64,000 bases of DNA, from the NCBI RefSeq assembly GCF_900155425.1, contig NZ_LT700190.1, positions 847,401 to 911,400 of the forward strand, written 5' to 3'. Positions 1 through 64,000 of the stretch are shown here, piece by piece. The position numbers and the translations under genes were made by a program. The DNA is from Parabacteroides massiliensis (lineage in GTDB: Bacteria; Bacteroidota; Bacteroidia; Bacteroidales; Tannerellaceae). Position 1 is the stretch's first letter, and every line of letters begins with the position of its first letter. The notes under the pieces were generated by a model. The model had not been told where the DNA came from, did not search any database, and saw only the letters and a list, made by a program, of their open reading frames with translations.

Positions 1-2685
1 GTTTTTCACTTCGGACGTATGGTCTACGTATCCGACAATGCCGCCCGTATTCCGGTCGTGATTGGTAGGGACATTTCCGCTGTTGTAGCAGTCGTGAACC
101 ATCCAGTTATCATCATCGACGGTGCTGCCCAAGGATTGTCTTCCCAAGACTCCGCCGACATACGAGTTCCAATCGTCGCTGGAGACGGTTCCCCGGTTGC
201 AGCAGTGGGCCAACTCCGTATTATTGTTTTTATACACATCCGAACTGGAATGCCACCCGAATCGTCCGCAGATACCGCCGACGTTGGAATCTCCACCCGG
301 TCCGCCATTTACGGCTCCGTGGTTGGCGCAGGAGAAGATGGCGGAATGGGCGATATTGCCATATCCAAGAATACCGCCTACGCTGCCGCCCCCGCTGTTG
401 TTGACGCTTCCGTAGTTGGCGGAGTCATAGATCTCGTTGCCTCTAGAGTTGCTTCCGTCGATGAACCCGACACAACCACCGACGTCGTGCTGGCCGGTGA
501 TTGTACCCGTATTGACGAGGTATCTCAAGATCATCTTCTCCCCTTTGTCATCCACCGAAGCATGGCCCACGATACCGCCCGTGTTTTTCGCCCCTTCGAT
601 TCTGCCGTAATTGACCAGATATTCGAAGCTGCCGTATTTATACTGGAGCAATCCGACGATGCCGCCCGTGTTGCTGTTGGAACTATTCGTTACGGTCTTT
701 CCGTTGTTGACGCAATTCGTGATGTTATTGTTGCCGTCATAGAGGGTGGCATGTCCGACAATTCCGCCCACACGCTCTCCACCGAATACCGAGCCCGTAA
801 AACATACGCCCGTGACAGACGAACTGTTGGCATATCCGACAATCCCGCCCATCGATGTCCCGTTGGATGACGCTCCTCCGCTTGGCGTGCCCGACGAAAC
901 CGTTCCGGGGAAATGGCTCGTGAAACTGTCCGCTTTCGGTATGGTTCCGCCAAAGGTGACCTTGTTGTTCCCTTTGATGGTGCTATTTTCGGCCTGGCCT
1001 ACAATACCGCCTGTGGCATCCGCTCCATAGACGTGCATGTTCGCATCGAACTTGAAATTTTCCAACTCCAAGGTCCTGTTGCGGAGATATCCGATCAGTC
1101 CGCCGGCCGAACTGATGTAGGCTGTGACCTGCGTGTTGATTACACATTGGGCTTTGGCCTTGACGGTACACGCTGCGTTGCCGATCATCCCGCCTGCGTT
1201 TCTATTGGCTTCGATAGACATGTAGCCTCCGTTGTAGGTCTTGGCGATCTGGGTCTGGGTCCCATCTATGTTGATGGTCCCGTCGGAGGCCGTTCCGATG
1301 AATCCGCCTACGTTTTCGTTGCCTCTCAAATAGGAGTTGAACTCGCAGTCGTTTAAGGTCAGCTCTTGGTTGGCGGTGTAAGCGCCTATCAGTCCGCCAA
1401 CGTTGTTGCCGGCGCTGCGTATCGACGCCGCCACTTGCACGTTGGTGATTTTGGAGCTTCCGCTAAGATTCATTTTGCCGGCCAATCCACCCGAATTACC
1501 CCCTTGGCTGTAGATGACTTTGACATCTATGTCTGATTGGGGAATGGAGTGGAGGAGCGTGATGTCGCTGAAATTGACGTTTCCGCTGTTCACCGCTCCT
1601 ACGATGCCGCCGACATTGCTGCCGGAGGCTATGAGGCCGATTACGCCTGTCTCCGCACCCGGCATCAGGTTCGTGAAGTCCTCCACCTTTAAGGAGCCGT
1701 TCTCGTAGCAGCCGACCAGTCCGCCGATCGAAGAAGCCCCGTTTACGGTCGCATAGATTCTGCATTTCTTCGCGGTCAGGTTACGAAGGCAGTATCCGAT
1801 GAATCCGCCGATATTGTCTCCGCAATCATTGAAGTTGCCGCTTACCTGCACGTTCTCCAGGATGACGTTCCCTTCTGCTTTGCCGGCTACCGCGCCTCCG
1901 TTTTTCAAGATGCCTCTCATGCCGGCATAGATGGTCAGGTTCTTGATGGTCGCTCCGTTACATAGGACTTTGAACAACCCGATGTTCTGGTCCCTCTCGG
2001 AGTTGGAACCCGTGTAGTTGAGTATGATTTTATGTCCGTTTCCGTCGTATGTCCCGGCAAAGGAATAGCCTGTATAATTCCGGCCGGTGTATTCTTCGCT
2101 CAGGGGAGGAGCGGTGAAATCGGCCCCCTGCTTGAAGTAGAGATTGGCTCCGTGGGTGAGGGAGTCTTTGTATAGTCCGAACGCAAATGTATTGAAATCA
2201 TCCGCCGTGTTGATTATATATGGATTTTCGGCTGTTCCGTCTCCCTCCGCCAAACCATACTCGACGGTTGTTGACATGACGGAATGGAGCATTTCGTTCT
2301 TAAACGTGGCGACCAGCCGGGCGCCTAACTTTTTTCCGTCAGCCAGGATACCCCACACGTCGTAGTCGCTGTCCGGGATGTGGACGTCCTTGGGAATCCG
2401 GATGCACAGCCAGAGTTTCTCGTCCTTGATGCTCACGGTCGCGTCAAACTCTATTACCGTGAAATCCGTATGCGAACGGAGTTGTATCGTGATCAGTGTG
2501 GTCGTTTCCGGAATCTCCCATATATGGCGTTCCAAAGGAAACGAACTCAACTTGAAATCTTTTGTCGTTTCCAGTACCGAACCATTCTCGTTCGACAGGT
2601 ATGGATTGTCGTCACTACAGCTATTGCCGGCCATCAACAGAAGGGCGAGCAAAAAGCCGACGATCGATGCTTTTTTCACTTTCAT
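1..2685 (-). CDS. GLUG-repeat surface lipoprotein, C-terminus outside the window
   Basis: The reading frame stays open from the ATG at 2685 to the window edge (895 codons), so the protein is partial. It starts with a hydrophobic signal and a cysteine near residue 23 followed by Ser-Asp-Asp, which resembles the lipoprotein surface-export signal of Bacteroides; the lipobox itself (GNSC) is weak. A module resembling GTAENPYIINTADDF follows, the usual entry to GLUG/parallel beta-helix proteins. After it come many repeats ending in GGIVG, GGLVG or GGFIG separated by Asn/Ser/Cys-rich turns (e.g. NVGGIVG, RVGGIVG). The family is surface-exposed and adhesin-like; no enzyme motif is visible. It lies 40 bp downstream of another GLUG lipoprotein on the same strand, so the two are probably one transcript. 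The assignment as a GLUG solenoid is firm; ligand and role are unknown. Confidence 0.85.
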   Translation of the reverse strand, partial: MKVKKASIVGFLLALLLMAGNSCSDDNPYLSNENGSVLETTKDFKLSSFPLERHIWEIPETTTLITIQLRSHTDFTVIEFDATVSIKDEKLWLCIRIPKDVHIPDSDYDVWGILADGKKLGARLVATFKNEMLHSVMSTTVEYGLAEGDGTAENPYIINTADDFNTFAFGLYKDSLTHGANLYFKQGADFTAPPLSEEYTGRNYTGYSFAGTYDGNGHKIILNYTGSNSERDQNIGLFKVLCNGATIKNLTIYAGMRGILKNGGAVAGKAEGNVILENVQVSGNFNDCGDNIGGFIGYCLRNLTAKKCRIYATVNGASSIGGLVGCYENGSLKVEDFTNLMPGAETGVIGLIASGSNVGGIVGAVNSGNVNFSDITLLHSIPQSDIDVKVIYSQGGNSGGLAGKMNLSGSSKITNVQVAASIRSAGNNVGGLIGAYTANQELTLNDCEFNSYLRGNENVGGFIGTASDGTINIDGTQTQIAKTYNGGYMSIEANRNAGGMIGNAACTVKAKAQCVINTQVTAYISSAGGLIGYLRNRTLELENFKFDANMHVYGADATGGIVGQAENSTIKGNNKVTFGGTIPKADSFTSHFPGTVSSGTPSGGASSNGTSMGGIVGYANSSSVTGVCFTGSVFGGERVGGIVGHATLYDGNNNITNCVNNGKTVTNSSNSNTGGIVGLLQYKYGSFEYLVNYGRIEGAKNTGGIVGHASVDDKGEKMILRYLVNTGTITGQHDVGGCVGFIDGSNSRGNEIYDSANYGSVNNSGGGSVGGILGYGNIAHSAIFSCANHGAVNGGPGGDSNVGGICGRFGWHSSSDVYKNNNTELAHCCNRGTVSSDDWNSYVGGVLGRQSLGSTVDDDNWMVHDCYNSGNVPTNHDRNTGGIVGYVDHTSEVKN

Positions 2686-2725
2686 CTGATTGTATGATTT
2701 TTTAAGTGCTACATTCGTTTTATTC

Positions 2726-5683
2726 TTATTCTTCCACAGCCTCTTCCATCTCGGAGTGGTAGGGTATCGGGAAATACCCCTTGCTGTTTTCCACATACCA
2801 TTTTGCGTACGGCCCGCTGAAGCTCCATTCCTGAAAAGACTCTGTGTCGCACAACTCGTCCAGTGAAATTATCTTTCCTATTTGCGACTGTTTATAGTCT
2901 TCCGGGCCGTAATAGTAGGAGTTTTTCAGCGAGACGACATTCCCTTGGCTGGGAACAACCGCGAACCAGTTCGCGCCGACGTTCAAGCAATTGTTGATGA
3001 CCGAACGTGAATCGGCTCTCCCGACCACACCGCCGTTCGTAAGCGATTGCTCGCCTTTGAACGGGCCGACGTTGACGCAGTCGTCGATTTCGCAGAACTG
3101 CTGGGCATGTCCCAATATACCGCCCACCTTGTCGACCTTGTCAACCTTTATCTCGCCGATGTTGAGGCATTGGGAAACGACAACCGCATTGTTTTGATAG
3201 TCTGTCGCCCCTTCGACAATGGCGTTTATGCCACCGATGGAGGTGACGACCCCTCCTATGGAAGCCAGTACCAAGGCCGCCGTAGACCCGGCATCGAAAG
3301 GTATGGCCGCAATCCCGATGACAGCCCCTACTATGCAGCAGGCTCCCGTAATGCTCTTTTGTATGATCTCTTGAAGTTTTCTTGACTTTTCAATCTCTTC
3401 GTAACGTTCCTCGCGCTTATGGTTGATGTTGTAGTTGACGATGGCGTTGTTTTCATCCGAAGCCTCGTAGAACGCCAACACTTGGTTCATGTGCTGCAAT
3501 TGCTGCTTGGAGACATCCGTGGTCAGCCCGTCCGCCATGATGCTGCTCGACCAGACGTAGCCGTTGCGTATGTCGCTCATGGCTTGCTTCACTTTGTCGG
3601 TGATTTCTGTCGTTTTTGCCGTCAAGGAGCTTTTCATCAGTTCGAGCTCTTTTTCGGTTGCCATCTCGTAGAATCCGTAAAGCCAGATCGAAGTCTCGGT
3701 GGCAATCAGGGCGAAGTCGAGCCCCGTCTCTCCGAGATGCAACACATGCGTGATCTCTTTCATGATATGAGCTGCTCCGGCTTCGGCCTCTTTAAAAACG
3801 GCTCCCGATACGGCTATCATCGGCCCGGCGATACCCAACACGCATTCCACGCTGCCTAAGACACAACTGACGATATCCAGAGCAGACCATTCCCTCGGAT
3901 CGCCTATCTCGCCGATGATGCCACCGGTCGGGCCTTTGCCTGAATTGTGGATTCTCGCCATGTTGCTGCAATAGTTTATCATGGTGTAGTTGCCTGCCAA
4001 GCCGACAACTCCGCCTGCATAGTGTGCCGATACGTTCAAGTCGCCATAATTCTGGCAGGCAAAGATGGCTCCCCATGTCGTTTTGCCGATGATGCCTCCG
4101 GCGCAATGGCTGGACGGCGCTGTCACGGCTCCTTGGTTGAGGACATTGTGCGTCACGGCGATAGAGGTGTTGCCGACAATGCCTCCTACGTATGCATCGG
4201 AAGCAAAGGCAGATATGCGGCCGGTGTTGTAGACCAGGTAACCACCGAATTGCGATTCGCCGCAGATGCCGCCTACGGCCGTCTCGCCTTCTATGGCACC
4301 GGTGTTGGAGCAGCCCTTGACCAATGCGTTGTTGAAGAGCAGTTCGTCCGAACCGATACGGGTGCTGCCGATGATTCCGCCCACGCCGGTGTGCCCTTTT
4401 ATGTCTCCTTTATTGATGGATGCGTATATGAACGAGATACCCGTTCCGCCTGCGATACCTCCCGTGCCGAATCCTCCGGAGGCTTTGTCGGAAGGGTCGT
4501 AGTCGCTTGATCCGGAGATGTTCCCGGTGTTGGTGCAGGCCAGGACGGAGAGCGAGTCTACGGAACCGACCAGGCCGCCCGCCCCAGTATGCCTGGAGCT
4601 GATTGATGCGTGGTTTTCGCTTTGCTGGACGTTCGTGTAGGAATATAAGGAACCGGCTCCCAACAGCCCGCCTACCGCGTAGTCTCCGCTCACCGGCGTG
4701 CTCTCGTTGACGCAGTTGTCCATCAACAGTACGCTCTTCATGTCTGTGACGCCGATCAGCCCGCCGTTGCCCACGCTGCCCTTGCAGCCTTTGACATATC
4801 CTTGGGACGTCGAACAAGAAGCGATGAATGTCGTGTCTGCCCGGTCGCCCGCCGTGATGCTGCCGCCGACAATGCTGCCTACGGCATAGATGCCTTCCAT
4901 CTTCGGATTGACCATCTTGACATTTTTGATGCAGGCGTGTTCCACAAAACCGAACAGCCCGATCCCCGATGTATAGGGGCGGACACACCAAAGATTCTTG
5001 ATGGAATATCCCGCACCGTCATAGACTCCGCGATACGGCGTGCTCGGCTGGTTGCCGATAGGATTCCAGCCCTGGTCGTGGTCGCTGTCCCACGAGGCTC
5101 TGTCCATGTCGATGTCGACTGTTTGGCGGAAATAGGTGTGAGTGGTGATTGTTTCGTTCTGCCGTTGGTCGTTGATGATGTTCCGGAGTGTCTTCAGGTG
5201 GCTGTAGCTGGAGATGATATAAGGGTCCTCCTGGGTCCCGCTTCCGGAGAAATTGAGAGAAGAGTTGTAATGGTCGATAACCTTCACGTCGCCTGCAGCG
5301 GATATGTCGATGCGGCAACCCAGTCCGAATTCAACCCATGTCGTGTCCGACGAGGTCTCGCCAAGATCCGGAAACTCCAGGGCGAGGAGTCGGTAGACGC
5401 CTTTTTTCAATCCCGTATGGAGCGTCAGGATGGATTGGCCGTCCAGCCGCACATGCAGTCCTTTCCGGGTAAATACTGTGCCGTCTTCCGCTTTTATTTT
5501 GCAGACATATTCGGGCGAATGAAATCCTTTGGTTTGTTGCTGCAAAATAATGGTCCGGTTTTCTCCGGCAAAGAGTTCACGGTCGCTGTCTTCGGGTGTG
5601 TCTATCGGCTCGTCCTTGTCTTGGCAAGCCGTGAAAAGGGTACAGATGCACCCTAAATAAAATAGCCAATGAAGTGCTTTCAT
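2726..5683 (-). CDS. GLUG-repeat lipoprotein with an internal helical insertion
   Basis: This 985-residue protein has a type II signal peptide with lipobox LFTAC and an acidic stretch (QDKDE) right after the cysteine, so a surface lipoprotein is likely. A GSGTQEDPYII entry module near residue 150 and a YDGAGYSIKNL motif open the solenoid, followed by GLUG-like repeats (VGGLLG, VGGIIG, VGGIVG) to about residue 598. Residues about 600-828 break the pattern. Two long hydrophobic Gly/Ala/Val/Ile segments (about 604-630 and 776-826) flank a charged helical stretch rich in Lys, Glu and Gln. GLUG repeats then resume (KVGGILGHAQQ, NGGVVGRAD) before a normal C-terminal end. It is the first gene of a likely two-gene transcript with the downstream GLUG gene. 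The fold is clear from the repeats; a role in adhesion or membrane interaction is inference. Confidence 0.85.
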   Translation of the reverse strand: MKALHWLFYLGCICTLFTACQDKDEPIDTPEDSDRELFAGENRTIILQQQTKGFHSPEYVCKIKAEDGTVFTRKGLHVRLDGQSILTLHTGLKKGVYRLLALEFPDLGETSSDTTWVEFGLGCRIDISAAGDVKVIDHYNSSLNFSGSGTQEDPYIISSYSHLKTLRNIINDQRQNETITTHTYFRQTVDIDMDRASWDSDHDQGWNPIGNQPSTPYRGVYDGAGYSIKNLWCVRPYTSGIGLFGFVEHACIKNVKMVNPKMEGIYAVGSIVGGSITAGDRADTTFIASCSTSQGYVKGCKGSVGNGGLIGVTDMKSVLLMDNCVNESTPVSGDYAVGGLLGAGSLYSYTNVQQSENHASISSRHTGAGGLVGSVDSLSVLACTNTGNISGSSDYDPSDKASGGFGTGGIAGGTGISFIYASINKGDIKGHTGVGGIIGSTRIGSDELLFNNALVKGCSNTGAIEGETAVGGICGESQFGGYLVYNTGRISAFASDAYVGGIVGNTSIAVTHNVLNQGAVTAPSSHCAGGIIGKTTWGAIFACQNYGDLNVSAHYAGGVVGLAGNYTMINYCSNMARIHNSGKGPTGGIIGEIGDPREWSALDIVSCVLGSVECVLGIAGPMIAVSGAVFKEAEAGAAHIMKEITHVLHLGETGLDFALIATETSIWLYGFYEMATEKELELMKSSLTAKTTEITDKVKQAMSDIRNGYVWSSSIMADGLTTDVSKQQLQHMNQVLAFYEASDENNAIVNYNINHKREERYEEIEKSRKLQEIIQKSITGACCIVGAVIGIAAIPFDAGSTAALVLASIGGVVTSIGGINAIVEGATDYQNNAVVVSQCLNIGEIKVDKVDKVGGILGHAQQFCEIDDCVNVGPFKGEQSLTNGGVVGRADSRSVINNCLNVGANWFAVVPSQGNVVSLKNSYYYGPEDYKQSQIGKIISLDELCDTESFQEWSFSGPYAKWYVENSKGYFPIPYHSEMEEAVEE

Positions 5684-5728
5684 TCTTTTTTTGATTTTGT
5701 GTTTAGGTCTTTAAATATTAAGGATGTA

Positions 5729-5736
5729 CAAATATA
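5729..5736 (-). promoter_or_regulatory. -7 box (TATATTTG) for the GLUG pair
   Basis: On the minus strand this octamer matches the Bacteroidetes -7 consensus TAnnTTTG and lies 45 bp upstream of the ATG at 5683. No good -33 TTTG was found at the usual 19-21 bp spacing. Confidence 0.45.
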
Positions 5737-5807
5737 TGAAAAAGCTGCTTTTCCTGTAATATAACGATCAATTATTTATCAGGGCGTCAGACGGATTATA
5801 AAGCTAT

Positions 5808-5848
5808 GCTTTAGCCTGCCTAACCCATAGCTTTAGCCTGCCTAACCC
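5808..5848. repeat. Two-copy 22-bp tandem repeat
   Basis: GCTTTAGCCTGCCTAACCC occurs at 5808-5826 and again at 5830-5848, and a partial third copy (ATGCTTTA) follows. It lies between the GLUG promoter and the terminator of the neighbouring nitroreductase gene. No function is evident. Confidence 0.7.
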
Positions 5849-5898
5849 TATGCTTTATTCTTTCAGATCCATTGGGTTATTTACGGAAAATAACAAAT

Positions 5899-5935
5899 AT
5901 TGATTATCAGCTTGTTGAGGTGGCTGATAATCAAT
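5899..5935 (-). terminator. Hairpin terminator after the nitroreductase-like gene
   Basis: A perfect 13-bp inverted repeat (ATTGATTATCAGC and its complement) with an 11-nt loop starts 27 bp after the stop of the minus-strand gene. On that strand it is followed by a moderately T-rich stretch, which fits an intrinsic terminator. Confidence 0.65.
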
Positions 5936-5962
5936 AGTGGCTTCTAAACGATAAGAGGCTTT

Positions 5963-6598
5963 TTATTTACGGGGATATCCAACAGGATTGTTCATGATCG
6001 GCAGTTGGTTGTCCGTTAATTTCAGGATTTGTTTTAAAGCAGCTTGATCCATCGAGGCACGGGGAACGGTCGCCAGGCCGGCGGATGCACAAAAAACATT
6101 GATGTTTTGGCAAACGATACCGGCATCGACAGCCGCCATCAGTTTGGTATGGTCGGCCACGTTGCCGAAACGCGAAAGGTCGGAAACGAGCACCAGGCAG
6201 GCCGGAGCCGATTTGACAAAATCCTGGCCACCGGCAACAGCACCCCGGTGGTCTCCTTTTGCAACGGGCTGCAGGTTGTTGGCTTTGGCATCATACAGGT
6301 AAGCGCCTTCTTTCATGATTACATAAATATCGATATCCTGTTTGTTCAGGGCAGAAGGGGCCGTCCGTTTTCCATCCGGCCGGTTGATCCCGTTCGCCGC
6401 CCATAACAAATCCGACAGGTCCTGCAGGCTGAGTTCCTTGGCCGCATATTCCCGGTCGGAGTGGCGGTCGGATAATGCTTTCATGACAGCGCTGCCTCTG
6501 TTTTTGTCGGGAGTGTTTAACTTAATGGTTTTCAACTCCTGCGCATGCATCGTGGCAGCGAGCAGCAATGTGGCGAAAATGAATGATAATTTTCTCAT
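5963..6598 (-). CDS. Secreted nitroreductase/SagB-type oxidoreductase-like protein
   Basis: The 211-residue product begins with a Sec signal peptide ending at about residue 19 (MHAQ). The rest resembles small FMN-dependent nitroreductases of the SagB/ThcOx type: an N-terminal RHSDREY segment like the family's R-x-S-x-R FMN-contact motif, LSDLLWAANGINRPDGKRTAPSA, and a YLYDA segment. A secreted, FMN-dependent redox enzyme is therefore likely; the substrate is unknown. It is divergent from the TonB-type receptor gene, with a 180-bp intergenic region, and is followed by its own hairpin terminator, so it is probably a single-gene transcript. Family assignment is good; activity on nitro compounds should not be assumed. 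Confidence 0.8.
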   Translation of the reverse strand: MRKLSFIFATLLLAATMHAQELKTIKLNTPDKNRGSAVMKALSDRHSDREYAAKELSLQDLSDLLWAANGINRPDGKRTAPSALNKQDIDIYVIMKEGAYLYDAKANNLQPVAKGDHRGAVAGGQDFVKSAPACLVLVSDLSRFGNVADHTKLMAAVDAGIVCQNINVFCASAGLATVPRASMDQAALKQILKLTDNQLPIMNNPVGYPRK

Positions 6599-6691
6599 AA
6601 GCTTGTTTTTTTTATGATTGGTATCTACAAAAATAAGTGAAATACATAAAAACAGAACATAAAAATAGAACTTTTACAATTCTTTAAACAG

Positions 6692-6699
6692 CAAAGTTA
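6692..6699 (-). promoter_or_regulatory. -7 box (TAACTTTG) for the nitroreductase-like gene
   Basis: On the minus strand the octamer fits TAnnTTTG and lies 93 bp upstream of the start at 6598. It sits back to back with the plus-strand box at 6721. Confidence 0.5.
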
Positions 6700-6720
6700 C
6701 GAATGACTCGTAGATAAGAT

Positions 6721-6728
6721 TACATTTG
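6721..6728 (+). promoter_or_regulatory. -7 box (TACATTTG) for the TonB-type receptor
   Basis: An exact TAnnTTTG match 50 bp upstream of the ATG at 6779. The -33 element is not obvious. Confidence 0.55.
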
Positions 6729-6778
6729 CAATTATTTTATGTGAATGTATAATCGATAATTCTAAATTCTCAAATTTA

Positions 6779-9343
6779 ATGAAAGAAAAACTGCTCTACT
6801 TAATGCTGATACTATTTGTGTCTGCGTCAGTGTTTGCGCAAACCGGAGGTGGGTCAGCTGCCTTTACTATTAAAGGACAAGTAGTCGACTCTTTATCCAA
6901 TGAGTCCGTACCTTATGCCACATTGAGAATCGCGTCGGCTTCCGCGCCACAGACTCCGGTGAAATTGTTGGCTTGTGATGATGATGGCAAGTTCACGTCG
7001 ACAATGAACAAGCCGGGCAAATATGTGATGACAATGGAATCTTTAGGGAAAGTTACTGTCCAAAAAACTTTTACATTGTCAGAAAACAAGAAAGTGTTGG
7101 ATTTTGGCAAATTGTTCATGAACGACGATACCCAGCAGTTGAAGGAAGTGACCGTAACCGCTCAAAAGCCATTGGTCAAGATGGAGGTCGATAAGCTGAC
7201 TTATAACCTGGAAGACGACCCGGAGGCCAAAACCAGCAATGCGTTGGAAATGTTCCGCAAGGTCCCGATGGTCACGGTAGACGGCGAAGACAAGATCCAG
7301 TTGAAAGGATCGTCCAATTATAAAATCTACATGAATGGCAAACCTTCCAATTTGTTGAGTGGTAGCAATGCTTCCGATGTGTTGAAAAGCATGCCGGCCA
7401 GTTCGATCAAGAATATCGAGGTCATTACCGATCCGGGATCCAAATATGATGCCGAAGGCGTGGGAGGTATTATCAATATCATTACAACCAAGAATGCGCT
7501 GCAAGGATATACGGGAACGGTTCGTGCCGATGCCAGCACACTGGGTAGCTTCGGTGGCGGCGGCTATGTCTCGATGAAGGCAGGGAAGTTCGGCGTGACG
7601 GCCAACTACGGTTATAACCGTCGTAATTCCCCTTGGAATGATACCTATTCGATGCGCGATGAGCAGGAAGTGCAATACCAGCAGGGCGAGCAGACTTTTA
7701 CCCGTCCGTCTTCCTTGTTGAACGAACATGGACGCAGCAAAAACAAAGGCCCGTTCCAATACGGTTATTTGGAAGGGAGCTATGAAATCGATACGCTGAA
7801 CTTATTGAGCGTGGGTGTCAACCTGTTCCGGGGAAAATCGAACAACCTCTCCGAGCTCTTTGCCGATAAGGTCAATCGGACCGAACTGGCAGACGGAGAG
7901 CCGACAACGATGTATTCTTATAAACGCTATTCGGATTCGAAAGGAACATTCGGCTCTACGGATGTCAATGTCGATTTCCAGCATTCGACCAGCAAGAAGG
8001 ATGAATTGCTGACGTTGTCTTATCGTTTCAGCCAATCGCCCAACGACAATGAAGGACATTCCCGGCTTGAAGACCTGGTAGGCGATTATAGCCAGGCTTA
8101 TCGTTATCCGAACTGGAATATCAATGATGCTTCCACGACGGAACATACGGCGCAGGTCGATTATACGACACCTCTGTTTAAAGATCAGACGTTGGAAGCC
8201 GGCGTGAAATATATAAACCGCCAGAGCAAGAGTAATACACTGGAACAGGTGATGGATTCATTGAATGTCTGGCAGGATATTTCGCAACGTAATAGCGATT
8301 TCCGCCATACCCAGCACATTTATTCCGCTTATTTGGGATATCTGGTCAAGTTCGGTAAATTAGGAGCCAAAGCAGGGGTCCGCGCAGAAGGGACCAGCTT
8401 GAACGCTGAGTTTGCCAAGGCGCCGGAAGAGAACTTCAAGACACATTATTTCGATGTTGTCCCGAATGCGACATTGACCTATCAGTTGGATATGTCTTCG
8501 CAGTTGCGTTTGGGATACAACATGCGTATCCAGCGTCCGGGTATCTGGTATCTGAACCCGTATTTGAACAATATCGACCCGCAGCGTATCTCGCAAGGTA
8601 ATCCGAATCTGGATTCTGAAAAGAGTAACAATGTGAACTTCAACTTCAGCAAGTTCGCACAGAAGTTCAGCATTAATGCAAGTGTGAGCTATACGTTCGT
8701 GAACAATGCGATTGAAAGGTATACGATAATAGTCAACTTCCCGGAATCCGATCCGCTCTCCCAATATAACGGAGCTTCTTATAGCACGTATGGGAACCTG
8801 GGAAAACGCCAGCAGGTCGGACTGTTCCTGTATGGCAGCTGGAATCCGGTTCCCCTGTTCCGTATCTATATGAACGGCGGAATGGACTATACGAATATCA
8901 ACAGCAAAAAAGCGTTGGGTCTGACGAAGGATGGTGTGGCTGCCCGAGTTTTTGCCGGAGCACAGTTTAACCTGCCGAAAGACTTCCGTATCAATCTGCA
9001 TGGTGGTTATTTCAGCCCGTGGGTACAGTTGCAGGGCAAACAGTCTCCTTTCTATTTTACCGGTTTGAATGTCAGCAAGGATTTCCTGAAAAAGAAACTC
9101 TCCGTTACTTTGGGTGCACAGAACCCGTTCTGGAAGACGATGAAGATGGAGTCGACTACGACAGGCGAAGGATTCGTGGATCGTTCTACGACTTATCGTC
9201 ATGCCCGTGAATTCCGTTTGAGTCTCTCTTATCGTTTCGGAACGATGAAGGGTCAGATCAAGAAAGTCCGCCGTGGCATCAGCAATGATGATACCAAGAG
9301 CGGTGGAGAAGGCAATAGCGGTGGCGGCGAACAGGCGATGTAG
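6779..9343 (+). CDS. TonB-dependent receptor-like outer membrane beta-barrel protein
   Basis: The 854-residue protein starts with a Sec signal (FVSASVFAQ). A carboxypeptidase-regulatory-like beta-sandwich follows at about residues 30-115 (FTIKGQVVDSLSNESVPYATLRI), then a plug domain (SNALEMFRKVPMVTVDGEDKIQLKG, SIKNIEVITDPGSKYDAEGVGGIINIIT) and a long alternating beta-barrel. It fits the OMP_b-brl_3 family of Bacteroidetes rather than SusC: it is shorter and has no SusD next to it. The C-terminus runs past the barrel into a Gly/Ser-rich tail (SGGEGNSGGGEQ). It probably transports an unknown small ligand or peptide across the outer membrane with TonB. It is monocistronic: own promoter and a strong terminator. 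Confidence 0.88.
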   Translation: MKEKLLYLMLILFVSASVFAQTGGGSAAFTIKGQVVDSLSNESVPYATLRIASASAPQTPVKLLACDDDGKFTSTMNKPGKYVMTMESLGKVTVQKTFTLSENKKVLDFGKLFMNDDTQQLKEVTVTAQKPLVKMEVDKLTYNLEDDPEAKTSNALEMFRKVPMVTVDGEDKIQLKGSSNYKIYMNGKPSNLLSGSNASDVLKSMPASSIKNIEVITDPGSKYDAEGVGGIINIITTKNALQGYTGTVRADASTLGSFGGGGYVSMKAGKFGVTANYGYNRRNSPWNDTYSMRDEQEVQYQQGEQTFTRPSSLLNEHGRSKNKGPFQYGYLEGSYEIDTLNLLSVGVNLFRGKSNNLSELFADKVNRTELADGEPTTMYSYKRYSDSKGTFGSTDVNVDFQHSTSKKDELLTLSYRFSQSPNDNEGHSRLEDLVGDYSQAYRYPNWNINDASTTEHTAQVDYTTPLFKDQTLEAGVKYINRQSKSNTLEQVMDSLNVWQDISQRNSDFRHTQHIYSAYLGYLVKFGKLGAKAGVRAEGTSLNAEFAKAPEENFKTHYFDVVPNATLTYQLDMSSQLRLGYNMRIQRPGIWYLNPYLNNIDPQRISQGNPNLDSEKSNNVNFNFSKFAQKFSINASVSYTFVNNAIERYTIIVNFPESDPLSQYNGASYSTYGNLGKRQQVGLFLYGSWNPVPLFRIYMNGGMDYTNINSKKALGLTKDGVAARVFAGAQFNLPKDFRINLHGGYFSPWVQLQGKQSPFYFTGLNVSKDFLKKKLSVTLGAQNPFWKTMKMESTTTGEGFVDRSTTYRHAREFRLSLSYRFGTMKGQIKKVRRGISNDDTKSGGEGNSGGGEQAM

Positions 9344-9354
9344 AGATTTATGAC

Positions 9355-9408
9355 TTATGACTTATGATTTATGGGTTTCAAATAAATCATAAGTCATAAT
9401 TTTTTTGT
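9355..9408 (+). terminator. Intrinsic terminator after the TonB-type receptor
   Basis: An 18-bp perfect stem (9355-9372 with 9382-9399), a 9-nt loop and a T tract. The left arm lies in a short TTATGAC/TTATGAT tandem repeat. Confidence 0.85.
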
Positions 9409-9409
9409 T

Positions 9410-9477
9410 TTGGACAATTCTATCCCTCCAATTAGACAAATAGTGCACTTCTCTTTGCCTTTCATTGCTTACTTTTG
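9410..9477 (+). promoter_or_regulatory. Promoter with bipartite HTCS-type operator upstream of GH2
   Basis: TTGGACAA at 9410-9417 and TTAGACAA at 9432-9439 are direct repeats 22 bp apart. The first starts 60 bp and the second 38 bp before the -7 box TACTTTTG (9470-9477). The same geometry occurs at 23193-23260 (plus) and 17443-17376 (minus), all within this PUL. Direct repeats two helical turns apart are typical sites for AraC-domain regulators such as HTCS proteins. That the regulator is the HTCS at 27.4-31.5 kb is inference. Confidence 0.75.
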
Positions 9478-9503
9478 AACCGTAAATAAAGAAATATGTA
9501 AGC

Positions 9504-11540
9504 ATGAAACACACTATCTTGAGTCTGCTGCTCCTTTTTATCAGCACTTCTGTCTTTGCTGCACGTAAGGAAATCCTGTTGAACGAGAACTGGATGTTCC
9601 GCTTTTCCCATCAAGTACAGTTTAAAAGTGAAGAACGGGTGAACCTGCCCCATACCTGGAATAGCGGTGATGCACTTTCGGGTAAACAGGATTACTATCG
9701 CGGAATGGGCAACTATACCAAAACGCTGTTTGTAAAACCCGAATGGAAAGGCAAACGCCTCTTCCTGCGTTTCGAAGGAGTCAATACGGTTACGAATGTT
9801 TTCATTAACGATGTCCATATCGGTGAGCACCGTGGCGGATATGGCGCGTTTGTATTCGAGATCACGGATAAGGTGAAATATGATGCCGACAACCGGATCT
9901 TGGTGAAGGTCAATAACGCTTTGCAACAGGATGTCATGCCGTTGGTCGGCGATTTCAACTTCTACGGAGGTATCTACCGGGATGTGAACCTGATCGTAAC
10001 GGATCCTGTCAATATCTCGCTCACCGACTATGCTTCTCCCGGTGTCTATCTGATCCAGAATAAGGTAACGAAAGAACAGGCCGATGTGCGGGCGAAAGTG
10101 CTTGTCTCTAACGGCAGCGCGACGGCGCAACCCGTAAAAGTGGACATTAAGGTCTGGGAGGGCGACAAGCTTGTCCAACAGCAAGATATGAATGTCACGG
10201 TAGAAGCCGGCGACTGGGCCACGACCGGAATGGATCTGACAATCCGGAACCCCCATCTGTGGAACGGCCGCAAAGACCCGTTTATGTATAAGGTCGAGAT
10301 ATCCCTTTTCTCCGAAAGCGAGATGATAGACCGAATCGTGCAGCCGTTGGGTTTGCGCTATTATCATGTGGATGCCGAAGAAGGTTTCTTCCTGAATGGC
10401 GAACATCTGAAACTGAAAGGCGTATGCCGCCACCAGGATCGGGCGGAAAGAGGAAATGCGCTTTATAAAATGCACCACGATGAAGATGCCGCCATCATGG
10501 CCGAGATGGGAGCTAATGCCGTTCGTCTGGCTCATTATCCGCAGGCGACCTACTTTTACGACCTGATGGATAAATACGGTATTGTCACCTGGGCCGAGAT
10601 ACCGCAGATAGGACCGGGCGGATACCAGGATAGGGGCTATATCAACCAACCCTCTTTCCGCGAGAACGGAAAAGAGCAGTTGATCGAATTGATCCGTCAG
10701 CACTACAACCATCCGTCGATCTGTTTCTGGGGACTGTTCAACGAGTTGAAGACCATCGGTGACAACCCGACCGAATATATAGAGGAACTGAACGAACTGG
10801 CCCATAAGGAAGACCCGACCCGCCTGACGACTTCAGCCAGTTTCCTTTCTTACGACGATGAGATAAGTAAAGTAACCGATGTGATTGCCTGGAACCAGTA
10901 TTTCGGTTGGTATGGCGGTTCACCGTCCGATATGGGAAAATGGCTGGACGCCAATCACAAGGCACACCCGGAATATAAGATCGCCATCAGCGAATATGGA
11001 GCGGGGGCGAGCATCTACCACCAACAGGACTCTGTGAAACGGGGGATCGCCTCCGGTTGGTGGCATCCGGAAAACTACCAGACTTATTATCATATCGGCA
11101 ACTGGAAAGCAATGGCGGAACGTCCGTTCGTCTGGGGCTCTTTCATCTGGAACCTGTTTGATTTCGGCGCCGCCCATCGTGTGGAAGGTGATCGTCCCGG
11201 CATCAACGACAAAGGTCTGGTGACTTTCGACCGCAAGGTGAAAAAAGATGCGTTCTATTTCTATAAGGCAAACTGGAATACGGAGGAACCGTTCGTTTAC
11301 ATCGCGAACCGCCGCCATCGCGATCGTTCACTGGCCGTAACGGATATCATGATCTTCTCCAACCAACCCGAAGTCGAATTGTTCGTAAACGGAAAAAGCC
11401 TCGGTCGGCAGAAGCCGGATGAATATGCGACATTCGAATGGAAAGCAGTCTCTCTGCAAGAAGGCGAAAACACGATAGAAGCCCGTTCCACCCAAAAGAA
11501 GAATCCTGTAAATGACAAAGTGGTCTGGACGGTGAAGTAA
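9504..11540 (+). CDS. Glycoside hydrolase family 2 (beta-galactosidase/beta-glucuronidase type)
   Basis: The 678-residue enzyme has a signal peptide (STSVFA), an N-terminal sugar-binding beta-sandwich (LPHTWNSGDA, YYRGMGNYTKTL, RLFLRFEGVNTVTNVFIN), an immunoglobulin-like domain, and a TIM barrel. The predicted acid/base is Glu414 in CFWGLFNELKT and the nucleophile Glu497 in IAISEYGAGA, spaced as in other GH2 enzymes. A C-terminal domain (VELFVNGKSLG) resembles the DUF4982-like module of many Bacteroidetes GH2 proteins. It cleaves a terminal beta-linked galactosyl, glucuronyl or similar residue, probably in the periplasm; specificity cannot be read from sequence. Its promoter shares the operator of the lyase gene and of the minus-strand susC, which ties it to this PUL although it sits at the edge. 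Confidence 0.9.
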   Translation: MKHTILSLLLLFISTSVFAARKEILLNENWMFRFSHQVQFKSEERVNLPHTWNSGDALSGKQDYYRGMGNYTKTLFVKPEWKGKRLFLRFEGVNTVTNVFINDVHIGEHRGGYGAFVFEITDKVKYDADNRILVKVNNALQQDVMPLVGDFNFYGGIYRDVNLIVTDPVNISLTDYASPGVYLIQNKVTKEQADVRAKVLVSNGSATAQPVKVDIKVWEGDKLVQQQDMNVTVEAGDWATTGMDLTIRNPHLWNGRKDPFMYKVEISLFSESEMIDRIVQPLGLRYYHVDAEEGFFLNGEHLKLKGVCRHQDRAERGNALYKMHHDEDAAIMAEMGANAVRLAHYPQATYFYDLMDKYGIVTWAEIPQIGPGGYQDRGYINQPSFRENGKEQLIELIRQHYNHPSICFWGLFNELKTIGDNPTEYIEELNELAHKEDPTRLTTSASFLSYDDEISKVTDVIAWNQYFGWYGGSPSDMGKWLDANHKAHPEYKIAISEYGAGASIYHQQDSVKRGIASGWWHPENYQTYYHIGNWKAMAERPFVWGSFIWNLFDFGAAHRVEGDRPGINDKGLVTFDRKVKKDAFYFYKANWNTEEPFVYIANRRHRDRSLAVTDIMIFSNQPEVELFVNGKSLGRQKPDEYATFEWKAVSLQEGENTIEARSTQKKNPVNDKVVWTVK

Positions 11541-11573
11541 TGGCCGCCGGGCTGTTTTAATAAGAGATAACTG

Positions 11574-11639
11574 AAAAGGGGAAAGGGATATTTGACACAC
11601 ACATACACATGCTGTCCGATATCCTTGTCCCCTTTTTTA
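11574..11639 (+). terminator. Terminator after GH2
   Basis: A long imperfect stem (AAAAGGGG and ATATCC arms pairing across a roughly 30-nt loop) ends in CCCCTTTTTT, 33 bp after the GH2 stop. Confidence 0.65.
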
Positions 11640-11679
11640 CGTGTTAGGGGTTGAGAGTGACGGAAAGGAAGTCGAAATG

Positions 11680-12191
11680 CTATCTATTATAATTAGCGCC
11701 CCTGTTCTTCAAAAGTTTTGTTTTCGCGTCCGGTGATTTTAACAGAGGAAGCAGGCAGGTCCCTTCCAACTGCGCCGGTTGTTCGATTCCGGCAGCATCG
11801 CACATGGTCGGATACAAATCGACAAACTCCACGATCTGTGCGTCTACGAAAGAGACTGAGGCATAGTAGCCGTGTATCATGAGTTTGGCAGTCGCCTCAT
11901 CCAACGGCCCCTGTTCCGGGATTCCGCTATAGGCCCTCAACTCAGACCAGTTAGCCAGGGCGCGTTCCGGAATGTTGTTTCTGCCCGGTTAAACAATACG
12001 CTTTGTGCCGCCCAACTGTCGATATTCGGAGACTTGATCTGTTTTTGACCGTAACAGCCTAACTCCGGACGAAGATCATCGCAAACGATAAACAAAACGT
12101 TTTTTCTGTCATGATTCGTTTTCTGTTGTGACCAGACATTTATAGATGCCGTAACGGCCAAGCCTGTCAAAATAAGATTGCGTATATACAT
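11680..12191 (-). pseudogene. Sulfatase remnant with internal deletions
   Basis: Two out-of-frame pieces of an iduronate-2-sulfatase-like protein remain. The first (from 12191) has a signal peptide and the metal-binding start [18 protein letters not shown], through to VLFNRAE, and then runs to a stop in a wrong frame. The second resumes in another frame as [34 protein letters not shown], then jumps to VEFVDLYPTMCDAAG and LEGTCLLPLLKSPD. The region that should hold the formylglycine cysteine (C-x-P-x-R) and the DHG metal motif is gone. Family members are about 480-520 residues; barely 170 codons remain. It follows the minus-strand susD in the same orientation, so it was probably the last gene of that operon. 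Loss of function is certain; loss by several deletions is inference from the missing segments. Confidence 0.9.
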
Positions 12192-12218
12192 AACTCTTAA
12201 AATGATATTAGATTATAT

Positions 12219-12270
12219 AAAAAACAAAGTTACTTTCGGAAGGGCCTGGACCCTTCACAAAAGTAACTTT
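12219..12270 (-). terminator. Terminator between susD and the sulfatase remnant
   Basis: On the minus strand AAGTTACTTT pairs with AAAGTAACTT around an inner GAAGGG/CCCTTC stem, followed by TTTTTTAT. It would limit transcription past susD. Confidence 0.8.
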
Positions 12271-12288
12271 TGAAAACCTTAAAAACTA

Positions 12289-14004
12289 TTACCAGTTAGG
12301 ATTTTGTTCTAAAGAGTTGTTTATTTCGATTTCAGTAGCAGGAATCGGCCACAGATAATCGCGGTTTTCACGGAATACGCGAGTCAACAGGCGTTTGCCG
12401 GTGATACCGTATTCTTCACGATTCAATAAAAGATGGGATAATCTCCAACGGCGCAAATCGCTGTCGCGAATGCCTTCACCTGCCAATTCGTAGGCTCTTT
12501 CACGGAAAATACGCTGGAACACTTCATCCTTGCTGTTTGCTGCCAGGTAAGAAGGGCCGCTGTTCAACAAAGCGACACCGGCACGGGTACGGACTTTGTT
12601 GATATATTCGACGGCTTTCGACTGGTTTCCTGTTTCGTTGTAACATTCGGCTAACAGCAGATAGACATCTGCCAAACGGATGATCGGAAAGTTGACAGGT
12701 GTATGCGCACGGTTTGTAATCGCTCCGTTCCAGTCTCCTTCCGGAACGAATTTTCTCCAGAAATAGGTTTCCCAACCCCCTCTGTTATTACGCATGAAGC
12801 CGTTATTCTCATTTACTGCCACAACATCGCCTTTTGGGTTCTTGGCGAAGATGAACGTCATCAGTCGTTCCTGGTTACGGTTCCAACCCAGATAGGTTGT
12901 ATAAGGGGCGATAACCGTAGCCATCAGACGTGGATCGCGCTGGTTCCACATTTCCAATATTTTGTCCGCTTCAGCCGGTCTGTCCAGAATTTCAGCACCT
13001 GCATCATCGACTGTGCATCTGAGTACTCGTTCACGAACTTGATTGTCTGTCGTATAACCGGGGAACAATTCATCCCAGTCAAACGGACGTCCGTCTTTGT
13101 ATTCATACATGTCTACCAGATTGACGGATGGCAATGTATTGTTCCAGCAGCTACCGTAAGAATTACGTGTCCCGGCATAGAAACACAAGGGCATACCGTA
13201 GTCGTTGCCTGTACCGCCCAGATTGATAATGGAGAAAATCATCTCGGAGCTTGTATGGCCGGTCAGGTTGAACAAATCGGCGAAATTGCTGTACAGTTCA
13301 TGTCCGTTTGTTGACTTTTCAAGATTTTCAATAGCCTTTTCGTAGTCCTTGTTATAAAGATACACCTTGCCGAGCAAAGCCTGGACTGCGGTCAATGTTA
13401 CACGGCCATAGTTGGCGTCGTCCCATTTGTCTGGCAATCCTGAATTCAGCGCCTTTTCCAGGTCGCTGATAATGAATGCCCGTGTTTCTTCAGCCGAACT
13501 TCTGGGTTTCATCAAGTTGTTGAAATCCTGTTCCAGATTTGTAGTCTCGTCATACAAGGGAAGTCCTCCGAAATAATCCATCAGATGGAAATAGATCAAT
13601 GCACGTAAGAAACGGGCTTCCCCCAACATTTTGTTCTTTACATCTTCTGCAATAGGAGCTTCGCCGATACTGCGGATGGCCAGATTGGCACGCTGGACGG
13701 CATTGTAGCCGTTCTGCCATTTGCCGTTCAGGAAACCTGTACGTGGCGTACAGGTGCCCAACTGAAGGGCTTCATACTGGTCATAACCGACGGCAACATC
13801 CGAATTCACGTCGATCATGAACATCTTGCCATATAAGTCGGTGTTTTTCAAGGATGCATAGACTCCCATCAACCCGGACTTGCATTGGTCTTCTGTTTGC
13901 CAAAAGGTAGAAGAACTCAACTGATCGTAAGGAGCCCTGTCTAAGTCGTAGCAGCTTGTCAATGCTAAAAGTGCTGCTAAAAAAGGCATAATATATTTTT
14001 TCAT
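12289..14004 (-). CDS. SusD/RagB-family glycan-binding lipoprotein (pair A)
   Basis: The 571-residue protein has a type II signal peptide (LLALTSCYDLDR) and the features of SusD proteins: PYDQLSSSTFWQTEDQ, the helical LGEARFLRALIYFHLMDYFGGLPLYDE, and the C-terminal YLWPIPATEIEINNSLEQNPNW. SusD proteins sit on the outer surface as a lid over the SusC barrel and bind oligosaccharides. It lies 34 bp downstream of the minus-strand susC, and a terminator follows it. The ligand is unknown; a uronic-acid oligosaccharide is inferred from neighbours. Confidence 0.95.
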   Translation of the reverse strand: MKKYIMPFLAALLALTSCYDLDRAPYDQLSSSTFWQTEDQCKSGLMGVYASLKNTDLYGKMFMIDVNSDVAVGYDQYEALQLGTCTPRTGFLNGKWQNGYNAVQRANLAIRSIGEAPIAEDVKNKMLGEARFLRALIYFHLMDYFGGLPLYDETTNLEQDFNNLMKPRSSAEETRAFIISDLEKALNSGLPDKWDDANYGRVTLTAVQALLGKVYLYNKDYEKAIENLEKSTNGHELYSNFADLFNLTGHTSSEMIFSIINLGGTGNDYGMPLCFYAGTRNSYGSCWNNTLPSVNLVDMYEYKDGRPFDWDELFPGYTTDNQVRERVLRCTVDDAGAEILDRPAEADKILEMWNQRDPRLMATVIAPYTTYLGWNRNQERLMTFIFAKNPKGDVVAVNENNGFMRNNRGGWETYFWRKFVPEGDWNGAITNRAHTPVNFPIIRLADVYLLLAECYNETGNQSKAVEYINKVRTRAGVALLNSGPSYLAANSKDEVFQRIFRERAYELAGEGIRDSDLRRWRLSHLLLNREEYGITGKRLLTRVFRENRDYLWPIPATEIEINNSLEQNPNW

Positions 14005-14038
14005 CTTGTAATTCTGTTTATAAATTCAACAAACATGT

Positions 14039-17000
14039 TTAGAATGTTACATTGATACCGATTACTGCCTGACGCATTGTCGGATATGCAATGCCACTTA
14101 CTTCAGGATCATATCCTTTCCATTTGGTGAATGTAAAGAAGTTTTCCAAACTACCGTAGATTCTGACTCTGTCCATATAGGCAACCTTTGTCCATGCCGA
14201 AGGCAATGTATATCCCAACGTGATGTTACGGATTTTCAGAAAAGCTTTGCTTGCTACCCAGAAATCTGAATACTGTTCATTACGTGTATCGCTGTAGTCC
14301 AACAGGCGAGGATATTTGGCATCCGTACGGCCTTCGTACCAGCGCCCTTCGATAACATCGGCGTTCAACTGATAACCCAGGCGGACTGTCGTTTTATACA
14401 AAGCGCTCAAATATACATCTTTGATGCCGGCCTGTCCCTGAAGCAGAGCTGAGAAGTCGATGCCTTTCCAGTTGAATCCTAAGTTCATACCATAGGTGAA
14501 GGTCGGGTTACTACCATTACCGACAACAACGCGGTCGTCATCATTTATCAGACCGTCGCCATTCAAATCCTTGTAAAGGATATCGCCCTTTTGCGGAGTA
14601 CCGTATGGGAATACGACTTTACCTTTCACATCCGGATTGTCCAGCATGGACTGTACCAGAGCCAAATCTTCATCTGTCTGAACAATGCGATCTATTTCGC
14701 GAACATACAACGACCAGATGGGAAGGCCTTCCTTTAACATCCTTGCACCACTGTAAGAAGGATCGTCTCCTTTGAACTTATCCACATTATTTTTGATATA
14801 AGTAAAGTTGAATCCGACATTGTAAGAGAAATCCTTTCCGGCTTTGTCGCTCCAGTTTGCCGAGAATTCGAGACCTTTATTGGTTACTTGCGCTGCGTTC
14901 TGCTTAGGGATGGTTGCATTACCATGTACCATCGGGGCAGGGAGGTCGATCAAGATGCCGTCTGTTTTCTTGTTGAAGAATTCGATACTACCGGACAGGC
15001 GGTTCCCAAAAACGTTATAGTCGAGACCGACGTTTGTTATATGAGTGGTTTCCCATGTTAAAGCAGCATTCGCGATAGCTGTCTGCGACAATCCCATTGC
15101 CACGGCACGAGCCAGGACATAGTTCGTTTGTGCATACAAGGATTGCGAGGTGTAGTTGCCATCGTTGTCGCGGTTGGAACCCAACGTGTTGTTACCCAGC
15201 GAACCGTATGATGCACGGACCTTCAGGTTATCCAGCCAACTGATGTTTTTCATGAATTCTTCTTCCGAGATACGCCATGCAGCAGAAAAAGACGGGAAAT
15301 AGCCCCACCGGTTGTCAGCCAGAAAACGCGAAGAACCATCTGCACGTAAGTTCGCTTCAAACAGGTATTTGTCGTCCCATCCTAAATTCAGACGTCCGAA
15401 ATAAGAACGCATGGCCCATTCCGTAATATTGCCGGTCGAAGAAGATTCGCCGATTGCACCGTCGATCACGCCCAATGAAGGATCGATAAGGTCTTTGCGT
15501 GTCGCACTGAAATATTGCCGTTTATACTGTTCCTGGCTGGCGCCGACCATGAGGCTCGTGCTTAGGCGATCATCAAAAAAGTTGCGTTCATATCGCGCGG
15601 TCGCATCCATAAAGTTTCTGAAAGTCTTTTCATTGTAATTATAAATGCTGGTTTGGCCTACTCCGTCCGTATACAAAGTGTTCGTCTGGAAGTTGTACAG
15701 CGGAACAAAATTAGGTTTGCTTTCTTTAAACTTATCATAATAATCATAAGTATAAGAACCTTGGATCGTCAAGCCTTTCAATGGTGTCAGAATGGCATAC
15801 AAACGGGTTTTCAATGTATTCATTTGGATATTACCGGTCGTATTTCTCAGACGATTGTAAGGATTGTTCGCCGCATTTTGAGGATCATCTTCCGCGTTTG
15901 CATTGATACCTAACCGGTTTTGATCGTCCAAATATGCGATACCCGGATTTCCGCCGGTCAGGCCATAAGTATAGATATCATTGATATTTTCACTTACAGG
16001 GGTCGTATTTGCGGTATATCCACTTAGGTTTACTCCCAGTTTCAACCAGTCTTTGACTTGAGAATCGATATTCGCACGAAGACTGAAGCGTTCGTAGCCG
16101 CAATTTTCAAGGATACCCGGATTGTTCAAATAATTGAAAGAGGTATAATAGGTAATCTTTTCCGTACCGCCGGAAGCAGACAGGTTATGTTGATGGGAAA
16201 CTCCCGTTTCGTAAACATCAAAAATGTCACTGTTCGGGTAAGCCAGATAGTTAGGCATACCATATTCGTTCAATCCGTTCGGATCTTTCGATTTTTCACG
16301 CCATAGATTGATCACATTCTGAGAGAAGGGGGCCGGCTTATTACTGTTCGTCATACCTTCATTCAGATATTCCATGTAATCGGCATAGTTGGATATGACA
16401 TCATAGGGTTTGTCCAATGTCTGGAAAGACACGTAACCCGTATAATCCAATTTCATCTTGCCGGACTTACCGGATTTGGTCGTAATCAGGATGACACCGT
16501 TGGCGGCACGCGAACCATAGATTGCAGATGACGCCGCATCCTTCAATACGCTGACTGTCTCGACATCTTGCGGGCTGACACTGTTCAGGCTGCCTTCCAC
16601 GCCGTCGATAATGACCAGAGGCGAAGAGTTGTTCAATGTACCCTGACCACGCACCTTGATATCCGCATCTCCATTATTGGACGGAATATTGTTGCTGGAT
16701 GTGATCTGTACACCGGGGGCAGTACCGGCCAATGCTGTTGAGATATTTGTCAACGGACGGCTTTCTGCCATTTCACTGACATTAACGGAAGTGACGGAAC
16801 CGGAGAGGTTGACTTTTTTCTGCGTACCATAACCGACGACTACGACTTCTTCCAATGCTTGAGAGTCTTCGGCAAGTTTGATAGTAATGTTTTTCTGGTT
16901 ATTCACCGGAATTTGTTGTTCTTTGTATCCGATATAAGAAACAACTAAAATAGAATTAGGCGCGACTTCAAGAGAAAAATTACCGTCCATATCGGTAATA

Positions 17001-17242
17001 GTTCCATTGGTTGTCCCTTTTTCCACCACATTTGCGCCTGCAATAGGTCCAAACTGATCTTCTACCACACCTTTAATAACGTGTTTATTCTGTTGTGGCG
17101 AAGCGACAACAGGATTAGGCTCTGCAGAACCTAAAGCATCGGTTGAAGGATTTGCTGTAGCGATCCCGATTGATGCCAAGAACATGGTTGCTCCCAGGAA
17201 CATCGCTCTCGATACATAAAAGCGTTTAAAATCTTTTGTCAT
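14039..17242 (-). CDS. SusC-family TonB-linked outer membrane transporter (pair A)
   Basis: The 1067-residue protein has a signal peptide (residues about 1-31), a carboxypeptidase-regulatory-like domain (IKGVVEDQFGPIAGANVV), a TonB-box-like EVVVVGYGTQKKVNLSG, a plug with the family signature (SVLKDAASSAIYGSRAANGVILITT), and a barrel closing with QAVIGINVTF. It imports oligosaccharides with the SusD encoded next to it. Its first 170 or so residues are nearly the same as those of the divergent susC at 17914, while the rest is clearly different, so the two genes form an inverted repeat at their 5' ends. Its promoter carries the operator shared with the GH2 and lyase genes. Confidence 0.95.
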   Translation of the reverse strand: MTKDFKRFYVSRAMFLGATMFLASIGIATANPSTDALGSAEPNPVVASPQQNKHVIKGVVEDQFGPIAGANVVEKGTTNGTITDMDGNFSLEVAPNSILVVSYIGYKEQQIPVNNQKNITIKLAEDSQALEEVVVVGYGTQKKVNLSGSVTSVNVSEMAESRPLTNISTALAGTAPGVQITSSNNIPSNNGDADIKVRGQGTLNNSSPLVIIDGVEGSLNSVSPQDVETVSVLKDAASSAIYGSRAANGVILITTKSGKSGKMKLDYTGYVSFQTLDKPYDVISNYADYMEYLNEGMTNSNKPAPFSQNVINLWREKSKDPNGLNEYGMPNYLAYPNSDIFDVYETGVSHQHNLSASGGTEKITYYTSFNYLNNPGILENCGYERFSLRANIDSQVKDWLKLGVNLSGYTANTTPVSENINDIYTYGLTGGNPGIAYLDDQNRLGINANAEDDPQNAANNPYNRLRNTTGNIQMNTLKTRLYAILTPLKGLTIQGSYTYDYYDKFKESKPNFVPLYNFQTNTLYTDGVGQTSIYNYNEKTFRNFMDATARYERNFFDDRLSTSLMVGASQEQYKRQYFSATRKDLIDPSLGVIDGAIGESSSTGNITEWAMRSYFGRLNLGWDDKYLFEANLRADGSSRFLADNRWGYFPSFSAAWRISEEEFMKNISWLDNLKVRASYGSLGNNTLGSNRDNDGNYTSQSLYAQTNYVLARAVAMGLSQTAIANAALTWETTHITNVGLDYNVFGNRLSGSIEFFNKKTDGILIDLPAPMVHGNATIPKQNAAQVTNKGLEFSANWSDKAGKDFSYNVGFNFTYIKNNVDKFKGDDPSYSGARMLKEGLPIWSLYVREIDRIVQTDEDLALVQSMLDNPDVKGKVVFPYGTPQKGDILYKDLNGDGLINDDDRVVVGNGSNPTFTYGMNLGFNWKGIDFSALLQGQAGIKDVYLSALYKTTVRLGYQLNADVIEGRWYEGRTDAKYPRLLDYSDTRNEQYSDFWVASKAFLKIRNITLGYTLPSAWTKVAYMDRVRIYGSLENFFTFTKWKGYDPEVSGIAYPTMRQAVIGINVTF

Positions 17243-17250
17243 AATAACAC
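17198..17250 (-). repeat. Left arm of inverted repeat at susC 5' ends
   Basis: This 53-bp arm covers the start of the minus-strand susC and 8 bp upstream of it. It matches 17906-17958 in inverted orientation with one mismatch. Homology continues into both genes at lower identity. Confidence 0.9.
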
Positions 17251-17345
17251 CAGATTAATTAATAAAATGATAATAATTCTCGTTTTTCTAAATTGTCACA
17301 TTGTGCTTTTCTATTGTGTTTTCCACCTAAGTGCATTTTGATCTG

Positions 17346-17360
17346 AGTCCTTCAAGAACT
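17346..17360 (-). promoter_or_regulatory. Near-palindrome in the susC A leader
   Basis: On the minus strand the sequence is AGTTCTTGAAGGACT, a 7-bp inverted repeat around one base with one mismatch, 103 bp before the ATG and just downstream of the predicted start of transcription. The plus-strand susC has the perfect form at nearly the same distance. Confidence 0.5.
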
Positions 17361-17375
17361 GCAATCAGAATGCTG

Positions 17376-17443
17376 CAAATTTAGATGTTAAAAATGGGCA
17401 TGGATGTATAATTTTATCCATTTGATATGCACTAATTTTCCAA
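17376..17443 (-). promoter_or_regulatory. Promoter with bipartite HTCS-type operator, susC A
   Basis: Read on the minus strand, TTGGAAAA (17443-17436) and ATGGATAA (17421-17414) are 22 bp apart and start 60 and 38 bp before the -7 box TAAATTTG (17383-17376). This reproduces the spacing at the GH2 and lyase promoters exactly, although the second half-site is less conserved. Confidence 0.7.
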
Positions 17444-17803
17444 CAGCGAGTTTTTAGCAATATATTAAATGTTTGCATATCAGTGCATTAAATCCTATTG
17501 TATTTTGTATAACATATAAGAGGGGCTTAATGAGCAACATATTTATTTAGAATTCATGTTCGGGTATTTGCACGCATGCATATTGATACTGAAAAACGAT
17601 GTCATTGTTGGTTGATATTTATAATTTGCCACTGTGGACCACAAAAAACAGATTTATCAATATGATTATATTGATGATGTCTTAAAAAAGTAAGAAATTA
17701 TAGACAAATCTAATACAAAATGTACCATAAACTACCTCAAAAGCTATCGTAAACGAATTCATAACTTGACAATATCGGATCATAATAAATGCCGGTAAGC
17801 CTT

Positions 17804-17818
17804 AGTTCTTGAAGAACT
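17804..17818 (+). promoter_or_regulatory. Perfect palindrome upstream of susC B
   Basis: AGTTCTTGAAGAACT is a perfect 7-bp inverted repeat around a central G, 95 bp before the ATG. With no usable loop it suits a dimeric protein site better than an RNA hairpin. Confidence 0.5.
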
Positions 17819-17905
17819 ATGGTGATATTGAACAGGTAAGCACAAAAATGATAATAAAATGAATTATAAATCGAATTTACTAATCAAAATTACTAATCAA
17901 ATCTA

Positions 17906-17958
17906 GTGTTATTATGACAAAAGATTTCAAACGCTTTTATGTATCGAGAGCGATGTTC
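17906..17958 (+). repeat. Right arm of inverted repeat at susC 5' ends
   Basis: This is the inverted partner of 17198-17250 (one mismatch in 53 bp), spanning 8 bp of leader and the first 45 bases of the plus-strand susC. Confidence 0.9.
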
Positions 17959-20900
17959 TTAGGAACTTCCATGTTCTTAGCATCAATCGGGATGGCTTCC
18001 GCTAATCCCTCAATCGATACGTTAGGTTCTGCAGAACCTAATTCTGTTGTAGCGCAGCTACAACAGAATAAACACACTATTAAAGGTGTAGTAGAAGATC
18101 AGCTTGGACCTATTGCTGGTGCCAATGTGGTGGAAAAAGGAACAACCAACGGAACTATTACCGATATGGACGGTAATTTTTCTTTGGAAGTCGCACCTAA
18201 TTCTATTTTAGTTGTTTCTTTTATCGGATATAAGGAACAACAAATTCCGATAAACAACCAAAAATCATTTACAATTAAACTTGTTGAAGATTTTCAGGCA
18301 TTAGACGAGGTTGTAGTCGTCGGTTATGGCACGCAGAAAAAAGTGAATTTAACAGGTGCTGTTTCTTCTGTCGATTTTTCGGAACAGGCAGCCAATCGTC
18401 CTATTACAAATGTTTCTTCTGCTTTGGGTGGTTTGTCTGCCGGTTTGCAAGTTATGCAAAGTAAAGGTAATCCGACCGATGATGGAGCGACGATTCGTGT
18501 TCGTGGTACAGGTACGTTAAATAACGCCAGTCCATTGGTTTTAGTAGATGGAATGGAAGCTTCAATGGATGCTGTTAACCCACAAGATATTGAATCTATT
18601 TCTGTATTAAAGGATGCTGCCTCTGCAGCTATCTATGGTTCACGTGCTGCCAATGGCGTTATTTTGATTACGACAAAGAAAGGTAATCGGGAAAAAATAC
18701 GTGTGACCTATTCCGGTACTTTTTCTGTAGCTCAACCCTCTAATTTGTTGGATTTTGTCTCGGATTATCCGAAACATATGCGTATCATCAATGAGATGAA
18801 TCATAATATTACGGGGGATAGCAGTAGGGATATCTTCTCTCAATCGACAATCAGTGCCTGGGAAGCTGCTAATGCAGATCCGAACGGGTTGACTGCAAAT
18901 GGCGTACCGAACTGGCTGGCTTATCCGAATACGAACTGGAACGAGGAAATGTATCAGAACAATTTAGTTCAAGATCATGTCGTATCTGTCAACGGAGGCA
19001 GTGAAAAGGTCGCATTTCTGTTGTCTGCTGGTTATATGGATAATCCCGGTTTGGTTGAAAATACAGGGGTGAAACGTTACACTATGCGTGCCAATGTTGA
19101 GGCGAATGTGACAAAATGGTTGATATTGGGAACTCGTACATATGCAATCATGAATGATAAGGATCAGGGAAACTTTGACGATACGGGTATGTTAAACTTT
19201 ATTCGCCAAACAACACCAGGTTTGATTGGTATGTATGACGGCAAATTAGGATATCCTGAAGCAGCGGAAGAAAGTGCTACAGCTAACAATATGTGGATGT
19301 ATTTGAAAAGTAGGGATGGTCAGGACCGTTCTTCTCGTTTCAATACGACTATGTATTCGAAGATCAAGTTTATGGAAGGTTTGAGCTGGGATTTTAATTT
19401 TAATTATGGTCGTCGTTTTGATGAATATAACTCCCATACTTCTCCTGTAGCACGGTATAAGTTCAGCGATGGTAGTATCGGTTCGACTGCTACGACTCCC
19501 GATCAGATGAGTACGACTTGGAAATCGTATGCAGAAGAGACATATACGTTGGAAAATATCCTTCGTTATGACAAAACATTCAAGGGAGATCACGATTTGA
19601 ATGTGATGCTTGGTTATAATGAATATTATTACAAACAATATGAACACAAACAGGAAAAGAAGGGATTGATTGATCCGAGTATCAATGTTCCTGATGGCGC
19701 AACGGAGATGATAAAAAGTTCCGGTACGGCAAAAGACGAAGCTTTGCGTTCTGTGTTTGGTCGTCTCAACTATGCTTATAAGTCTAAATATTTGTTTGAG
19801 GCAAACTTCCGGTATGACGGCTCTTCTCGTTTTAATACTGACTCACGATGGGGTATTTTCCCCTCTTTCTCTGCTGCTTGGCGTATTTCGGAAGAAGATT
19901 TTATGAAAAATATCGATTGGTTGAGTAACTTGAAAATTCGTGCTTCTTGGGGACAGATCGGTAACAATCGCATTACTGACAAAGACGGATATCAGGATTA
20001 TTATGGTTACCAAGCTACTTATGCAACCTATAATTATTCTTTTGGTGGAAAACAAATGACAGGGTTGGCTCAGAACCGAATAGGTAATACTCGTTTGGAG
20101 TGGGAAGGTACGACTGTTACCAATTTTGGTCTTGATGCCAGCTTCCTGAACAATCGTTTGACAGCAGAAATCGATGTTTATAACAAAGTGACGGATGGTA
20201 TCTTGACAACTCCCAACTTGCACTTAACAATGGGGATTAAAACTCCTCCGACTATGAATACCGCGGAAGTGACTAACCGTGGTGTAGAAATGACGTTAGG
20301 TTGGAAAGATAAAATCGGGGAGTTGGACTATGCCGTATCGGCAAATTTTTCTTACAATCATAATGAAGTCACCAAGTATTTGGGCGAATATAAGACTGGT
20401 TGGATAGAAAAAGACGGTAAAAAAGTATGGCAATCCAATATCGGTGAAGTTTCGGTGTCTAAAGATAACGGACGTATTGTTGAAGGTCATTCAATCAAGG
20501 AATATTATACATTAAATACTTATTCAGGTAATGGTTCTCATTTCAATAGTGATGGTTCCGTTAATATCAATGGTGGTCCGAAAGACGGCATGATTCGTAC
20601 GGAACAAGACATGAAATGGTTACAGTCAATGATGGACGCAGGTTATCAGTTCCAACCGAACAATGGCATTGGACCGACGAAAATTAATTACGGAGATTTG
20701 ATTTATGCAGATGTTAATGGTGACGGAATATACGGTAGTTCATACGATTATACATTCCAAGGTTCTTCTGCCATGCCTAAGTTTGGATATGGTATCAACA
20801 TCAGTGCCGGTTGGAAAGGATTTGACTTGAGTATGTTGTGGGCTGGTAATGGTGGCTTCGAACTCTATTGGGAAGAAGATCCATATAACAGTGTCTCCAT

Positions 20901-21276
20901 CAGAAATGGATGTGCGGTTTCTGAGCGAGTTGCTAATGACCACTATTTTTATGATCCGACAAATCCGAGTGATCCAAGAACCAATTTGAATGCTTATTTC
21001 CCCCGTTTGGTTGATGAGAGTAACAAGCAGAGCCGTCAGACAAGTAATTTCTATTTGTACAATGGATCTTATATGAAATTGAAAAACTTGACAATCGGTT
21101 ACACATTGCCGGCAAATATTGTTTCTAAAATATTTGCAGAGAGGGTACGAGTTTATGTATCGGGTGAAAACTTGTTTACTATCACTTCCTTCCCGGGACA
21201 AGATCCGGAAATGGGAGCTAAAACCAATTATCCGTCATTGCGTCAATTTGCGGGAGGTATTAACGTAACATTCTAA
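17914..21276 (+). CDS. SusC-family TonB-linked outer membrane transporter (pair B)
   Basis: The 1120-residue protein has the same layout as pair A: signal peptide, regulatory-like domain (IKGVVEDQLGPIAGANVV), EVVVVGYGTQKKVNLTG, plug signature (SVLKDAASAAIYGSRAANGVILITT) and a barrel ending in QFAGGINVTF. The first 170 residues are close to those of the divergent susC, but plug and barrel differ, so a different or larger ligand is likely. Third codon positions look richer in A/T than in pair A, which suggests a separate origin for the body of the gene with homogenised 5' ends. It is followed after 11 bp by its SusD. The bipartite operator of the PUL was not found in front of it. Confidence 0.95.
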   Translation: MTKDFKRFYVSRAMFLGTSMFLASIGMASANPSIDTLGSAEPNSVVAQLQQNKHTIKGVVEDQLGPIAGANVVEKGTTNGTITDMDGNFSLEVAPNSILVVSFIGYKEQQIPINNQKSFTIKLVEDFQALDEVVVVGYGTQKKVNLTGAVSSVDFSEQAANRPITNVSSALGGLSAGLQVMQSKGNPTDDGATIRVRGTGTLNNASPLVLVDGMEASMDAVNPQDIESISVLKDAASAAIYGSRAANGVILITTKKGNREKIRVTYSGTFSVAQPSNLLDFVSDYPKHMRIINEMNHNITGDSSRDIFSQSTISAWEAANADPNGLTANGVPNWLAYPNTNWNEEMYQNNLVQDHVVSVNGGSEKVAFLLSAGYMDNPGLVENTGVKRYTMRANVEANVTKWLILGTRTYAIMNDKDQGNFDDTGMLNFIRQTTPGLIGMYDGKLGYPEAAEESATANNMWMYLKSRDGQDRSSRFNTTMYSKIKFMEGLSWDFNFNYGRRFDEYNSHTSPVARYKFSDGSIGSTATTPDQMSTTWKSYAEETYTLENILRYDKTFKGDHDLNVMLGYNEYYYKQYEHKQEKKGLIDPSINVPDGATEMIKSSGTAKDEALRSVFGRLNYAYKSKYLFEANFRYDGSSRFNTDSRWGIFPSFSAAWRISEEDFMKNIDWLSNLKIRASWGQIGNNRITDKDGYQDYYGYQATYATYNYSFGGKQMTGLAQNRIGNTRLEWEGTTVTNFGLDASFLNNRLTAEIDVYNKVTDGILTTPNLHLTMGIKTPPTMNTAEVTNRGVEMTLGWKDKIGELDYAVSANFSYNHNEVTKYLGEYKTGWIEKDGKKVWQSNIGEVSVSKDNGRIVEGHSIKEYYTLNTYSGNGSHFNSDGSVNINGGPKDGMIRTEQDMKWLQSMMDAGYQFQPNNGIGPTKINYGDLIYADVNGDGIYGSSYDYTFQGSSAMPKFGYGINISAGWKGFDLSMLWAGNGGFELYWEEDPYNSVSIRNGCAVSERVANDHYFYDPTNPSDPRTNLNAYFPRLVDESNKQSRQTSNFYLYNGSYMKLKNLTIGYTLPANIVSKIFAERVRVYVSGENLFTITSFPGQDPEMGAKTNYPSLRQFAGGINVTF

Positions 21277-21287
21277 TCAAAGAAAAC

Positions 21288-23081
21288 ATGAAAATAGTTA
21301 ATAATATATTAGTTATTGCGGCTGTCGCTTCTGCTATGACAGCTTGTAAACCTGATTTGTTGGATACAAATCCCTATGACAAGGTCGGGTCAGAAACCAT
21401 GTGGGGCAACGAAACGATGTGCGACATGGGCGTAAACGGTATTTACGCAACTTTGCGTGAGGCCAAAGTTGCACATGAAATGTTTACTCAGGATGCAATG
21501 GGGTTTGCCGGGCAGGCTCGTGATCCTCAGGCGTTGTTGAATGGTACGATTACAGCCAGTAACAGTTTGTTCTCTGATACATGGAAACAGTTATACGAAG
21601 GTATCCATCGGGCAAATGATGCCATTTTTAATTTACCAGGTGCTCCGATCGACGAAGCGAAAAAAGACCGCCTGATGGCTGAATCCAAATTTCTCCGTGC
21701 TTATTATTATTTTCGCTTGAATCGTGTATTTCAAGGGGTTCCTGTCTATTTGAAACCGGTGGAAGATAGTGAATGTACGAATGCACGTGAAACGGTCGAC
21801 AAAGTATGGGAAGTAATACTTTCCGATCTGAATGATTGTGTCAACAGTACCAATTTGCCTAACAAATATGTGGGCGGTGATCCTAACTATGGTCGTGTCA
21901 CAAAAGGGGCCGCTTATGCATTGATGGGGCAGACGTATATGTGGATGAAAGATTATCCTAATGCAGAAAAAGCGTTGCGTAAAGTCGGAGAATTAGGATT
22001 TGCGTTGTTTCAAGGTGAATACAAACAATTATTTAAAGAAGCGAATGAAGATTGTGATGAAATGATTTTTTCAGAGCAGAATATTGGAGTTAACGGTTAC
22101 GGTGGAAAAACCGAGTTTTGGTTAGGTTCCCGTGTCTCTTTCGGTTCTTGTTGGAACAGTTATTTGCCGAGTGTTCATTGGGTAGAATCATTTGAATGTG
22201 CTGATGGAACGCCATTTAATTGGAATGACTTTTTGCCGGGATATAACGAAATGACTCCGCTTGAGAGAGTTGCCTTCTTCTTACGTGATACAGTTGGAGA
22301 ATGGGAAACGTATCCAAATGAAATAAAGGATAAATTACGTATAGGATTTAAACAGGCAATTGCAAACGGGGCCGATATATCCAAATATATACCTTCTGGT
22401 AATGAAGCCCGTTTACGAAAAGCGTATGAAAGCCGTGACCCACGTTTGTTAGCGACTGTTATTACTCCATATTCAGAATATAGAGGTGCTATTGGTTCAA
22501 ATGAATATACGTATACGCTGCGTTGGCCGACCACTCAATCAGATGAGGCTGTACCTTTTGATTTGAGAACGGACTCTCAGACCTACTTCTATTATTTGTA
22601 TCGTAAATTTGTAGCAGAGGGAGCTTCTGAAACTCCGAATCGCGAATATTGCCCAACGGATTATCCGTTGATCCGTTATGCTGATGTTGTTTTGATGTTA
22701 GCTGAAGCAATCAATGAACAAGGTTTCAAACAGGAAGCTGTCGATTTGGTAAATATGGTCCGTCAAAGAGCTGGGATAGCATTGTTGCAGACAACAGATC
22801 CGAGTAAACCGACTTTTGTAAGTAGCCAAGATAATATGCGTACTCGTATCCGCAACGAACGCCGTTGGGAGTTGCCGTTGGAAGGTGTCAATCTCTATGA
22901 CGAAATACGTTGGAAGACGATGGGTGACTGGTGCAAGGCTGGTAATGGTTCTAAAGAAATATGGGGTACGATTGTCAATCCGTATTCTTGGGCTGGTGAT
23001 CATATTTATGTATGGCCGATCCCTACGACTGAATGTGAAAGAAATGATAATTTAATCCAGAACACGGGTTGGATTAATTAA
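21288..23081 (+). CDS. SusD/RagB-family glycan-binding lipoprotein (pair B)
   Basis: The 597-residue protein has a type II signal (AMTACKPDLLDTNPYD), the SusD helical core (LMAESKFLRAYYYFRLNRVF, GRVTKGAAYALMGQTYMW), and the C-terminal YVWPIPTTECERNDNLIQN. It would cap the SusC encoded immediately upstream and bind glycan at the cell surface. It is longer than the pair A protein and only distantly similar. A terminator lies 38 bp after its stop, separating it from the lyase gene, which has its own promoter. Confidence 0.95.
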   Translation: MKIVNNILVIAAVASAMTACKPDLLDTNPYDKVGSETMWGNETMCDMGVNGIYATLREAKVAHEMFTQDAMGFAGQARDPQALLNGTITASNSLFSDTWKQLYEGIHRANDAIFNLPGAPIDEAKKDRLMAESKFLRAYYYFRLNRVFQGVPVYLKPVEDSECTNARETVDKVWEVILSDLNDCVNSTNLPNKYVGGDPNYGRVTKGAAYALMGQTYMWMKDYPNAEKALRKVGELGFALFQGEYKQLFKEANEDCDEMIFSEQNIGVNGYGGKTEFWLGSRVSFGSCWNSYLPSVHWVESFECADGTPFNWNDFLPGYNEMTPLERVAFFLRDTVGEWETYPNEIKDKLRIGFKQAIANGADISKYIPSGNEARLRKAYESRDPRLLATVITPYSEYRGAIGSNEYTYTLRWPTTQSDEAVPFDLRTDSQTYFYYLYRKFVAEGASETPNREYCPTDYPLIRYADVVLMLAEAINEQGFKQEAVDLVNMVRQRAGIALLQTTDPSKPTFVSSQDNMRTRIRNERRWELPLEGVNLYDEIRWKTMGDWCKAGNGSKEIWGTIVNPYSWAGDHIYVWPIPTTECERNDNLIQNTGWIN

Positions 23082-23118
23082 TTGATTTGGCATTATAGTT
23101 TCAACATAAATTTTATCG

Positions 23119-23165
23119 GAAGGCTTTGTGGAAGGTTGTGAGACTGGGAACCAAAGCCTTCTTTT
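23119..23165 (+). terminator. Terminator after susD B
   Basis: GAAGGCTTTG (23119-23128) pairs perfectly with CAAAGCCTTC (23152-23161), followed by TTTT. Confidence 0.8.
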
Positions 23166-23192
23166 ATGGGTGAACTTCTTGTTTTTTTGTGT

Positions 23193-23260
23193 TTGGACAA
23201 TCTGTGCACATGAATTGGAAAAATAGGACGCTTTTTTACCGGGGGAAACTTTTATTTTTG
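23193..23260 (+). promoter_or_regulatory. Promoter with bipartite HTCS-type operator upstream of the lyase
   Basis: TTGGACAA (23193-23200) and TTGGAAAA (23215-23222) lie 22 bp apart, 60 and 38 bp before the -7 box TATTTTTG (23253-23260). Aligned without gaps to the GH2 promoter, the bases flanking both half-sites (TTTGGACAAT and AATTRGAMAAATAG) also match. Confidence 0.75.
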
Positions 23261-23281
23261 CGATATTGAAAAGTAATACCT

Positions 23282-25210
23282 ATGAAAACACAACGATTTA
23301 TCACAACCGTGTGCTTGTTGCTTTGGACAGTCGCACACCTGCATGCGTATGAAAAACGCAATTTGTTGCAGAATGAAGCTAATTTCGAGAAAGTAAAATC
23401 TGCTTTGGTAATGGGGCAGAAATGGGTCCCTTATCCCAATTATTCCGATCGGTCCGCTTGGAACGCATTCCTGGGTAATTATAAAGAGGAATATATCCGG
23501 AAAGGGGAGGCTTATCTGGACTATGAATGGAAAGTGGTAAAAGCAACCGATTATCTGGAATTCGGGCGAAGTGGTAACCGGACGATTATGGAAAGTCCGT
23601 TCAATAAGAATAATACGGCATTGAGCAGTTTGTTTATGGCTGAGATGGCGGAAGGGAATGGACGGTTCGTCGATCAGATTATCAACGGGGTTTTTGCAAG
23701 TTGCGAAATGACGACTTGGTCACTGTCCGCCCATTTGGGACTGCAGAAGGTCGGAGGGTGTTTCCCGAGCTATGAAGAACATGTGATTGATTTGGGGGCT
23801 GGAAATCTGGCCTCCCAGTTGGCTTGGATCTATTATTACCTGAAACCGTCTTTTGATAAAGTAAATCCTTTGATTTCAAAAAGGCTGCGACATGAATTGC
23901 AGAGCCGTATCCTCGATACTTATATGAATGAAGATCATTTCTGGTGGATGGCGTTCAACTTGAAACCCGGCGGATTGGTGAATAACTGGAATCCGTGGTG
24001 CAACTTCAATGTGCTGCAATGTTTCTTCCTGCTCGAAAATGACCGGGACAAATTGGCTGAGGCGGTCTACCGGACGATGACTTCTGTGGACCATTTCATT
24101 AATTATACGCATGCAGACGGCGCTTGCGAGGAAGGGCCTTCCTATTGGGGGCATGCTGCAGGGAAGATGTATGATTATCTTCAGATGTTGTACGACGGGA
24201 CAGGTGGCACTGTCTCTGTGTTCGACCAGCCGATTATAAAGAATATGGGCGAATATATTGCCCGTTCTTATGTTGGAAATGGATGGGTTGTGAATTTTGC
24301 TGATGCTTCTGCCAAAGGAGGAGGAGATGCCGATCTTATTTTCCGGTATGGGAAAGCGACCGGAAGTCAGGTCATGATGGGCTACGCGGCTTTTCTCAAA
24401 AGCCTTTCAGCAAAGGATGTTGCTCCGACGGGAGACATATTCCGTCTTTTCCAGACTTTACTCTATAGCAAAGAGATGGCAGGAACGGATGTGGCTTATG
24501 AAGTCCCCGCCTATTCTTGGTATCCCGAAACCGAGTTCTGCTATATGACCAACAAGAACGGCTTTTTCGTGGCCGCTAAAGGCGGGTATAATAATGAAAG
24601 CCATAATCATAACGATGTAGGAACCTTCTCCCTCTACTTAAATACGACGCCTGTCTTTATCGATGCCGGAGTCGGGACGTATACCCGACAGACATTCAGC
24701 TCCGAACGCTATTCTATCTGGACGATGCAGAGCAACTATCATAACCTGCCTATGATTAACGGCGTACCGGAGCGGTTCGGTTCGGAATATAAGGCTACGG
24801 ATGCGCGGTTTGATCCGAAACGGATGTGTTTCTCTGCTAATATAGCAACGGCTTATCCGGCTGAGGCGAATGTGAAAAAATGGATCCGTTCGTACCAGAT
24901 AGGAAAGAACTCGCTGAAAATAGAAGATTCGTTTTCTTTGAGCAAGGCGGACAAACCGAATCAGGTCAATTTCCTCACTTGGGGAAAAGTAGATGTCTCG
25001 GTTCCGGGAATAGTCACGGTTGAGGTGAACGGCGAGAAAGTCCGGATGACGTATGATAAGAGTACCTTTACGCCGGTTGTCGAGACGGTTCGGTTAGACG
25101 ATCCCCGCCTGTCGAATGTCTGGGGCGGGCAGCTCTTCCGGATATCGTTGAACGCCAATAAGCAGTCGCTTTCCGGCTCTTATACTTATACAATAACAAC
25201 AATAAAATAG
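23282..25210 (+). CDS. Heparinase II/III-family polysaccharide lyase
   Basis: The 642-residue secreted protein has a Sec signal (AHLHA), an alpha-helical toroid region (WWMAFNLKPGGLVNNWNPWCNFNVL, CEEGPSYWGHAAGKMYDYLQ) and the heparinase II/III C-terminal beta-sandwich with the family motif SHNHNDVGTFSLY. Such enzymes cleave uronic-acid polysaccharides by beta-elimination and leave a 4,5-unsaturated uronate, the substrate of the GH88 encoded next. The fold is shared by several PL families (PL12, 15, 17, 21, 33 among others); I cannot choose one by eye. It is first in a transcript with the GH88 gene (7-bp gap) and its promoter carries the PUL operator. Confidence 0.88.
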   Translation: MKTQRFITTVCLLLWTVAHLHAYEKRNLLQNEANFEKVKSALVMGQKWVPYPNYSDRSAWNAFLGNYKEEYIRKGEAYLDYEWKVVKATDYLEFGRSGNRTIMESPFNKNNTALSSLFMAEMAEGNGRFVDQIINGVFASCEMTTWSLSAHLGLQKVGGCFPSYEEHVIDLGAGNLASQLAWIYYYLKPSFDKVNPLISKRLRHELQSRILDTYMNEDHFWWMAFNLKPGGLVNNWNPWCNFNVLQCFFLLENDRDKLAEAVYRTMTSVDHFINYTHADGACEEGPSYWGHAAGKMYDYLQMLYDGTGGTVSVFDQPIIKNMGEYIARSYVGNGWVVNFADASAKGGGDADLIFRYGKATGSQVMMGYAAFLKSLSAKDVAPTGDIFRLFQTLLYSKEMAGTDVAYEVPAYSWYPETEFCYMTNKNGFFVAAKGGYNNESHNHNDVGTFSLYLNTTPVFIDAGVGTYTRQTFSSERYSIWTMQSNYHNLPMINGVPERFGSEYKATDARFDPKRMCFSANIATAYPAEANVKKWIRSYQIGKNSLKIEDSFSLSKADKPNQVNFLTWGKVDVSVPGIVTVEVNGEKVRMTYDKSTFTPVVETVRLDDPRLSNVWGGQLFRISLNANKQSLSGSYTYTITTIK

Positions 25211-25217
25211 AAAAGAC

Positions 25218-26429
25218 ATGATGAAAAATTGGATTGCGTTTGCTTTTTCGGCCTTTCTGCTCTCTTGCGCGGATGCCCCTAAAACAGAGGGAAAAAGTTT
25301 TATCGACGAGAATATCGATTTTGCCCGTGCACAAATAGGGAATGAGATTGATGTGATCGAAGCGAGTGGAAAATGTTTGAACCCGGTGACACTTAAGACG
25401 GACAGCTCTGTCTACTATTGCGGTTATGCGGATTGGCGGAGCGGCTTTTTCCCCGGATCGGTCTGGTATTTGTATGAACTGACGGGCGACAGCACGTTGC
25501 TGCCGTTGGCTGCCAAATATACGGATGCCATAGAGGAAGCCAAGAATCTGACCTGGCATCATGATATCGGGTTTATTGTGAATTGCAGTTTCGGAAACGG
25601 ACTGCGGTTGGCCGGAACGCCTTCTTATAAGGATGTGATGGTGCAGGCAGCCAAGTCGTTGTCTACCCGTTTTCGTCCGGCAGCCGGGATCATCCAGTCG
25701 TGGGATGTGGAACGCGGATGGCAGTCCGAGCGGGGTTGGGAATGTCCGGTTATCATTGACAACATGATGAACCTGGAACTGATGTTCGAAGCTACGCGTT
25801 TGTCCGGCGACTCTTCTTTCTATAAAATAGCACTGTCGCATGCCGACCGTACCATGCAGGAGCATTTCCGTCCGGACGGCAGTTGCTATCATGTGATCGA
25901 CTACAGTGTCAAGGATGGCAAAGTGCGCCATCGTCAGACGGCACAGGGGTATGCCGATGAGTCTATCTGGAGTCGCGGACAGGCATGGGCCATCTACGGT
26001 TATACGATCTGCTATCGTGAGACGAAAGATCGTAAATATCTGGATCAAGCCTTGAAGACCTTCAATATGATGAAGAATTTGAAGAATATGCCGGATGATT
26101 TGATCCCTTACTGGGATATGTCGGCCCCGAACATTCCCGACGAACCGCGCGATGCCTCGGCAGCTTCCTGTATCGCTTCCGCCCTTTATGAGATCAGTAC
26201 GATGGATGTGCCGGATGCGGCCGGCTATAAGGCGTATGCCGACAGTATCCTGGTTTCGCTTTCTTCTCCGGCCTACCGGGCTGCTTTGGGCACGAACGGA
26301 AACTTCCTGCTGATGCATTCCGTAGGCAGCATTCCTCACAATTCGGAAATAGACGTCCCGCTGAACTATGCCGATTATTACTATCTGGAAGCCTTAAAAC
26401 GTAAACGGGATATTGAGAAAGGCCTTTAA
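25218..26429 (+). CDS. Unsaturated glucuronyl hydrolase, GH88 family
   Basis: The 403-residue protein has a type II signal peptide (FLLSCADAPK) and GH88 motifs: VYYCGYADWRSGFFPGSVWYLYE, WHHDIGFIVNCSFGNG, WECPVIIDNMMNLELMF (with the expected catalytic Asp) and YADESIWSRGQAWAIYGY. GH88 enzymes hydrate the unsaturated uronic acid at the non-reducing end of lyase products, releasing it as a keto sugar. The 7-bp gap to the lyase gene supports sequential action on the same oligosaccharide. The lipoprotein signal suggests membrane anchoring. Confidence 0.93.
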   Translation: MMKNWIAFAFSAFLLSCADAPKTEGKSFIDENIDFARAQIGNEIDVIEASGKCLNPVTLKTDSSVYYCGYADWRSGFFPGSVWYLYELTGDSTLLPLAAKYTDAIEEAKNLTWHHDIGFIVNCSFGNGLRLAGTPSYKDVMVQAAKSLSTRFRPAAGIIQSWDVERGWQSERGWECPVIIDNMMNLELMFEATRLSGDSSFYKIALSHADRTMQEHFRPDGSCYHVIDYSVKDGKVRHRQTAQGYADESIWSRGQAWAIYGYTICYRETKDRKYLDQALKTFNMMKNLKNMPDDLIPYWDMSAPNIPDEPRDASAASCIASALYEISTMDVPDAAGYKAYADSILVSLSSPAYRAALGTNGNFLLMHSVGSIPHNSEIDVPLNYADYYYLEALKRKRDIEKGL

Positions 26430-26457
26430 TCCGTGCCTGAATGTCATATACATAAAC

Positions 26458-26465
26458 TATCTTTG
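26458..26465 (+). promoter_or_regulatory. -7 box (TATCTTTG) for the phosphodiesterase-like gene
   Basis: An exact TAnnTTTG match 19 bp before the ATG at 26485. The PUL operator is not found at the expected distance, so the gene may be expressed independently. Confidence 0.55.
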
Positions 26466-26484
26466 CGTACTTAATTATAATAGT

Positions 26485-27384
26485 ATGAAAACAGGAAAAT
26501 TGATTTTTGCGTTGGCATTTCTGATGTTGTTTGCCGATGCTTCGATGGCTGCCAAGTGGAAAGCCAAGCATGTCGTTTTGATCGGCCTGGACGGTTGGGG
26601 CGCTTATAGCGTGGAGAAGGCCGAGATGCCGAATGTGAAGAAACTCATGGCCGAAGGGTCTTATACGTTGAAAAAACGCTCTGTCCTTCCATCTTCCAGT
26701 GCCGTGAACTGGGCTTCCATGTATATGGGAGCGGGACCGGAGCTTCACGGTTATACGGAATGGGGATCGCAAACCCCGGACCTGCCTTCCCGTGTGGTGA
26801 ATAAGAATGGTATTTTCCCGACTGTATTCAGTTTGCTCCGCGAATCCGACCCGAAAGCCGAAATCGGCTGTATCTGCGAATGGGCCGGAATCCGGTATGT
26901 ATGCGATACATTGGCGTTGAGCTACGATGTAAACATCACGGATAAGCCGCAGAATCCGGCAACAGCTAAGTGTGCGGTCGAATATATCAAGCGTGCCCAC
27001 CCGGCATTGGTGAATATCGTTTTTGACGAACCCGACCATGTCGGTCATGCTGAAGGCCATGACACGCCGGCTTATTATGAAAAGCTGAAAGAACTTGACG
27101 GCTATATCGGCCAGATCATTCAGGCTGTCAAAGACGCCGGTATGCTGGATGAGACTATCTTTATCGTTACGGCCGATCATGGCGGTATCAAAAAGGGACA
27201 TGGCGGCAAGACGATGGAAGAAATGGAGACGGCCTTCATCATTGCCGGCAAGGGGATCAAGAAAGGATATGAATTTCAGGAAAGTATGATGCAGTTCGAC
27301 TGCGCTTCGACAATCGCTTATATCTTCGGGCTGAAGCAACCGCAGGTTTGGATCGGCCGTCCGATGATTCAGGTGTTTAAGTGA
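26485..27384 (+). CDS. Secreted alkaline phosphatase/phosphodiesterase-superfamily protein
   Basis: The start at 26485 was chosen because it gives a clean signal peptide (FADASMAA) and lies just after a -7 box; longer forms would begin upstream of it. The roughly 300-residue product has the metal-binding pattern of the type I phosphodiesterase/nucleotide pyrophosphatase and sulfatase superfamily: IGLDGWGAYS, the likely nucleophile region SSSAVNWASM, FDEPDHVGHAEGHD and TADHGGIKKGHGG. It may remove phosphate or a phosphodiester from the glycan or from nucleotides; there is no sulfatase signature. It converges on the HTCS gene, and a terminator lies between them. Confidence 0.82.
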   Translation: MKTGKLIFALAFLMLFADASMAAKWKAKHVVLIGLDGWGAYSVEKAEMPNVKKLMAEGSYTLKKRSVLPSSSAVNWASMYMGAGPELHGYTEWGSQTPDLPSRVVNKNGIFPTVFSLLRESDPKAEIGCICEWAGIRYVCDTLALSYDVNITDKPQNPATAKCAVEYIKRAHPALVNIVFDEPDHVGHAEGHDTPAYYEKLKELDGYIGQIIQAVKDAGMLDETIFIVTADHGGIKKGHGGKTMEEMETAFIIAGKGIKKGYEFQESMMQFDCASTIAYIFGLKQPQVWIGRPMIQVFK

Positions 27385-27426
27385 TGAATTGAATCGTTTC
27401 GGGACCACAGCAACAGTGGTCGAAGG

Positions 27427-27470
27427 AAGACTTCCGCAGCCGTCAATCGGCGTCTGCGGAAGTCTTTTTT
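27427..27470 (+). terminator. Terminator overlapping the 3' end of the HTCS gene
   Basis: AAGACTTCCGCAG pairs perfectly with CTGCGGAAGTCTT and is followed by TTTTTT. The right arm lies inside the last codons of the convergent HTCS gene (stop at 27443). Confidence 0.85.
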
Positions 27471-30400
27471 TCTGTCCTTTTCCTGTATTCTGCCGGTGTG
27501 ATTTCGAACTGGGCTTTGAAACAACGGGTGAAATAACGCGGAGAACCGAAGCCCAGCCGTTCGGAGATGTCGGCTATCTGCAGGTCGGGATTGTCCGTCA
27601 ACATGGTTGCAGCCCGCTTCAGTTTGCAGCTGAGGACGAAGTCGTTTGGCGTCATGCCTGTCAGTGCCTTGAATTTGGCATACAACGAACTGCGGCTGAG
27701 TCCCAGTTCACGGGCCATCATATTCATGTCGAAGTCGATGTTATCCAGGTTCTTTTCGATGATCGAGTTGACCGTGTCCAGAAATTTCTGGTCGATCGGG
27801 TTACTAGCCAGCGATTGTGCATCGAAATCTTTCTGCCGGCTGAATTTATTTTGCAGGATAATACGGTTGCGGACCAGGTTATTGCAACGTGCCACCAGTA
27901 CCTTTGCGTTGAATGGTTTGTTGATATAGTCATCGGCGCCCCGTTGCAATCCTTCGATGTTTTGCTCGGCGGAAGTGAGTGCCGTCAGCAGGACGACCGG
28001 AATGTGGCATACGTCAAAATCATTTTTTATCTTCAAGCACATCTCCGTACCTGACATTTCGGGCATCATGACATCGCTCACGATGATGTCCGGCCGTTCT
28101 GCGCGTGCCTTTTCCAGTCCTTCTTTGCCGTTACGCGCCAACAGTACGCGGTAGGCAGGCGAGAACAGGGACGCTAATATCTGGAGCAATTCTTCATTGT
28201 CTTCGACCAGCAGGATCGTACGGGGAGAATCGTCTCCTTCGACCAGCACCTCTTTTTGCTCGGTTTCGGAAAATTCTTCCAAATGATCGGTAAAGGCGAT
28301 CGTGTCGGGAATCAGGCTTTCCGTTTGCTCCGGCTGCTTCCGGGCTTGTTCTTCCACGGAAAAATGCGTGCTGCCTTTCTGAAGGCAGACAATGAAAATG
28401 CTGCCGTAGCCGGGAGTGCTTTCCACTTGTATCGTTCCGTGGTGCAATTCGATAATACTTTTGGTCAAAGAAAGCCCGATCCCTGTGCTGGGCGTCTTGG
28501 TGATATTCGAAAAGCCGTTTTCGGCCTGATAGAAGCGGTCGAACACCTTGTCTATATCTTCTTTGTTGATTCCGATGCCGTTGTCGATAACCTTAATGAC
28601 AACTTCGTTTTCTTTATTTTCCAGAATCATTTCAATGGTCGCATTCGGTTTGGTGTATTTGAACGCATTGGACAGCAGGTTGTAGAAAACCTTTTGCATT
28701 TGTTTCGGATCGAAACTGCATAAAACTTTCTCTTGCGGAGCCGTAAAGTTGTAAGTGATGGAACGGCCGGATGCATATTCGTAAAAAGACAGGTAAATCT
28801 CCTTCAGGAACGGGACGATGTCTTGTTCGTACACTTTCAGTTTCATGTGGCCTTGTTCCAACTTGCGGAAATCCAGCAATTCGCTGATCAGGTTCCGCAT
28901 ATGATAGGTGTTCTTGTACACTTTCAGCAGTTTGTTGTATACGGAAGGAGACAAAGAACTGCTTTGCAGTAAGAGTTCGATCTGGGATATGATCAGTGTC
29001 AACGGTGTCCTGAACTCATGAGAGATGTTGGAGAAGAACTGTAGTTTGGCTTGGTTCAGTTCCTCGATCGCCTCTTTTTCTTTTCGTTCTATTTCCAGTG
29101 AAGTTTGCAACATGTATTGCGATTTCTTGAAACGGTAAATGCTGTACAGTATGCTGACGATCAAGAGGAAGTAAAGGAGATAGGCCAATTGGGAAGCATA
29201 CCAGGGAGAGTGAATCTGTATGTCCATCTTGATGGTACGCGGTTGTTCAAGATTCGGATCGTATTGAATTTCCCGGACGATAAGCGTGTATTTTCCGGGA
29301 TTCAAGTTGGTGTAGAAGATATTATTGTTCTTGCAGGGAATCCATTTCTTGTCGAATCCTTCCAGCATGTATTCATAAGACGCCTTTTTCAGCGTATTGA
29401 CATAGTTGTTTGACGTAAAGGTGAAAATCAGGTTATTCTGATTGTAGGCCAGTTCTATTTTCCGGGTATAGGGAAGGGCAGCGGTCAAGGCCTTGCTGGG
29501 ATCGCCCGGAAGAACGGGCTCGTTGTTGATAAACAGGTCTGAAAAATACAGTTGATAATCTTTGGAGGAATTGAACAACTGTTGTTCGAAGAAGGTTGCC
29601 ATGCCGTTGCTGCTCCCGACGAATATTTCCCCGTTCTTGCAGACCAGAATCCCGCAACCGATGTTTATGTCTGTAAGGGGAAGGGCTGTTCCAAGCTCCA
29701 CAACCTTGAACAGGTTTTGATCCGGATCGAAGAAGGTGATGCCTTTGTCGCCGGTTATGACGAGTTGGTTCTGTGTGGATAAAGCGAGTTCGTAACAATA
29801 ATCGCTGGCGATAAAGCTGTTCTCTGTCGTGTATCCGGTGAACTGTTTGTTTTTCTCGTCATAGCAGAACAACCCGGATCCTCGGGTCCCGAGAAAGATC
29901 CGTCCCTTTTTATCCTCGATTATTTGAGATATGGGAAATTTTCCCAGTCCGTTTTCTCCGGAAGGAAACAGCATCTGGTCCTTTTCGTCTTCGATGTTAA
30001 TCCTCCAAACACCTTTACCGTAAGACAGCCACATATACCCTTTGGAATCGACTAAGAAACAGGTATTGCCGTAGTATTTGCCACTTTTGAATAACGATGA
30101 GACCTTTTCCGTTTCCAGATCCATTTTGAAGATTCCTTTAGGGCCGGTACAGATCAGTACGTTCTTGTATATTTTCATGTGGTTGATCCGGTCACCGGCA
30201 ATAACCGCGTATGACGGGTCTTCGAAATAGGGATTCTTAAACTTCTTATTCTTGATGTCGTAGATTGAGAGCCCTCCGGTGTGGGTTCCGATATACAGTT
30301 TGTTGCGTTCCGGGCTGTAGGCGATTGCCTTCAGGTTATTGTGAGCAATGGAGTTGCGGTTCTCATCAGCCATGAAGTAGGTGAACTTTTTCGTTTTCCG

Positions 30401-31492
30401 GTCGAAGAAGTTCAATCCGCCGCCTTCGGTACAGATCCAGATGTTGTTGTCTTTGTCTTCTACCATTTTGCCGACGAAAGGATCGTTCAGGCAATCGTTT
30501 CGGGCGTTGTTGGAGGCGTAGACCGTGAAAAGGTCCGTCTCCGGGTTGAAATAGTTAACCCCGCCATAATAGGTCCCCAGCCAGATCGTTCCTTGCCTGT
30601 CTTTGTAAAGAGGGAAAACGGACGAATGGGTCATGCTGCCGGGCAAAGGGGTACGGGTATAAACTTCGAACCGGTTACTGGTCGGATTGTATTTATTCAA
30701 TCCGGTGAAGGTCCCGATCCAGATGTTCCCGAAATTGTCTTCCGCAAAATCCCGTACCTGGTTGCTTGAAATATTGTTGGGATTCGATGGGTCATAACGG
30801 TAGCGGGTGAAATTGCCGTGTGCGTCTCTTTTGTACAAGCCGTTCATGCGGATGGATATCCAAAGGTTACGTTTGGAATCTTCAAACAGGCTGTAAATGT
30901 CTTCGCCAACGATTTGGCAAGTGAGCGATTTGTCTTCATTCATCCTGAACAAGCCGTCTGTAGTGCCGATCCAGTACCGGCCTTTGGAATCTTCCCGGAA
31001 ACAAGTCGCATGTTGATACCGGCTCTCCAGCTTTGTGACGAAATCGAGTTTGTTTTTATCGGAATTCCAGGTGAAGACGGAGTCGGCTATGCCCACCCAT
31101 ATCGTTCCGTTGATGGAGGCGACGCTGTGTACGGCGGATTCTCGGAGGCGTGAGAATTTCTGTGTCCGGATGTCATAACGGATCAAAGCATAGTCGGATT
31201 CGAAGAAAACATTTCCATCTTTGTCGCCGGCGATGGAGCGTGTCCAATTGCCTGTCGGGTTAGTATCCCCGCGATGATATTCGGAAGGTTTGTAGACCGT
31301 AGTCCGGACGCCGTCGTATATGCTGATGCCTTCTTCCGTCCCGAACCACATTCTGCCTAAATTGTCCTGGTAGATTGCCATGACGGAAAGTTGCGACAGC
31401 CCTTCCCGTATGCCTATATGTTTGAAATAGATCGGATATATTCCGGTGCAGAATCCTACAAGCAAGATGAATGATATGATGGTTCTTCTCAT
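27443..31492 (-). CDS. Hybrid two-component system regulator (HTCS)
   Basis: This 1349-residue protein joins sensor and response functions in one chain. In order: a signal/transmembrane start; a periplasmic double beta-propeller of two-component-regulator repeats (GRMWFGTEEGISIYD, GNIWIGTFTGLNKYN) to about residue 680; a Y_Y_Y domain; a membrane helix near 780; HisKA with His825 (SNISHEFRTPL); HATPase (NLLSNAFKYT, DNGIGI, STGIGLSL); a receiver with Asp1140 (IIVSDVMMPEMSG); and an AraC-type HTH (FGSPRYFTRCFKAQF). HTCS proteins bind a PUL breakdown product directly and activate that PUL. It sits at the end of the lyase/GH88 PUL, and the repeated operator in front of three PUL transcripts is its likely target. 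Confidence 0.95.
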   Translation of the reverse strand: MRRTIISFILLVGFCTGIYPIYFKHIGIREGLSQLSVMAIYQDNLGRMWFGTEEGISIYDGVRTTVYKPSEYHRGDTNPTGNWTRSIAGDKDGNVFFESDYALIRYDIRTQKFSRLRESAVHSVASINGTIWVGIADSVFTWNSDKNKLDFVTKLESRYQHATCFREDSKGRYWIGTTDGLFRMNEDKSLTCQIVGEDIYSLFEDSKRNLWISIRMNGLYKRDAHGNFTRYRYDPSNPNNISSNQVRDFAEDNFGNIWIGTFTGLNKYNPTSNRFEVYTRTPLPGSMTHSSVFPLYKDRQGTIWLGTYYGGVNYFNPETDLFTVYASNNARNDCLNDPFVGKMVEDKDNNIWICTEGGGLNFFDRKTKKFTYFMADENRNSIAHNNLKAIAYSPERNKLYIGTHTGGLSIYDIKNKKFKNPYFEDPSYAVIAGDRINHMKIYKNVLICTGPKGIFKMDLETEKVSSLFKSGKYYGNTCFLVDSKGYMWLSYGKGVWRINIEDEKDQMLFPSGENGLGKFPISQIIEDKKGRIFLGTRGSGLFCYDEKNKQFTGYTTENSFIASDYCYELALSTQNQLVITGDKGITFFDPDQNLFKVVELGTALPLTDINIGCGILVCKNGEIFVGSSNGMATFFEQQLFNSSKDYQLYFSDLFINNEPVLPGDPSKALTAALPYTRKIELAYNQNNLIFTFTSNNYVNTLKKASYEYMLEGFDKKWIPCKNNNIFYTNLNPGKYTLIVREIQYDPNLEQPRTIKMDIQIHSPWYASQLAYLLYFLLIVSILYSIYRFKKSQYMLQTSLEIERKEKEAIEELNQAKLQFFSNISHEFRTPLTLIISQIELLLQSSSLSPSVYNKLLKVYKNTYHMRNLISELLDFRKLEQGHMKLKVYEQDIVPFLKEIYLSFYEYASGRSITYNFTAPQEKVLCSFDPKQMQKVFYNLLSNAFKYTKPNATIEMILENKENEVVIKVIDNGIGINKEDIDKVFDRFYQAENGFSNITKTPSTGIGLSLTKSIIELHHGTIQVESTPGYGSIFIVCLQKGSTHFSVEEQARKQPEQTESLIPDTIAFTDHLEEFSETEQKEVLVEGDDSPRTILLVEDNEELLQILASLFSPAYRVLLARNGKEGLEKARAERPDIIVSDVMMPEMSGTEMCLKIKNDFDVCHIPVVLLTALTSAEQNIEGLQRGADDYINKPFNAKVLVARCNNLVRNRIILQNKFSRQKDFDAQSLASNPIDQKFLDTVNSIIEKNLDNIDFDMNMMARELGLSRSSLYAKFKALTGMTPNDFVLSCKLKRAATMLTDNPDLQIADISERLGFGSPRYFTRCFKAQFEITPAEYRKRTEKKTSADAD

Positions 31493-31555
31493 AGTATATG
31501 ATATTAGCCGTTATTTGTTTATGGGGCTAAGGTAAAGAATTTTTTCTAAAAGCAT

Positions 31556-31563
31556 TATCTTTG
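31556..31563 (+). promoter_or_regulatory. -7 box (TATCTTTG) very close to the FecCD start
   Basis: An exact TAnnTTTG box ends 5 bp before the ATG at 31569, so transcription should start only a base or two before the start codon. This predicts a nearly leaderless mRNA. Confidence 0.6.
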
Positions 31564-31568
31564 CAGGC

Positions 31569-32603
31569 ATGAAAAAGCAAGCCTTTATTTTTTATCCGCT
31601 TTTGTTGGTTTTCCTGTTGTTGCTGTTTGCCGGCGGGTTGGTTTATGGTGCCGTCTCGATACCGGTAGAAAGTGTGGTGAATATATTGCTGGGAGAAGGG
31701 ACTGAGCGGCTTGCGTGGCAAAATATTGTGCTGCAGAGCCGTTTTCCCCAGGCCGTGACGGCTTTGTTGGCTGGTGCTTCGCTGGCTGTTAGCGGATTGT
31801 TGCTACAGACATTGTTCAGGAATCCGCTTGCCGGTCCTTCTATCCTCGGAATCAGTGACGGGGCCAATCTGGGTGTTGCCGCTATCATGCTCTATTTCGG
31901 TGGTACGTTGAGTACGGTAACCGATTTGCCGATCAGTGGCTATCTGGCGGTTATCCTGGCTGCCTTTAGTGGCGCGGCTTGTATTTTAGGATTGATTATT
32001 TACTTTTCGGCAAAGGTGAAGAATAACGTTATGCTGCTGATCATCGGTATCATGATCGGCTATCTCGCCTCGTCATTGATTTCGGTCCTGAATTATTATG
32101 CTTCGACAGACAAGGTTCATGCATTTGTGATGTGGGGATTGGGAAACTTCTCCGGAGTGTCTTTGCAACAGTTGCCCTATTTGGCCGGTTTCACTTGTGT
32201 CGGGTTACTATTGGCCATTCTTTTGATAAAACCTCTGAATGCATTGCTCTTGGGAGAAATGTATGCCGCCAATTTAGGGATCAAGATCAAGTGGACGCGC
32301 ATCCTGATCCTGTTGTGTACGGGCCTGCTTACTGCGACTACGACTGCCTTTTGCGGTCCGATCTCCTTTATCGGGCTGGCAGTCCCGCATGTCGCGCGTT
32401 TGATGTTAGGTTCTTCTAATCATAAGATGCTGGTTCCCGTTACGCTGCTGACCGGTTCTTGCATGGCGTTGCTTTGCAATTTGCTGATGGTGCTGCCGGG
32501 CACTCATAACATTCTGCCGCTGAATGCCGTGACTCCGATGCTTGGCGCTCCGGTGATTATTTATGTGATTGTGAATCGGAAGAATATCCAATACTTTGAC
32601 TGA
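31569..32603 (+). CDS. FecCD-family ABC transporter permease
   Basis: The 344-residue polytopic membrane protein has the FecCD/BtuC signature (RFPQAVTALLAGASLAVSGLLLQTLFRNPLAGPSILGISDGANLG, FCGPISFIGLAVPHVARL). Such permeases import cobalamin, haem or iron-siderophores across the inner membrane. The ATPase gene follows after 7 bp. No periplasmic binding protein, TonB receptor or cobalamin riboswitch is seen here, so the substrate stays open. Confidence 0.93.
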   Translation: MKKQAFIFYPLLLVFLLLLFAGGLVYGAVSIPVESVVNILLGEGTERLAWQNIVLQSRFPQAVTALLAGASLAVSGLLLQTLFRNPLAGPSILGISDGANLGVAAIMLYFGGTLSTVTDLPISGYLAVILAAFSGAACILGLIIYFSAKVKNNVMLLIIGIMIGYLASSLISVLNYYASTDKVHAFVMWGLGNFSGVSLQQLPYLAGFTCVGLLLAILLIKPLNALLLGEMYAANLGIKIKWTRILILLCTGLLTATTTAFCGPISFIGLAVPHVARLMLGSSNHKMLVPVTLLTGSCMALLCNLLMVLPGTHNILPLNAVTPMLGAPVIIYVIVNRKNIQYFD

Positions 32604-32610
32604 TAGGCGT

Positions 32611-33675
32611 ATGACAAAAATAGCTGCAATAGAAACAATAGGGCTCGGCATCGGTTACCTGCTGAAAGGCGGCAAGCGGAAAGTTGTCCATGACGATTTG
32701 AACCTGCAACTCGTCTCCGGCGAAGTGACCTGTTTGTTGGGACTGAACGGTGCCGGCAAATCGACGCTGCTCCGTACGCTTTGCGGTTTCCAGCCTCCGC
32801 TCGGCGGGGAGATACGTTTGATGGGAAAACCGCTCTCCGGTTATTCTCAGGCGAACTTTTCCTTGACTGTAGGTGTTGTACTGACGGAAAAAACGAATGC
32901 GGGAGGAATCACGGTCTATGAGTTGGTTTCGTTGGGAAGACATCCTTATACTGGCTTTTTCGGACAGTTGAAGAAGGCGGATCGTGCTATCATCGAGCAA
33001 TCGCTCGAAGCTGCCGGAATCGCCCATAAAGCCCAAAACTATGTTTCGGAGCTGAGCGACGGTGAACGTCAGAAGGCTATGATCGCCAAGGCGCTCGCCC
33101 AACAGTGCCCGATTATTCTGCTGGACGAACCAACAGCCTTTCTGGATGTGACCAGCCGTATCGAGACGATGGTTTTGCTGCATCGCCTGGCTGTCGAGCA
33201 AGAGAAGGCGATTTTACTCTCCACCCACGACCTGGATTTAGCTATTCAGATGGGCGATTGTCTGTGGTTGCAGGAGAAAGGGCGCCCGATGGCTTGCGGA
33301 ACTCCTGAAGACTTGATTATGAGCGGGGCCTTCGAATCTTTTTTCAGCAAGGAAGGAATCGTTTTCGATCCGGCTACCGGGAAGTTGAATACGGAAGCCC
33401 CCACGTCGCCTGTCGGTGTGGAAGGTGAGCCTTTGACTGCTTATTGGGTCGGAAATGCCCTTATGCGTAATGGCTACCGTCCTTCGTCTGTAAAGGAAGG
33501 GCAGTTGAATATCTCTTGCAAGGGACCGCATGAGCTGGCCGTGGCTTTGCCCGAAGGTGGCAGGAAAGAGCTTCGGACGGTAGCGGAACTTGTCTCTTTT
33601 ATCAACATGAGAAAAAGTTTTCATGCTGATGAAAATAAATTTTCTCCCGGTGAAAATAAATTTTCCTGCCGGTGA
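32611..33675 (+). CDS. ABC transporter ATP-binding protein with C-terminal extension
   Basis: ATG 32611 is preferred to a TTG at 32596 that lies inside the permease gene. The protein has Walker A GLNGAGKST, signature LSDGERQ, Walker B IILLDEPTAF and an H-loop STHDLDLA. It resembles FecE/BtuD-type ATPases, which are usually near 255 residues; here about 100 extra residues follow. The last residues are encoded by a short palindromic repeat array (DENKFSPGENKFSCR). It pairs with the FecCD permease just upstream. Confidence 0.92.
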   Translation: MTKIAAIETIGLGIGYLLKGGKRKVVHDDLNLQLVSGEVTCLLGLNGAGKSTLLRTLCGFQPPLGGEIRLMGKPLSGYSQANFSLTVGVVLTEKTNAGGITVYELVSLGRHPYTGFFGQLKKADRAIIEQSLEAAGIAHKAQNYVSELSDGERQKAMIAKALAQQCPIILLDEPTAFLDVTSRIETMVLLHRLAVEQEKAILLSTHDLDLAIQMGDCLWLQEKGRPMACGTPEDLIMSGAFESFFSKEGIVFDPATGKLNTEAPTSPVGVEGEPLTAYWVGNALMRNGYRPSSVKEGQLNISCKGPHELAVALPEGGRKELRTVAELVSFINMRKSFHADENKFSPGENKFSCR

Positions 33676-33687
33676 AAATAAATTTTC
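33631..33687. repeat. Three tandem palindromes GAAAATAAATTTTC
   Basis: The 14-base palindrome occurs at 33631-33644, 33652-33665 and 33674-33687 (periods 21 and 22), with CCGG-containing linkers. The first two copies lie in the ATPase coding region and the third spans its stop and the spacer to the MATE gene (ATG 33732). Confidence 0.9.
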
Positions 33688-33731
33688 ATCAGAAGGAACA
33701 GTAGTTTTATTTAAGATTAAAAGGTATAAAT

Positions 33732-35084
33732 ATGGCAAACGAAATAACGTGGCGGCTGGAGCATGAGAAGATCGGCCGATTGTTGTTGCATTATGCGATA
33801 CCGGCGGTGATCGGTACGATGGTGAATGCTCTTTATAATATTGTCGACCGTATCTTTATCGGGCAGGGAGTCGGTCCGCTGGCGATGGCCGGACTGACGC
33901 TGACATTCCCTATCCTGTTATTCCTCCAGGCGTTCGGAATGCTTGTCGGGGCAGGTGCCGCGACTCGTGTGTCCATCCATTTGGGACGAAAGGCAAATGA
34001 CATGGCGGAGAAAGTTTTGGGAAATGCATTGACCCTGACGTTCATCATAACGCTCGTTACGGTGGTCCCCTGCATGATCTGGATGGACGATTTGCTGCTC
34101 GCTTTCGGAGGAAGTGAACAGACGATCCCGTATGCAAGGGATTATCTGAATATCGTAGTCCCGGGGACGCTCCTGACTTCGCTTAGCTTCGGGTTCAATG
34201 CAGTTATGCGTGCTTCGGGATATCCGAAAAAAGCGATGTTCACCATGCTGATCGGAGCGGTAACCAATGTGATACTCGATCCTATATTTATCTTTTGGCT
34301 GGACATGGGTATTAAAGGGGCGGCCATTGCGACGATCATCTCGATGTTGCTCTGTACTCTTTTTGTGATGAACCATTTTATCCAGAAAGACAGTATAGTC
34401 CGTTTCCGGAAAGGTACGCTCAAACTGGAAAAGCATGTGGTTTGGAATATCCTGACGATCGGCATTTCGCCTTTTGCCATGCAGTTGGCAGGAAGTTTGG
34501 TGGTGGTGATCCAGAACTATGCGCTCAAACGACACGGAGGAGATTTGGCGTTGGGGGCAAACGGCATTATCACCAGTGTCGGGATGCTCTTGGTGATGCT
34601 GATTATCGGAATCGCGCAAGGAATGCAGCCGATTGTCGGTTTTAACTTCGGGGCAAAGAAATATCAGCGCGTTCAGGAAACATTGCGGCTGGTGATCATA
34701 ACCTCTACCATTATCATGGGAATCGGTTGTTTTTGCAGTGTGGCATTCCCGGAACTGATAGCCCGTGCCTTTACGAACGATCCGGCTTTGTTGGATGTCA
34801 CGGCAAACGGTCTGCGGATCAGTTTGCTGGTGTTTGTTGTCGTAGGTTCGCAGATATCGATCAGCCAGTTCTTCCAGAGTATCGGAGTGGCCTGGAAAGC
34901 TATGTTTTTGAGTTTGAGCCGGCAAGTGTTGTTCCTGATACCGGCGATGTTGCTGTTCTCGCACTTTTGGGGATTGGACGGAGTCTGGTATGCTGCGCCT
35001 TTCTCTGATTTTGTCGCAGCCGTAACAGCTTGGTTCTTCCTGTGGAATCATGTTAAAAACATGAAAAGAAAGAGTTTGAATTGA
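33732..35084 (+). CDS. MATE-family efflux transporter
   Basis: The 450-residue protein has about 12 membrane segments and MATE/NorM motifs: LLLHYAIPAVIGTMVNALYNIVDRIFIGQGVG, FQAFGMLVGAGAATRVSIHLGRK, IGIAQGMQPIVGFNFGAKKYQRV. MATE proteins export drugs or metabolites using a sodium or proton gradient. The gene follows the ABC ATPase by 56 bp and may be co-transcribed with it, with the palindrome array between. Confidence 0.93.
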   Translation: MANEITWRLEHEKIGRLLLHYAIPAVIGTMVNALYNIVDRIFIGQGVGPLAMAGLTLTFPILLFLQAFGMLVGAGAATRVSIHLGRKANDMAEKVLGNALTLTFIITLVTVVPCMIWMDDLLLAFGGSEQTIPYARDYLNIVVPGTLLTSLSFGFNAVMRASGYPKKAMFTMLIGAVTNVILDPIFIFWLDMGIKGAAIATIISMLLCTLFVMNHFIQKDSIVRFRKGTLKLEKHVVWNILTIGISPFAMQLAGSLVVVIQNYALKRHGGDLALGANGIITSVGMLLVMLIIGIAQGMQPIVGFNFGAKKYQRVQETLRLVIITSTIIMGIGCFCSVAFPELIARAFTNDPALLDVTANGLRISLLVFVVVGSQISISQFFQSIGVAWKAMFLSLSRQVLFLIPAMLLFSHFWGLDGVWYAAPFSDFVAAVTAWFFLWNHVKNMKRKSLN

Positions 35085-35146
35085 ACTTTTTACTATCTTG
35101 TTTGTCTACTATATGAAAATGGATTAATTAGGTTTCAACTAAAAGA

Positions 35147-35728
35147 ATGAGAAATATGAAAAGAGTATTATTGTTATTGGCTGTCCTGCTTTTTAGTGCA
35201 GGAACGATGATGGCACAGCAGGATAAAGCAGCTGATAAGGCTGCCAAAAAAGCCGAGAAAGAAGCAAGAAAAGCCGCCGAGGCTGCAGAACAGATGGCTT
35301 TGTTCGAACAAGGCGTACAAGCGCTGAATGAGAAAGACTTTGTGTTGGAAGCCGAACGCGTAGAGTTTAAGCGTGGACAATTCGTCTATGTGACTCCGAG
35401 TACGAACTTCGTTTCCATGAAAGGCGACCGTGCTACTATCCAGTTGGCTTTCAATACCGCAGCTGCCGGTCCGAACGGAATCGGGGGGATCACGGTCGAC
35501 GGGAATGCTTCGAATATAGAAATGAAAACAGATAAGAAAGGAAATGTTACATTCAGTATGATGGTACAAGGTGTTGCAGTCTCCGCCAATGTGACGATCC
35601 GTATGGTGAAGGGCACGAACAAATGTACGGCAACCGTAAGTCCGAACTTCAACAGCAATCGTATTTCATTCACCGGTTACCTGTATCCGTCGGATCAGTC
35701 CAACGTGTTTAAAGGACGCTCCATCTAA
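35147..35728 (+). CDS. Secreted DUF4251-like protein
   Basis: The 193-residue product has a signal peptide ending TMMAQ; ATG 35156 is an equally good start. A Lys/Ala/Glu-rich helix (DKAADKAAKKAEKEARKAAEAAE) precedes a small beta-rich domain (FVLEAERVEFKRGQFVYVTPSTNFVSM, GGITVDGNASNIEMKTDKKGN) typical of DUF4251 proteins of Bacteroidetes. Function unknown. Single gene followed by a terminator. Confidence 0.82.
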   Translation: MRNMKRVLLLLAVLLFSAGTMMAQQDKAADKAAKKAEKEARKAAEAAEQMALFEQGVQALNEKDFVLEAERVEFKRGQFVYVTPSTNFVSMKGDRATIQLAFNTAAAGPNGIGGITVDGNASNIEMKTDKKGNVTFSMMVQGVAVSANVTIRMVKGTNKCTATVSPNFNSNRISFTGYLYPSDQSNVFKGRSI

Positions 35729-35751
35729 GGTGTAGAAATCTTTTGTTCAGG

Positions 35752-35786
35752 AAAAGCTGCTTTCGGAAAGGAAGGCAGCTTTTTTT
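35752..35786 (+). terminator. Terminator after the DUF4251-like gene
   Basis: AAAAGCTGC (35752-35760) pairs with GCAGCTTTT (35775-35783), followed by more T residues. Confidence 0.8.
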
Positions 35787-35801
35787 ATGCAACGTATTTT
35801 A

Positions 35802-35809
35802 TATCTTTG
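35802..35809 (+). promoter_or_regulatory. -7 box (TATCTTTG) for the GroES-like gene
   Basis: Exact TAnnTTTG, 29 bp before the ATG at 35839. It also argues against the longer frame that opens upstream at 35743. Confidence 0.6.
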
Positions 35810-35838
35810 CCTGTCAAAATATCATAAATATAAAAGTC

Positions 35839-36222
35839 ATGCAGTTAGCAATAGATCAGAAAGACATAGATAAGTTCCTGATGGTGGGTGACAAGGTGCT
35901 TATCAAACCGAAGAACCCGCAGAGTCAGACAAAGTCAGGATTGTACCTGCCGCCTACGATTCAGCAGGAGAAGATACAGAGCGGCTATATCATCAAGGTC
36001 GGTCCCGGCTTCCCGCTTCCTTCCCAGAGTGAAGAACACGAAGTATGGGAAAAAAAGAAAGAGGGCGAAGTGCATTACCTTCCATTGCAGGCACATGAAG
36101 GCGATCTGGCTGTATTTCTGCAGAATGCGGCCTACGAGATCAGCTTTAACGAAGAGAAGTTTCTGATTGTCCCTCATTCGGCTATTTTGATGTTGGTACG
36201 TGACGAAGGTTTGTTCGAATAA
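35839..36222 (+). CDS. GroES-like (Cpn10-fold) protein without GroEL neighbour
   Basis: The start at 35839 follows a promoter box; the upstream extension is unlike any protein and crosses the terminator. The 127 residues contain a chaperonin-10 pattern: DKVLIKPKNPQSQTKSGLYLPPTIQQEKIQSGYIIKVGPG, and later EGDLAVFLQNAAYEISFNEEKFLIVPHSAILMLV. GroES caps GroEL; here no groEL is adjacent, so this is a stand-alone paralogue whose partner is unknown. Confidence 0.85.
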   Translation: MQLAIDQKDIDKFLMVGDKVLIKPKNPQSQTKSGLYLPPTIQQEKIQSGYIIKVGPGFPLPSQSEEHEVWEKKKEGEVHYLPLQAHEGDLAVFLQNAAYEISFNEEKFLIVPHSAILMLVRDEGLFE

Positions 36223-36267
36223 CTCCTTTTTGTTTGGCAAAATACTATGCTATCCAGTTTTTTGATG

Positions 36268-36275
36268 TATTTTTG
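36268..36275 (+). promoter_or_regulatory. -7 box (TATTTTTG) for the NfnA/NfnB pair
   Basis: Exact TAnnTTTG, 42 bp before the ATG at 36318. Confidence 0.5.
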
Positions 36276-36317
36276 CAACCAAATCAACAAGACTAACTAT
36301 CAACAGTAGCGATTATA

Positions 36318-37115
36318 ATGAATAAAATTGTAAGTAAAGAACATTTCTCTGCCAACGTAGTGAAACTGGAAGTGGAGGCGCCTTTGATTGCCCGTTCCCG
36401 CAAGGCAGGCCACTTTGTTATCGTGAAGGTAGGTGAGAAGGGCGAGCGTATTCCTCTGACCATTGCCGGAGCTGATACCACGAAAGGAACCATCACGCTC
36501 GTGATCCAAGCTGTAGGCGGCTCGTCGAAAAAAATATGCGGGCTGAATGTCGGCGATTATATTACCGACCTGGTCGGCCCGTTGGGGCAAGCCACTCATG
36601 TCGAGAAAGTCGGTACGGTCGTGTGTGCCGGCGGTGGTGTCGGTGTGGCTCCTTTGTTGCCGATCGTAGAGGCTTTCCATAAGGCAGGCAACCGTGTGAT
36701 CGTGGTGCTGGCCGCCCGGACAAAAGACCTGGTGATCTTGGAAGAGCAGATGCGAGCCAATTCCGATGAGGTGATCGTGATGACGGACGATGGTTCTTAC
36801 GGTACAAAAGGCCTGGTGACGAATGGCGTGGAAAGTGTGATTAACCGCGAAAAGGTAGATCTGTGCGTAACGATCGGACCGGCTGTCATGATGAAATTCG
36901 TCTCTGCCCTGACGAAGAAATACGAGATACCGACGGTCGCATCCCTGAATACGATTATGGTGGACGGGACCGGAATGTGTGGCGCTTGCCGTATCACGGT
37001 CGGCGGAAAGACGAAATTCGTTTGTGTGGACGGGCCGGAATTCGACGCTCACCAGGTAGACTTCGACGAGATGCTGATGCGCCTCGGTGCTTATAAAGAT
37101 ATAGAAAAGAAATAA
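36318..37115 (+). CDS. FAD/NAD-binding, 2Fe-2S flavoprotein (NfnA/SudB type)
   Basis: The 265-residue protein has a ferredoxin-reductase-like fold: FAD-contact segment KAGHFVIVKVGEKGERIPLTIA, a nucleotide-binding region GTVVCAGGGVGVAPLLPIVEAFH, and a C-terminal iron-sulfur motif GTGMCGACRITVGGK with a later FVCVDGPEFD. Together with the next gene it matches the electron-bifurcating NADH-dependent ferredoxin:NADP oxidoreductase (NfnAB), also annotated as sulfide dehydrogenase SudAB. It exchanges electrons among NADH, NADPH and ferredoxin in the cytoplasm. The 19-bp gap to the partner supports an operon. Confidence 0.88.
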   Translation: MNKIVSKEHFSANVVKLEVEAPLIARSRKAGHFVIVKVGEKGERIPLTIAGADTTKGTITLVIQAVGGSSKKICGLNVGDYITDLVGPLGQATHVEKVGTVVCAGGGVGVAPLLPIVEAFHKAGNRVIVVLAARTKDLVILEEQMRANSDEVIVMTDDGSYGTKGLVTNGVESVINREKVDLCVTIGPAVMMKFVSALTKKYEIPTVASLNTIMVDGTGMCGACRITVGGKTKFVCVDGPEFDAHQVDFDEMLMRLGAYKDIEKK

Positions 37116-37134
37116 CGAAACCACAGTAAACATA

Positions 37135-38616
37135 ATGACAACAGAAGAACTGATCGCTGCCCGTCGTGCCGAACCGTGGAGAGAAGCACTGCGTAAAAGC
37201 AAAAAAAATAAAGAGCGCACGGATATTCCCCGTGTGAAAATGAATGAACTGGATGCGGAATACCGCAGCCATACCCGTCTCGAAGAGGTGAACCTCGGAT
37301 TGACGAAAGAGCAGGCTATGCAGGAAGCCCAGCGTTGCCTGGACTGTCCGACCCCGACCTGTATGCAGGGATGTCCGGTGAGTATCAATATCCCGACTTT
37401 CATAAAGAATATCGAAAGGGGCGAGTTTCTGGAAGCAGCCAAGGTGTTGAAGGAAACAAGCGCGTTGCCGGCTGTTTGCGGCCGCGTATGTCCGCAGGAA
37501 AAACAGTGCGAAAGCAAGTGTATCCATCTGAAGATGGGTAAACCGGCTGTCGCTATCGGTTACTTGGAGCGTTTTGCCGCCGATTACGAACGGGAAAGCG
37601 GAAACATTTCCATCCCGGAAGTGGCGGAGAAGAACGGCATTAAGATCGCCGTTGTCGGTTCAGGTCCCGCCGGTCTTTCGTTTGCCGGCGATATGGCGAA
37701 GCGCGGTTATGACGTGACGGTGTTCGAAGCCTTGCACGAGATAGGCGGCGTATTGAAATACGGTATTCCCGAATTCCGTTTGCCCAATAAGATCGTGGAT
37801 GTCGAAATCGAAGGTCTCCGCAAGCTGGGAGTGAAGTTCATGACAAACTGTATTGTCGGCAAGACGATCAGCTATGACGACCTGCATGCAGATGGTTTCA
37901 GAGGCATCTTCGCCGCCAGTGGAGCCGGACTTCCTAACTTCATGAATATTCCGGGCGAGAACCTGGTCGGAGTGATGTCGTCCAACGAATACCTGACACG
38001 TGTCAACCTGATGGATGCCGCTAATCCGGAAAGCGATACGCCTGTTTTGCAGGGCAAGAAAGTGGCAGTCATCGGAGGCGGCAATACGGCAATGGACTCT
38101 GTCCGTACGGCCCGTCGCTTGGGTGCCGAACGTGCCATGATCGTCTACCGGCGTAGCGAAGAAGAAATGCCTGCCCGTCTGGAGGAAGTAAAACATGCCA
38201 AAGAAGAAGGTGTGGAGTTTATGACGTTGCATAATCCGATTGAATATATCGGAGACGAACGGGGACGTGTCAAACAGATGCGTTTGCAGAAGATGGAGCT
38301 GGGCGAACCGGATGCTTCCGGACGTCGTCGTCCCGTGCCTGTCGAAGGGGCGATTGAAACGATCGACGTGGATGAAGTGATCGTCAGTGTCGGCGTTTCT
38401 CCCAACCCGCTTATCCCGCGTGCATTCCAGGGATTGGAAGTGAGCAAGAAAGGAACAATCGTAGTTAATGAAGAGAATATGCGTTCTGCCTTGCCCGACG
38501 TATATGCCGGTGGCGATATCGTCCGTGGCGGCGCAACCGTAATCCTGGCAATGGGTGACGGCCGTAAAGCTGCCGCCGCGATGGATGAGGCGTTCAAAAA
38601 GGGTGGACGTAGTTGA
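37135..38616 (+). CDS. Glutamate synthase small-subunit-like oxidoreductase (NfnB/GltA type)
   Basis: The 493-residue protein has an N-terminal cysteine-rich domain for two 4Fe-4S clusters (CLDCPTPTCMQGCPVSI, VCGRVCPQEKQCESKC), an FAD site (VVGSGPAGLSFAGDMAKRGYDVTVFEA) and a NADP site (VAVIGGGNTAMDSVRTARRLG). This is the GltD-like fold used by NfnB. No glutamate synthase large subunit is present, so ferredoxin/NADPH transhydrogenation with the upstream subunit is more likely than glutamate synthesis. The annotation 'NADPH-dependent glutamate synthase' would be the usual automatic name. Confidence 0.9.
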   Translation: MTTEELIAARRAEPWREALRKSKKNKERTDIPRVKMNELDAEYRSHTRLEEVNLGLTKEQAMQEAQRCLDCPTPTCMQGCPVSINIPTFIKNIERGEFLEAAKVLKETSALPAVCGRVCPQEKQCESKCIHLKMGKPAVAIGYLERFAADYERESGNISIPEVAEKNGIKIAVVGSGPAGLSFAGDMAKRGYDVTVFEALHEIGGVLKYGIPEFRLPNKIVDVEIEGLRKLGVKFMTNCIVGKTISYDDLHADGFRGIFAASGAGLPNFMNIPGENLVGVMSSNEYLTRVNLMDAANPESDTPVLQGKKVAVIGGGNTAMDSVRTARRLGAERAMIVYRRSEEEMPARLEEVKHAKEEGVEFMTLHNPIEYIGDERGRVKQMRLQKMELGEPDASGRRRPVPVEGAIETIDVDEVIVSVGVSPNPLIPRAFQGLEVSKKGTIVVNEENMRSALPDVYAGGDIVRGGATVILAMGDGRKAAAAMDEAFKKGGRS

Positions 38617-38703
38617 ATAGGATAGAGACAGAAAACAGGGGGTGCCGAAGGTGACCAAGAATCGGTGGATATGACTTTTGGCACATCTTCTAATAATAAG
38701 TGT

Positions 38704-40647
38704 ATGAGATCAATTATAACTTTGTTGATTATCTGCTTTGCTCTCGCTACAGTACATGCACAATCCATCGATTCTCTATTTGTCTTATTGGAAAAGCAGA
38801 AAACCCTTGATGTTGAAGATGCGAATGAATTGATTCGGTTGCTGGACGAAGAAGAATATGCCGACAGTCTTTATCGGTTCACGTCTGAATCCGAACAGAA
38901 AGAAATGAGATTGCGCATATATAGCAACGTCGCTTATTATTACTATATGAAATCGGCTTTCCAAGCGTCTGTGCAACTGACCGAGAAGGCGATATCACTT
39001 GCCCAAGAATTACGCGATACACTGGTATGGAGTGATAATCTCGCCCAACAGTCCATCTCTTACCAGCGGTTGGGAAATTTGGAAATGGCCATACGGACAA
39101 CGCTCGATGGACTATACTTGGACAGTTTGCTGCAAGATACATTACGCTTGAGTAGCACGTATAACAATCTGGCCGGTTTATACCTGACCGCCCAACGGCC
39201 GGAAGATGGCAAACAATATATCGATCATGCGATAGAGTTGGAGCATTCGCAGGCTCATCCTGAAAAATTATCTATCCGGTACGGTATGGCTGCTGAGCTT
39301 TATGTGAAACTGGGCCTATTGCCGGAAGCACTCGATTTTGCTTGCAAAGCCTATGCGCTGGATATGAAATCTGGTGATACCCTGAAGATCGCTCGGCGCC
39401 TGTCACAGATGGGAGATGTATATGCAGCCATGCAGAATTTGGACGAGGCGGAGAAGGTCTATCGCAAATCATCCGAATTATTGGAACTGTTGGATGAACG
39501 GACATCGCTTGCAATCAACTACAAACAAATGGGAGGACTGCATATCCGGAAAGGCAATCTCTTGCTTGCCATCCGCTATTTGGAGAAAAGTGCCACGATA
39601 GCGGAGGAGATAGGAAACAAATATTTGCTTCGTCTGGTCTATGAAAAATTGTACCGGCTTTACAGACCGGATCGTCCGGCTCTGGCATTAGAGTATATGG
39701 AAAAGTTCTCTCAGTTGAAAGACAGCCTCTATACGGAAAAGACGAACCGTCTGTTGAGCGATTATCAGGTGAAGTACGAAACGGCGAAGAAAGATGCCAC
39801 TATCCACCGGCAAGAATTACAATTGAAAGAGCACCGGTATATGTTGATGATTGCTGCCTGTATGATTCTTTTTATGCTCTTGACCGCATTGGTGATATTT
39901 TTTTATTTCACCAAATACCGCCGATTGGTCTGCCGTGAACGAAAATTGAATCGGCAGAAAGAAAAGATGATCTCTATCCTGTCGCATGACATAAAAAACC
40001 CGCTGGTTACACTCCTGGCTGCTATGCGCATGTTCGACAAAAGTGTGGATGTTTCGCAACCGGCCTTACGCGAACAAAGCCGGTCTATGCTGACTGCCAT
40101 GCACCGACAACTGCAATTGGTTGACAATCTGCTTTGTTGGGCTAAATTGCAATCTGGGCAATGGCTTTGCGATTGTATCCGTATGGATATCCGTCCGGTC
40201 GTGGACGAAGTGGAAAAACAATTGAAACTGTCTTTTTCAGAGAAAGGATGTGTTCTTGTTAACAAGCTACCGACGCAGGCTGTCATCGTCTGTGCCGATC
40301 GCCAGATGGTGACCATTGTCCTGCGCAATCTGTTGCAGAACGCCATAAAATATTCTTATCGGGATGGACATATCTATCTGTCAGCCAAAGAAGAACTCAC
40401 AGGTTGGTGCATTACGATACGCGATGAAGGTATCGGCATCACCCCCGATATACGGCATCAATTGCTTATGCAGCAATCCGGAACCACCGTAAAAGGAACA
40501 GCCGGGGAGGAAGGCGCCGGCATCGGGCTTTCCATCTGCCGGGAACTGGTTCGACTTTGTGGTGGAACTCTTACGTTGGATCGCCATTCGGAGAAAGAAG
40601 GTGCATCATTCAATTTCACGCTTCAAAAAGGAGATAACAATGGATAA
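38704..40647 (+). CDS. TPR-containing sensor histidine kinase
   Basis: Start at 38704 gives a signal peptide (ALATVHAQ). TPR-like helical repeats (YNNLAGLYLTAQRPEDGKQYIDHA, AEKVYRKSSELLELL, AINYKQMGGLHIRKGNLLLAIRYLEKSA) fill the periplasmic part to about residue 350. Then comes a coiled region, a membrane helix (MLMIAACMILFMLLTALVIFFYF), a HisKA-type segment (ILSHDIKNPLVTLL) and HATPase (NLLQNAIKYS, DEGIGI, GAGIGLSICRELV). It would phosphorylate the LuxR-type regulator encoded next, which overlaps it by 8 bp. The signal is unknown. Confidence 0.9.
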   Translation: MRSIITLLIICFALATVHAQSIDSLFVLLEKQKTLDVEDANELIRLLDEEEYADSLYRFTSESEQKEMRLRIYSNVAYYYYMKSAFQASVQLTEKAISLAQELRDTLVWSDNLAQQSISYQRLGNLEMAIRTTLDGLYLDSLLQDTLRLSSTYNNLAGLYLTAQRPEDGKQYIDHAIELEHSQAHPEKLSIRYGMAAELYVKLGLLPEALDFACKAYALDMKSGDTLKIARRLSQMGDVYAAMQNLDEAEKVYRKSSELLELLDERTSLAINYKQMGGLHIRKGNLLLAIRYLEKSATIAEEIGNKYLLRLVYEKLYRLYRPDRPALALEYMEKFSQLKDSLYTEKTNRLLSDYQVKYETAKKDATIHRQELQLKEHRYMLMIAACMILFMLLTALVIFFYFTKYRRLVCRERKLNRQKEKMISILSHDIKNPLVTLLAAMRMFDKSVDVSQPALREQSRSMLTAMHRQLQLVDNLLCWAKLQSGQWLCDCIRMDIRPVVDEVEKQLKLSFSEKGCVLVNKLPTQAVIVCADRQMVTIVLRNLLQNAIKYSYRDGHIYLSAKEELTGWCITIRDEGIGITPDIRHQLLMQQSGTTVKGTAGEEGAGIGLSICRELVRLCGGTLTLDRHSEKEGASFNFTLQKGDNNG

Positions 40648-41284
40648 AGACCCCATACGTGTCGTGATGGTAGACGACCACCGGTTGTTTTGCCAGGCCA
40701 TGATCTCGTTGCTCAATGGCTACCGAGACCGAATAACCGTTGTTGGCACTTGTAGTAACGGCGAACAAATGAAAACTTGTCTGCAACAACAGCCTGCCGA
40801 TGTGCTTCTGCTGGATATTATAATGCCGGGAGAATCCGGCATACAACTGCTGCGTTTCCTGCAAAAGAACTATCCCGACCTGCCAGTCTTGATGCTTTCT
40901 ACCTTAACATCGGCCGGAGTCGTGCAAGAAGCCATACAAATCGGGGCGAAAGGTTTTCTGTCCAAATCGACAGACGAGGAAGAATTCATTGAGGCGATCG
41001 AATCTGTTTATGAGGGAGCGCCCTATTACGGTAAAGACATAGCGCAGATATTATACGATGTAACCCTGTCAAAATCTTTGAAATCGGAAATCTTGACACC
41101 CCGCGAACAGGAAATTGTATCACTCTGCTCGGAAGGAATAACCTGCAGCCAAATTGCAGACCGGTTGCATATCAGCGTTCGCACGGTTGATACGCATAAA
41201 ACGGCTATTTTTCGTAAATTAGATATTCATAGCTCGGTCGAATTGGTGCGTTACGCACTTTCCCATGGCATTATTACTCTCTGA
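40640..41284 (+). CDS. LuxR/NarL-family response regulator
   Basis: The ATG at 40640 overlaps the kinase stop by 8 bp, which suggests translational coupling. The 214-residue protein has a receiver (VVMVDDHRLF, phosphorylated Asp in VLLLDIIMPGESG, conserved Lys in GFLSKST) and a C-terminal LuxR helix-turn-helix (LTPREQEIVSLCSEGITCSQIADRLHISVRTVDTHKTAIFRKL). It is the partner of the TPR kinase. Its targets are not evident; the hybrid kinase operon downstream is one candidate. Confidence 0.93.
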   Translation: MDKDPIRVVMVDDHRLFCQAMISLLNGYRDRITVVGTCSNGEQMKTCLQQQPADVLLLDIIMPGESGIQLLRFLQKNYPDLPVLMLSTLTSAGVVQEAIQIGAKGFLSKSTDEEEFIEAIESVYEGAPYYGKDIAQILYDVTLSKSLKSEILTPREQEIVSLCSEGITCSQIADRLHISVRTVDTHKTAIFRKLDIHSSVELVRYALSHGIITL

Positions 41285-41338
41285 AGAGATCTGAAAATAT
41301 ACGAGAATTTACGTATTGATCAACGAAATCCGGCTGCT

Positions 41339-41346
41339 TATTTTTG
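41339..41346 (+). promoter_or_regulatory. -7 box (TATTTTTG) for the hybrid kinase
   Basis: Exact TAnnTTTG, about 34 bp before the preferred ATG at 41380. Confidence 0.5.
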
Positions 41347-41379
41347 TTGATGCGAGTTGTGCAAAAGTGTAGAATGATC

Positions 41380-44196
41380 ATGAAAAAACACATATTTGTC
41401 TTATTTATCCTAATCTTAGGAGTTTCAGTCCTGTTTGCATGCCGGAAAAATGACGTGCTTTCATATTCGGAAAAAGAAAAGAAAGAGATCGATGCGGTTA
41501 TACAGAAAAATCAAAACATAGATTCATTATCAGTCTTGCTCGATAGGTTTAAAAAAGAAAAGAACCTGTACGGGCAAGTTGCCGTTTATGAAAAGACTGG
41601 CAAGATATATCGTGAAAACGCATCTTTTGAAAATGCCATCCGATGCCATGAAAACAGCCTGGAAATAGCCTCCTTGATGAATGACACGCTTGAGATCATA
41701 GAAGCACTGAATAACATGGGTACCAACTATCGGCGTCTTGGCATATTGGCTGATGCTTCCGAATACCATTTCAAAGCATTGAATCTGATCGAAAGAATGG
41801 GAGAAAGTACGTATGCCATTAAGAAAAGTCGGCTGGTTGCTCTCAATGGTATCGGAAATATTTATCTCACGTTGGGAAACAAAGAGGCTGCTGAAAAAAT
41901 ATTTCGCCAGTCGCTTGCCGGAGAAAAAGAATTAAACAGTGCATTGGGACAAGCAATCAATACCGCTAATATCGGCTCTATCTTTGAAGATAGAGGACAA
42001 TACGATTCAGCCTATGTCTATTACCAACAGTCCTTGTTCTTCAATCGACTTGCAAAATCCGATTTAGGAGTATCTCTTTGCTATAACCATTTCGGGCACT
42101 TGCATGAGAACAAAGGTGAATTGGAAGAGGCACTCGTCAACTACCATAAAGCCTATGATATAATGAAGGAGAAAAGCGATCGTTGGCATTGGCTGGAGTC
42201 GTGTATTTCCATGACACGCGTGCTTCTTTTGCAAAACAAGACCGCTCAAGCGCAAACCTATCTGGAGCAAGCTAGGTGCACGGCTCAAACTATCCATTCG
42301 CTCGAACATCTGAGTGCCATACATAAATTGGATTATCTGTACTTTTTGAAAAAAAACGACTGCAAACGAGCGTTGGAGAACTACATACGGAGTCACATCT
42401 ATGCCGACAGCGTGAATAATAAAGAAAATATCAACCATATTCAAAACTTGAGAGTAAATCATGAAAGAGAAAAAAGCTTCCAGGAAATGAATATTGTCAG
42501 GCAAAATTATATGGAAGAACAGCGCAATAAGCGGATCATCCTTGTTGTAAGCCTTTTGGCGTTATTGATGACTTGCTCCGTCATCATGTTCCTTTGGTAT
42601 GCTTTACAAATGAGGTCGAAGACAAATCATGCTTTGCGACAGATGGAACAAATGCGTACCAGTTTTTTTACCAATATCACACACGAATTTCGTACACCCC
42701 TCACTGTTATCTTAGGCTTGGTGGAGCAAATGCAGAAAATGGAGGCCGGTAAAGGAGAGATTGAACGTTACCTTCATTCTGTCCAACGACAGGGTAGTAA
42801 CTTGTTGGAGTTGGTAAATCAATTGCTCGAGATGTCAAAGCTTATGGTAAAGGCAGACCATAAACAGTGGTATAGGGGAAACGTTGTCGCATACATACGC
42901 ATGACACTGGATTGTTATCGAGAATATGCCGGTTCACACGACATAAACCTGCAGTTTATTCCTGAATCGAACAGCATTGAAATGGATTTTATTCCGGAAT
43001 ATTTTAATAAGATAATGCGCAATTTGCTTTCCAATGCCCTGAAATATACACCGACCAACGGTGTTATCAGGGTAGAGATGGAGAAAGACGAATCGTTATT
43101 GATATTGCAAGTTTTCAATACCGGAAACGAAATCCCGGAAGAAGACATATCCCGGATCTTCGAAACGTTCTACCAAGGATCTAATAACGATAAACAGATC
43201 GGAACGGGTATCGGTCTTCCGTTTATCCGCCAGATGGTAGAAAGCATGAACGGGAACATCGTTGTTGGCAACAAGAAAGGCGAAGGAGTCGTTTTTACAG
43301 TTCGTCTGCCTCTCAATCAGATCTCTGTCAACAGCTTGCCTTGGGAAGAAGGTATTGCCGCTGCAGAACTGTTCACGGAGAAAAAAGAGAAAGAGGTGGG
43401 CCGGACAGAAATGGATTGCATTGAAGACAATCTCCGTCCTTCTATCTTGATTGTGGAAGATAATCCGGATATTTCATTTTACATCAGCACTTTGTTGAAA
43501 AGTAAATATAATCTTTACTACGCCTCCAATGGCAAAGAGGGGATAGATAAAGCAAAAAGTTGTATGCCCGATCTGATCCTCACTGACCTGATGATGTCGG
43601 GTCTGGATGGATATGTTCTTTGCCATGAAATCCGGCAGTCGGAAATACTGAATCATATCCCGATCATTATCATCACGGCAAAAAGTGATGCGACAGATCG
43701 TATTCACGGATTGAAGGAAGGTGCAGATGCTTTTCTGCTGAAGCCATTCAATGCGGATGAATTGCTCGTCCGTGTCGAGAAATTGTTGGAGCAGCGCCGG
43801 CTGTTGCGCAACAAATACTCCAAGGCTTTGCAAGAAGGTTCCGAGCAAAACGTGGAATTAACTCCGGGAAATCGTGATTTCTTGAACCGCCTGACTGCTA
43901 TTATCCATTGCCATTTGAGCAATAAAGAGTTGAATGCAGATTTGATTGCCGATAAAGTTTGCATGAGCAGGACGCAGCTGAATCGGAAAGTTCGTGCAAT
44001 CACCGACTGTACAGCTACCACCTATATACTCCGGATCCGGATGGAAAAAGCCAAACGCCTACTATCTTCTACCGAACAGCCTATCGGAGATATCGCCATG
44101 GCTTGCGGTTTTGAAGACACCAGTTATTTCGCACGTGTATTCAAACAAATGTTTGATTTTACGCCTACCCAATTCAGAAAAACACCTCGATCGTAG
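41380..44196 (+). CDS. TPR hybrid histidine kinase/response regulator with AraC domain
   Basis: The start at 41380 (or 41374) gives a clean signal; longer frames begin inside the promoter. The roughly 938-residue protein starts with an apparent lipobox (SVLFACRKND), then TPR repeats (ALNNMGTNYRRLGILADASEYHFKAL, NTANIGSIFEDRGQYDSAYVYYQQSL), a membrane helix (ILVVSLLALLMTCSVIMFLWYAL), HisKA with His435 (TNITHEFRTPLTV), HATPase (NLLSNALKYTP, GTGIGLPFI), a receiver (LILTDLMMSGLDGY) and an AraC HTH (FEDTSYFARVFKQMF). It has HTCS logic but uses TPRs instead of a propeller as sensor. Direct repeats before the next gene are its likely binding site. Lipidation at the N-terminus would be unusual for a membrane kinase. 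Confidence 0.9.
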   Translation: MKKHIFVLFILILGVSVLFACRKNDVLSYSEKEKKEIDAVIQKNQNIDSLSVLLDRFKKEKNLYGQVAVYEKTGKIYRENASFENAIRCHENSLEIASLMNDTLEIIEALNNMGTNYRRLGILADASEYHFKALNLIERMGESTYAIKKSRLVALNGIGNIYLTLGNKEAAEKIFRQSLAGEKELNSALGQAINTANIGSIFEDRGQYDSAYVYYQQSLFFNRLAKSDLGVSLCYNHFGHLHENKGELEEALVNYHKAYDIMKEKSDRWHWLESCISMTRVLLLQNKTAQAQTYLEQARCTAQTIHSLEHLSAIHKLDYLYFLKKNDCKRALENYIRSHIYADSVNNKENINHIQNLRVNHEREKSFQEMNIVRQNYMEEQRNKRIILVVSLLALLMTCSVIMFLWYALQMRSKTNHALRQMEQMRTSFFTNITHEFRTPLTVILGLVEQMQKMEAGKGEIERYLHSVQRQGSNLLELVNQLLEMSKLMVKADHKQWYRGNVVAYIRMTLDCYREYAGSHDINLQFIPESNSIEMDFIPEYFNKIMRNLLSNALKYTPTNGVIRVEMEKDESLLILQVFNTGNEIPEEDISRIFETFYQGSNNDKQIGTGIGLPFIRQMVESMNGNIVVGNKKGEGVVFTVRLPLNQISVNSLPWEEGIAAAELFTEKKEKEVGRTEMDCIEDNLRPSILIVEDNPDISFYISTLLKSKYNLYYASNGKEGIDKAKSCMPDLILTDLMMSGLDGYVLCHEIRQSEILNHIPIIIITAKSDATDRIHGLKEGADAFLLKPFNADELLVRVEKLLEQRRLLRNKYSKALQEGSEQNVELTPGNRDFLNRLTAIIHCHLSNKELNADLIADKVCMSRTQLNRKVRAITDCTATTYILRIRMEKAKRLLSSTEQPIGDIAMACGFEDTSYFARVFKQMFDFTPTQFRKTPRS

Positions 44197-44288
44197 GTAT
44201 AGGTAAAGATTTAAGGAGTATCGGTTTTTAGTGGAAAATAGGATAATTAAACTGGTGATAATTAACGGTGTAATGATTTTTTTTGTAC

Positions 44289-44382
44289 GAAAAGTCCTAA
44301 TCGTACTACTGGGAAAAGATCTGATAATCCTGATTTTTGGTCTGAAAATCCTAACCTGCGGCCATGAATGGAAATACATTTG
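44289..44382 (+). promoter_or_regulatory. Direct-repeat operator and -7 box before the 44.4-kb gene
   Basis: CTGATAATCCTGA (44321) and CTGAAAATCCTAA (44342) are 21 bp apart, 54 and 33 bp before the -7 box TACATTTG (44375-44382). A third, weaker copy, GAAAAGTCCTAA, is at 44289. The layout resembles that of the HTCS operators at 9.4 and 23.2 kb, with a different sequence. The adjacent AraC-type hybrid kinase is the likely regulator (inference). Confidence 0.6.
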
Positions 44383-44423
44383 CTTCCGGAGTTTTCAAGG
44401 GAGACATATATAAAGCTATATAC

Positions 44424-45257
44424 ATGAAAAAAAGAATCATTTCTCGGATCATTTTTGTGAGTTTTTTTACCATGACTCTGTTCCTGCAAGGGCATTCAAC
44501 GTTGACTGTGAGTCAGGCTTTGGATAGTGACCTTTTCTATTATCAATGGGAAGGGAAGATTAAGAACCAGGAAGTACATCTGGCTTGTGCCCGGCAGGAT
44601 AAAGTGCTGATTGGCGAACTGATGCTGAAAGACGGGACGAACATGGAATTTCTTCGTGTATTGGGAATGATCGATGCAGATGGTGAAATTTTGTTTAAAG
44701 CTTATGATCTGAACAATATTTGTGTTGTCAGAATGACATTTTGGGGACATATCGCAGGGAAAACGTTGGAGTGGTTCGATGAAGAAACTCAATCCGAATA
44801 TAAGCTCCATACCTATAAAGGAGATGTCCGCTATGCCATGAATCGTGAAGCGGGCGCTTATTGCAGCCCCTTTTCCAAATCTACGATTTATTATTTCAAA
44901 GCAGACAATCGGGAACTGGCCGGGATATACAGTTTTTACGAAATGGATGGTGTCGAAAACACCGGTCATATCGATATCTCTCGTTCGGGTGACAACCTCG
45001 AAGTGATGAATTATACCATCGACCGCATGCAAGGGGGACATCAGGCTTTGACCGAAGGAGAGAGTATCCTGGAAGGTAATACATTCAGGACACATTTGTT
45101 ATCCGCAGACAATAGTGGAGAATGTGATTATGAATTCGAGGTCGTTTTTTATAACGGATTCCTTATCATTCGTACCGTATCCGGAAAATCGTATGGTTGT
45201 TTCGGACCTAATGCCGGTATTGAAGGTATTTATGTGCAAGAACCAAGTGTAGGATAA
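44424..45257 (+). CDS. Secreted protein of unknown function
   Basis: The start at 44424 is chosen because it yields a signal peptide (MKKRIISRIIFVSFFTMTLF) just after the -7 box; the upstream extension is not signal-like. The 277-residue product is rich in beta strands with repeated Asp/Glu/Tyr segments (FYYQWEGKIKNQEVHLACARQDKVLIGELML, IEGIYVQ). I recognise no family. It is the first gene after the direct-repeat promoter and is followed by the beta-helix gene after 25 bp, so the two are probably one operon under the hybrid kinase. Confidence 0.75.
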   Translation: MKKRIISRIIFVSFFTMTLFLQGHSTLTVSQALDSDLFYYQWEGKIKNQEVHLACARQDKVLIGELMLKDGTNMEFLRVLGMIDADGEILFKAYDLNNICVVRMTFWGHIAGKTLEWFDEETQSEYKLHTYKGDVRYAMNREAGAYCSPFSKSTIYYFKADNRELAGIYSFYEMDGVENTGHIDISRSGDNLEVMNYTIDRMQGGHQALTEGESILEGNTFRTHLLSADNSGECDYEFEVVFYNGFLIIRTVSGKSYGCFGPNAGIEGIYVQEPSVG

Positions 45258-45282
45258 TAATAACCCATAAATAAATGACAAG

Positions 45283-46776
45283 ATGAAAAGACACAACTTT
45301 AGAATCAGTTTGCTGATGGCGTTCATGTTGCTTGCCACAGGTGTTGCTGTTGAAGCTCAATTAGGCAAAAATATCATACAACGGGCAAAAAAAGCAACGG
45401 CAACAAAGACTACCATGGCCACAGATCGTACTGTAAACAAGAGTCTCGACAAAGGATTTGAGGCTGTCGGAAATACGGCACAAAGCACAAGAGGAGCTGT
45501 CGGTATCGGTAAAGGCAATGCTTTTTATGTAAGCCTTGAAAAAGGTAGTGCAAGAGCGGAAGGAACAAAAGAGGCTCCGATGAAAGATATTCAAAAAGCC
45601 ATCGACAAAGCTTCCGATGGCGATGTGATCCGTATAGCACAAGGTAATTACCTCGGTAATATGGATCGGGGCTGGATTCAGATAAAAGGCAAATATGTCA
45701 GTCTCGAGGGAGGATGGAACGCTGACTTTACCGAACGCAACCCGACCCGATATATCACACGTATCCAACCGACCATTGACCAGCGAGGTACCATCGGACA
45801 GGGGTTACTGATGATTGAAGCGACTACCAACCGTAATGCCCAAATCGCCATTGACGGGTTGTTTTTTGATCTTGGCCTTGTACATGAATATGCAAAGGCT
45901 GACCCGACAGACGAACGTTGTGGTTGTCCGGAAGGTTGCGAGACAGGGCGTATTCTGCCGGTTGGCAATCCGCCTAATAAAACGACTCGGCTTATTGGAG
46001 GGAAAGTGGCAGGTAAACTTATTATTCGCAATTGCATGTTTCTTAACGCGTCTTTCAATGGCATCATCATGACGAACATGGGAGGTGACTGGGAAATTTA
46101 TAACAATGTGTTTGTATCCAACCTGTATGCTTCTTGTGAAATAACCGGAGGTTTGAACCAGGCAACCGGAGCACATCAGTCTACTGTCGATTTCCATCAC
46201 AACACTGTTTTATTCTCATGGACTACGACCAAGGAGATGGAGAGCATGGGCTACGGCTATCGCTTCCGCAACGGAGCCGACCACACGGTTCATCATAACA
46301 TTTTTGGTTGCAATAATTTCGGAGCATTGGATAGTGGTTGGGACGATTCGAATCTACCGGCTGATAAACGCAAGATTTGTTCTGCCTACGACAATCTGTT
46401 TTTTATGAATAAAGGGGATATCGTCATTGCCGGAACAAGCGGAGGTAAGTGGCTTTATGTACCGGGAGAACGTTTTGATGAAGTCGAAATGTTGAAGAAA
46501 TACGAAAATAATAAAGAACTTCCCGGCTCAAGCAAATTTAAGGATCGGATCGATCAAGCTTATTTGAAAGGTTTTGCCTCCCTTAAAGTAATGACATCGG
46601 AAAACTATGATGCTAATTCTGCCGCAAACCTTTACAGGGAAGCTCACGGGCTGAACAAACAGGGTACATCTACCACGCGCGTGTCAATGTACGGTAACCG
46701 TTACAATTTTGACAAAGCGATAGAATTGTTCGGAGCAGAGCAAGGATATGGAGCACAGAACCTTGCTGGTAATTAG
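45283..46776 (+). CDS. Secreted right-handed parallel beta-helix protein
   Basis: The 497-residue protein has a signal peptide (ATGVAVEAQ), a basic Lys/Thr/Ala linker, then a DUF1565/pectate-lyase-like start (KGNAFYVSLEKGSARAEGTKEAPMKDIQKAIDKASDGDVIRIAQGNYLG). Repeated beta-helix rungs follow (IIRNCMFLNASFNGIIM, WEIYNNVFVSNLY, VDFHHNTVLFSW, HTVHHNIFGCNNFG). A CGCPEGCETG loop near residue 212 may bind metal or form disulfides. The fold is that of polysaccharide lyases and adhesins, but no catalytic set is obvious. Its place behind the hybrid kinase suggests a regulated surface or periplasmic function. Confidence 0.82.
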   Translation: MKRHNFRISLLMAFMLLATGVAVEAQLGKNIIQRAKKATATKTTMATDRTVNKSLDKGFEAVGNTAQSTRGAVGIGKGNAFYVSLEKGSARAEGTKEAPMKDIQKAIDKASDGDVIRIAQGNYLGNMDRGWIQIKGKYVSLEGGWNADFTERNPTRYITRIQPTIDQRGTIGQGLLMIEATTNRNAQIAIDGLFFDLGLVHEYAKADPTDERCGCPEGCETGRILPVGNPPNKTTRLIGGKVAGKLIIRNCMFLNASFNGIIMTNMGGDWEIYNNVFVSNLYASCEITGGLNQATGAHQSTVDFHHNTVLFSWTTTKEMESMGYGYRFRNGADHTVHHNIFGCNNFGALDSGWDDSNLPADKRKICSAYDNLFFMNKGDIVIAGTSGGKWLYVPGERFDEVEMLKKYENNKELPGSSKFKDRIDQAYLKGFASLKVMTSENYDANSAANLYREAHGLNKQGTSTTRVSMYGNRYNFDKAIELFGAEQGYGAQNLAGN

Positions 46777-46828
46777 AATCAGGTTGTATGAAAATAGACT
46801 ATAAACACTAACTATACTAAATTATATT

Positions 46829-48118
46829 ATGGCATATCAAGAAACGAAAACAATAGGATATGGAACGAGACTGTCTAATTCGATAAAAGGTATCGGGGCT
46901 AGTTTTCTGATGTTATTGGCTGGGACTGCTTTGCTTTGGTGGAATGAGGGGCGTGCGGTAAAAACAACCAAAATGTTGGAAGAGGCCCAAAAGACAGCTC
47001 TACATGTGGAAGACGTGTCTAAGGTAGATCCTGCTTTAAATGGAAAACTGATACATGCCACTGCTTTCACACAAACGAATGATTCTCTCTGCGACGGGAT
47101 TTTTGGCGTTGGGGCTGTGGCGATCAAACTGGATCGTAAAGTACAATACTATCAATGGGTGGAAAAGTCACGTACGGAAACCAAAGATAAGATTGGAGGA
47201 GAGAAGGAAGAGGTGACGACTTATTCTTATAAGAAGCAATGGGTCGGTCGCCCGGTCAATTCTTTGGAATTCAAAGATACTGATTATCAAAAGAAGAATT
47301 TTGTCCTGATGAATGTGGACAGTGAAAGTTTTACGGCTGAAGATGTGACATTTGGAGCTTATCAGTTACCTGAATCCATGATTCGTTCTATTTCAGGAAC
47401 GATACCGATGGAATTGAATTTCGATGAAGAGTTGCTGATACAATGGAACCGAGACATAAAAATAGCCTTTAATGATCTGGGTATACAGCCTGAAAGGGCA
47501 GTAGCTATGGTTTCCAATAAAGAAAAATCGGTGGCAGAAGAGGATTCGATGGAGCAGGTTGTCGGTGCGAAGCTCGATTATGTTCATGTAAAAGGAAACG
47601 TTCTTTATTTCGGGAAAAATCCAAACAGTCCGCAAATTGGCGATATGTCTGTTACGTTCACAAAAGTATTGCCGGGCGAGGCTTCGGTCATAGCAGAGGT
47701 GAATGGTTCCAATTTACAATCGTTTACGGCTAAAAACGGTGAAACACTTTCTGTTCTGACTATGGGTATGTTAAGCATGGATGAAATGTTTCAAAATGAA
47801 CATGCAAGTAATACGATCATGACATGGGTATGGCGTTTTGTTGGATTGTTCTTGGTTATCGGTGGATTGAAAGGAATTTTTGGAATCTTGACCACGTTAT
47901 TAAAAGTATTACCGTTCCTGGCTGATATTGTTGGACTGGGAGTTGGTTTGGTTTGCAATGTATTAGGTTTTGTGTGGTCTCTTCTTGTAATCGCTATTGC
48001 ATGGCTGTTCTACCGTCCGGTTATTGCCTATATCTTATTGGTTGCCATCCTTGTTCTCATCGTGTTCTTGACGAGAAAGGGGAGAGAGAAGAAGAAAGCA
48101 GAAGCAGTTGTTATTTGA
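46829..48118 (+). CDS. TMEM43-family membrane protein
   Basis: The 429-residue protein has one N-terminal membrane helix (GIGASFLMLLAGTALLWWNEGRAVKT), a large extracytoplasmic domain, and a cluster of C-terminal helices (FVGLFLVIGGLKGIFGIL, LPFLADIVGLGVGLVCNVLGFVWSLLVIAIAWLFYRPVIAYILL). The LWWNEGRAVKT and YQWVEKS segments are typical of the TMEM43/LUMA family, known from animals and scattered in bacteria. Bacterial function is unknown. It follows the beta-helix gene by 52 bp in the same direction. Confidence 0.85.
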   Translation: MAYQETKTIGYGTRLSNSIKGIGASFLMLLAGTALLWWNEGRAVKTTKMLEEAQKTALHVEDVSKVDPALNGKLIHATAFTQTNDSLCDGIFGVGAVAIKLDRKVQYYQWVEKSRTETKDKIGGEKEEVTTYSYKKQWVGRPVNSLEFKDTDYQKKNFVLMNVDSESFTAEDVTFGAYQLPESMIRSISGTIPMELNFDEELLIQWNRDIKIAFNDLGIQPERAVAMVSNKEKSVAEEDSMEQVVGAKLDYVHVKGNVLYFGKNPNSPQIGDMSVTFTKVLPGEASVIAEVNGSNLQSFTAKNGETLSVLTMGMLSMDEMFQNEHASNTIMTWVWRFVGLFLVIGGLKGIFGILTTLLKVLPFLADIVGLGVGLVCNVLGFVWSLLVIAIAWLFYRPVIAYILLVAILVLIVFLTRKGREKKKAEAVVI

Positions 48119-48151
48119 TGCATTGGGGGTGATCCGTTTTTATTGGTTTAT

Positions 48152-48159
48152 TATTTTTG
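48152..48159 (+). promoter_or_regulatory. -7 box (TATTTTTG) for the nucleotidase-like gene
   Basis: Exact TAnnTTTG, 24 bp before the ATG at 48184; this rules out the longer frame starting at 48157. Confidence 0.55.
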
Positions 48160-48183
48160 TGGTTTAGAAGCTTGGATTTTAAT

Positions 48184-50067
48184 ATGAAAATAAATCTGTT
48201 TTTTATTCTATCGCTGGCATGTGCCCTGAATATCAGTGCACAGACGCAAAAGGTGCATATCCTGTCGGTCAACGACATGCATGCTGCTGTCGAGCGTTTT
48301 CCGCAGTTGGCGGTTGTGGTGGACAGCCTGCGTGCCCTCTACCCGGACTTACTGTTGTTGTCGGCGGGTGATAACCGTACAGGAAACCCCGTAAATGATA
48401 TGTATCCTGAAGTATGTGGTCCGATGGTTGCATTGATGAATGCAGTCGGGTTCAACTATTCGACTCTCGGCAATCATGAGTTTGATGACGGTATCGATGC
48501 CTTGCGCACAGTGGTGAACAACTCGAATTGCCGCTATTTGTGTGCCAATATCAATGTACCCGATTCATTGCGGCTTCATATTGAACCGTTTCATATCATC
48601 CGGTGTGGCGACATACGCATTGCTTTACTTGGTCTCGTACAAGTGGGTGAAAATGGTTATCCCGATGCGCACCCGAAAAAATTCTCAACGGTTACATTCC
48701 GTGATCCGATAGAAGTTGCACGTGAATATGCGTGGTTGCGTCAGGTAAGCGATGTTTTTATCGTTCTATCGCATAACGGTTTTGAGGATGACATGAAATT
48801 TGCCGAGGCTTTTCCTGAAGCGGATGTGATTATCGGAGGGCATTCGCATACACGTGTCGACGGAACGCAGTTGTTCGACGGGGTACTCATTACACAGGCA
48901 CAACGCGACTTGAAATATGCGACGGAAACAACCATTACGCTCGAAAATGGAAAGGTCGTTGATCGTCAGGCTGAATTAATCAACATCGCCGACTATTCGC
49001 GTAAGAAACCTGAAATACAAGCCATGGTCGATAGATTCAGCGACAATGAAACATTGAACCGCGTCTTGACAACTGCTTCCGAATTTACCTGTAAAGAAGA
49101 ACTCGGTTGTCTGATGGCTGATGCCATGCGTGTGCAGACAAACGCTGACATTGGCGTGCAAAATTCGGGAGGCGTGCGTTATGAGACAAAGCCGGCGGGC
49201 AATTTCACGGTGGGCGATGTCTATCGCCTCGATCCGTTTGGCAATGAGCTGGTGATGTACACCCTTAGTGGTGTCGAGGTCTTGGAGATGCTTGCTGCCG
49301 TATGTCGTGCTGATGATTACGGCCCGGCCTATGTCTCAGGTATCCGGTACGAAATCTTATTGGGTAAAGACAACAAGGAGGTGAAGAAAGTGGTAGTGAA
49401 GATGCCCGACGGTTCAAAGTTCGACCGCAAACGTTCTTATCGAGTTGTGATGAGTTCATACATAGCCTCGGTCGCCGATTATAAAAAAGCAGACGAGGGA
49501 CAGAACTTGTCTCTCGTCAGTTCGGATCAACTTATCAAATATCTAGAACAACAGGAAAAGGTGGATTACAAAGGAGTGAAACGGATCATACCGGTTAAAC
49601 AGCAACGACGAAACGGTAATATCAACAGTAAAGGAGAACCACAGCAGCAGCTGAGACAACCTAAAACGATGCTTTCGTTCTCATACAGCAGACAAGGTAC
49701 GATGGCCCGCGGACAGTCCTATTCCGTCACGCGCAACGGTGACAAGGCCCTTGTACAGATCCATGAATATGCCGATGAATACCAATTTATTGTCGATACA
49801 ACCATATTTGCAGATTTGCAAGCCATTATCGATAAATACAAAATGTATACATATAAAGAAAGTTACCACTCTGAATTTGATGTGCTTGACGGTGAATCAT
49901 GGAGCTTCAACGTGCGTTATGACGATCATAAACGGTCTATTTCTTCAAGTGGCGAAAACGAATGGCCTGCCAAAGACAGCCACAAAGCATTTCATGAAAT
50001 CCAACACTATTTTGAAGATAAAAAAATGAATATGCACATTCCTTATTGCTTAACCATTCGTTTTTGA
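48184..50067 (+). CDS. 5'-nucleotidase/metallophosphatase family protein with extra C-terminal domain
   Basis: The 627-residue secreted protein (signal ending ISAQT) has an N-terminal calcineurin-like phosphatase domain with metal motifs SVNDMHA, SAGDNRTG, STLGNHEFDDG, LSHNGFEDD and GGHSHTRVDG. The 5'-nucleotidase C-terminal domain follows (GCLMADAMRVQTNADIGVQNSGGVRYETKPAGNFTVGDVYRLDPFGNEL). These enzymes dephosphorylate nucleotides or related esters in the periplasm. After about residue 480 a Gln/Arg-rich linker leads to a further 120-residue domain (MLSFSYSRQGTMARGQSYSVTR, WSFNVRYDDHKRS) not typical of UshA. I do not recognise that domain. The QNSGGVR segment replaces the more usual N-x-GGIR substrate loop. 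Confidence 0.88.
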   Translation: MKINLFFILSLACALNISAQTQKVHILSVNDMHAAVERFPQLAVVVDSLRALYPDLLLLSAGDNRTGNPVNDMYPEVCGPMVALMNAVGFNYSTLGNHEFDDGIDALRTVVNNSNCRYLCANINVPDSLRLHIEPFHIIRCGDIRIALLGLVQVGENGYPDAHPKKFSTVTFRDPIEVAREYAWLRQVSDVFIVLSHNGFEDDMKFAEAFPEADVIIGGHSHTRVDGTQLFDGVLITQAQRDLKYATETTITLENGKVVDRQAELINIADYSRKKPEIQAMVDRFSDNETLNRVLTTASEFTCKEELGCLMADAMRVQTNADIGVQNSGGVRYETKPAGNFTVGDVYRLDPFGNELVMYTLSGVEVLEMLAAVCRADDYGPAYVSGIRYEILLGKDNKEVKKVVVKMPDGSKFDRKRSYRVVMSSYIASVADYKKADEGQNLSLVSSDQLIKYLEQQEKVDYKGVKRIIPVKQQRRNGNINSKGEPQQQLRQPKTMLSFSYSRQGTMARGQSYSVTRNGDKALVQIHEYADEYQFIVDTTIFADLQAIIDKYKMYTYKESYHSEFDVLDGESWSFNVRYDDHKRSISSSGENEWPAKDSHKAFHEIQHYFEDKKMNMHIPYCLTIRF

Positions 50068-50257
50068 CTACTTTTCAATGAGTCCTTATATGCTTATTGA
50101 GCCAGTTTTAGCCGGTTCTATGTTTAACTTTTAAAATCTCGATGAAAAATTACCGAGGTATTGAATGAAATAAGTAAAAAATATGCAGGCTATATTGTTA
50201 ATAACCATCTGTTTGAAATTATTCATCAGATCCTAATTATTGAAATTTTATCCATTT

Positions 50258-50312
50258 CCTTCAGCCGTAACCAAGTGAGGATTAACCCCCATAGACGGTT
50301 TACGGCTGAAGG
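50258..50312. repeat. Long inverted repeat between convergent genes
   Basis: CCTTCAGCCGTAA (50258-50270) is perfectly repeated inverted at 50300-50312, around a 29-nt loop; one extra base lets the stem extend (GGTT/AACC). Neither side is followed by a T tract, so it is not a standard terminator. The flanking 266-bp convergent gap holds no other feature. Confidence 0.8.
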
Positions 50313-50333
50313 AGACCTGAACAAGCTGATGGA

Positions 50334-50900
50334 TTATTCCATATCAGCACTTGAGATTTTCTTATTTAGCTCTGTTTGTTTATTATTATCCCAATATTTA
50401 CAGTCAAGTTCAAAAAATGTAGAAGTATAAGGCTTTGCCAGTTCTGTTTTGATGACAATTACTTCGTACAGATTACTTATACTATCCAAACGTGCTATAA
50501 GATGATCATGTTTTATGCTTTTTATTTCTGAAGAAAGGAGAACTTCTTCTATTTTTGTTTTTAATTGATTTATCCCTAAACAAAAACGATCATCCAAATA
50601 AGATAATTCTTTATCTTGATAGATATGGGCATACACATGAGGAGAGTGATCAAGCATTTTTTTCACAATACTTAAAACATCCACATAAGACTCTTGTGCA
50701 TATAAAGTAGTGATCCCTTTTTTTGCTTGTGACGGATAGGCCATATCTGTCACAACAATCCAATTACGATGTCCCAATAAAGGAAGTTTTTCCTTTAATA
50801 CTGTTTGCCAGTCCGTTTGATTCCGAACTGTATCTTTTTGAATGCAACTTCCAGATAAGAACAAACAAATGAACAAAAGATATATAATAGATTTATTCAT
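50334..50900 (-). CDS. RbsD/FucU-like lipoprotein
   Basis: The 188-residue protein has a type II signal (LFLSGSCIQKD). The mature part begins with LKEKLPLLGHRNWIVVTDMAYPS, which resembles the GH-x-(D/N)-x-I-x-x-x-D-x-x-(F/Y/L)-P motif of the RbsD/FucU sugar mutarotase family, including the catalytic His. FucU and RbsD interconvert sugar anomers or ring forms in the cytoplasm; here the protein is exported. It follows the GH116 gene after 4 bp, so a role on the monosaccharide released by GH116 is plausible (inference). The family call rests on the motif and should be treated as moderate. Confidence 0.65.
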   Translation of the reverse strand: MNKSIIYLLFICLFLSGSCIQKDTVRNQTDWQTVLKEKLPLLGHRNWIVVTDMAYPSQAKKGITTLYAQESYVDVLSIVKKMLDHSPHVYAHIYQDKELSYLDDRFCLGINQLKTKIEEVLLSSEIKSIKHDHLIARLDSISNLYEVIVIKTELAKPYTSTFFELDCKYWDNNKQTELNKKISSADME

Positions 50901-50904
50901 AATT

Positions 50905-53448
50905 CTATCGTTTTATTGTTTGTTTATCTCCTTCTTTCAAGTCAACATGTTTTAATTTCATTTCCTTTTTATTACCGATAGTAAGCGATTTCAATTGGAG
51001 CGAACCGCTGATGACTTCGATGGTCACATCATTATCGGTGACCTGAATAGTTCCCCACGCGTAACCGTTGCTCCAAAAATATTTACCAGAGCGGTCTGTA
51101 ATTTTCATACTTTTATCGACTCCTGAATATTGGAAATCGCTTAAAGCGATAATAGCAGACCAGCTTGCCATCGAACGAGCATAATGATGTCCGCATTCTG
51201 GTTCACTGAAAGGATTCCGTTTAGCTCCATCATGACGGTCGCGTACGGATTGAATACAGGTGAGAGCGTCTTTTTCCATGCCTTCGTAGAGCATACCTAC
51301 AGCCGCACAGTATTCAAATCCGGTCATAACTTCAGCAAAATAAGGGAATGGAACTTCCAGGCGACCTTTAGGCCAAGAGGCCATAAGCAATCCGGATTCA
51401 TTACCCATTGCATAAGAACGCATATTATTGAAATGGCGACTGAAGTCCGTGACATAATTGTATTTCATGATACTGTTCATGCTTGTCCGGATATGTTCTT
51501 TGTTTCCCAAATAACCCAATCCGCACAGATGGGCCATATATTGGCCGACCAACTGGTCTACCAGGCAACCGGAACCTAATTGAAAGGCCGGGATTTTAAC
51601 ATTCGGGTCGTTCATGTCTAAGTATTCGAATGTTTTCGGGTCGGTAATTTTATGTTCATAATATTCACCATTGAACAGGTTTTCGTCCATCCAGTTGCTT
51701 CCTTTTTCGAACAGCGTATGACATTTTTTTGCGAAGTCTTTCTCTTTCATGGCTGTAGCCATCTCCTCCGCAGCCTTTAATGCTCCCATATACCAGAAGC
51801 CCATTTGAGGATTGGGCCCAAAATAATTCACGTCCATGGTGTTATGTTGCGAACCTTCCATTACGCCATCTTGGTTGCCATCCCACCCCTTTTCGATCCA
51901 AGCATAAGAAAGAACTTTTTTGATTTGTTTCCAGTTGTTTTTCAAAAAATCATTGTCTCCGGAAAGTTGCCACTCACGGTATATCTTCATAACGCACCCC
52001 ATTTGCCCGTCAGCTGCAGCACTGTTTCCTTTATCTGCTTCACTCAAAGGGAGAGACGCTCTGAAATTCATCAAGCCGTTTTCTTTAGTTGCATAATTAA
52101 ACTCCACATCGCGCATCGTTTTTGCCAATTCTCCGAATAAATAAGGTGTTGCTGTTTCATAGTTCCAGACATGTGTACAAGAACCGGCACAAGAACCAAA
52201 GCGGTCCATTACGCCTTCCCAACCCATCATATGCCCGCTCGGTAAACGAAATACGGTTTGCGACCGCAATGTTGCCAAGTTGAATAATGCAGCTTCTTTC
52301 ACTACATCCGGATAAGAAGTATTAAGTAATGCGTTTACGAAAGATAGAGTTTTTTTCTCCAGTTCCGGAATTTTCGGAATAATTGTTTCTGCCGCATTCC
52401 AAGCATCCGTATACTGGTTGCTATAATAGTTGCCGACTACGGTAGAAGACCAAGCTTTTCGATTCGGGAAGTTCCAGGTAATATAGAATGTGAATGTTTC
52501 CGTACTCTGAGGAGCTATTGTTTTTTTTACGGACAGGGAAGCCATCGGATCTTCGTCTTCCTGTATGTTCCGTTCCGTCAATATGCCGTCTGCACTGAAA
52601 TCGTCCCAGAAGTTTAGTATGCCGTTGTTCCAACTGTCTGCTTGGGATGAAGTACGATAGGTTACTTTTCCGGTTGCCTGAGTCGTAAGGGCAACGGTTC
52701 CCCATGCCGGGTCATTTTTGTCTACACCGTCCGAATAAAGGTAGATTCCCTTTATTCCGTTACTTTCTATGTATTTGTTTTTGTTGTCTTTTACGCCGAT
52801 GGGAATGTAATCTCCTTTCCAGTCTGTACGGAATTGGCTTCCGTCTTTGCCTATGAAGTTGCGCATGGAACCGCAGATAGCAACGTCCATCGGTTGGTCG
52901 GTTGTGTTTGTGACCTCATAAGAGAGAACAGCGACTGGCAATCCGCTGGCATCGGCATCAGCCGGAATAAACGGGTTAAAGCCTTTTACTGTCACTTTCA
53001 CTGGCAAATCCTTGTCTGATAAATGTACCTGCCCAAATGGATAAGCCGCATCAAAAGTAGCTTCAGCAAAGCGTGGCATACCGTGGTGGTTGACAGGTCG
53101 GCCTTCATAATGGAGATATTCCTGGGTATATAAAGGTCCTGTCAACAAAGTTGTAGTGGCTTCCTTGTTTTGCGGCTTGGCATAGATCGCAAAAAACGGA
53201 GCATTGTTACCGGTGGTTACCGTACTGTACTTCTTTGCCGGAACATTCATGATTTCCCAATCCCGAAGCTCTCCGCGGCCGCCCAGTGATACGGTCCCCG
53301 TCCCGATACCTCCTAACGGTAATGCAATTTGGTAAAGATGTTCTTGATCATACTTTTTTAGTACCGGCCATTGTTGCGGTTTCCATTCTTGAGCTACGAT
53401 AGCCTCAGAAACAAGTATACTAATCGTAAGTAATATTAATTTGTTCAT
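50905..53448 (-). CDS. GH116 glycosidase (GBA2/glucosylceramidase-like)
   Basis: The 847-residue protein has a Sec signal (AIVAQ), the GBA2 N-terminal domain (LPLGGIGTGTVSLGGRGELRDWEIMN) and an (alpha/alpha)6 catalytic domain with GMQ-like motif SQHNTMDVNYFGPNPQMGFWYMGALKAAEEMA and YATGFRH-like elements later. GH116 enzymes are retaining beta-glucosidases, beta-xylosidases or beta-N-acetylglucosaminidases; the human relative GBA2 cleaves glucosylceramide. A secreted form in a SusCD operon implies a beta-linked glycan or glycolipid substrate. It is separated from susD by a strong terminator, so expression probably depends on partial read-through. Confidence 0.9.
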   Translation of the reverse strand: MNKLILLTISILVSEAIVAQEWKPQQWPVLKKYDQEHLYQIALPLGGIGTGTVSLGGRGELRDWEIMNVPAKKYSTVTTGNNAPFFAIYAKPQNKEATTTLLTGPLYTQEYLHYEGRPVNHHGMPRFAEATFDAAYPFGQVHLSDKDLPVKVTVKGFNPFIPADADASGLPVAVLSYEVTNTTDQPMDVAICGSMRNFIGKDGSQFRTDWKGDYIPIGVKDNKNKYIESNGIKGIYLYSDGVDKNDPAWGTVALTTQATGKVTYRTSSQADSWNNGILNFWDDFSADGILTERNIQEDEDPMASLSVKKTIAPQSTETFTFYITWNFPNRKAWSSTVVGNYYSNQYTDAWNAAETIIPKIPELEKKTLSFVNALLNTSYPDVVKEAALFNLATLRSQTVFRLPSGHMMGWEGVMDRFGSCAGSCTHVWNYETATPYLFGELAKTMRDVEFNYATKENGLMNFRASLPLSEADKGNSAAADGQMGCVMKIYREWQLSGDNDFLKNNWKQIKKVLSYAWIEKGWDGNQDGVMEGSQHNTMDVNYFGPNPQMGFWYMGALKAAEEMATAMKEKDFAKKCHTLFEKGSNWMDENLFNGEYYEHKITDPKTFEYLDMNDPNVKIPAFQLGSGCLVDQLVGQYMAHLCGLGYLGNKEHIRTSMNSIMKYNYVTDFSRHFNNMRSYAMGNESGLLMASWPKGRLEVPFPYFAEVMTGFEYCAAVGMLYEGMEKDALTCIQSVRDRHDGAKRNPFSEPECGHHYARSMASWSAIIALSDFQYSGVDKSMKITDRSGKYFWSNGYAWGTIQVTDNDVTIEVISGSLQLKSLTIGNKKEMKLKHVDLKEGDKQTIKR

Positions 53449-53464
53449 ATTTGAATATTAATGT

Positions 53465-53511
53465 AAAAAGGGGGAGTACACCATGATCCCGTATTGGTGT
53501 ACCTCCCCCTT
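53465..53511 (-). terminator. Terminator/attenuator between susD and GH116
   Basis: On the minus strand a 16-bp stem with one bulge (AAGGGGGAG.TACACCA arms at 53495-53511 and 53468-53483) is followed by TTTTTAC, 9 bp after the susD stop. It should lower expression of GH116 relative to SusCD. Confidence 0.85.
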
Positions 53512-53519
53512 CTTGTTGA

Positions 53520-55151
53520 TTACCAATTTGGATTTTGCCCTAAGTTAGGATTTTTATCTCTTGCAGACTGAGGAATCGGCCACAAATAATGTTTACTTGC
53601 GTCAAATGTACGGTTTTGTCCCAGAAATTGTTCTACGGTATAGTCTCCAATAGGAGCATTCTCATCCTTATTGATACCGTATCCGGGTTCGTTCAGTACT
53701 TTTTCTGCTATCTTCCAACGCAAGATATCAAAATAACGTTTATGCTCAGCCACAAACTCATGCCGTCTTTCCTCCCGGATCTTTTCTCTCATGGCTTCCT
53801 GATTACCAATTAAATTATCGACACCCGGCAATTCAGCACGTTTGCGCACTTGGTTGACTGCCCATGCAATCTGCGTATTATTCGGATCATATTCGTTCAG
53901 GGCTTCTGCATAGATCAGAAGAACTTCCGCGTATCTGTAAAGGCTGAAATTTGTCCAGGAAGCACTCGGTTTTTCTAATTCCTGATCGTTATATTTCAGA
54001 TACATATAACCAGTGATACCACCTCCTTCATGATTAATTCTTTCGTCTTTATTATAGGCAGGATGCGGCATATAAGGTTCATAAGAGCCATTCGGCCGTA
54101 AACATTCATAGCCTGGCAGGAAGAATGTTTTTTTCAAACGGGCATCTCTGTTTTCCCATGGGTTATTCTTATCATACAAATCGGATTCATAAATAGTTTT
54201 ACCCTCTGTTGTTTCATAAGAATCGACCAGTTGACGAGTTGGGCAGAAACTTGCCCATCCCTGCCCGGTAATACCGGTTCCTGCGGGAGACGCGAGAATT
54301 GGCAACATATGTGTCTTCTCATCTTCTTTATATTGAAAAGCCAATATAACTTCTTTGTTGTTATTATTTGCTTCGGCCTTGAATATATAGGCGAAATCAT
54401 CTTCTAAACCGTAAAGGTTCAGATCTATAACTTGTTTTGCGGCAAGAGCAGCTTCTTTCCAAAGCTCGGTTGCATCCTGTCCTTTATGAAATTTAGCATA
54501 ACTTGCCATATCCAGGTACATGTCGGCCTTCAATGTCAAAGCAGCCCCTTTTGTGATGCGTCCTATATTATCGTTTGTATAGGTTTCCGGCAAATAATCA
54601 ATTGCCTTGTTTACGTTTTCAAGCGCATAATCCAAGACCTCCTGCTTGGGAGAGCGAGGCAATGCAGCTTCATCCAAATCAATCGGTTTTTCTTTGATCA
54701 ATGGGATATCACCGAAATGGCGCGTCATCCGATAATAGCGTAATGCCAAAATAAAACGAGCCTCTCCTTCAAAACGTTTCTTTTTGGCCTCATCGATATC
54801 CATATCTTTCAAGCGGTCTAAGTAGTAAAGGATTCTGCGTATATCACCGTATCTCCATTCTTCAGAAAGATAACCGGTGGCTGCATTATGCGAACCTTGG
54901 CAGATATATCCCAAACCGCCTTCTCCCCAGGCATTTGTCATCAAAGAATTATCACTTTGACAATCTCTCCAGAAATCTCGTGAATCAGGTAATAATGGGT
55001 ATAAAGCATTTACACCTGTTTGTGCATCAGCTTCTGTTTGCCAAAAGGTATTTTCCGAAGCTTGGGAAAGAGGATCTCTATCTAAGAAATCAGAACAACT
55101 GCCCAATGTTAGGGCAGAAGCTAATAAAAACGTAATACTATATTGTTTCAT
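53520..55151 (-). CDS. SusD/RagB-family lipoprotein (ECF-regulated PUL)
   Basis: The 543-residue protein has a type II signal (LTLGSCSDFLDRDPLSQ) and SusD hallmarks: SENTFWQTEADAQTGVNALYP, FEGEARFILALRYYRMTRHFGDIPLI, and the C-terminal YLWPIPQSARDKNPNLGQNPNW. It caps the SusC encoded 5 bp upstream and binds the target glycan at the surface. Confidence 0.95.
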   Translation of the reverse strand: MKQYSITFLLASALTLGSCSDFLDRDPLSQASENTFWQTEADAQTGVNALYPLLPDSRDFWRDCQSDNSLMTNAWGEGGLGYICQGSHNAATGYLSEEWRYGDIRRILYYLDRLKDMDIDEAKKKRFEGEARFILALRYYRMTRHFGDIPLIKEKPIDLDEAALPRSPKQEVLDYALENVNKAIDYLPETYTNDNIGRITKGAALTLKADMYLDMASYAKFHKGQDATELWKEAALAAKQVIDLNLYGLEDDFAYIFKAEANNNNKEVILAFQYKEDEKTHMLPILASPAGTGITGQGWASFCPTRQLVDSYETTEGKTIYESDLYDKNNPWENRDARLKKTFFLPGYECLRPNGSYEPYMPHPAYNKDERINHEGGGITGYMYLKYNDQELEKPSASWTNFSLYRYAEVLLIYAEALNEYDPNNTQIAWAVNQVRKRAELPGVDNLIGNQEAMREKIREERRHEFVAEHKRYFDILRWKIAEKVLNEPGYGINKDENAPIGDYTVEQFLGQNRTFDASKHYLWPIPQSARDKNPNLGQNPNW

Positions 55152-55156
55152 GATTA

Positions 55157-58100
55157 TTAAAATTGAAGATTAAAACCAAATGAGAATGTTCTTGACAACG
55201 GATACCAACCTCCTTCCGGATCAAATCCGTCATATCCGGTGATAGTCGCCAGGTTTTGTCCGGATAGATATAATCTCAAATATTTGATGTTTGCACGTTC
55301 CAATACTCTTTTCGGAATAGTATAACCGATCTGTACATTTTGAATCTTCAGATAGTCGGCAGTCCGTAACCAAAAACTATTGTACCTTGAATCGTAATCA
55401 TTGGAAGTATTCGACAATGTCAGGCGTGGATAAGAAGCGTTCGGGTTGTTTTCGCTCCATGCATCCAGATGCATCGGTCGTGCATTGTCCGTCAGATAGA
55501 ATGCCCATCCTTCGTATCCCTGAAGATACTTTTTAGTATTCAGTTTACCATACATATTCATGGAAAAATCGAAATCTTTATATCCGAAAGAAAGGTTCAT
55601 ACCAAAATTCACTGGTATCTTTCGGTTGAGAACAACACGGTCTTCACCGTCTATTTTCCCGTCTTCGTTTTGATCCTTATATTTAATGTTGCCCGGTAAA
55701 ACATTTCCTTGATTCGGAGAATTGGCTATTTCTTCTTCACTCTGGAATAGGCCGATTGCTTCGTAGCCAAATGGTAATTGATACCGGTCATTCAAATAAG
55801 TCACAACATTTCCTTCGATCCATTTTTCAGAATCCCCCATCTCTAACACTTTGTTTTTAGAATAACTGAAATTGACATCCACACCCCAACGGAAATCATT
55901 TTTACTATCCTGGTAGCTGGCCATAATTTCCATACCTTCATTTCTCATTTTCAACAAATTTGACAAAGGAGCAGACAGCCCGAATTCACTGGGTACAGGC
56001 GGTGTATACAAGATATCTGTTCTCATGTTTATAAAATAATCGGCCGACAATTTTATGCGCTGTTCCAACCATCCAAGATCGACGCCGAGGTTGCTGACTT
56101 TGGCTTTTTCCCATGTTATATTGGGGTTGATCGCTACATTATTGAAAGCGCCACCGACTAATTTATCGTTGAATGTGTAAATTTTAGGGTCGTAGCTTAA
56201 TACTTGTGCTGTTGCATAGTAACCGACTTTTTCAGAATCCCCTAAAATACCCCATGATGCTCTGATCTTCAGTTCCGATAACCAGTCAGCCGTTGATTCC
56301 ATAAATGATTCACGATGCAAATTCCAACCCGCAGAGAAAGACGGGAAAACTCCCCAACGATGTCCTTTGGCAAAGCGGGAAGAACCATCACCACGCATAC
56401 TCGCTTCAAATAGATATTTACCTTGAAAATCGTAGTTCAGACGACCGAACCAAGATTGAACAGCTACGTCTTGGGCATTGCCTCCGTTTTGTTTATTCGT
56501 GTTGCCAGTGTCCAATACATCTATGCCGGCAAAAGGCATATCTTCTCTGGAAGCCCAGAAATTCTCTGTTTTGTAATATTCTTGTGAATAACCAGCCAAT
56601 ACTTTGAAATTGTGATTGTCGGATATCTTAAATGAATAATCGGATGTAAATTGCAACTGTGTGCGGAAATTATAAGAGTTTGTTTCCTTTAACGAAGAAA
56701 CTCTATTTTCAGTCTTGGCAATATTTCCTTCTTTGTCATACAAGTAATAAGTATTTACTCTGTTTTTTGTTGTTGTATTTTGAGAATATGTTGCAACACT
56801 TCCTTTTATATTCCAGTCCTTTAAAGGAGAGTAAGAGACATCGAAAATAGCCATCATCTCTTTATGTCTTTCTTTGGAATATCCGGATTCATTAACACCC
56901 GCAATCGGGTTACCCCCCATTGCACCACCGGCTGCATATGAACCGTCAGGATTGTAAATAGGTGTAACAGGAGAAATACGTGCAGCCTGTGTCTGCCAAA
57001 TCGTTGTTCCGCCATTCGGGTTTTGGATATTTGTCTGTGTATACTGCAAGCTGGCATGAGCTTCCAGATTCTTTAATATTTGGAAACGCATATCCGGTTT
57101 GAATACCAAACGGTTGTAGTTATTGTTCGGTAAGTTACCTTCCTGGTAGTCATTGGATACGGAGAAGCGATAAGATATTGCCTTTTCTTTACCGGATACT
57201 GCAATATGTGTATTGTTGATGATGGTATTTTTTTTGTAGATTTCTTTATACCACTTATTATCTACATATTTGCCGGCATGCAGATCCTGGATGCCTTGTT
57301 CTCCGTAAACAGCCTCTTTTCCATCATTGATCATGGCCTGGTCATACAAACGCATGAAATCTTCTGCCCCGACAAAGTCTAATTTGAATTGCGGGTTTTG
57401 TATACCTATATTGCTTGAAAACTCAACGACAGGACGATCGGTTGCTTTTGCAGTTTTGGTTGTTACCAAAATAACGCCGTTTGCAGCACGGGAACCATAA
57501 ATAGCAGCCGAGGCTGCATCTTTTAATACGGATACACTTTCGATATCATTTGGATTCAATGTATAAATATTCCCCGGCATGCCATCAATCAGTACTAAAA
57601 CTCCGGAACTGCCTCCGATAGTGGAGGTTCCACGGATGTTGATGCTGGCTCCCGAACCGGCTGCTCCACTGCCTTTTGTTACAGCCATACCTGGAACAGA
57701 ACTGGATAACAGCTCTTGTACGTTGGTTACCGGACGTGATTTGAGTACTTCTTCTGTTTTAACCGTACCGATAGAACCTGTCAGATTGACTTTCTTTTGC
57801 GTACCGAAACCGACAACAACGACTTCGTCTAATTTTTGCGTGTCTTCTTGCAACGTGATTTGGAAAGAAGATTTATTTCTAACGGGTATCGTTTGAGTTA
57901 GATAGCCTATGTAGGATATTTCCAAGGTTGTTCCTTCTGGAACATCTAATGAGAACTTCCCGTCTATATCTGTGATACTTCCATCGGTTGTCCCTTTCAC
58001 GACAACATTGGCTCCGATGATCGGTTCGCCGGTTGCGTCTGTGACAACACCTGATATTTTTCTTTTTGTCTGATTAACAGATTCTATTTCTATCTCTACT

Positions 58101-58465
58101 TTTCGTAACGAAATATATCCTTCATTAAAATTATATGCAATTTTACTATTGCCGAATACTTCTTCCAGTACAGTGGAAACGGGTTTGTTTTTAGCATTTA
58201 CGTGTACCTCTTCTTGCAGGTTGATCTCTTTTTCACTGTACATGAAGAGATAGTCGGTCTGCTTTTCTATCTCTTGAATGAATTCCTTGAGTGGCAGGTT
58301 GTTCCGGCTGATGCTTACTTTGGCATTTTGGGAATGCAGGGTGGTTGCACTTAGCTGGAAAACCGTAATTAATGTGAGTACTGTTGTTATTTTCATAATA
58401 CGAATTATATGCTTTAATTCAATATAATTGACACAATTGAACAATAGCAATAAATTTTTTTTCAT
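55157..58465 (-). CDS. SusC-family transporter with STN signalling domain
   Basis: ATG 58465 is preferred; the frame is open to 58522, but the extra residues are not signal-like. The roughly 1102-residue protein has a signal (FQLSATTLHSQ), a secretin/TonB short N-terminal (STN) domain (VSISRNNLPLKEFIQEIEKQTDYLFMYSEKEI), a regulatory-like domain (ISGVVTDATGEPIIGANVVVKG), a TonB-box-like EVVVVGFGTQKKVNL, plug and barrel ending SFGFNLQF. The STN domain contacts FecR anti-sigma factors, and fecR and the ECF sigma gene lie directly upstream, so import of ligand should be signalled to transcription. The leader is overlapped on the other strand by a predicted antisense RNA. Confidence 0.93.
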   Translation of the reverse strand: MKKNLLLLFNCVNYIELKHIIRIMKITTVLTLITVFQLSATTLHSQNAKVSISRNNLPLKEFIQEIEKQTDYLFMYSEKEINLQEEVHVNAKNKPVSTVLEEVFGNSKIAYNFNEGYISLRKVEIEIESVNQTKRKISGVVTDATGEPIIGANVVVKGTTDGSITDIDGKFSLDVPEGTTLEISYIGYLTQTIPVRNKSSFQITLQEDTQKLDEVVVVGFGTQKKVNLTGSIGTVKTEEVLKSRPVTNVQELLSSSVPGMAVTKGSGAAGSGASINIRGTSTIGGSSGVLVLIDGMPGNIYTLNPNDIESVSVLKDAASAAIYGSRAANGVILVTTKTAKATDRPVVEFSSNIGIQNPQFKLDFVGAEDFMRLYDQAMINDGKEAVYGEQGIQDLHAGKYVDNKWYKEIYKKNTIINNTHIAVSGKEKAISYRFSVSNDYQEGNLPNNNYNRLVFKPDMRFQILKNLEAHASLQYTQTNIQNPNGGTTIWQTQAARISPVTPIYNPDGSYAAGGAMGGNPIAGVNESGYSKERHKEMMAIFDVSYSPLKDWNIKGSVATYSQNTTTKNRVNTYYLYDKEGNIAKTENRVSSLKETNSYNFRTQLQFTSDYSFKISDNHNFKVLAGYSQEYYKTENFWASREDMPFAGIDVLDTGNTNKQNGGNAQDVAVQSWFGRLNYDFQGKYLFEASMRGDGSSRFAKGHRWGVFPSFSAGWNLHRESFMESTADWLSELKIRASWGILGDSEKVGYYATAQVLSYDPKIYTFNDKLVGGAFNNVAINPNITWEKAKVSNLGVDLGWLEQRIKLSADYFINMRTDILYTPPVPSEFGLSAPLSNLLKMRNEGMEIMASYQDSKNDFRWGVDVNFSYSKNKVLEMGDSEKWIEGNVVTYLNDRYQLPFGYEAIGLFQSEEEIANSPNQGNVLPGNIKYKDQNEDGKIDGEDRVVLNRKIPVNFGMNLSFGYKDFDFSMNMYGKLNTKKYLQGYEGWAFYLTDNARPMHLDAWSENNPNASYPRLTLSNTSNDYDSRYNSFWLRTADYLKIQNVQIGYTIPKRVLERANIKYLRLYLSGQNLATITGYDGFDPEGGWYPLSRTFSFGFNLQF

Positions 58466-58476
58466 AACTTTGCTCA

Positions 58477-58577
58477 TAGCTTTAGAAGTTAATACTGTTT
58501 TTTTTATGTTTGTGGAATACATGAGAAAGGAAGGTATTGACTTGGGGTGAGTGCTGGTAACACTTGCCCCTTTTTTA
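58477..58577 (+). ncRNA. Predicted antisense RNA opposite the susC leader (DonS-like)
   Basis: On the strand opposite susC, TAACTTTG at 58465-58472 is an exact -7 box. About 100 bases downstream, GGGGTGAGTG (58544-58553) pairs with CACTTGCCCC (58561-58570), followed by six T residues. Two pairs are G-U, which are stable only in the plus-strand RNA; the sense transcript would have mismatches there, so the hairpin is built for the antisense strand. No plus-strand gene lies nearby to need a terminator. In Bacteroides, short cis-antisense RNAs (DonS) sit in this position in ECF-regulated PULs and repress the susC homologue. The -33 box is weak (TTG, 25-bp spacer). Confidence 0.6.
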
Positions 58578-58648
58578 TACCATTCCTGAGGAATAATTTG
58601 GATTTACTTCATAGGCATTATTCTTTTTATAGGTGAATATTATAGTAT

Positions 58649-59614
58649 TTAGAAAATTTCTATTTCTTCATTGTTTTTCATTTTGTATTGGAAATGATGT
58701 ACTCCTTGTAGGGCCTTCAATATTCTTTCAATATCATCGCTTTGGCGGAATTTTCCTGATGTGTACTGATTAATCCGTGCTGATGGCTTAATATCGAATT
58801 TTACGTTATACCACAGAGTGAGGTAGTCAAGGGTTTCAGAAAACTTTTTGTTGCTGAAATAAAATATACCGCTTTCCAAGTATTCTTCATTATTAAATGA
58901 AACGTTTGATTTTAACAACTTCCCGTTGGAAAGAGAAACCATTTCGTCTGGTTTCAGGATAATATTTTCCTGTGGCCTGTTGTTATTGGTCACCTGTACA
59001 CTACCTTCAACCAGATTCGTTTCAAACCGGTCACTTTGCGAATAGGCAAACACGTTGAACCGGGTTCCGAGCACTTTGATGTTATAATCCCGGGTTTTCA
59101 CGATAAACGGCCGTCGGGGATCTTTCGTTACCGAGAAAAAGCCTTCTCCATCAAGCTCTACCGAACGTTCTTTGTCGCTGAATTCATTCGGGATCTTGAT
59201 GACGGATCGGGGACTTAACCAGGCTTCTGTTCCGTCTTGAAGTGTCATGTAGATGCGTTGACCTTTGGGCACTTCTATTTTTGTGTAGAGCGGGACTTTC
59301 TCCTGCGGAATGAATTTGTCGGTGAGTAACCAGATGTTGACCAACAGGATGGCTACGACCGCAGCATATTTTGCCAGGTTGATATAGAGCTTACGGACTT
59401 GTTTACGGTTGATCCGGGTTTCCAGTTCTTTCTTTTTCCGGGAAGCCCACTCGTTATCCCCGTTCTGCTCGCCCAACTTGGAGATTGTGATCGTATTTTG
59501 GATACGGATGAACTCCGCTTTATCCTCCGGGTTAGATTCGATCCGGTTAAGGAGCTCTTTCTTGTCGGTGTCCGAAAGTTCTCCGAGGAAATATTTATAT
59601 AGTTGTTCGTTCAT
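58649..59614 (-). CDS. FecR-family anti-sigma factor
   Basis: The 321-residue protein has an N-terminal cytoplasmic part (LYKYFLGELSDTDKKELLNRIESNPEDKAEF), one membrane helix (LAKYAAVVAILLVNIWLLTD), the FecR periplasmic domain (KVPLYTKIEVPKGQRIYMTLQDGTEAWLSPRSVIKIPNEF, FNVFAYSQSDRFETNLVEGSVQV) and a C-terminal domain (FSETLDYLTLWYNVKFDI). It holds the ECF sigma factor inactive until the SusC STN domain signals ligand. The sigma gene lies 93 bp upstream on the same strand and susC downstream, the usual order. Confidence 0.95.
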   Translation of the reverse strand: MNEQLYKYFLGELSDTDKKELLNRIESNPEDKAEFIRIQNTITISKLGEQNGDNEWASRKKKELETRINRKQVRKLYINLAKYAAVVAILLVNIWLLTDKFIPQEKVPLYTKIEVPKGQRIYMTLQDGTEAWLSPRSVIKIPNEFSDKERSVELDGEGFFSVTKDPRRPFIVKTRDYNIKVLGTRFNVFAYSQSDRFETNLVEGSVQVTNNNRPQENIILKPDEMVSLSNGKLLKSNVSFNNEEYLESGIFYFSNKKFSETLDYLTLWYNVKFDIKPSARINQYTSGKFRQSDDIERILKALQGVHHFQYKMKNNEEIEIF

Positions 59615-59707
59615 ACTATTTAGTATTTATTCTATTAGTATGACGAAATACTTCCGGTCATCTACTATTCGGAAGTATAAAAAAGTGATTTTTTTATGAT
59701 AAAGATT

Positions 59708-60271
59708 TCAGATAATGAAAATGAACAGGGGAAGGTAGTCTTTTAATTCAACTTTCAGTTTACGTATGGCAGTCACGATATGGTTTTGCACGGTATGGAC
59801 GGATATATTCAGTTGGCCGGCTATTTCCTCATGTTTTAATCCGTTCATTCTGCTCAAAATGAACACCTGACGACATTTTTCCGGCAGGTGTTCGATTGCT
59901 CTGGTTAATAAGTCTTCCACTTCTTTTTCGGTAAAGATGTTTTCATCGAATTGCATTAAAGCTTCTATTTTGAGCTTCAGTTCCCTGTCCTGCAAATTAT
60001 CCAGCGATTCTTTTTGGCTGTCTATTCGTGTCTTTTGCCTATAAAAATCAATACATCTGTTTTTGGTTAATGTGAACAGGAAGGCATTGGTATTAGTAAG
60101 GGAATCCAGCATATCTCGGTGTTCCCACAGATACATGAAAATATCTTGCACGATGTTTTCCGCATCTTCAGTAGAGATTACATATTCGCGTGCAAAACGA
60201 ACAAGCTTTGGAAAATATACCAAATATATTTTCGAAAAGGAGCTTTTCTCTGTCGCTGAATAAGTATTCAT
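59708..60271 (-). CDS. ECF-type RNA polymerase sigma factor
   Basis: The 187-residue protein has sigma region 2 (FPKLVRFAREYVISTEDAENIVQDIFMYLWEHRDML, FLFTLTKNRCIDFYR) and region 4 (LPEKCRQVFILSRMNGLKHEEIAGQLNISVHTVQNHIVTAIRKLK). It belongs to the FecI-like sigma factors that drive SusCD operons in Bacteroidetes under FecR control. Its leader contains a small hairpin and a consensus promoter. It should activate the susC promoter between 58466 and 58648. Confidence 0.95.
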   Translation of the reverse strand: MNTYSATEKSSFSKIYLVYFPKLVRFAREYVISTEDAENIVQDIFMYLWEHRDMLDSLTNTNAFLFTLTKNRCIDFYRQKTRIDSQKESLDNLQDRELKLKIEALMQFDENIFTEKEVEDLLTRAIEHLPEKCRQVFILSRMNGLKHEEIAGQLNISVHTVQNHIVTAIRKLKVELKDYLPLFIFII

Positions 60272-60303
60272 GTTCTTTTCCCTTGATTAACTCGATACAT
60301 AGT

Positions 60304-60360
60304 AATACGGTTTTTCCGTATTCTTGTTGTGAAATAAGTATAATACTTGCTGCAAATGTA
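60304..60360 (-). promoter_or_regulatory. Promoter and leader hairpin of the ECF sigma gene
   Basis: On the minus strand TACATTTG (60360-60353) is an exact -7 box 81 bp before the ATG at 60271. The leader then contains AATACGG/CCGTATT (60304-60310 and 60316-60322), a 7-bp hairpin with a 5-nt loop. Confidence 0.6.
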
Positions 60361-60565
60361 CAATTATTCCAGGAAATCCGCATTGTCTGCCGGGTAATTT
60401 TGACGCGGATGAGATGAATAGTCTGTCCGGTCCAACCCAGACAAGAGATGATTCCGACACCCTTCTGCGATCAATCTCTGGTAACCGGTGAACAATCTCG
60501 TTTCATACCGGAAACTAACTCAAAACCCCCGAAGAACTAAATCAAAGCATATAGCAAAGTATTTA

Positions 60566-60653
60566 TAGGTAGTAACCACTAATTGTCTATATGTAGTACT
60601 ACCAATCGCCCGTATGTAGTACTATGTATTCATGATAGGTAGTACTACATATA
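60566..60653. repeat. TAGTACTA repeat cluster
   Basis: Four related elements (GGTAGTAAC, ATGTAGTACTACC, ATGTAGTACTATG, GGTAGTACTACAT) lie within 90 bp. The outer two full copies, TATATGTAGTACTACC (60588-60603) and its exact inverted complement (60638-60653), form a 16-bp perfect inverted repeat enclosing the third. No gene overlaps. Confidence 0.85.
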
Positions 60654-60773
60654 AAATAGTATGTGATATGTTTTGAATTAGTTTACTATGACATTTGAAC
60701 TAATTTATGGTATGTTCCGGATCTGTCGCTCCGAAAGAACGGTCAGACTCCGAATAAAATAGCGAAGATAAAA

Positions 60774-60865
60774 AGGTGTCGGTTAAGTGCCGGACCCGAC
60801 ACCTGACCGACACTGTTTAATCTGTTGTTAATTAAATAAATACATCAAAAAGTGTCGGGTGTCGG
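60774..60865. repeat. GTGTCGG inverted/direct repeat cluster
   Basis: AGGTGTCGG (60774-60782) pairs with CCGACACCT (60796-60804), CCGACACT (60807-60814) with AGTGTCGG (60851-60858), and another GTGTCGG follows at once. The elements could fold alternative stems. The remaining sequence between 60383 and 61153 shows no convincing gene. Confidence 0.8.
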
Positions 60866-61046
60866 ATAGGTGAGTGTTTTTCTTTATATTTTTGCGTAAC
60901 CTTTGCACTATGCATAATACGAGGGCTATACTATTTCTCATAGGTACACTTTATCGGATGCTTACATTGCAGACATGCAGCATTAATGGTGATTTATTGC
61001 TTTTTCAACACTTTAGGCTCGTAACATACGGCATTGATTGTTGTCT

Positions 61047-61117
61047 CACGGTTTACATCACGGTTTACATTACGGTTTAAACATCGGTTTAAACAAACAC
61101 CGAAAAACACCGAAAAT
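61047..61117. repeat. Degenerate 12-bp tandem repeats
   Basis: CACGGTTTACAT occurs twice in tandem (61047, 61059), then TACGGTTTAAACAT and CGGTTTAAACAA, followed by two copies of a CACCGAAAA unit (61097-61117). The array ends about 36 bp before the tRNA terminator. Confidence 0.8.
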
Positions 61118-61153
61118 AGTGGAATTTGAAGAGAAAAACCAGTGAAAAGACAT

Positions 61154-61186
61154 AAAAAAAGCAGTTACATTTGATTGTAACTGCTT
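61154..61186 (-). terminator. Intrinsic terminator of tRNA-Phe
   Basis: On the minus strand AAGCAGTTACA pairs perfectly with TGTAACTGCTT and is followed by seven T residues, about 10 bp after the tRNA. Confidence 0.92.
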
Positions 61187-61196
61187 GATTTTTAGG

Positions 61197-61269
61197 TGGT
61201 GCCACCAGGAATCGAACCGGGGACACAAGGATTTTCAGTCCTTTGCTCTACCAACTGAGCTATGGCACC
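61197..61269 (-). tRNA. tRNA-Phe (anticodon GAA)
   Basis: The 73-nt minus-strand sequence folds as a cloverleaf: acceptor GGTGCCA/TGGCACC, D arm GCTC with AGTTGGTAGA, anticodon loop CTGAAAA, and T arm with GGTTCGATTCC. The anticodon GAA reads phenylalanine codons. The discriminator is A, and CCA is not encoded (CCT follows). No integrase or attachment duplication is seen beside it. Confidence 0.97.
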
Positions 61270-61289
61270 GTTGTTTTGTTTGACGGGTG

Positions 61290-61319
61290 CAAAGATACGG
61301 ACTTTTTTGAATCCTGCAA
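61290..61319 (-). promoter_or_regulatory. Promoter of tRNA-Phe
   Basis: On the minus strand TATCTTTG (61297-61290) with TTG 19 bp upstream (61319-61317) matches the Bacteroidetes promoter spacing, 20 bp before the tRNA 5' end. Confidence 0.7.
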
Positions 61320-61346
61320 TAGGTAGAGTAACTTTTTGTTGATTTT

Positions 61347-62378
61347 TTATTCGTTCAGAGAATTCCAGCCCTGTGCTTTCAGTTCGACTTCACCTCCATC
61401 ACGGCCAACCAGATAGTTCCCAAGATCGGGTTTTGTGATATGGCCGATTACTTTAATTCCCTTCATTTCAGATACTTTTTCGTGGTCCGTGAGAGAGACG
61501 GTGAAAAGTAGTTCATAATCCTCGCCGCCATTTAAAGCAGCAGTTACCAAGTTCATATTGAATTGTTCAGCCATTGCTGCTGTTTGATAATCGATAGGAA
61601 TTCGATCTTCATATACGCGACATCCAACATTGCTTTCTTTTGAAATATGTAAAAGCTCGGAAGAGAGGCCGTCTGATATGTCCATCATGGCAGTAGGGAT
61701 GATTCCGGCATTGCGAAGCATCTCGACAATGTCTTTACGAGCTTCAGGCTTTAACTGGCGTTCTAACAGATATTCCTTGCCGGCAAAATCCGGTGTAAAA
61801 TCTTTTTCACCTTTAAACACCCGTTTTTCTCGTTCTAACAACTGCAACCCCATATAAGCAGCTCCTAAATCACCGGAAACACAGATCAAATCCGTTTCTT
61901 TGGCTCCGCTACGAAGAACTATTTTCCCTTTTTCTCCTTCTCCGATACAAGTTATGCTGATGCAAAGTCCAGTGAGAGAAGAAGATGTATCTCCGCCGAC
62001 AATATCGACCCCATATACATCACAGGCCAGCTTTAACCCGGCATAAAAATCTTCTACATCTTCAACTGAAAAACGTTTGGAGATACCAAGTGATACCGTA
62101 ATTTGTTTGGGCTGGCCGTTCATTGCGTAAATATCGGAAAAATTCACAACAGCCGATTTGTATCCGAGGTGCTTTAGCGGCACATATGTTAGGTCGAAAT
62201 GAATGCCTTCCAATAATAGGTCGGTGGTGACAAGCACTTGTTTGTCCTTATAAGAAAGGATTGCGGCATCGTCACCTACGCCCTTTATTGTACTATTGTT
62301 CTTTATTTCAATTCTGTCAGTCAGGTGACGGATCAGGCCGAATTCTCCTAATGTTGATATTTCTGTTCTGTTACTCAT
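61347..62378 (-). CDS. thiL: Thiamine-monophosphate kinase
   Basis: The 343-residue protein matches ThiL: the metal/ATP motif GVGDDAAILSYKDKQVLVTTDLLLEGIHF, HLGYKSAVVNFSDIYAMNGQPKQITVSLG, VGGDTSSS, and AMMDISDGLSSELLHI. It phosphorylates thiamine monophosphate to thiamine diphosphate, the last step of cofactor synthesis, in the cytoplasm. It overlaps the end of lpxK by 8 bp, so the two are co-transcribed and perhaps translationally coupled. Length is normal for the family. Confidence 0.95.
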   Translation of the reverse strand: MSNRTEISTLGEFGLIRHLTDRIEIKNNSTIKGVGDDAAILSYKDKQVLVTTDLLLEGIHFDLTYVPLKHLGYKSAVVNFSDIYAMNGQPKQITVSLGISKRFSVEDVEDFYAGLKLACDVYGVDIVGGDTSSSLTGLCISITCIGEGEKGKIVLRSGAKETDLICVSGDLGAAYMGLQLLEREKRVFKGEKDFTPDFAGKEYLLERQLKPEARKDIVEMLRNAGIIPTAMMDISDGLSSELLHISKESNVGCRVYEDRIPIDYQTAAMAEQFNMNLVTAALNGGEDYELLFTVSLTDHEKVSEMKGIKVIGHITKPDLGNYLVGRDGGEVELKAQGWNSLNE

Positions 62379-63483
62379 ATTTGTTTTGTAAAATACTATT
62401 TTTTTTGAATGTGATAATATGTTTTTTTATTGTTTCATCAAAACTTTGTTCATTGTGAAATCGGATTACAATTGGCAGATAATATAAAGATTTCTTCCAA
62501 CTTTCAGGGACAAAAGGATTGCTTTTTAAACGTGCAGCATCCTTTTCTGTTACCAGAATCAATTTCCTTTGTGAAGTCATTTTTTTGAATGTCATATCCA
62601 TTTTCTTGAAATCCGATTTACTAAACGTATGATGATCAGGAAAAATGATCGGCAATACTTTGTTTGAATATTTTTCTGCCTCCCGAATGAATGGAGTGGG
62701 GGCTGCGATACCCGATATCAATAGGATATCTTCTTCTTTCTCCATAACTATAGGATTTGAAGGATAAGCTTCCGATGGAAATACGGGTTTGATTTTCCCA
62801 TAAACGATACTGGAAAAAAAGAGTAACTGATGTGCCCGTAATTTCATGTTCTCTTCAATAATACGAAAATCAATCGGTTTCATTTCTTCGTCGCATTTAG
62901 TAACGATCACAATATCCGTTCGGTTGATATTGCTTATCTGTTCACGCAAATGCCCCGTAGGTATTAATTTATCATGATAAAACAGGCGATGATAGTCAGT
63001 CAATACGATTGAAAGAGAAGGGTGAACATACCGATGTTGATATGCATCGTCCAACAGTATAACTTCGGGTCTTTCTGTTTCAGGCAGTGATAAAAGGGTT
63101 TGAATACCTCGACGGCGATTAGCGTCGACAGCGACAAGTATATCCGAAAATTTGTTTTTCATTTGAAAAGGTTCATCTCCAATATCCAAGCTGGTGCTTT
63201 CCGAATTGGCAAGAATAAACCCCGATGTTTTTCTTTTGTATCCACGGCTTAATACTGCAATGCGATATCTGTCTTTCAATAAACGAATGAGATATTCCGT
63301 ATGGGGAGTTTTACCCGTTCCTCCTGCAGATAAGTTTCCAATGCAAATCACAGGAATAGAGTATTGCTCGGAATGTAATACATCCCAATCAAAAAGCCGA
63401 TTTCGTAACCAGACCCCAATTCCATATAGAAAGGAAAGAGGACTCAGGAAGGTGTTGAGTTTTATTTTGTTGTTTTTTTGCAT
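62371..63483 (-). CDS. lpxK: Tetraacyldisaccharide 4'-kinase
   Basis: The 370-residue protein matches LpxK: PVICIGNLSAGGTGKTPHTEYLIRLL (P-loop), IAVLSRGYKRKTSGF, GDEPFQMKNKF, RRRGIQTLL and LLDDAYQHRYVHPSLSIVLTDYHRLF. It adds the 4'-phosphate to the lipid A precursor at the inner membrane. Its gene comes first in a two-gene transcript with thiL; pairing lpxK with thiL occurs in other Bacteroidetes. Length is typical. Confidence 0.95.
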   Translation of the reverse strand: MQKNNKIKLNTFLSPLSFLYGIGVWLRNRLFDWDVLHSEQYSIPVICIGNLSAGGTGKTPHTEYLIRLLKDRYRIAVLSRGYKRKTSGFILANSESTSLDIGDEPFQMKNKFSDILVAVDANRRRGIQTLLSLPETERPEVILLDDAYQHRYVHPSLSIVLTDYHRLFYHDKLIPTGHLREQISNINRTDIVIVTKCDEEMKPIDFRIIEENMKLRAHQLLFFSSIVYGKIKPVFPSEAYPSNPIVMEKEEDILLISGIAAPTPFIREAEKYSNKVLPIIFPDHHTFSKSDFKKMDMTFKKMTSQRKLILVTEKDAARLKSNPFVPESWKKSLYYLPIVIRFHNEQSFDETIKKHIITFKKNSILQNKYE

Positions 63484-63502
63484 GTATCTTCTTATCTGCC
63501 GA

Positions 63503-63510
63503 CAAATATA
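63503..63510 (-). promoter_or_regulatory. -7 box (TATATTTG) for lpxK-thiL
   Basis: On the minus strand an exact TAnnTTTG match, 19 bp before the ATG at 63483. Confidence 0.6.
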
Positions 63511-63728
63511 GTTAACTTATTGATGGTTGTCAGCTTTTTATTTGTTTATTTCAAAAAGAAGCTATATCAGAATCTCTGTTAAAGAGGAAATTCGTATTTA
63601 TTCTGAAGCGTTTTTAAGTTTGGAGTATATATCTTCAATTCGTTTTCGGATCAAAAAACATCTCTTATGCGTACCATATAATACAATAGTAGAGTTGAAA
63701 AAAAGATCAGAAAAAAGTTCTCAAAAAA

Positions 63729-63760
63729 TTTGTTTGAATTCATAGAAAGCTCTACATTTG
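63729..63760 (+). promoter_or_regulatory. rRNA operon promoter P1
   Basis: TTTG (63729-63732), 20-bp spacer, TACATTTG (63753-63760): a full Bacteroidetes promoter. The 517-bp stretch 63484-64000 holds the lpxK promoter, these two rrn promoters and the rRNA leader, and no credible gene. Confidence 0.75.
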
Positions 63761-63904
63761 CACCCGCATTCGAGCGAGAGTGGCGAAGATCGACGTAATG
63801 GAGAAGAGGTAACCCGGGAGAGGGGATGAGGTTAGCGAGGCTAAGCGAGATGTCCGACCGTCCGGTGGCTTTGAAAAAACTTTTCAAATTTTCTTTCGAA
63901 AAAA

Positions 63905-63935
63905 TTTGGCGGTTAAAAAAAAGTCCTTACCTTTG
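63905..63935 (+). promoter_or_regulatory. rRNA operon promoter P2
   Basis: TTTG (63905-63908), 19-bp spacer, TACCTTTG (63928-63935). The GC-rich segment 63762-63880 between P1 and P2 would be part of the P1 leader. Confidence 0.8.
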
Positions 63936-63962
63936 CAGCCGCAATCGAAACGATAGCGACAA

Positions 63963-63973
63963 GTTCTTTGAAA
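63963..63973 (+). promoter_or_regulatory. boxA-like antitermination element in rRNA leader
   Basis: GTTCTTTGAAA resembles the boxA element of rRNA leaders, and the sequence after it to the window edge (AACAAGTAGTACAAG) resembles the leader just before 16S genes in Bacteroidales. The 16S gene itself is outside the window. Confidence 0.65.
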
Positions 63974-64000
63974 GATTTACATATCAACAAGTAGTACAAG

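Follow-up and report, generated by a model that had tools for sequence, protein, structure and literature searches.

A direct-repeat operator predicted for an HTCS at three promoters of a Parabacteroides massiliensis PUL, one of them on a candidate invertible segment between divergent susC genes

Gene content of the locus and its predicted substrate

The window, by which we mean the whole 64,000-nucleotide stretch of Parabacteroides massiliensis DNA analyzed here, contains two divergent susC/susD pairs (12289 to 17242 on the minus strand and 17914 to 23081 on the plus strand), a lyase operon (23282 to 27384), an HTCS gene, and an upstream GH2 gene. The minus-strand pair consists of susD A (12289 to 14004; Pfam SusD_RagB) and susC A (14039 to 17242), the latter being the gene faced in this assembly by the putatively invertible promoter described below; susC B (17914 to 21276) and susD B (21288 to 23081) make up the plus-strand pair. 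The 5' ends of the two susC genes (17159 to 17256 and 17900 to 17997) form a 98-nt inverted repeat, 91% complementary, which corresponds to the conserved starts of the divergent importers.

The enzyme genes lie on the plus strand. The product of the GH2 gene (9504 to 11540) matched the LacZ4-type beta-glucuronidase model NCBIfam NF050095 at 1176 bits against a cut-off of 950. The first gene of the lyase operon (23282 to 25210) encodes a polysaccharide lyase with near full-length similarity to characterized PL33 enzymes (936 and 856 bits by phmmer to structures 8r73 and 8r6z; family name as given in the available part of PMC11848413), and a PL33-like activity is predicted for it. It is followed by genes for a GH88 unsaturated uronyl hydrolase-like protein (25218 to 26429; Pfam PF07470) and a type I phosphodiesterase/sulfatase-fold protein (26413 to 27384; Pfam PF01663). 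Together, the PL33-like lyase, the LacZ4-type GH2, and the GH88 suggest that the substrate would be a glycan containing glucuronate, for example hyaluronan or heparosan. The HTCS gene (27443 to 31492, minus strand) encodes a Reg_prop propeller followed by Y_Y_Y, HisKA, HATPase, receiver, and AraC HTH_18 domains, and its product is the predicted binder of the operators described below.

Elsewhere in the window, a second hybrid kinase with a TPR sensor, a receiver, and an AraC domain is encoded at 41344 to 44196. Genes for an ECF sigma factor, a FecR-type anti-sigma factor, SusC, SusD, and a GH116 protein lie in series on the minus strand at 50905 to 60271, and a 985-aa ORF at 2726 to 5683 gave no Pfam or NCBIfam match at an E value of 0.001.

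Operator repeats at three promoters and their link to the HTCS

An earlier note on this DNA had proposed that two half-sites, TTGGAMAA and TTRGAMAA, precede a TAnnTTTG box at identical distances in three promoters of the locus, and all nine of its coordinates proved exact. At GH2, the operator spans 9410 to 9447 on the plus strand, with half-sites of about 16 bp starting at 9410 and 9432, 22 bp apart, and the box TACTTTTG lies at 9470 to 9477. The lyase operon has the same arrangement on the plus strand (operator, 23193 to 23230; half-site starts, 23193 and 23215; box TATTTTTG, 23253 to 23260), and the promoter of susC A has it on the minus strand (operator, 17406 to 17443; half-site starts, 17443 and 17421; box TAAATTTG, 17376 to 17383, read from 17383). 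In our reading, TAnnTTTG is the -7 box typical of main Bacteroides promoters; we place the -33 element on the same basis. The distances of 60 and 38 bp from the half-site starts to the box held at all three sites of the window, and homologous sites elsewhere tolerate a difference of 1 bp (59 or 60 bp). Neither pattern nor box scans found a separate operator for susC B in the window.

The genome scan proposed in the same note was near noise with its own stricter pattern when two mismatches were allowed (79 matches versus 60 for the control). In contrast, the fused exact pattern TTGGAMAA-N14-WTRGAHAA was specific: it matched exactly three times in the 5.02-Mb genome, each time at one of the three named promoters, compared with one match for the reversed-pattern control. 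Scanning the window with a looser core, RGAHRA-N16-RGAHRA upstream of TAnnYTTG, returned the three named sites only.

To describe the operator across species, we aligned 28 homologous sites from the loci of relatives (10 from GH2, 8 from the lyase, 5 of the susC A type, and 5 before susC B or another susC). A pattern demanding RGA at both unit positions had gathered 23 of these; the other five were picked out by visual inspection, namely three susC sites (G037, G035, and G049) plus, in G035, those at GH2 and the lyase. RGA stood at both unit positions, 22 bp apart, in 28 of 28 sites, a count that holds partly by construction. The 8-mers of the earlier note, present as described in the window, proved too strict for this wider set: TTGGAMAA was kept in 12 of the 28 sites and TTRGAMAA in 10. 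The half-site consensus is longer, about TGGACAATnnGTGCA, and a second element, RTGY, occurs 11 bp into the half-site (17/28 first and 8/28 second half-sites). From the first half-site to the -7 box, the distance was 60 bp in 22 sites and 59 bp in 6. Direct-repeat self-similarity of the averaged matrix peaked at 22 bp (1.77, versus a shuffle mean of 0.98 with an SD of 0.15); none of 20000 column shuffles reached this peak, and the next offsets were 23 (1.42) and 14 (1.27).

Spacers and flanks have diverged among the 28 sites while the geometry was kept. The operator was present at GH2 in all 10 loci and at the PL33-like lyase in all 8 orthologs, and it was also conserved at susC sites. This conservation in orthologous loci bears out the expectation of the earlier note, including its placement of the distant GH2 gene in the same regulon. 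Upstream of a lyase-like gene of only 38% identity (L007), no operator was recognizable within 260 bases.

Across 38 Parabacteroides genomes, the pattern TGGAHRA-N16-RGAHRA-N29..31-TANNYTTG matched 18 times in nine genomes, and the control matched once. HTCS orthologs of at least 68% identity were present in 8 of the 38 genomes, and 16 of the 18 matches lay in seven of these eight, each sharing a contig with the HTCS at a distance of no more than 21 kb. The exception, G035, has an HTCS ortholog (68%) yet gave no match to the strict pattern; its looser sites are those located by eye. The two remaining matches (G038 and G044) come from genomes without a close HTCS ortholog and adjoin GH88 genes 75 to 76% identical to that of the window; an HTCS of 38% identity lies 4.4 kb from the match in G038. 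Matches at unrelated promoters were thus almost absent, both in the genome itself, with its three sites, and genus-wide, where all but two stood beside an HTCS ortholog.

We also aligned the HTCS domain of the window with those of seven orthologs (G014, G013, G002, P. acidifaciens, G037, G035, and G049) and of a 49%-identical paralog from the same genome. The HTH regions SRSSLYAKFKALTG and GFGSPRYFTRCFKAQF were identical in eight of eight DNA-binding domains compared and were changed in the paralog. At the locus of this paralog, the susC promoter carries TTTGGACTGTGTGTATATAAGAAACGGACG, a GGAC repeat with the same 22-bp period and 60-bp distance in other letters, and G014 and G002 retain this repeat in slightly altered form. 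Co-occurrence with the HTCS ortholog and the changed repeat at the paralog agree with the earlier suggestion that the repeats are a candidate DNA code for the HTCS at 27.4 to 31.5 kb. The sequence comparisons establish the geometry of the operators and their linkage to this HTCS, and the assignment of the operators to it, as predicted binding, is well supported. The repeats also have the features of the HTCS direct-repeat class, namely a period close to 21 bp (here 22 bp), a position upstream of susC and enzyme genes in an HTCS locus, and conservation with the orthologous HTCS.

Alternatively, the repeats could be bound by another regulator, either some other HTCS with an AraC-type domain or an AraC protein that is not part of one. 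The second AraC-domain hybrid kinase (41344 to 44196) is encoded in the window itself, at least 25 stretches of the genome match the HTCS (20 of 85 candidates were scored), and binding by the HTCS at 27.4 to 31.5 kb is predicted. However, operator matches follow the ortholog of precisely this HTCS (16 of 18 on its contig and within 21 kb), the HTH regions are identical where the operators are conserved, and the paralog has a changed operator; we therefore consider a different regulator distinctly unlikely. It strikes us as very improbable that the likeness of the three sites has no regulatory meaning and reflects either an old promoter duplication or AT-rich sequences that resemble each other by chance. 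The 8-mers are indeed A/T-rich and loosely matched, as the 79 two-mismatch matches against 60 for the control illustrate, yet the geometry is kept in 28 sites despite their diverged spacers and flanks, and the fused pattern is specific genome-wide.

A candidate invertible segment between the susC genes

The operator and promoter of susC A lie inside a 473-bp segment (17346 to 17818) bounded by inverted repeats AGTTCTTGAAGRACT and situated between the divergent susC/susD pairs. Its two arms are recombination-site-like: the left arm reads AGTTCTTGAAGGACT on the minus strand at 17346 to 17360, and the right arm reads AGTTCTTGAAGAACT on the plus strand at 17804 to 17818. They are the sole copies of AGTTCTTGAAGRACT in the genome and are mutually inverted. 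The motif AGTTC-N5-GAACT may resemble a B. fragilis inversion motif. Short inverted repeats thus flank the promoter next to susC, as in invertible promoters, and no such repeats were found at the enzyme promoters (GH2 and lyase). In the present orientation, no TAnnTTTG box lies on the plus strand, that of susC B, anywhere from the left repeat (position 17361 onward) to the ATG of this gene. The minus strand of the segment holds two such boxes, at 17383 and 17712, and the one at 17712 has no operator.

Both orientations of the segment occur, with the break at the repeats, in a comparison between species that uses one genome for each. Genome G014 has the orientation of the window, and G013 is reversed relative to both (one contig each). 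Positions 8091 to 8349 of the G014 locus (L021) aligned with 14459 to 14719 of the G013 locus (L022) on the plus strand at 95%, covering the left leader and the repeat; 8256 to 8848 aligned with 15588 to 15009 on the minus strand at 81%, covering the inside of the segment. The alignment changes strand at the repeat, to within the uncertainty left by the similar leaders flanking it. At the level of sequence, both the inverted repeats and the opposite orientations between species are therefore established. A separate feature of the G014 locus (L021, 3265 to 14159) is that the positions flanking the segment are occupied by different susC/susD alleles (57% and 79% relative to susC A), as if cassettes had been swapped behind a conserved leader.

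We examined ten segments beside the susC genes of this locus in eight genomes (two each in P. faecis and G037; one each in the window, G014, G013, G035, G049, and G002). Each carries a single outward-reading operator-promoter: in ten of ten, one end had the operator with the TAnnTTTG box at the 60-bp distance, and no box lay within 120 bases of the other end. The outward promoter faces susC in three segments (window, G014, and G002) and faces away from it in seven. Two segments precede two susC genes in P. faecis, and one arm of the G002 segment is degenerate. In G013 and G037, the segment has the lyase operon on its far side, so a reversed promoter would leave susC A off. Two contigs of P. 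acidifaciens (L006 and L007), which start within the repeat immediately ahead of a susC, were excluded from the count. A composite pattern of operator, box, and repeat matched once each in 5 of the 38 genomes, with no match for the control, and does not reach the segments of G035 and G049. Where an operator was present, repeats were not always found: the related locus L005 has the GH2 operator and no inverted repeats at susC B, with an assembly gap adjacent; the similar operators before genes in G038 and G044 have no such repeats there; and the paralogous HTCS locus of the genome itself has its direct repeat at susC and no AGTYC-N5-GRACT site.

Further inverted AGTTC-N5-GRACT pairs exist in the genome. 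Nine were examined: a susC homolog is situated at most 600 bp from six of them and 1.8 kb from a seventh, behind two ORFs; for the other two, no susC homolog was recognized. Because no listed ORF in these other invertible loci (L044 to L055, mostly 10-kb stretches) had the HTCS as its best match, we make no claim that HTCS-driven inversion is general. The integrase family PF00589 gave 26 matches in the genome, 25 of them over the cut-off; none was linked to the repeats at susC A, and one lies beside the L044 susC locus, which has the same kind of repeat. It is a 409-aa tyrosine recombinase (L044, 3122 to 4351, G000:C1; Phage_integrase, Arm-DNA-bind_5, and SAM_5) adjoining that invertible-looking locus and is a candidate invertase.

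Two observations concern repeats outside the window. Just before its first base (G000:C2:846698-846937, L049) lies an inverted pair, AGTTCCACTAGRACT, with a TAATTTTG box that reads toward the window and away from minus-strand ORFs of 191, 308, and 1118 aa, the last a susC homolog. The repeat core AGTTCTTGCAGRACT occurs at the start of contig C2 (C2:5-19), at the end of C4 (C4:469941-469955), and as an inverted pair inside C4 (C4:378276-378459); these copies possibly belong to a multi-site shufflon that broke the assembly.

The inverted repeats at susC A might nevertheless be old or inactive, recording a rare evolutionary flip or homologous recombination of the near-identical susC 5' ends, with no phase switch today. 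Orientation differences were seen only between species, the 98-nt, 91% complementary arms formed by the two susC 5' ends could recombine unaided, and one arm in G002 is degenerate. However, between G014 and G013 the left leader stays in place through the repeat (95%) while the inside is reversed, so that the simplest placement of the break is the repeat rather than the 98-nt arms, with the leader similarity leaving some room. Moreover, the promoter is enclosed by repeats of this type in all ten segments examined, six of the nine other inverted pairs have a susC homolog no more than 600 bp away, and each of the two P. acidifaciens contigs terminates in the site. In B. fragilis, DNA inversion is known to switch SusC/SusD genes, from the available parts of PMC4747536 and PMC11852207. 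On this evidence, we regard inactive repeats as rather unlikely and favor a segment that still inverts.

Proposed mechanism and comparison with known systems

Taken together, the data indicate with high probability that the three repeats serve as operators for the HTCS next to them, with one carried on a segment that can lie in either orientation between the susC genes, and that a single predicted glycan signal would induce the fixed enzymes together with the importer that is faced. A dimer of the AraC-type domain of the HTCS would bind both half-sites on one face of the helix, and the bound HTCS would recruit RNA polymerase at GH2, the lyase, and susC; the end of the half-site nearer the promoter would roughly coincide with the expected position of the -33 element. 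Inversion of the segment may be carried out by a tyrosine recombinase acting on the AGTTC-N5-GRACT sites that lie in the 5' leaders of the susC genes. The glycan signal, acting through the HTCS, would set when the regulon is on, and inversion would set which SusC/SusD pair is made (here A, not B) and, in some relatives, whether any is made; we infer that such switching is live.

A broader reading, which we hold on balance with some reservation, is that the locus is a sense-and-select switch, in which one HTCS would read a uronic-acid glycan and drive fixed enzymes along with an invertible operator-promoter, each cell would make one of two importers, and occupancy by the HTCS might bias inversion. 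If so, a clonal population would gain different import specificities under one sensor, with the enzymes the same in each cell. The predicted operator is unusually specific (16 of 18 matches genus-wide beside an HTCS ortholog), and the meeting of glycan sensing and DNA inversion in one promoter makes testable how gut Bacteroidales vary importer choice while enzyme induction stays fixed. Studies of promoter orientation near susC genes should accordingly be read together with the inducing glycan.

To our knowledge, HTCS operators are known mostly as predictions, and glycan sensing and DNA inversion have so far been described apart. Inversion of B. fragilis SusC/SusD genes by Tsr0667 was reportedly described by Nakayama-Imaohji in 2009. 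Among the open-licence PMC papers listed by a literature search, no title or opening of an abstract described HTCS control joined with promoter inversion. In the available part of Ravcheev et al. 2013 (PMC3878776), the predicted HTCS operators of Bacteroides thetaiotaomicron are direct repeats with an average period of 21 bp and sites of 12 to 16 bp, the HTCS_Hep regulon includes BT4662, the BT4658 operon, and the distant BT4675, and related HTCSs have related motifs. The operators described here resemble these in forming a direct repeat on one helix face and in a regulon of SusC/SusD, lyases, and a distant enzyme gene. They differ in their 22-bp period, the likeness having been judged without a letter-by-letter comparison of logos, and in that one operator is putatively invertible, an arrangement of which that part of the paper describes no example.

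SusC/SusD phase variation in B. fragilis proceeds by DNA inversion with a dedicated invertase, Tsr0667, according to the available text of PMC4747536 and PMC11852207. The locus studied here is similar in that susC/susD genes and their promoters are associated with inversion-based switching, which is predicted in our case. It is unlike that system in that the invertible promoter carries a predicted HTCS operator common to the fixed enzyme promoters and the invertase is represented by candidates only. Invertible promoters near susC/susD and capsule loci have also been described in gut Bacteroidales (PMC10939037 and PMC10994844, as far as the available excerpts go), with shifts of PUL-promoter orientation in gut samples (PMC10939037). 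As in those promoters, PUL promoters included, inverted repeats flank the promoter and orientation varies. In the excerpts of these papers, orientation is not tied to the operator of a glycan sensor, whereas the invertible promoter of the present locus is predicted to be under the same sensor as its fixed enzyme genes.
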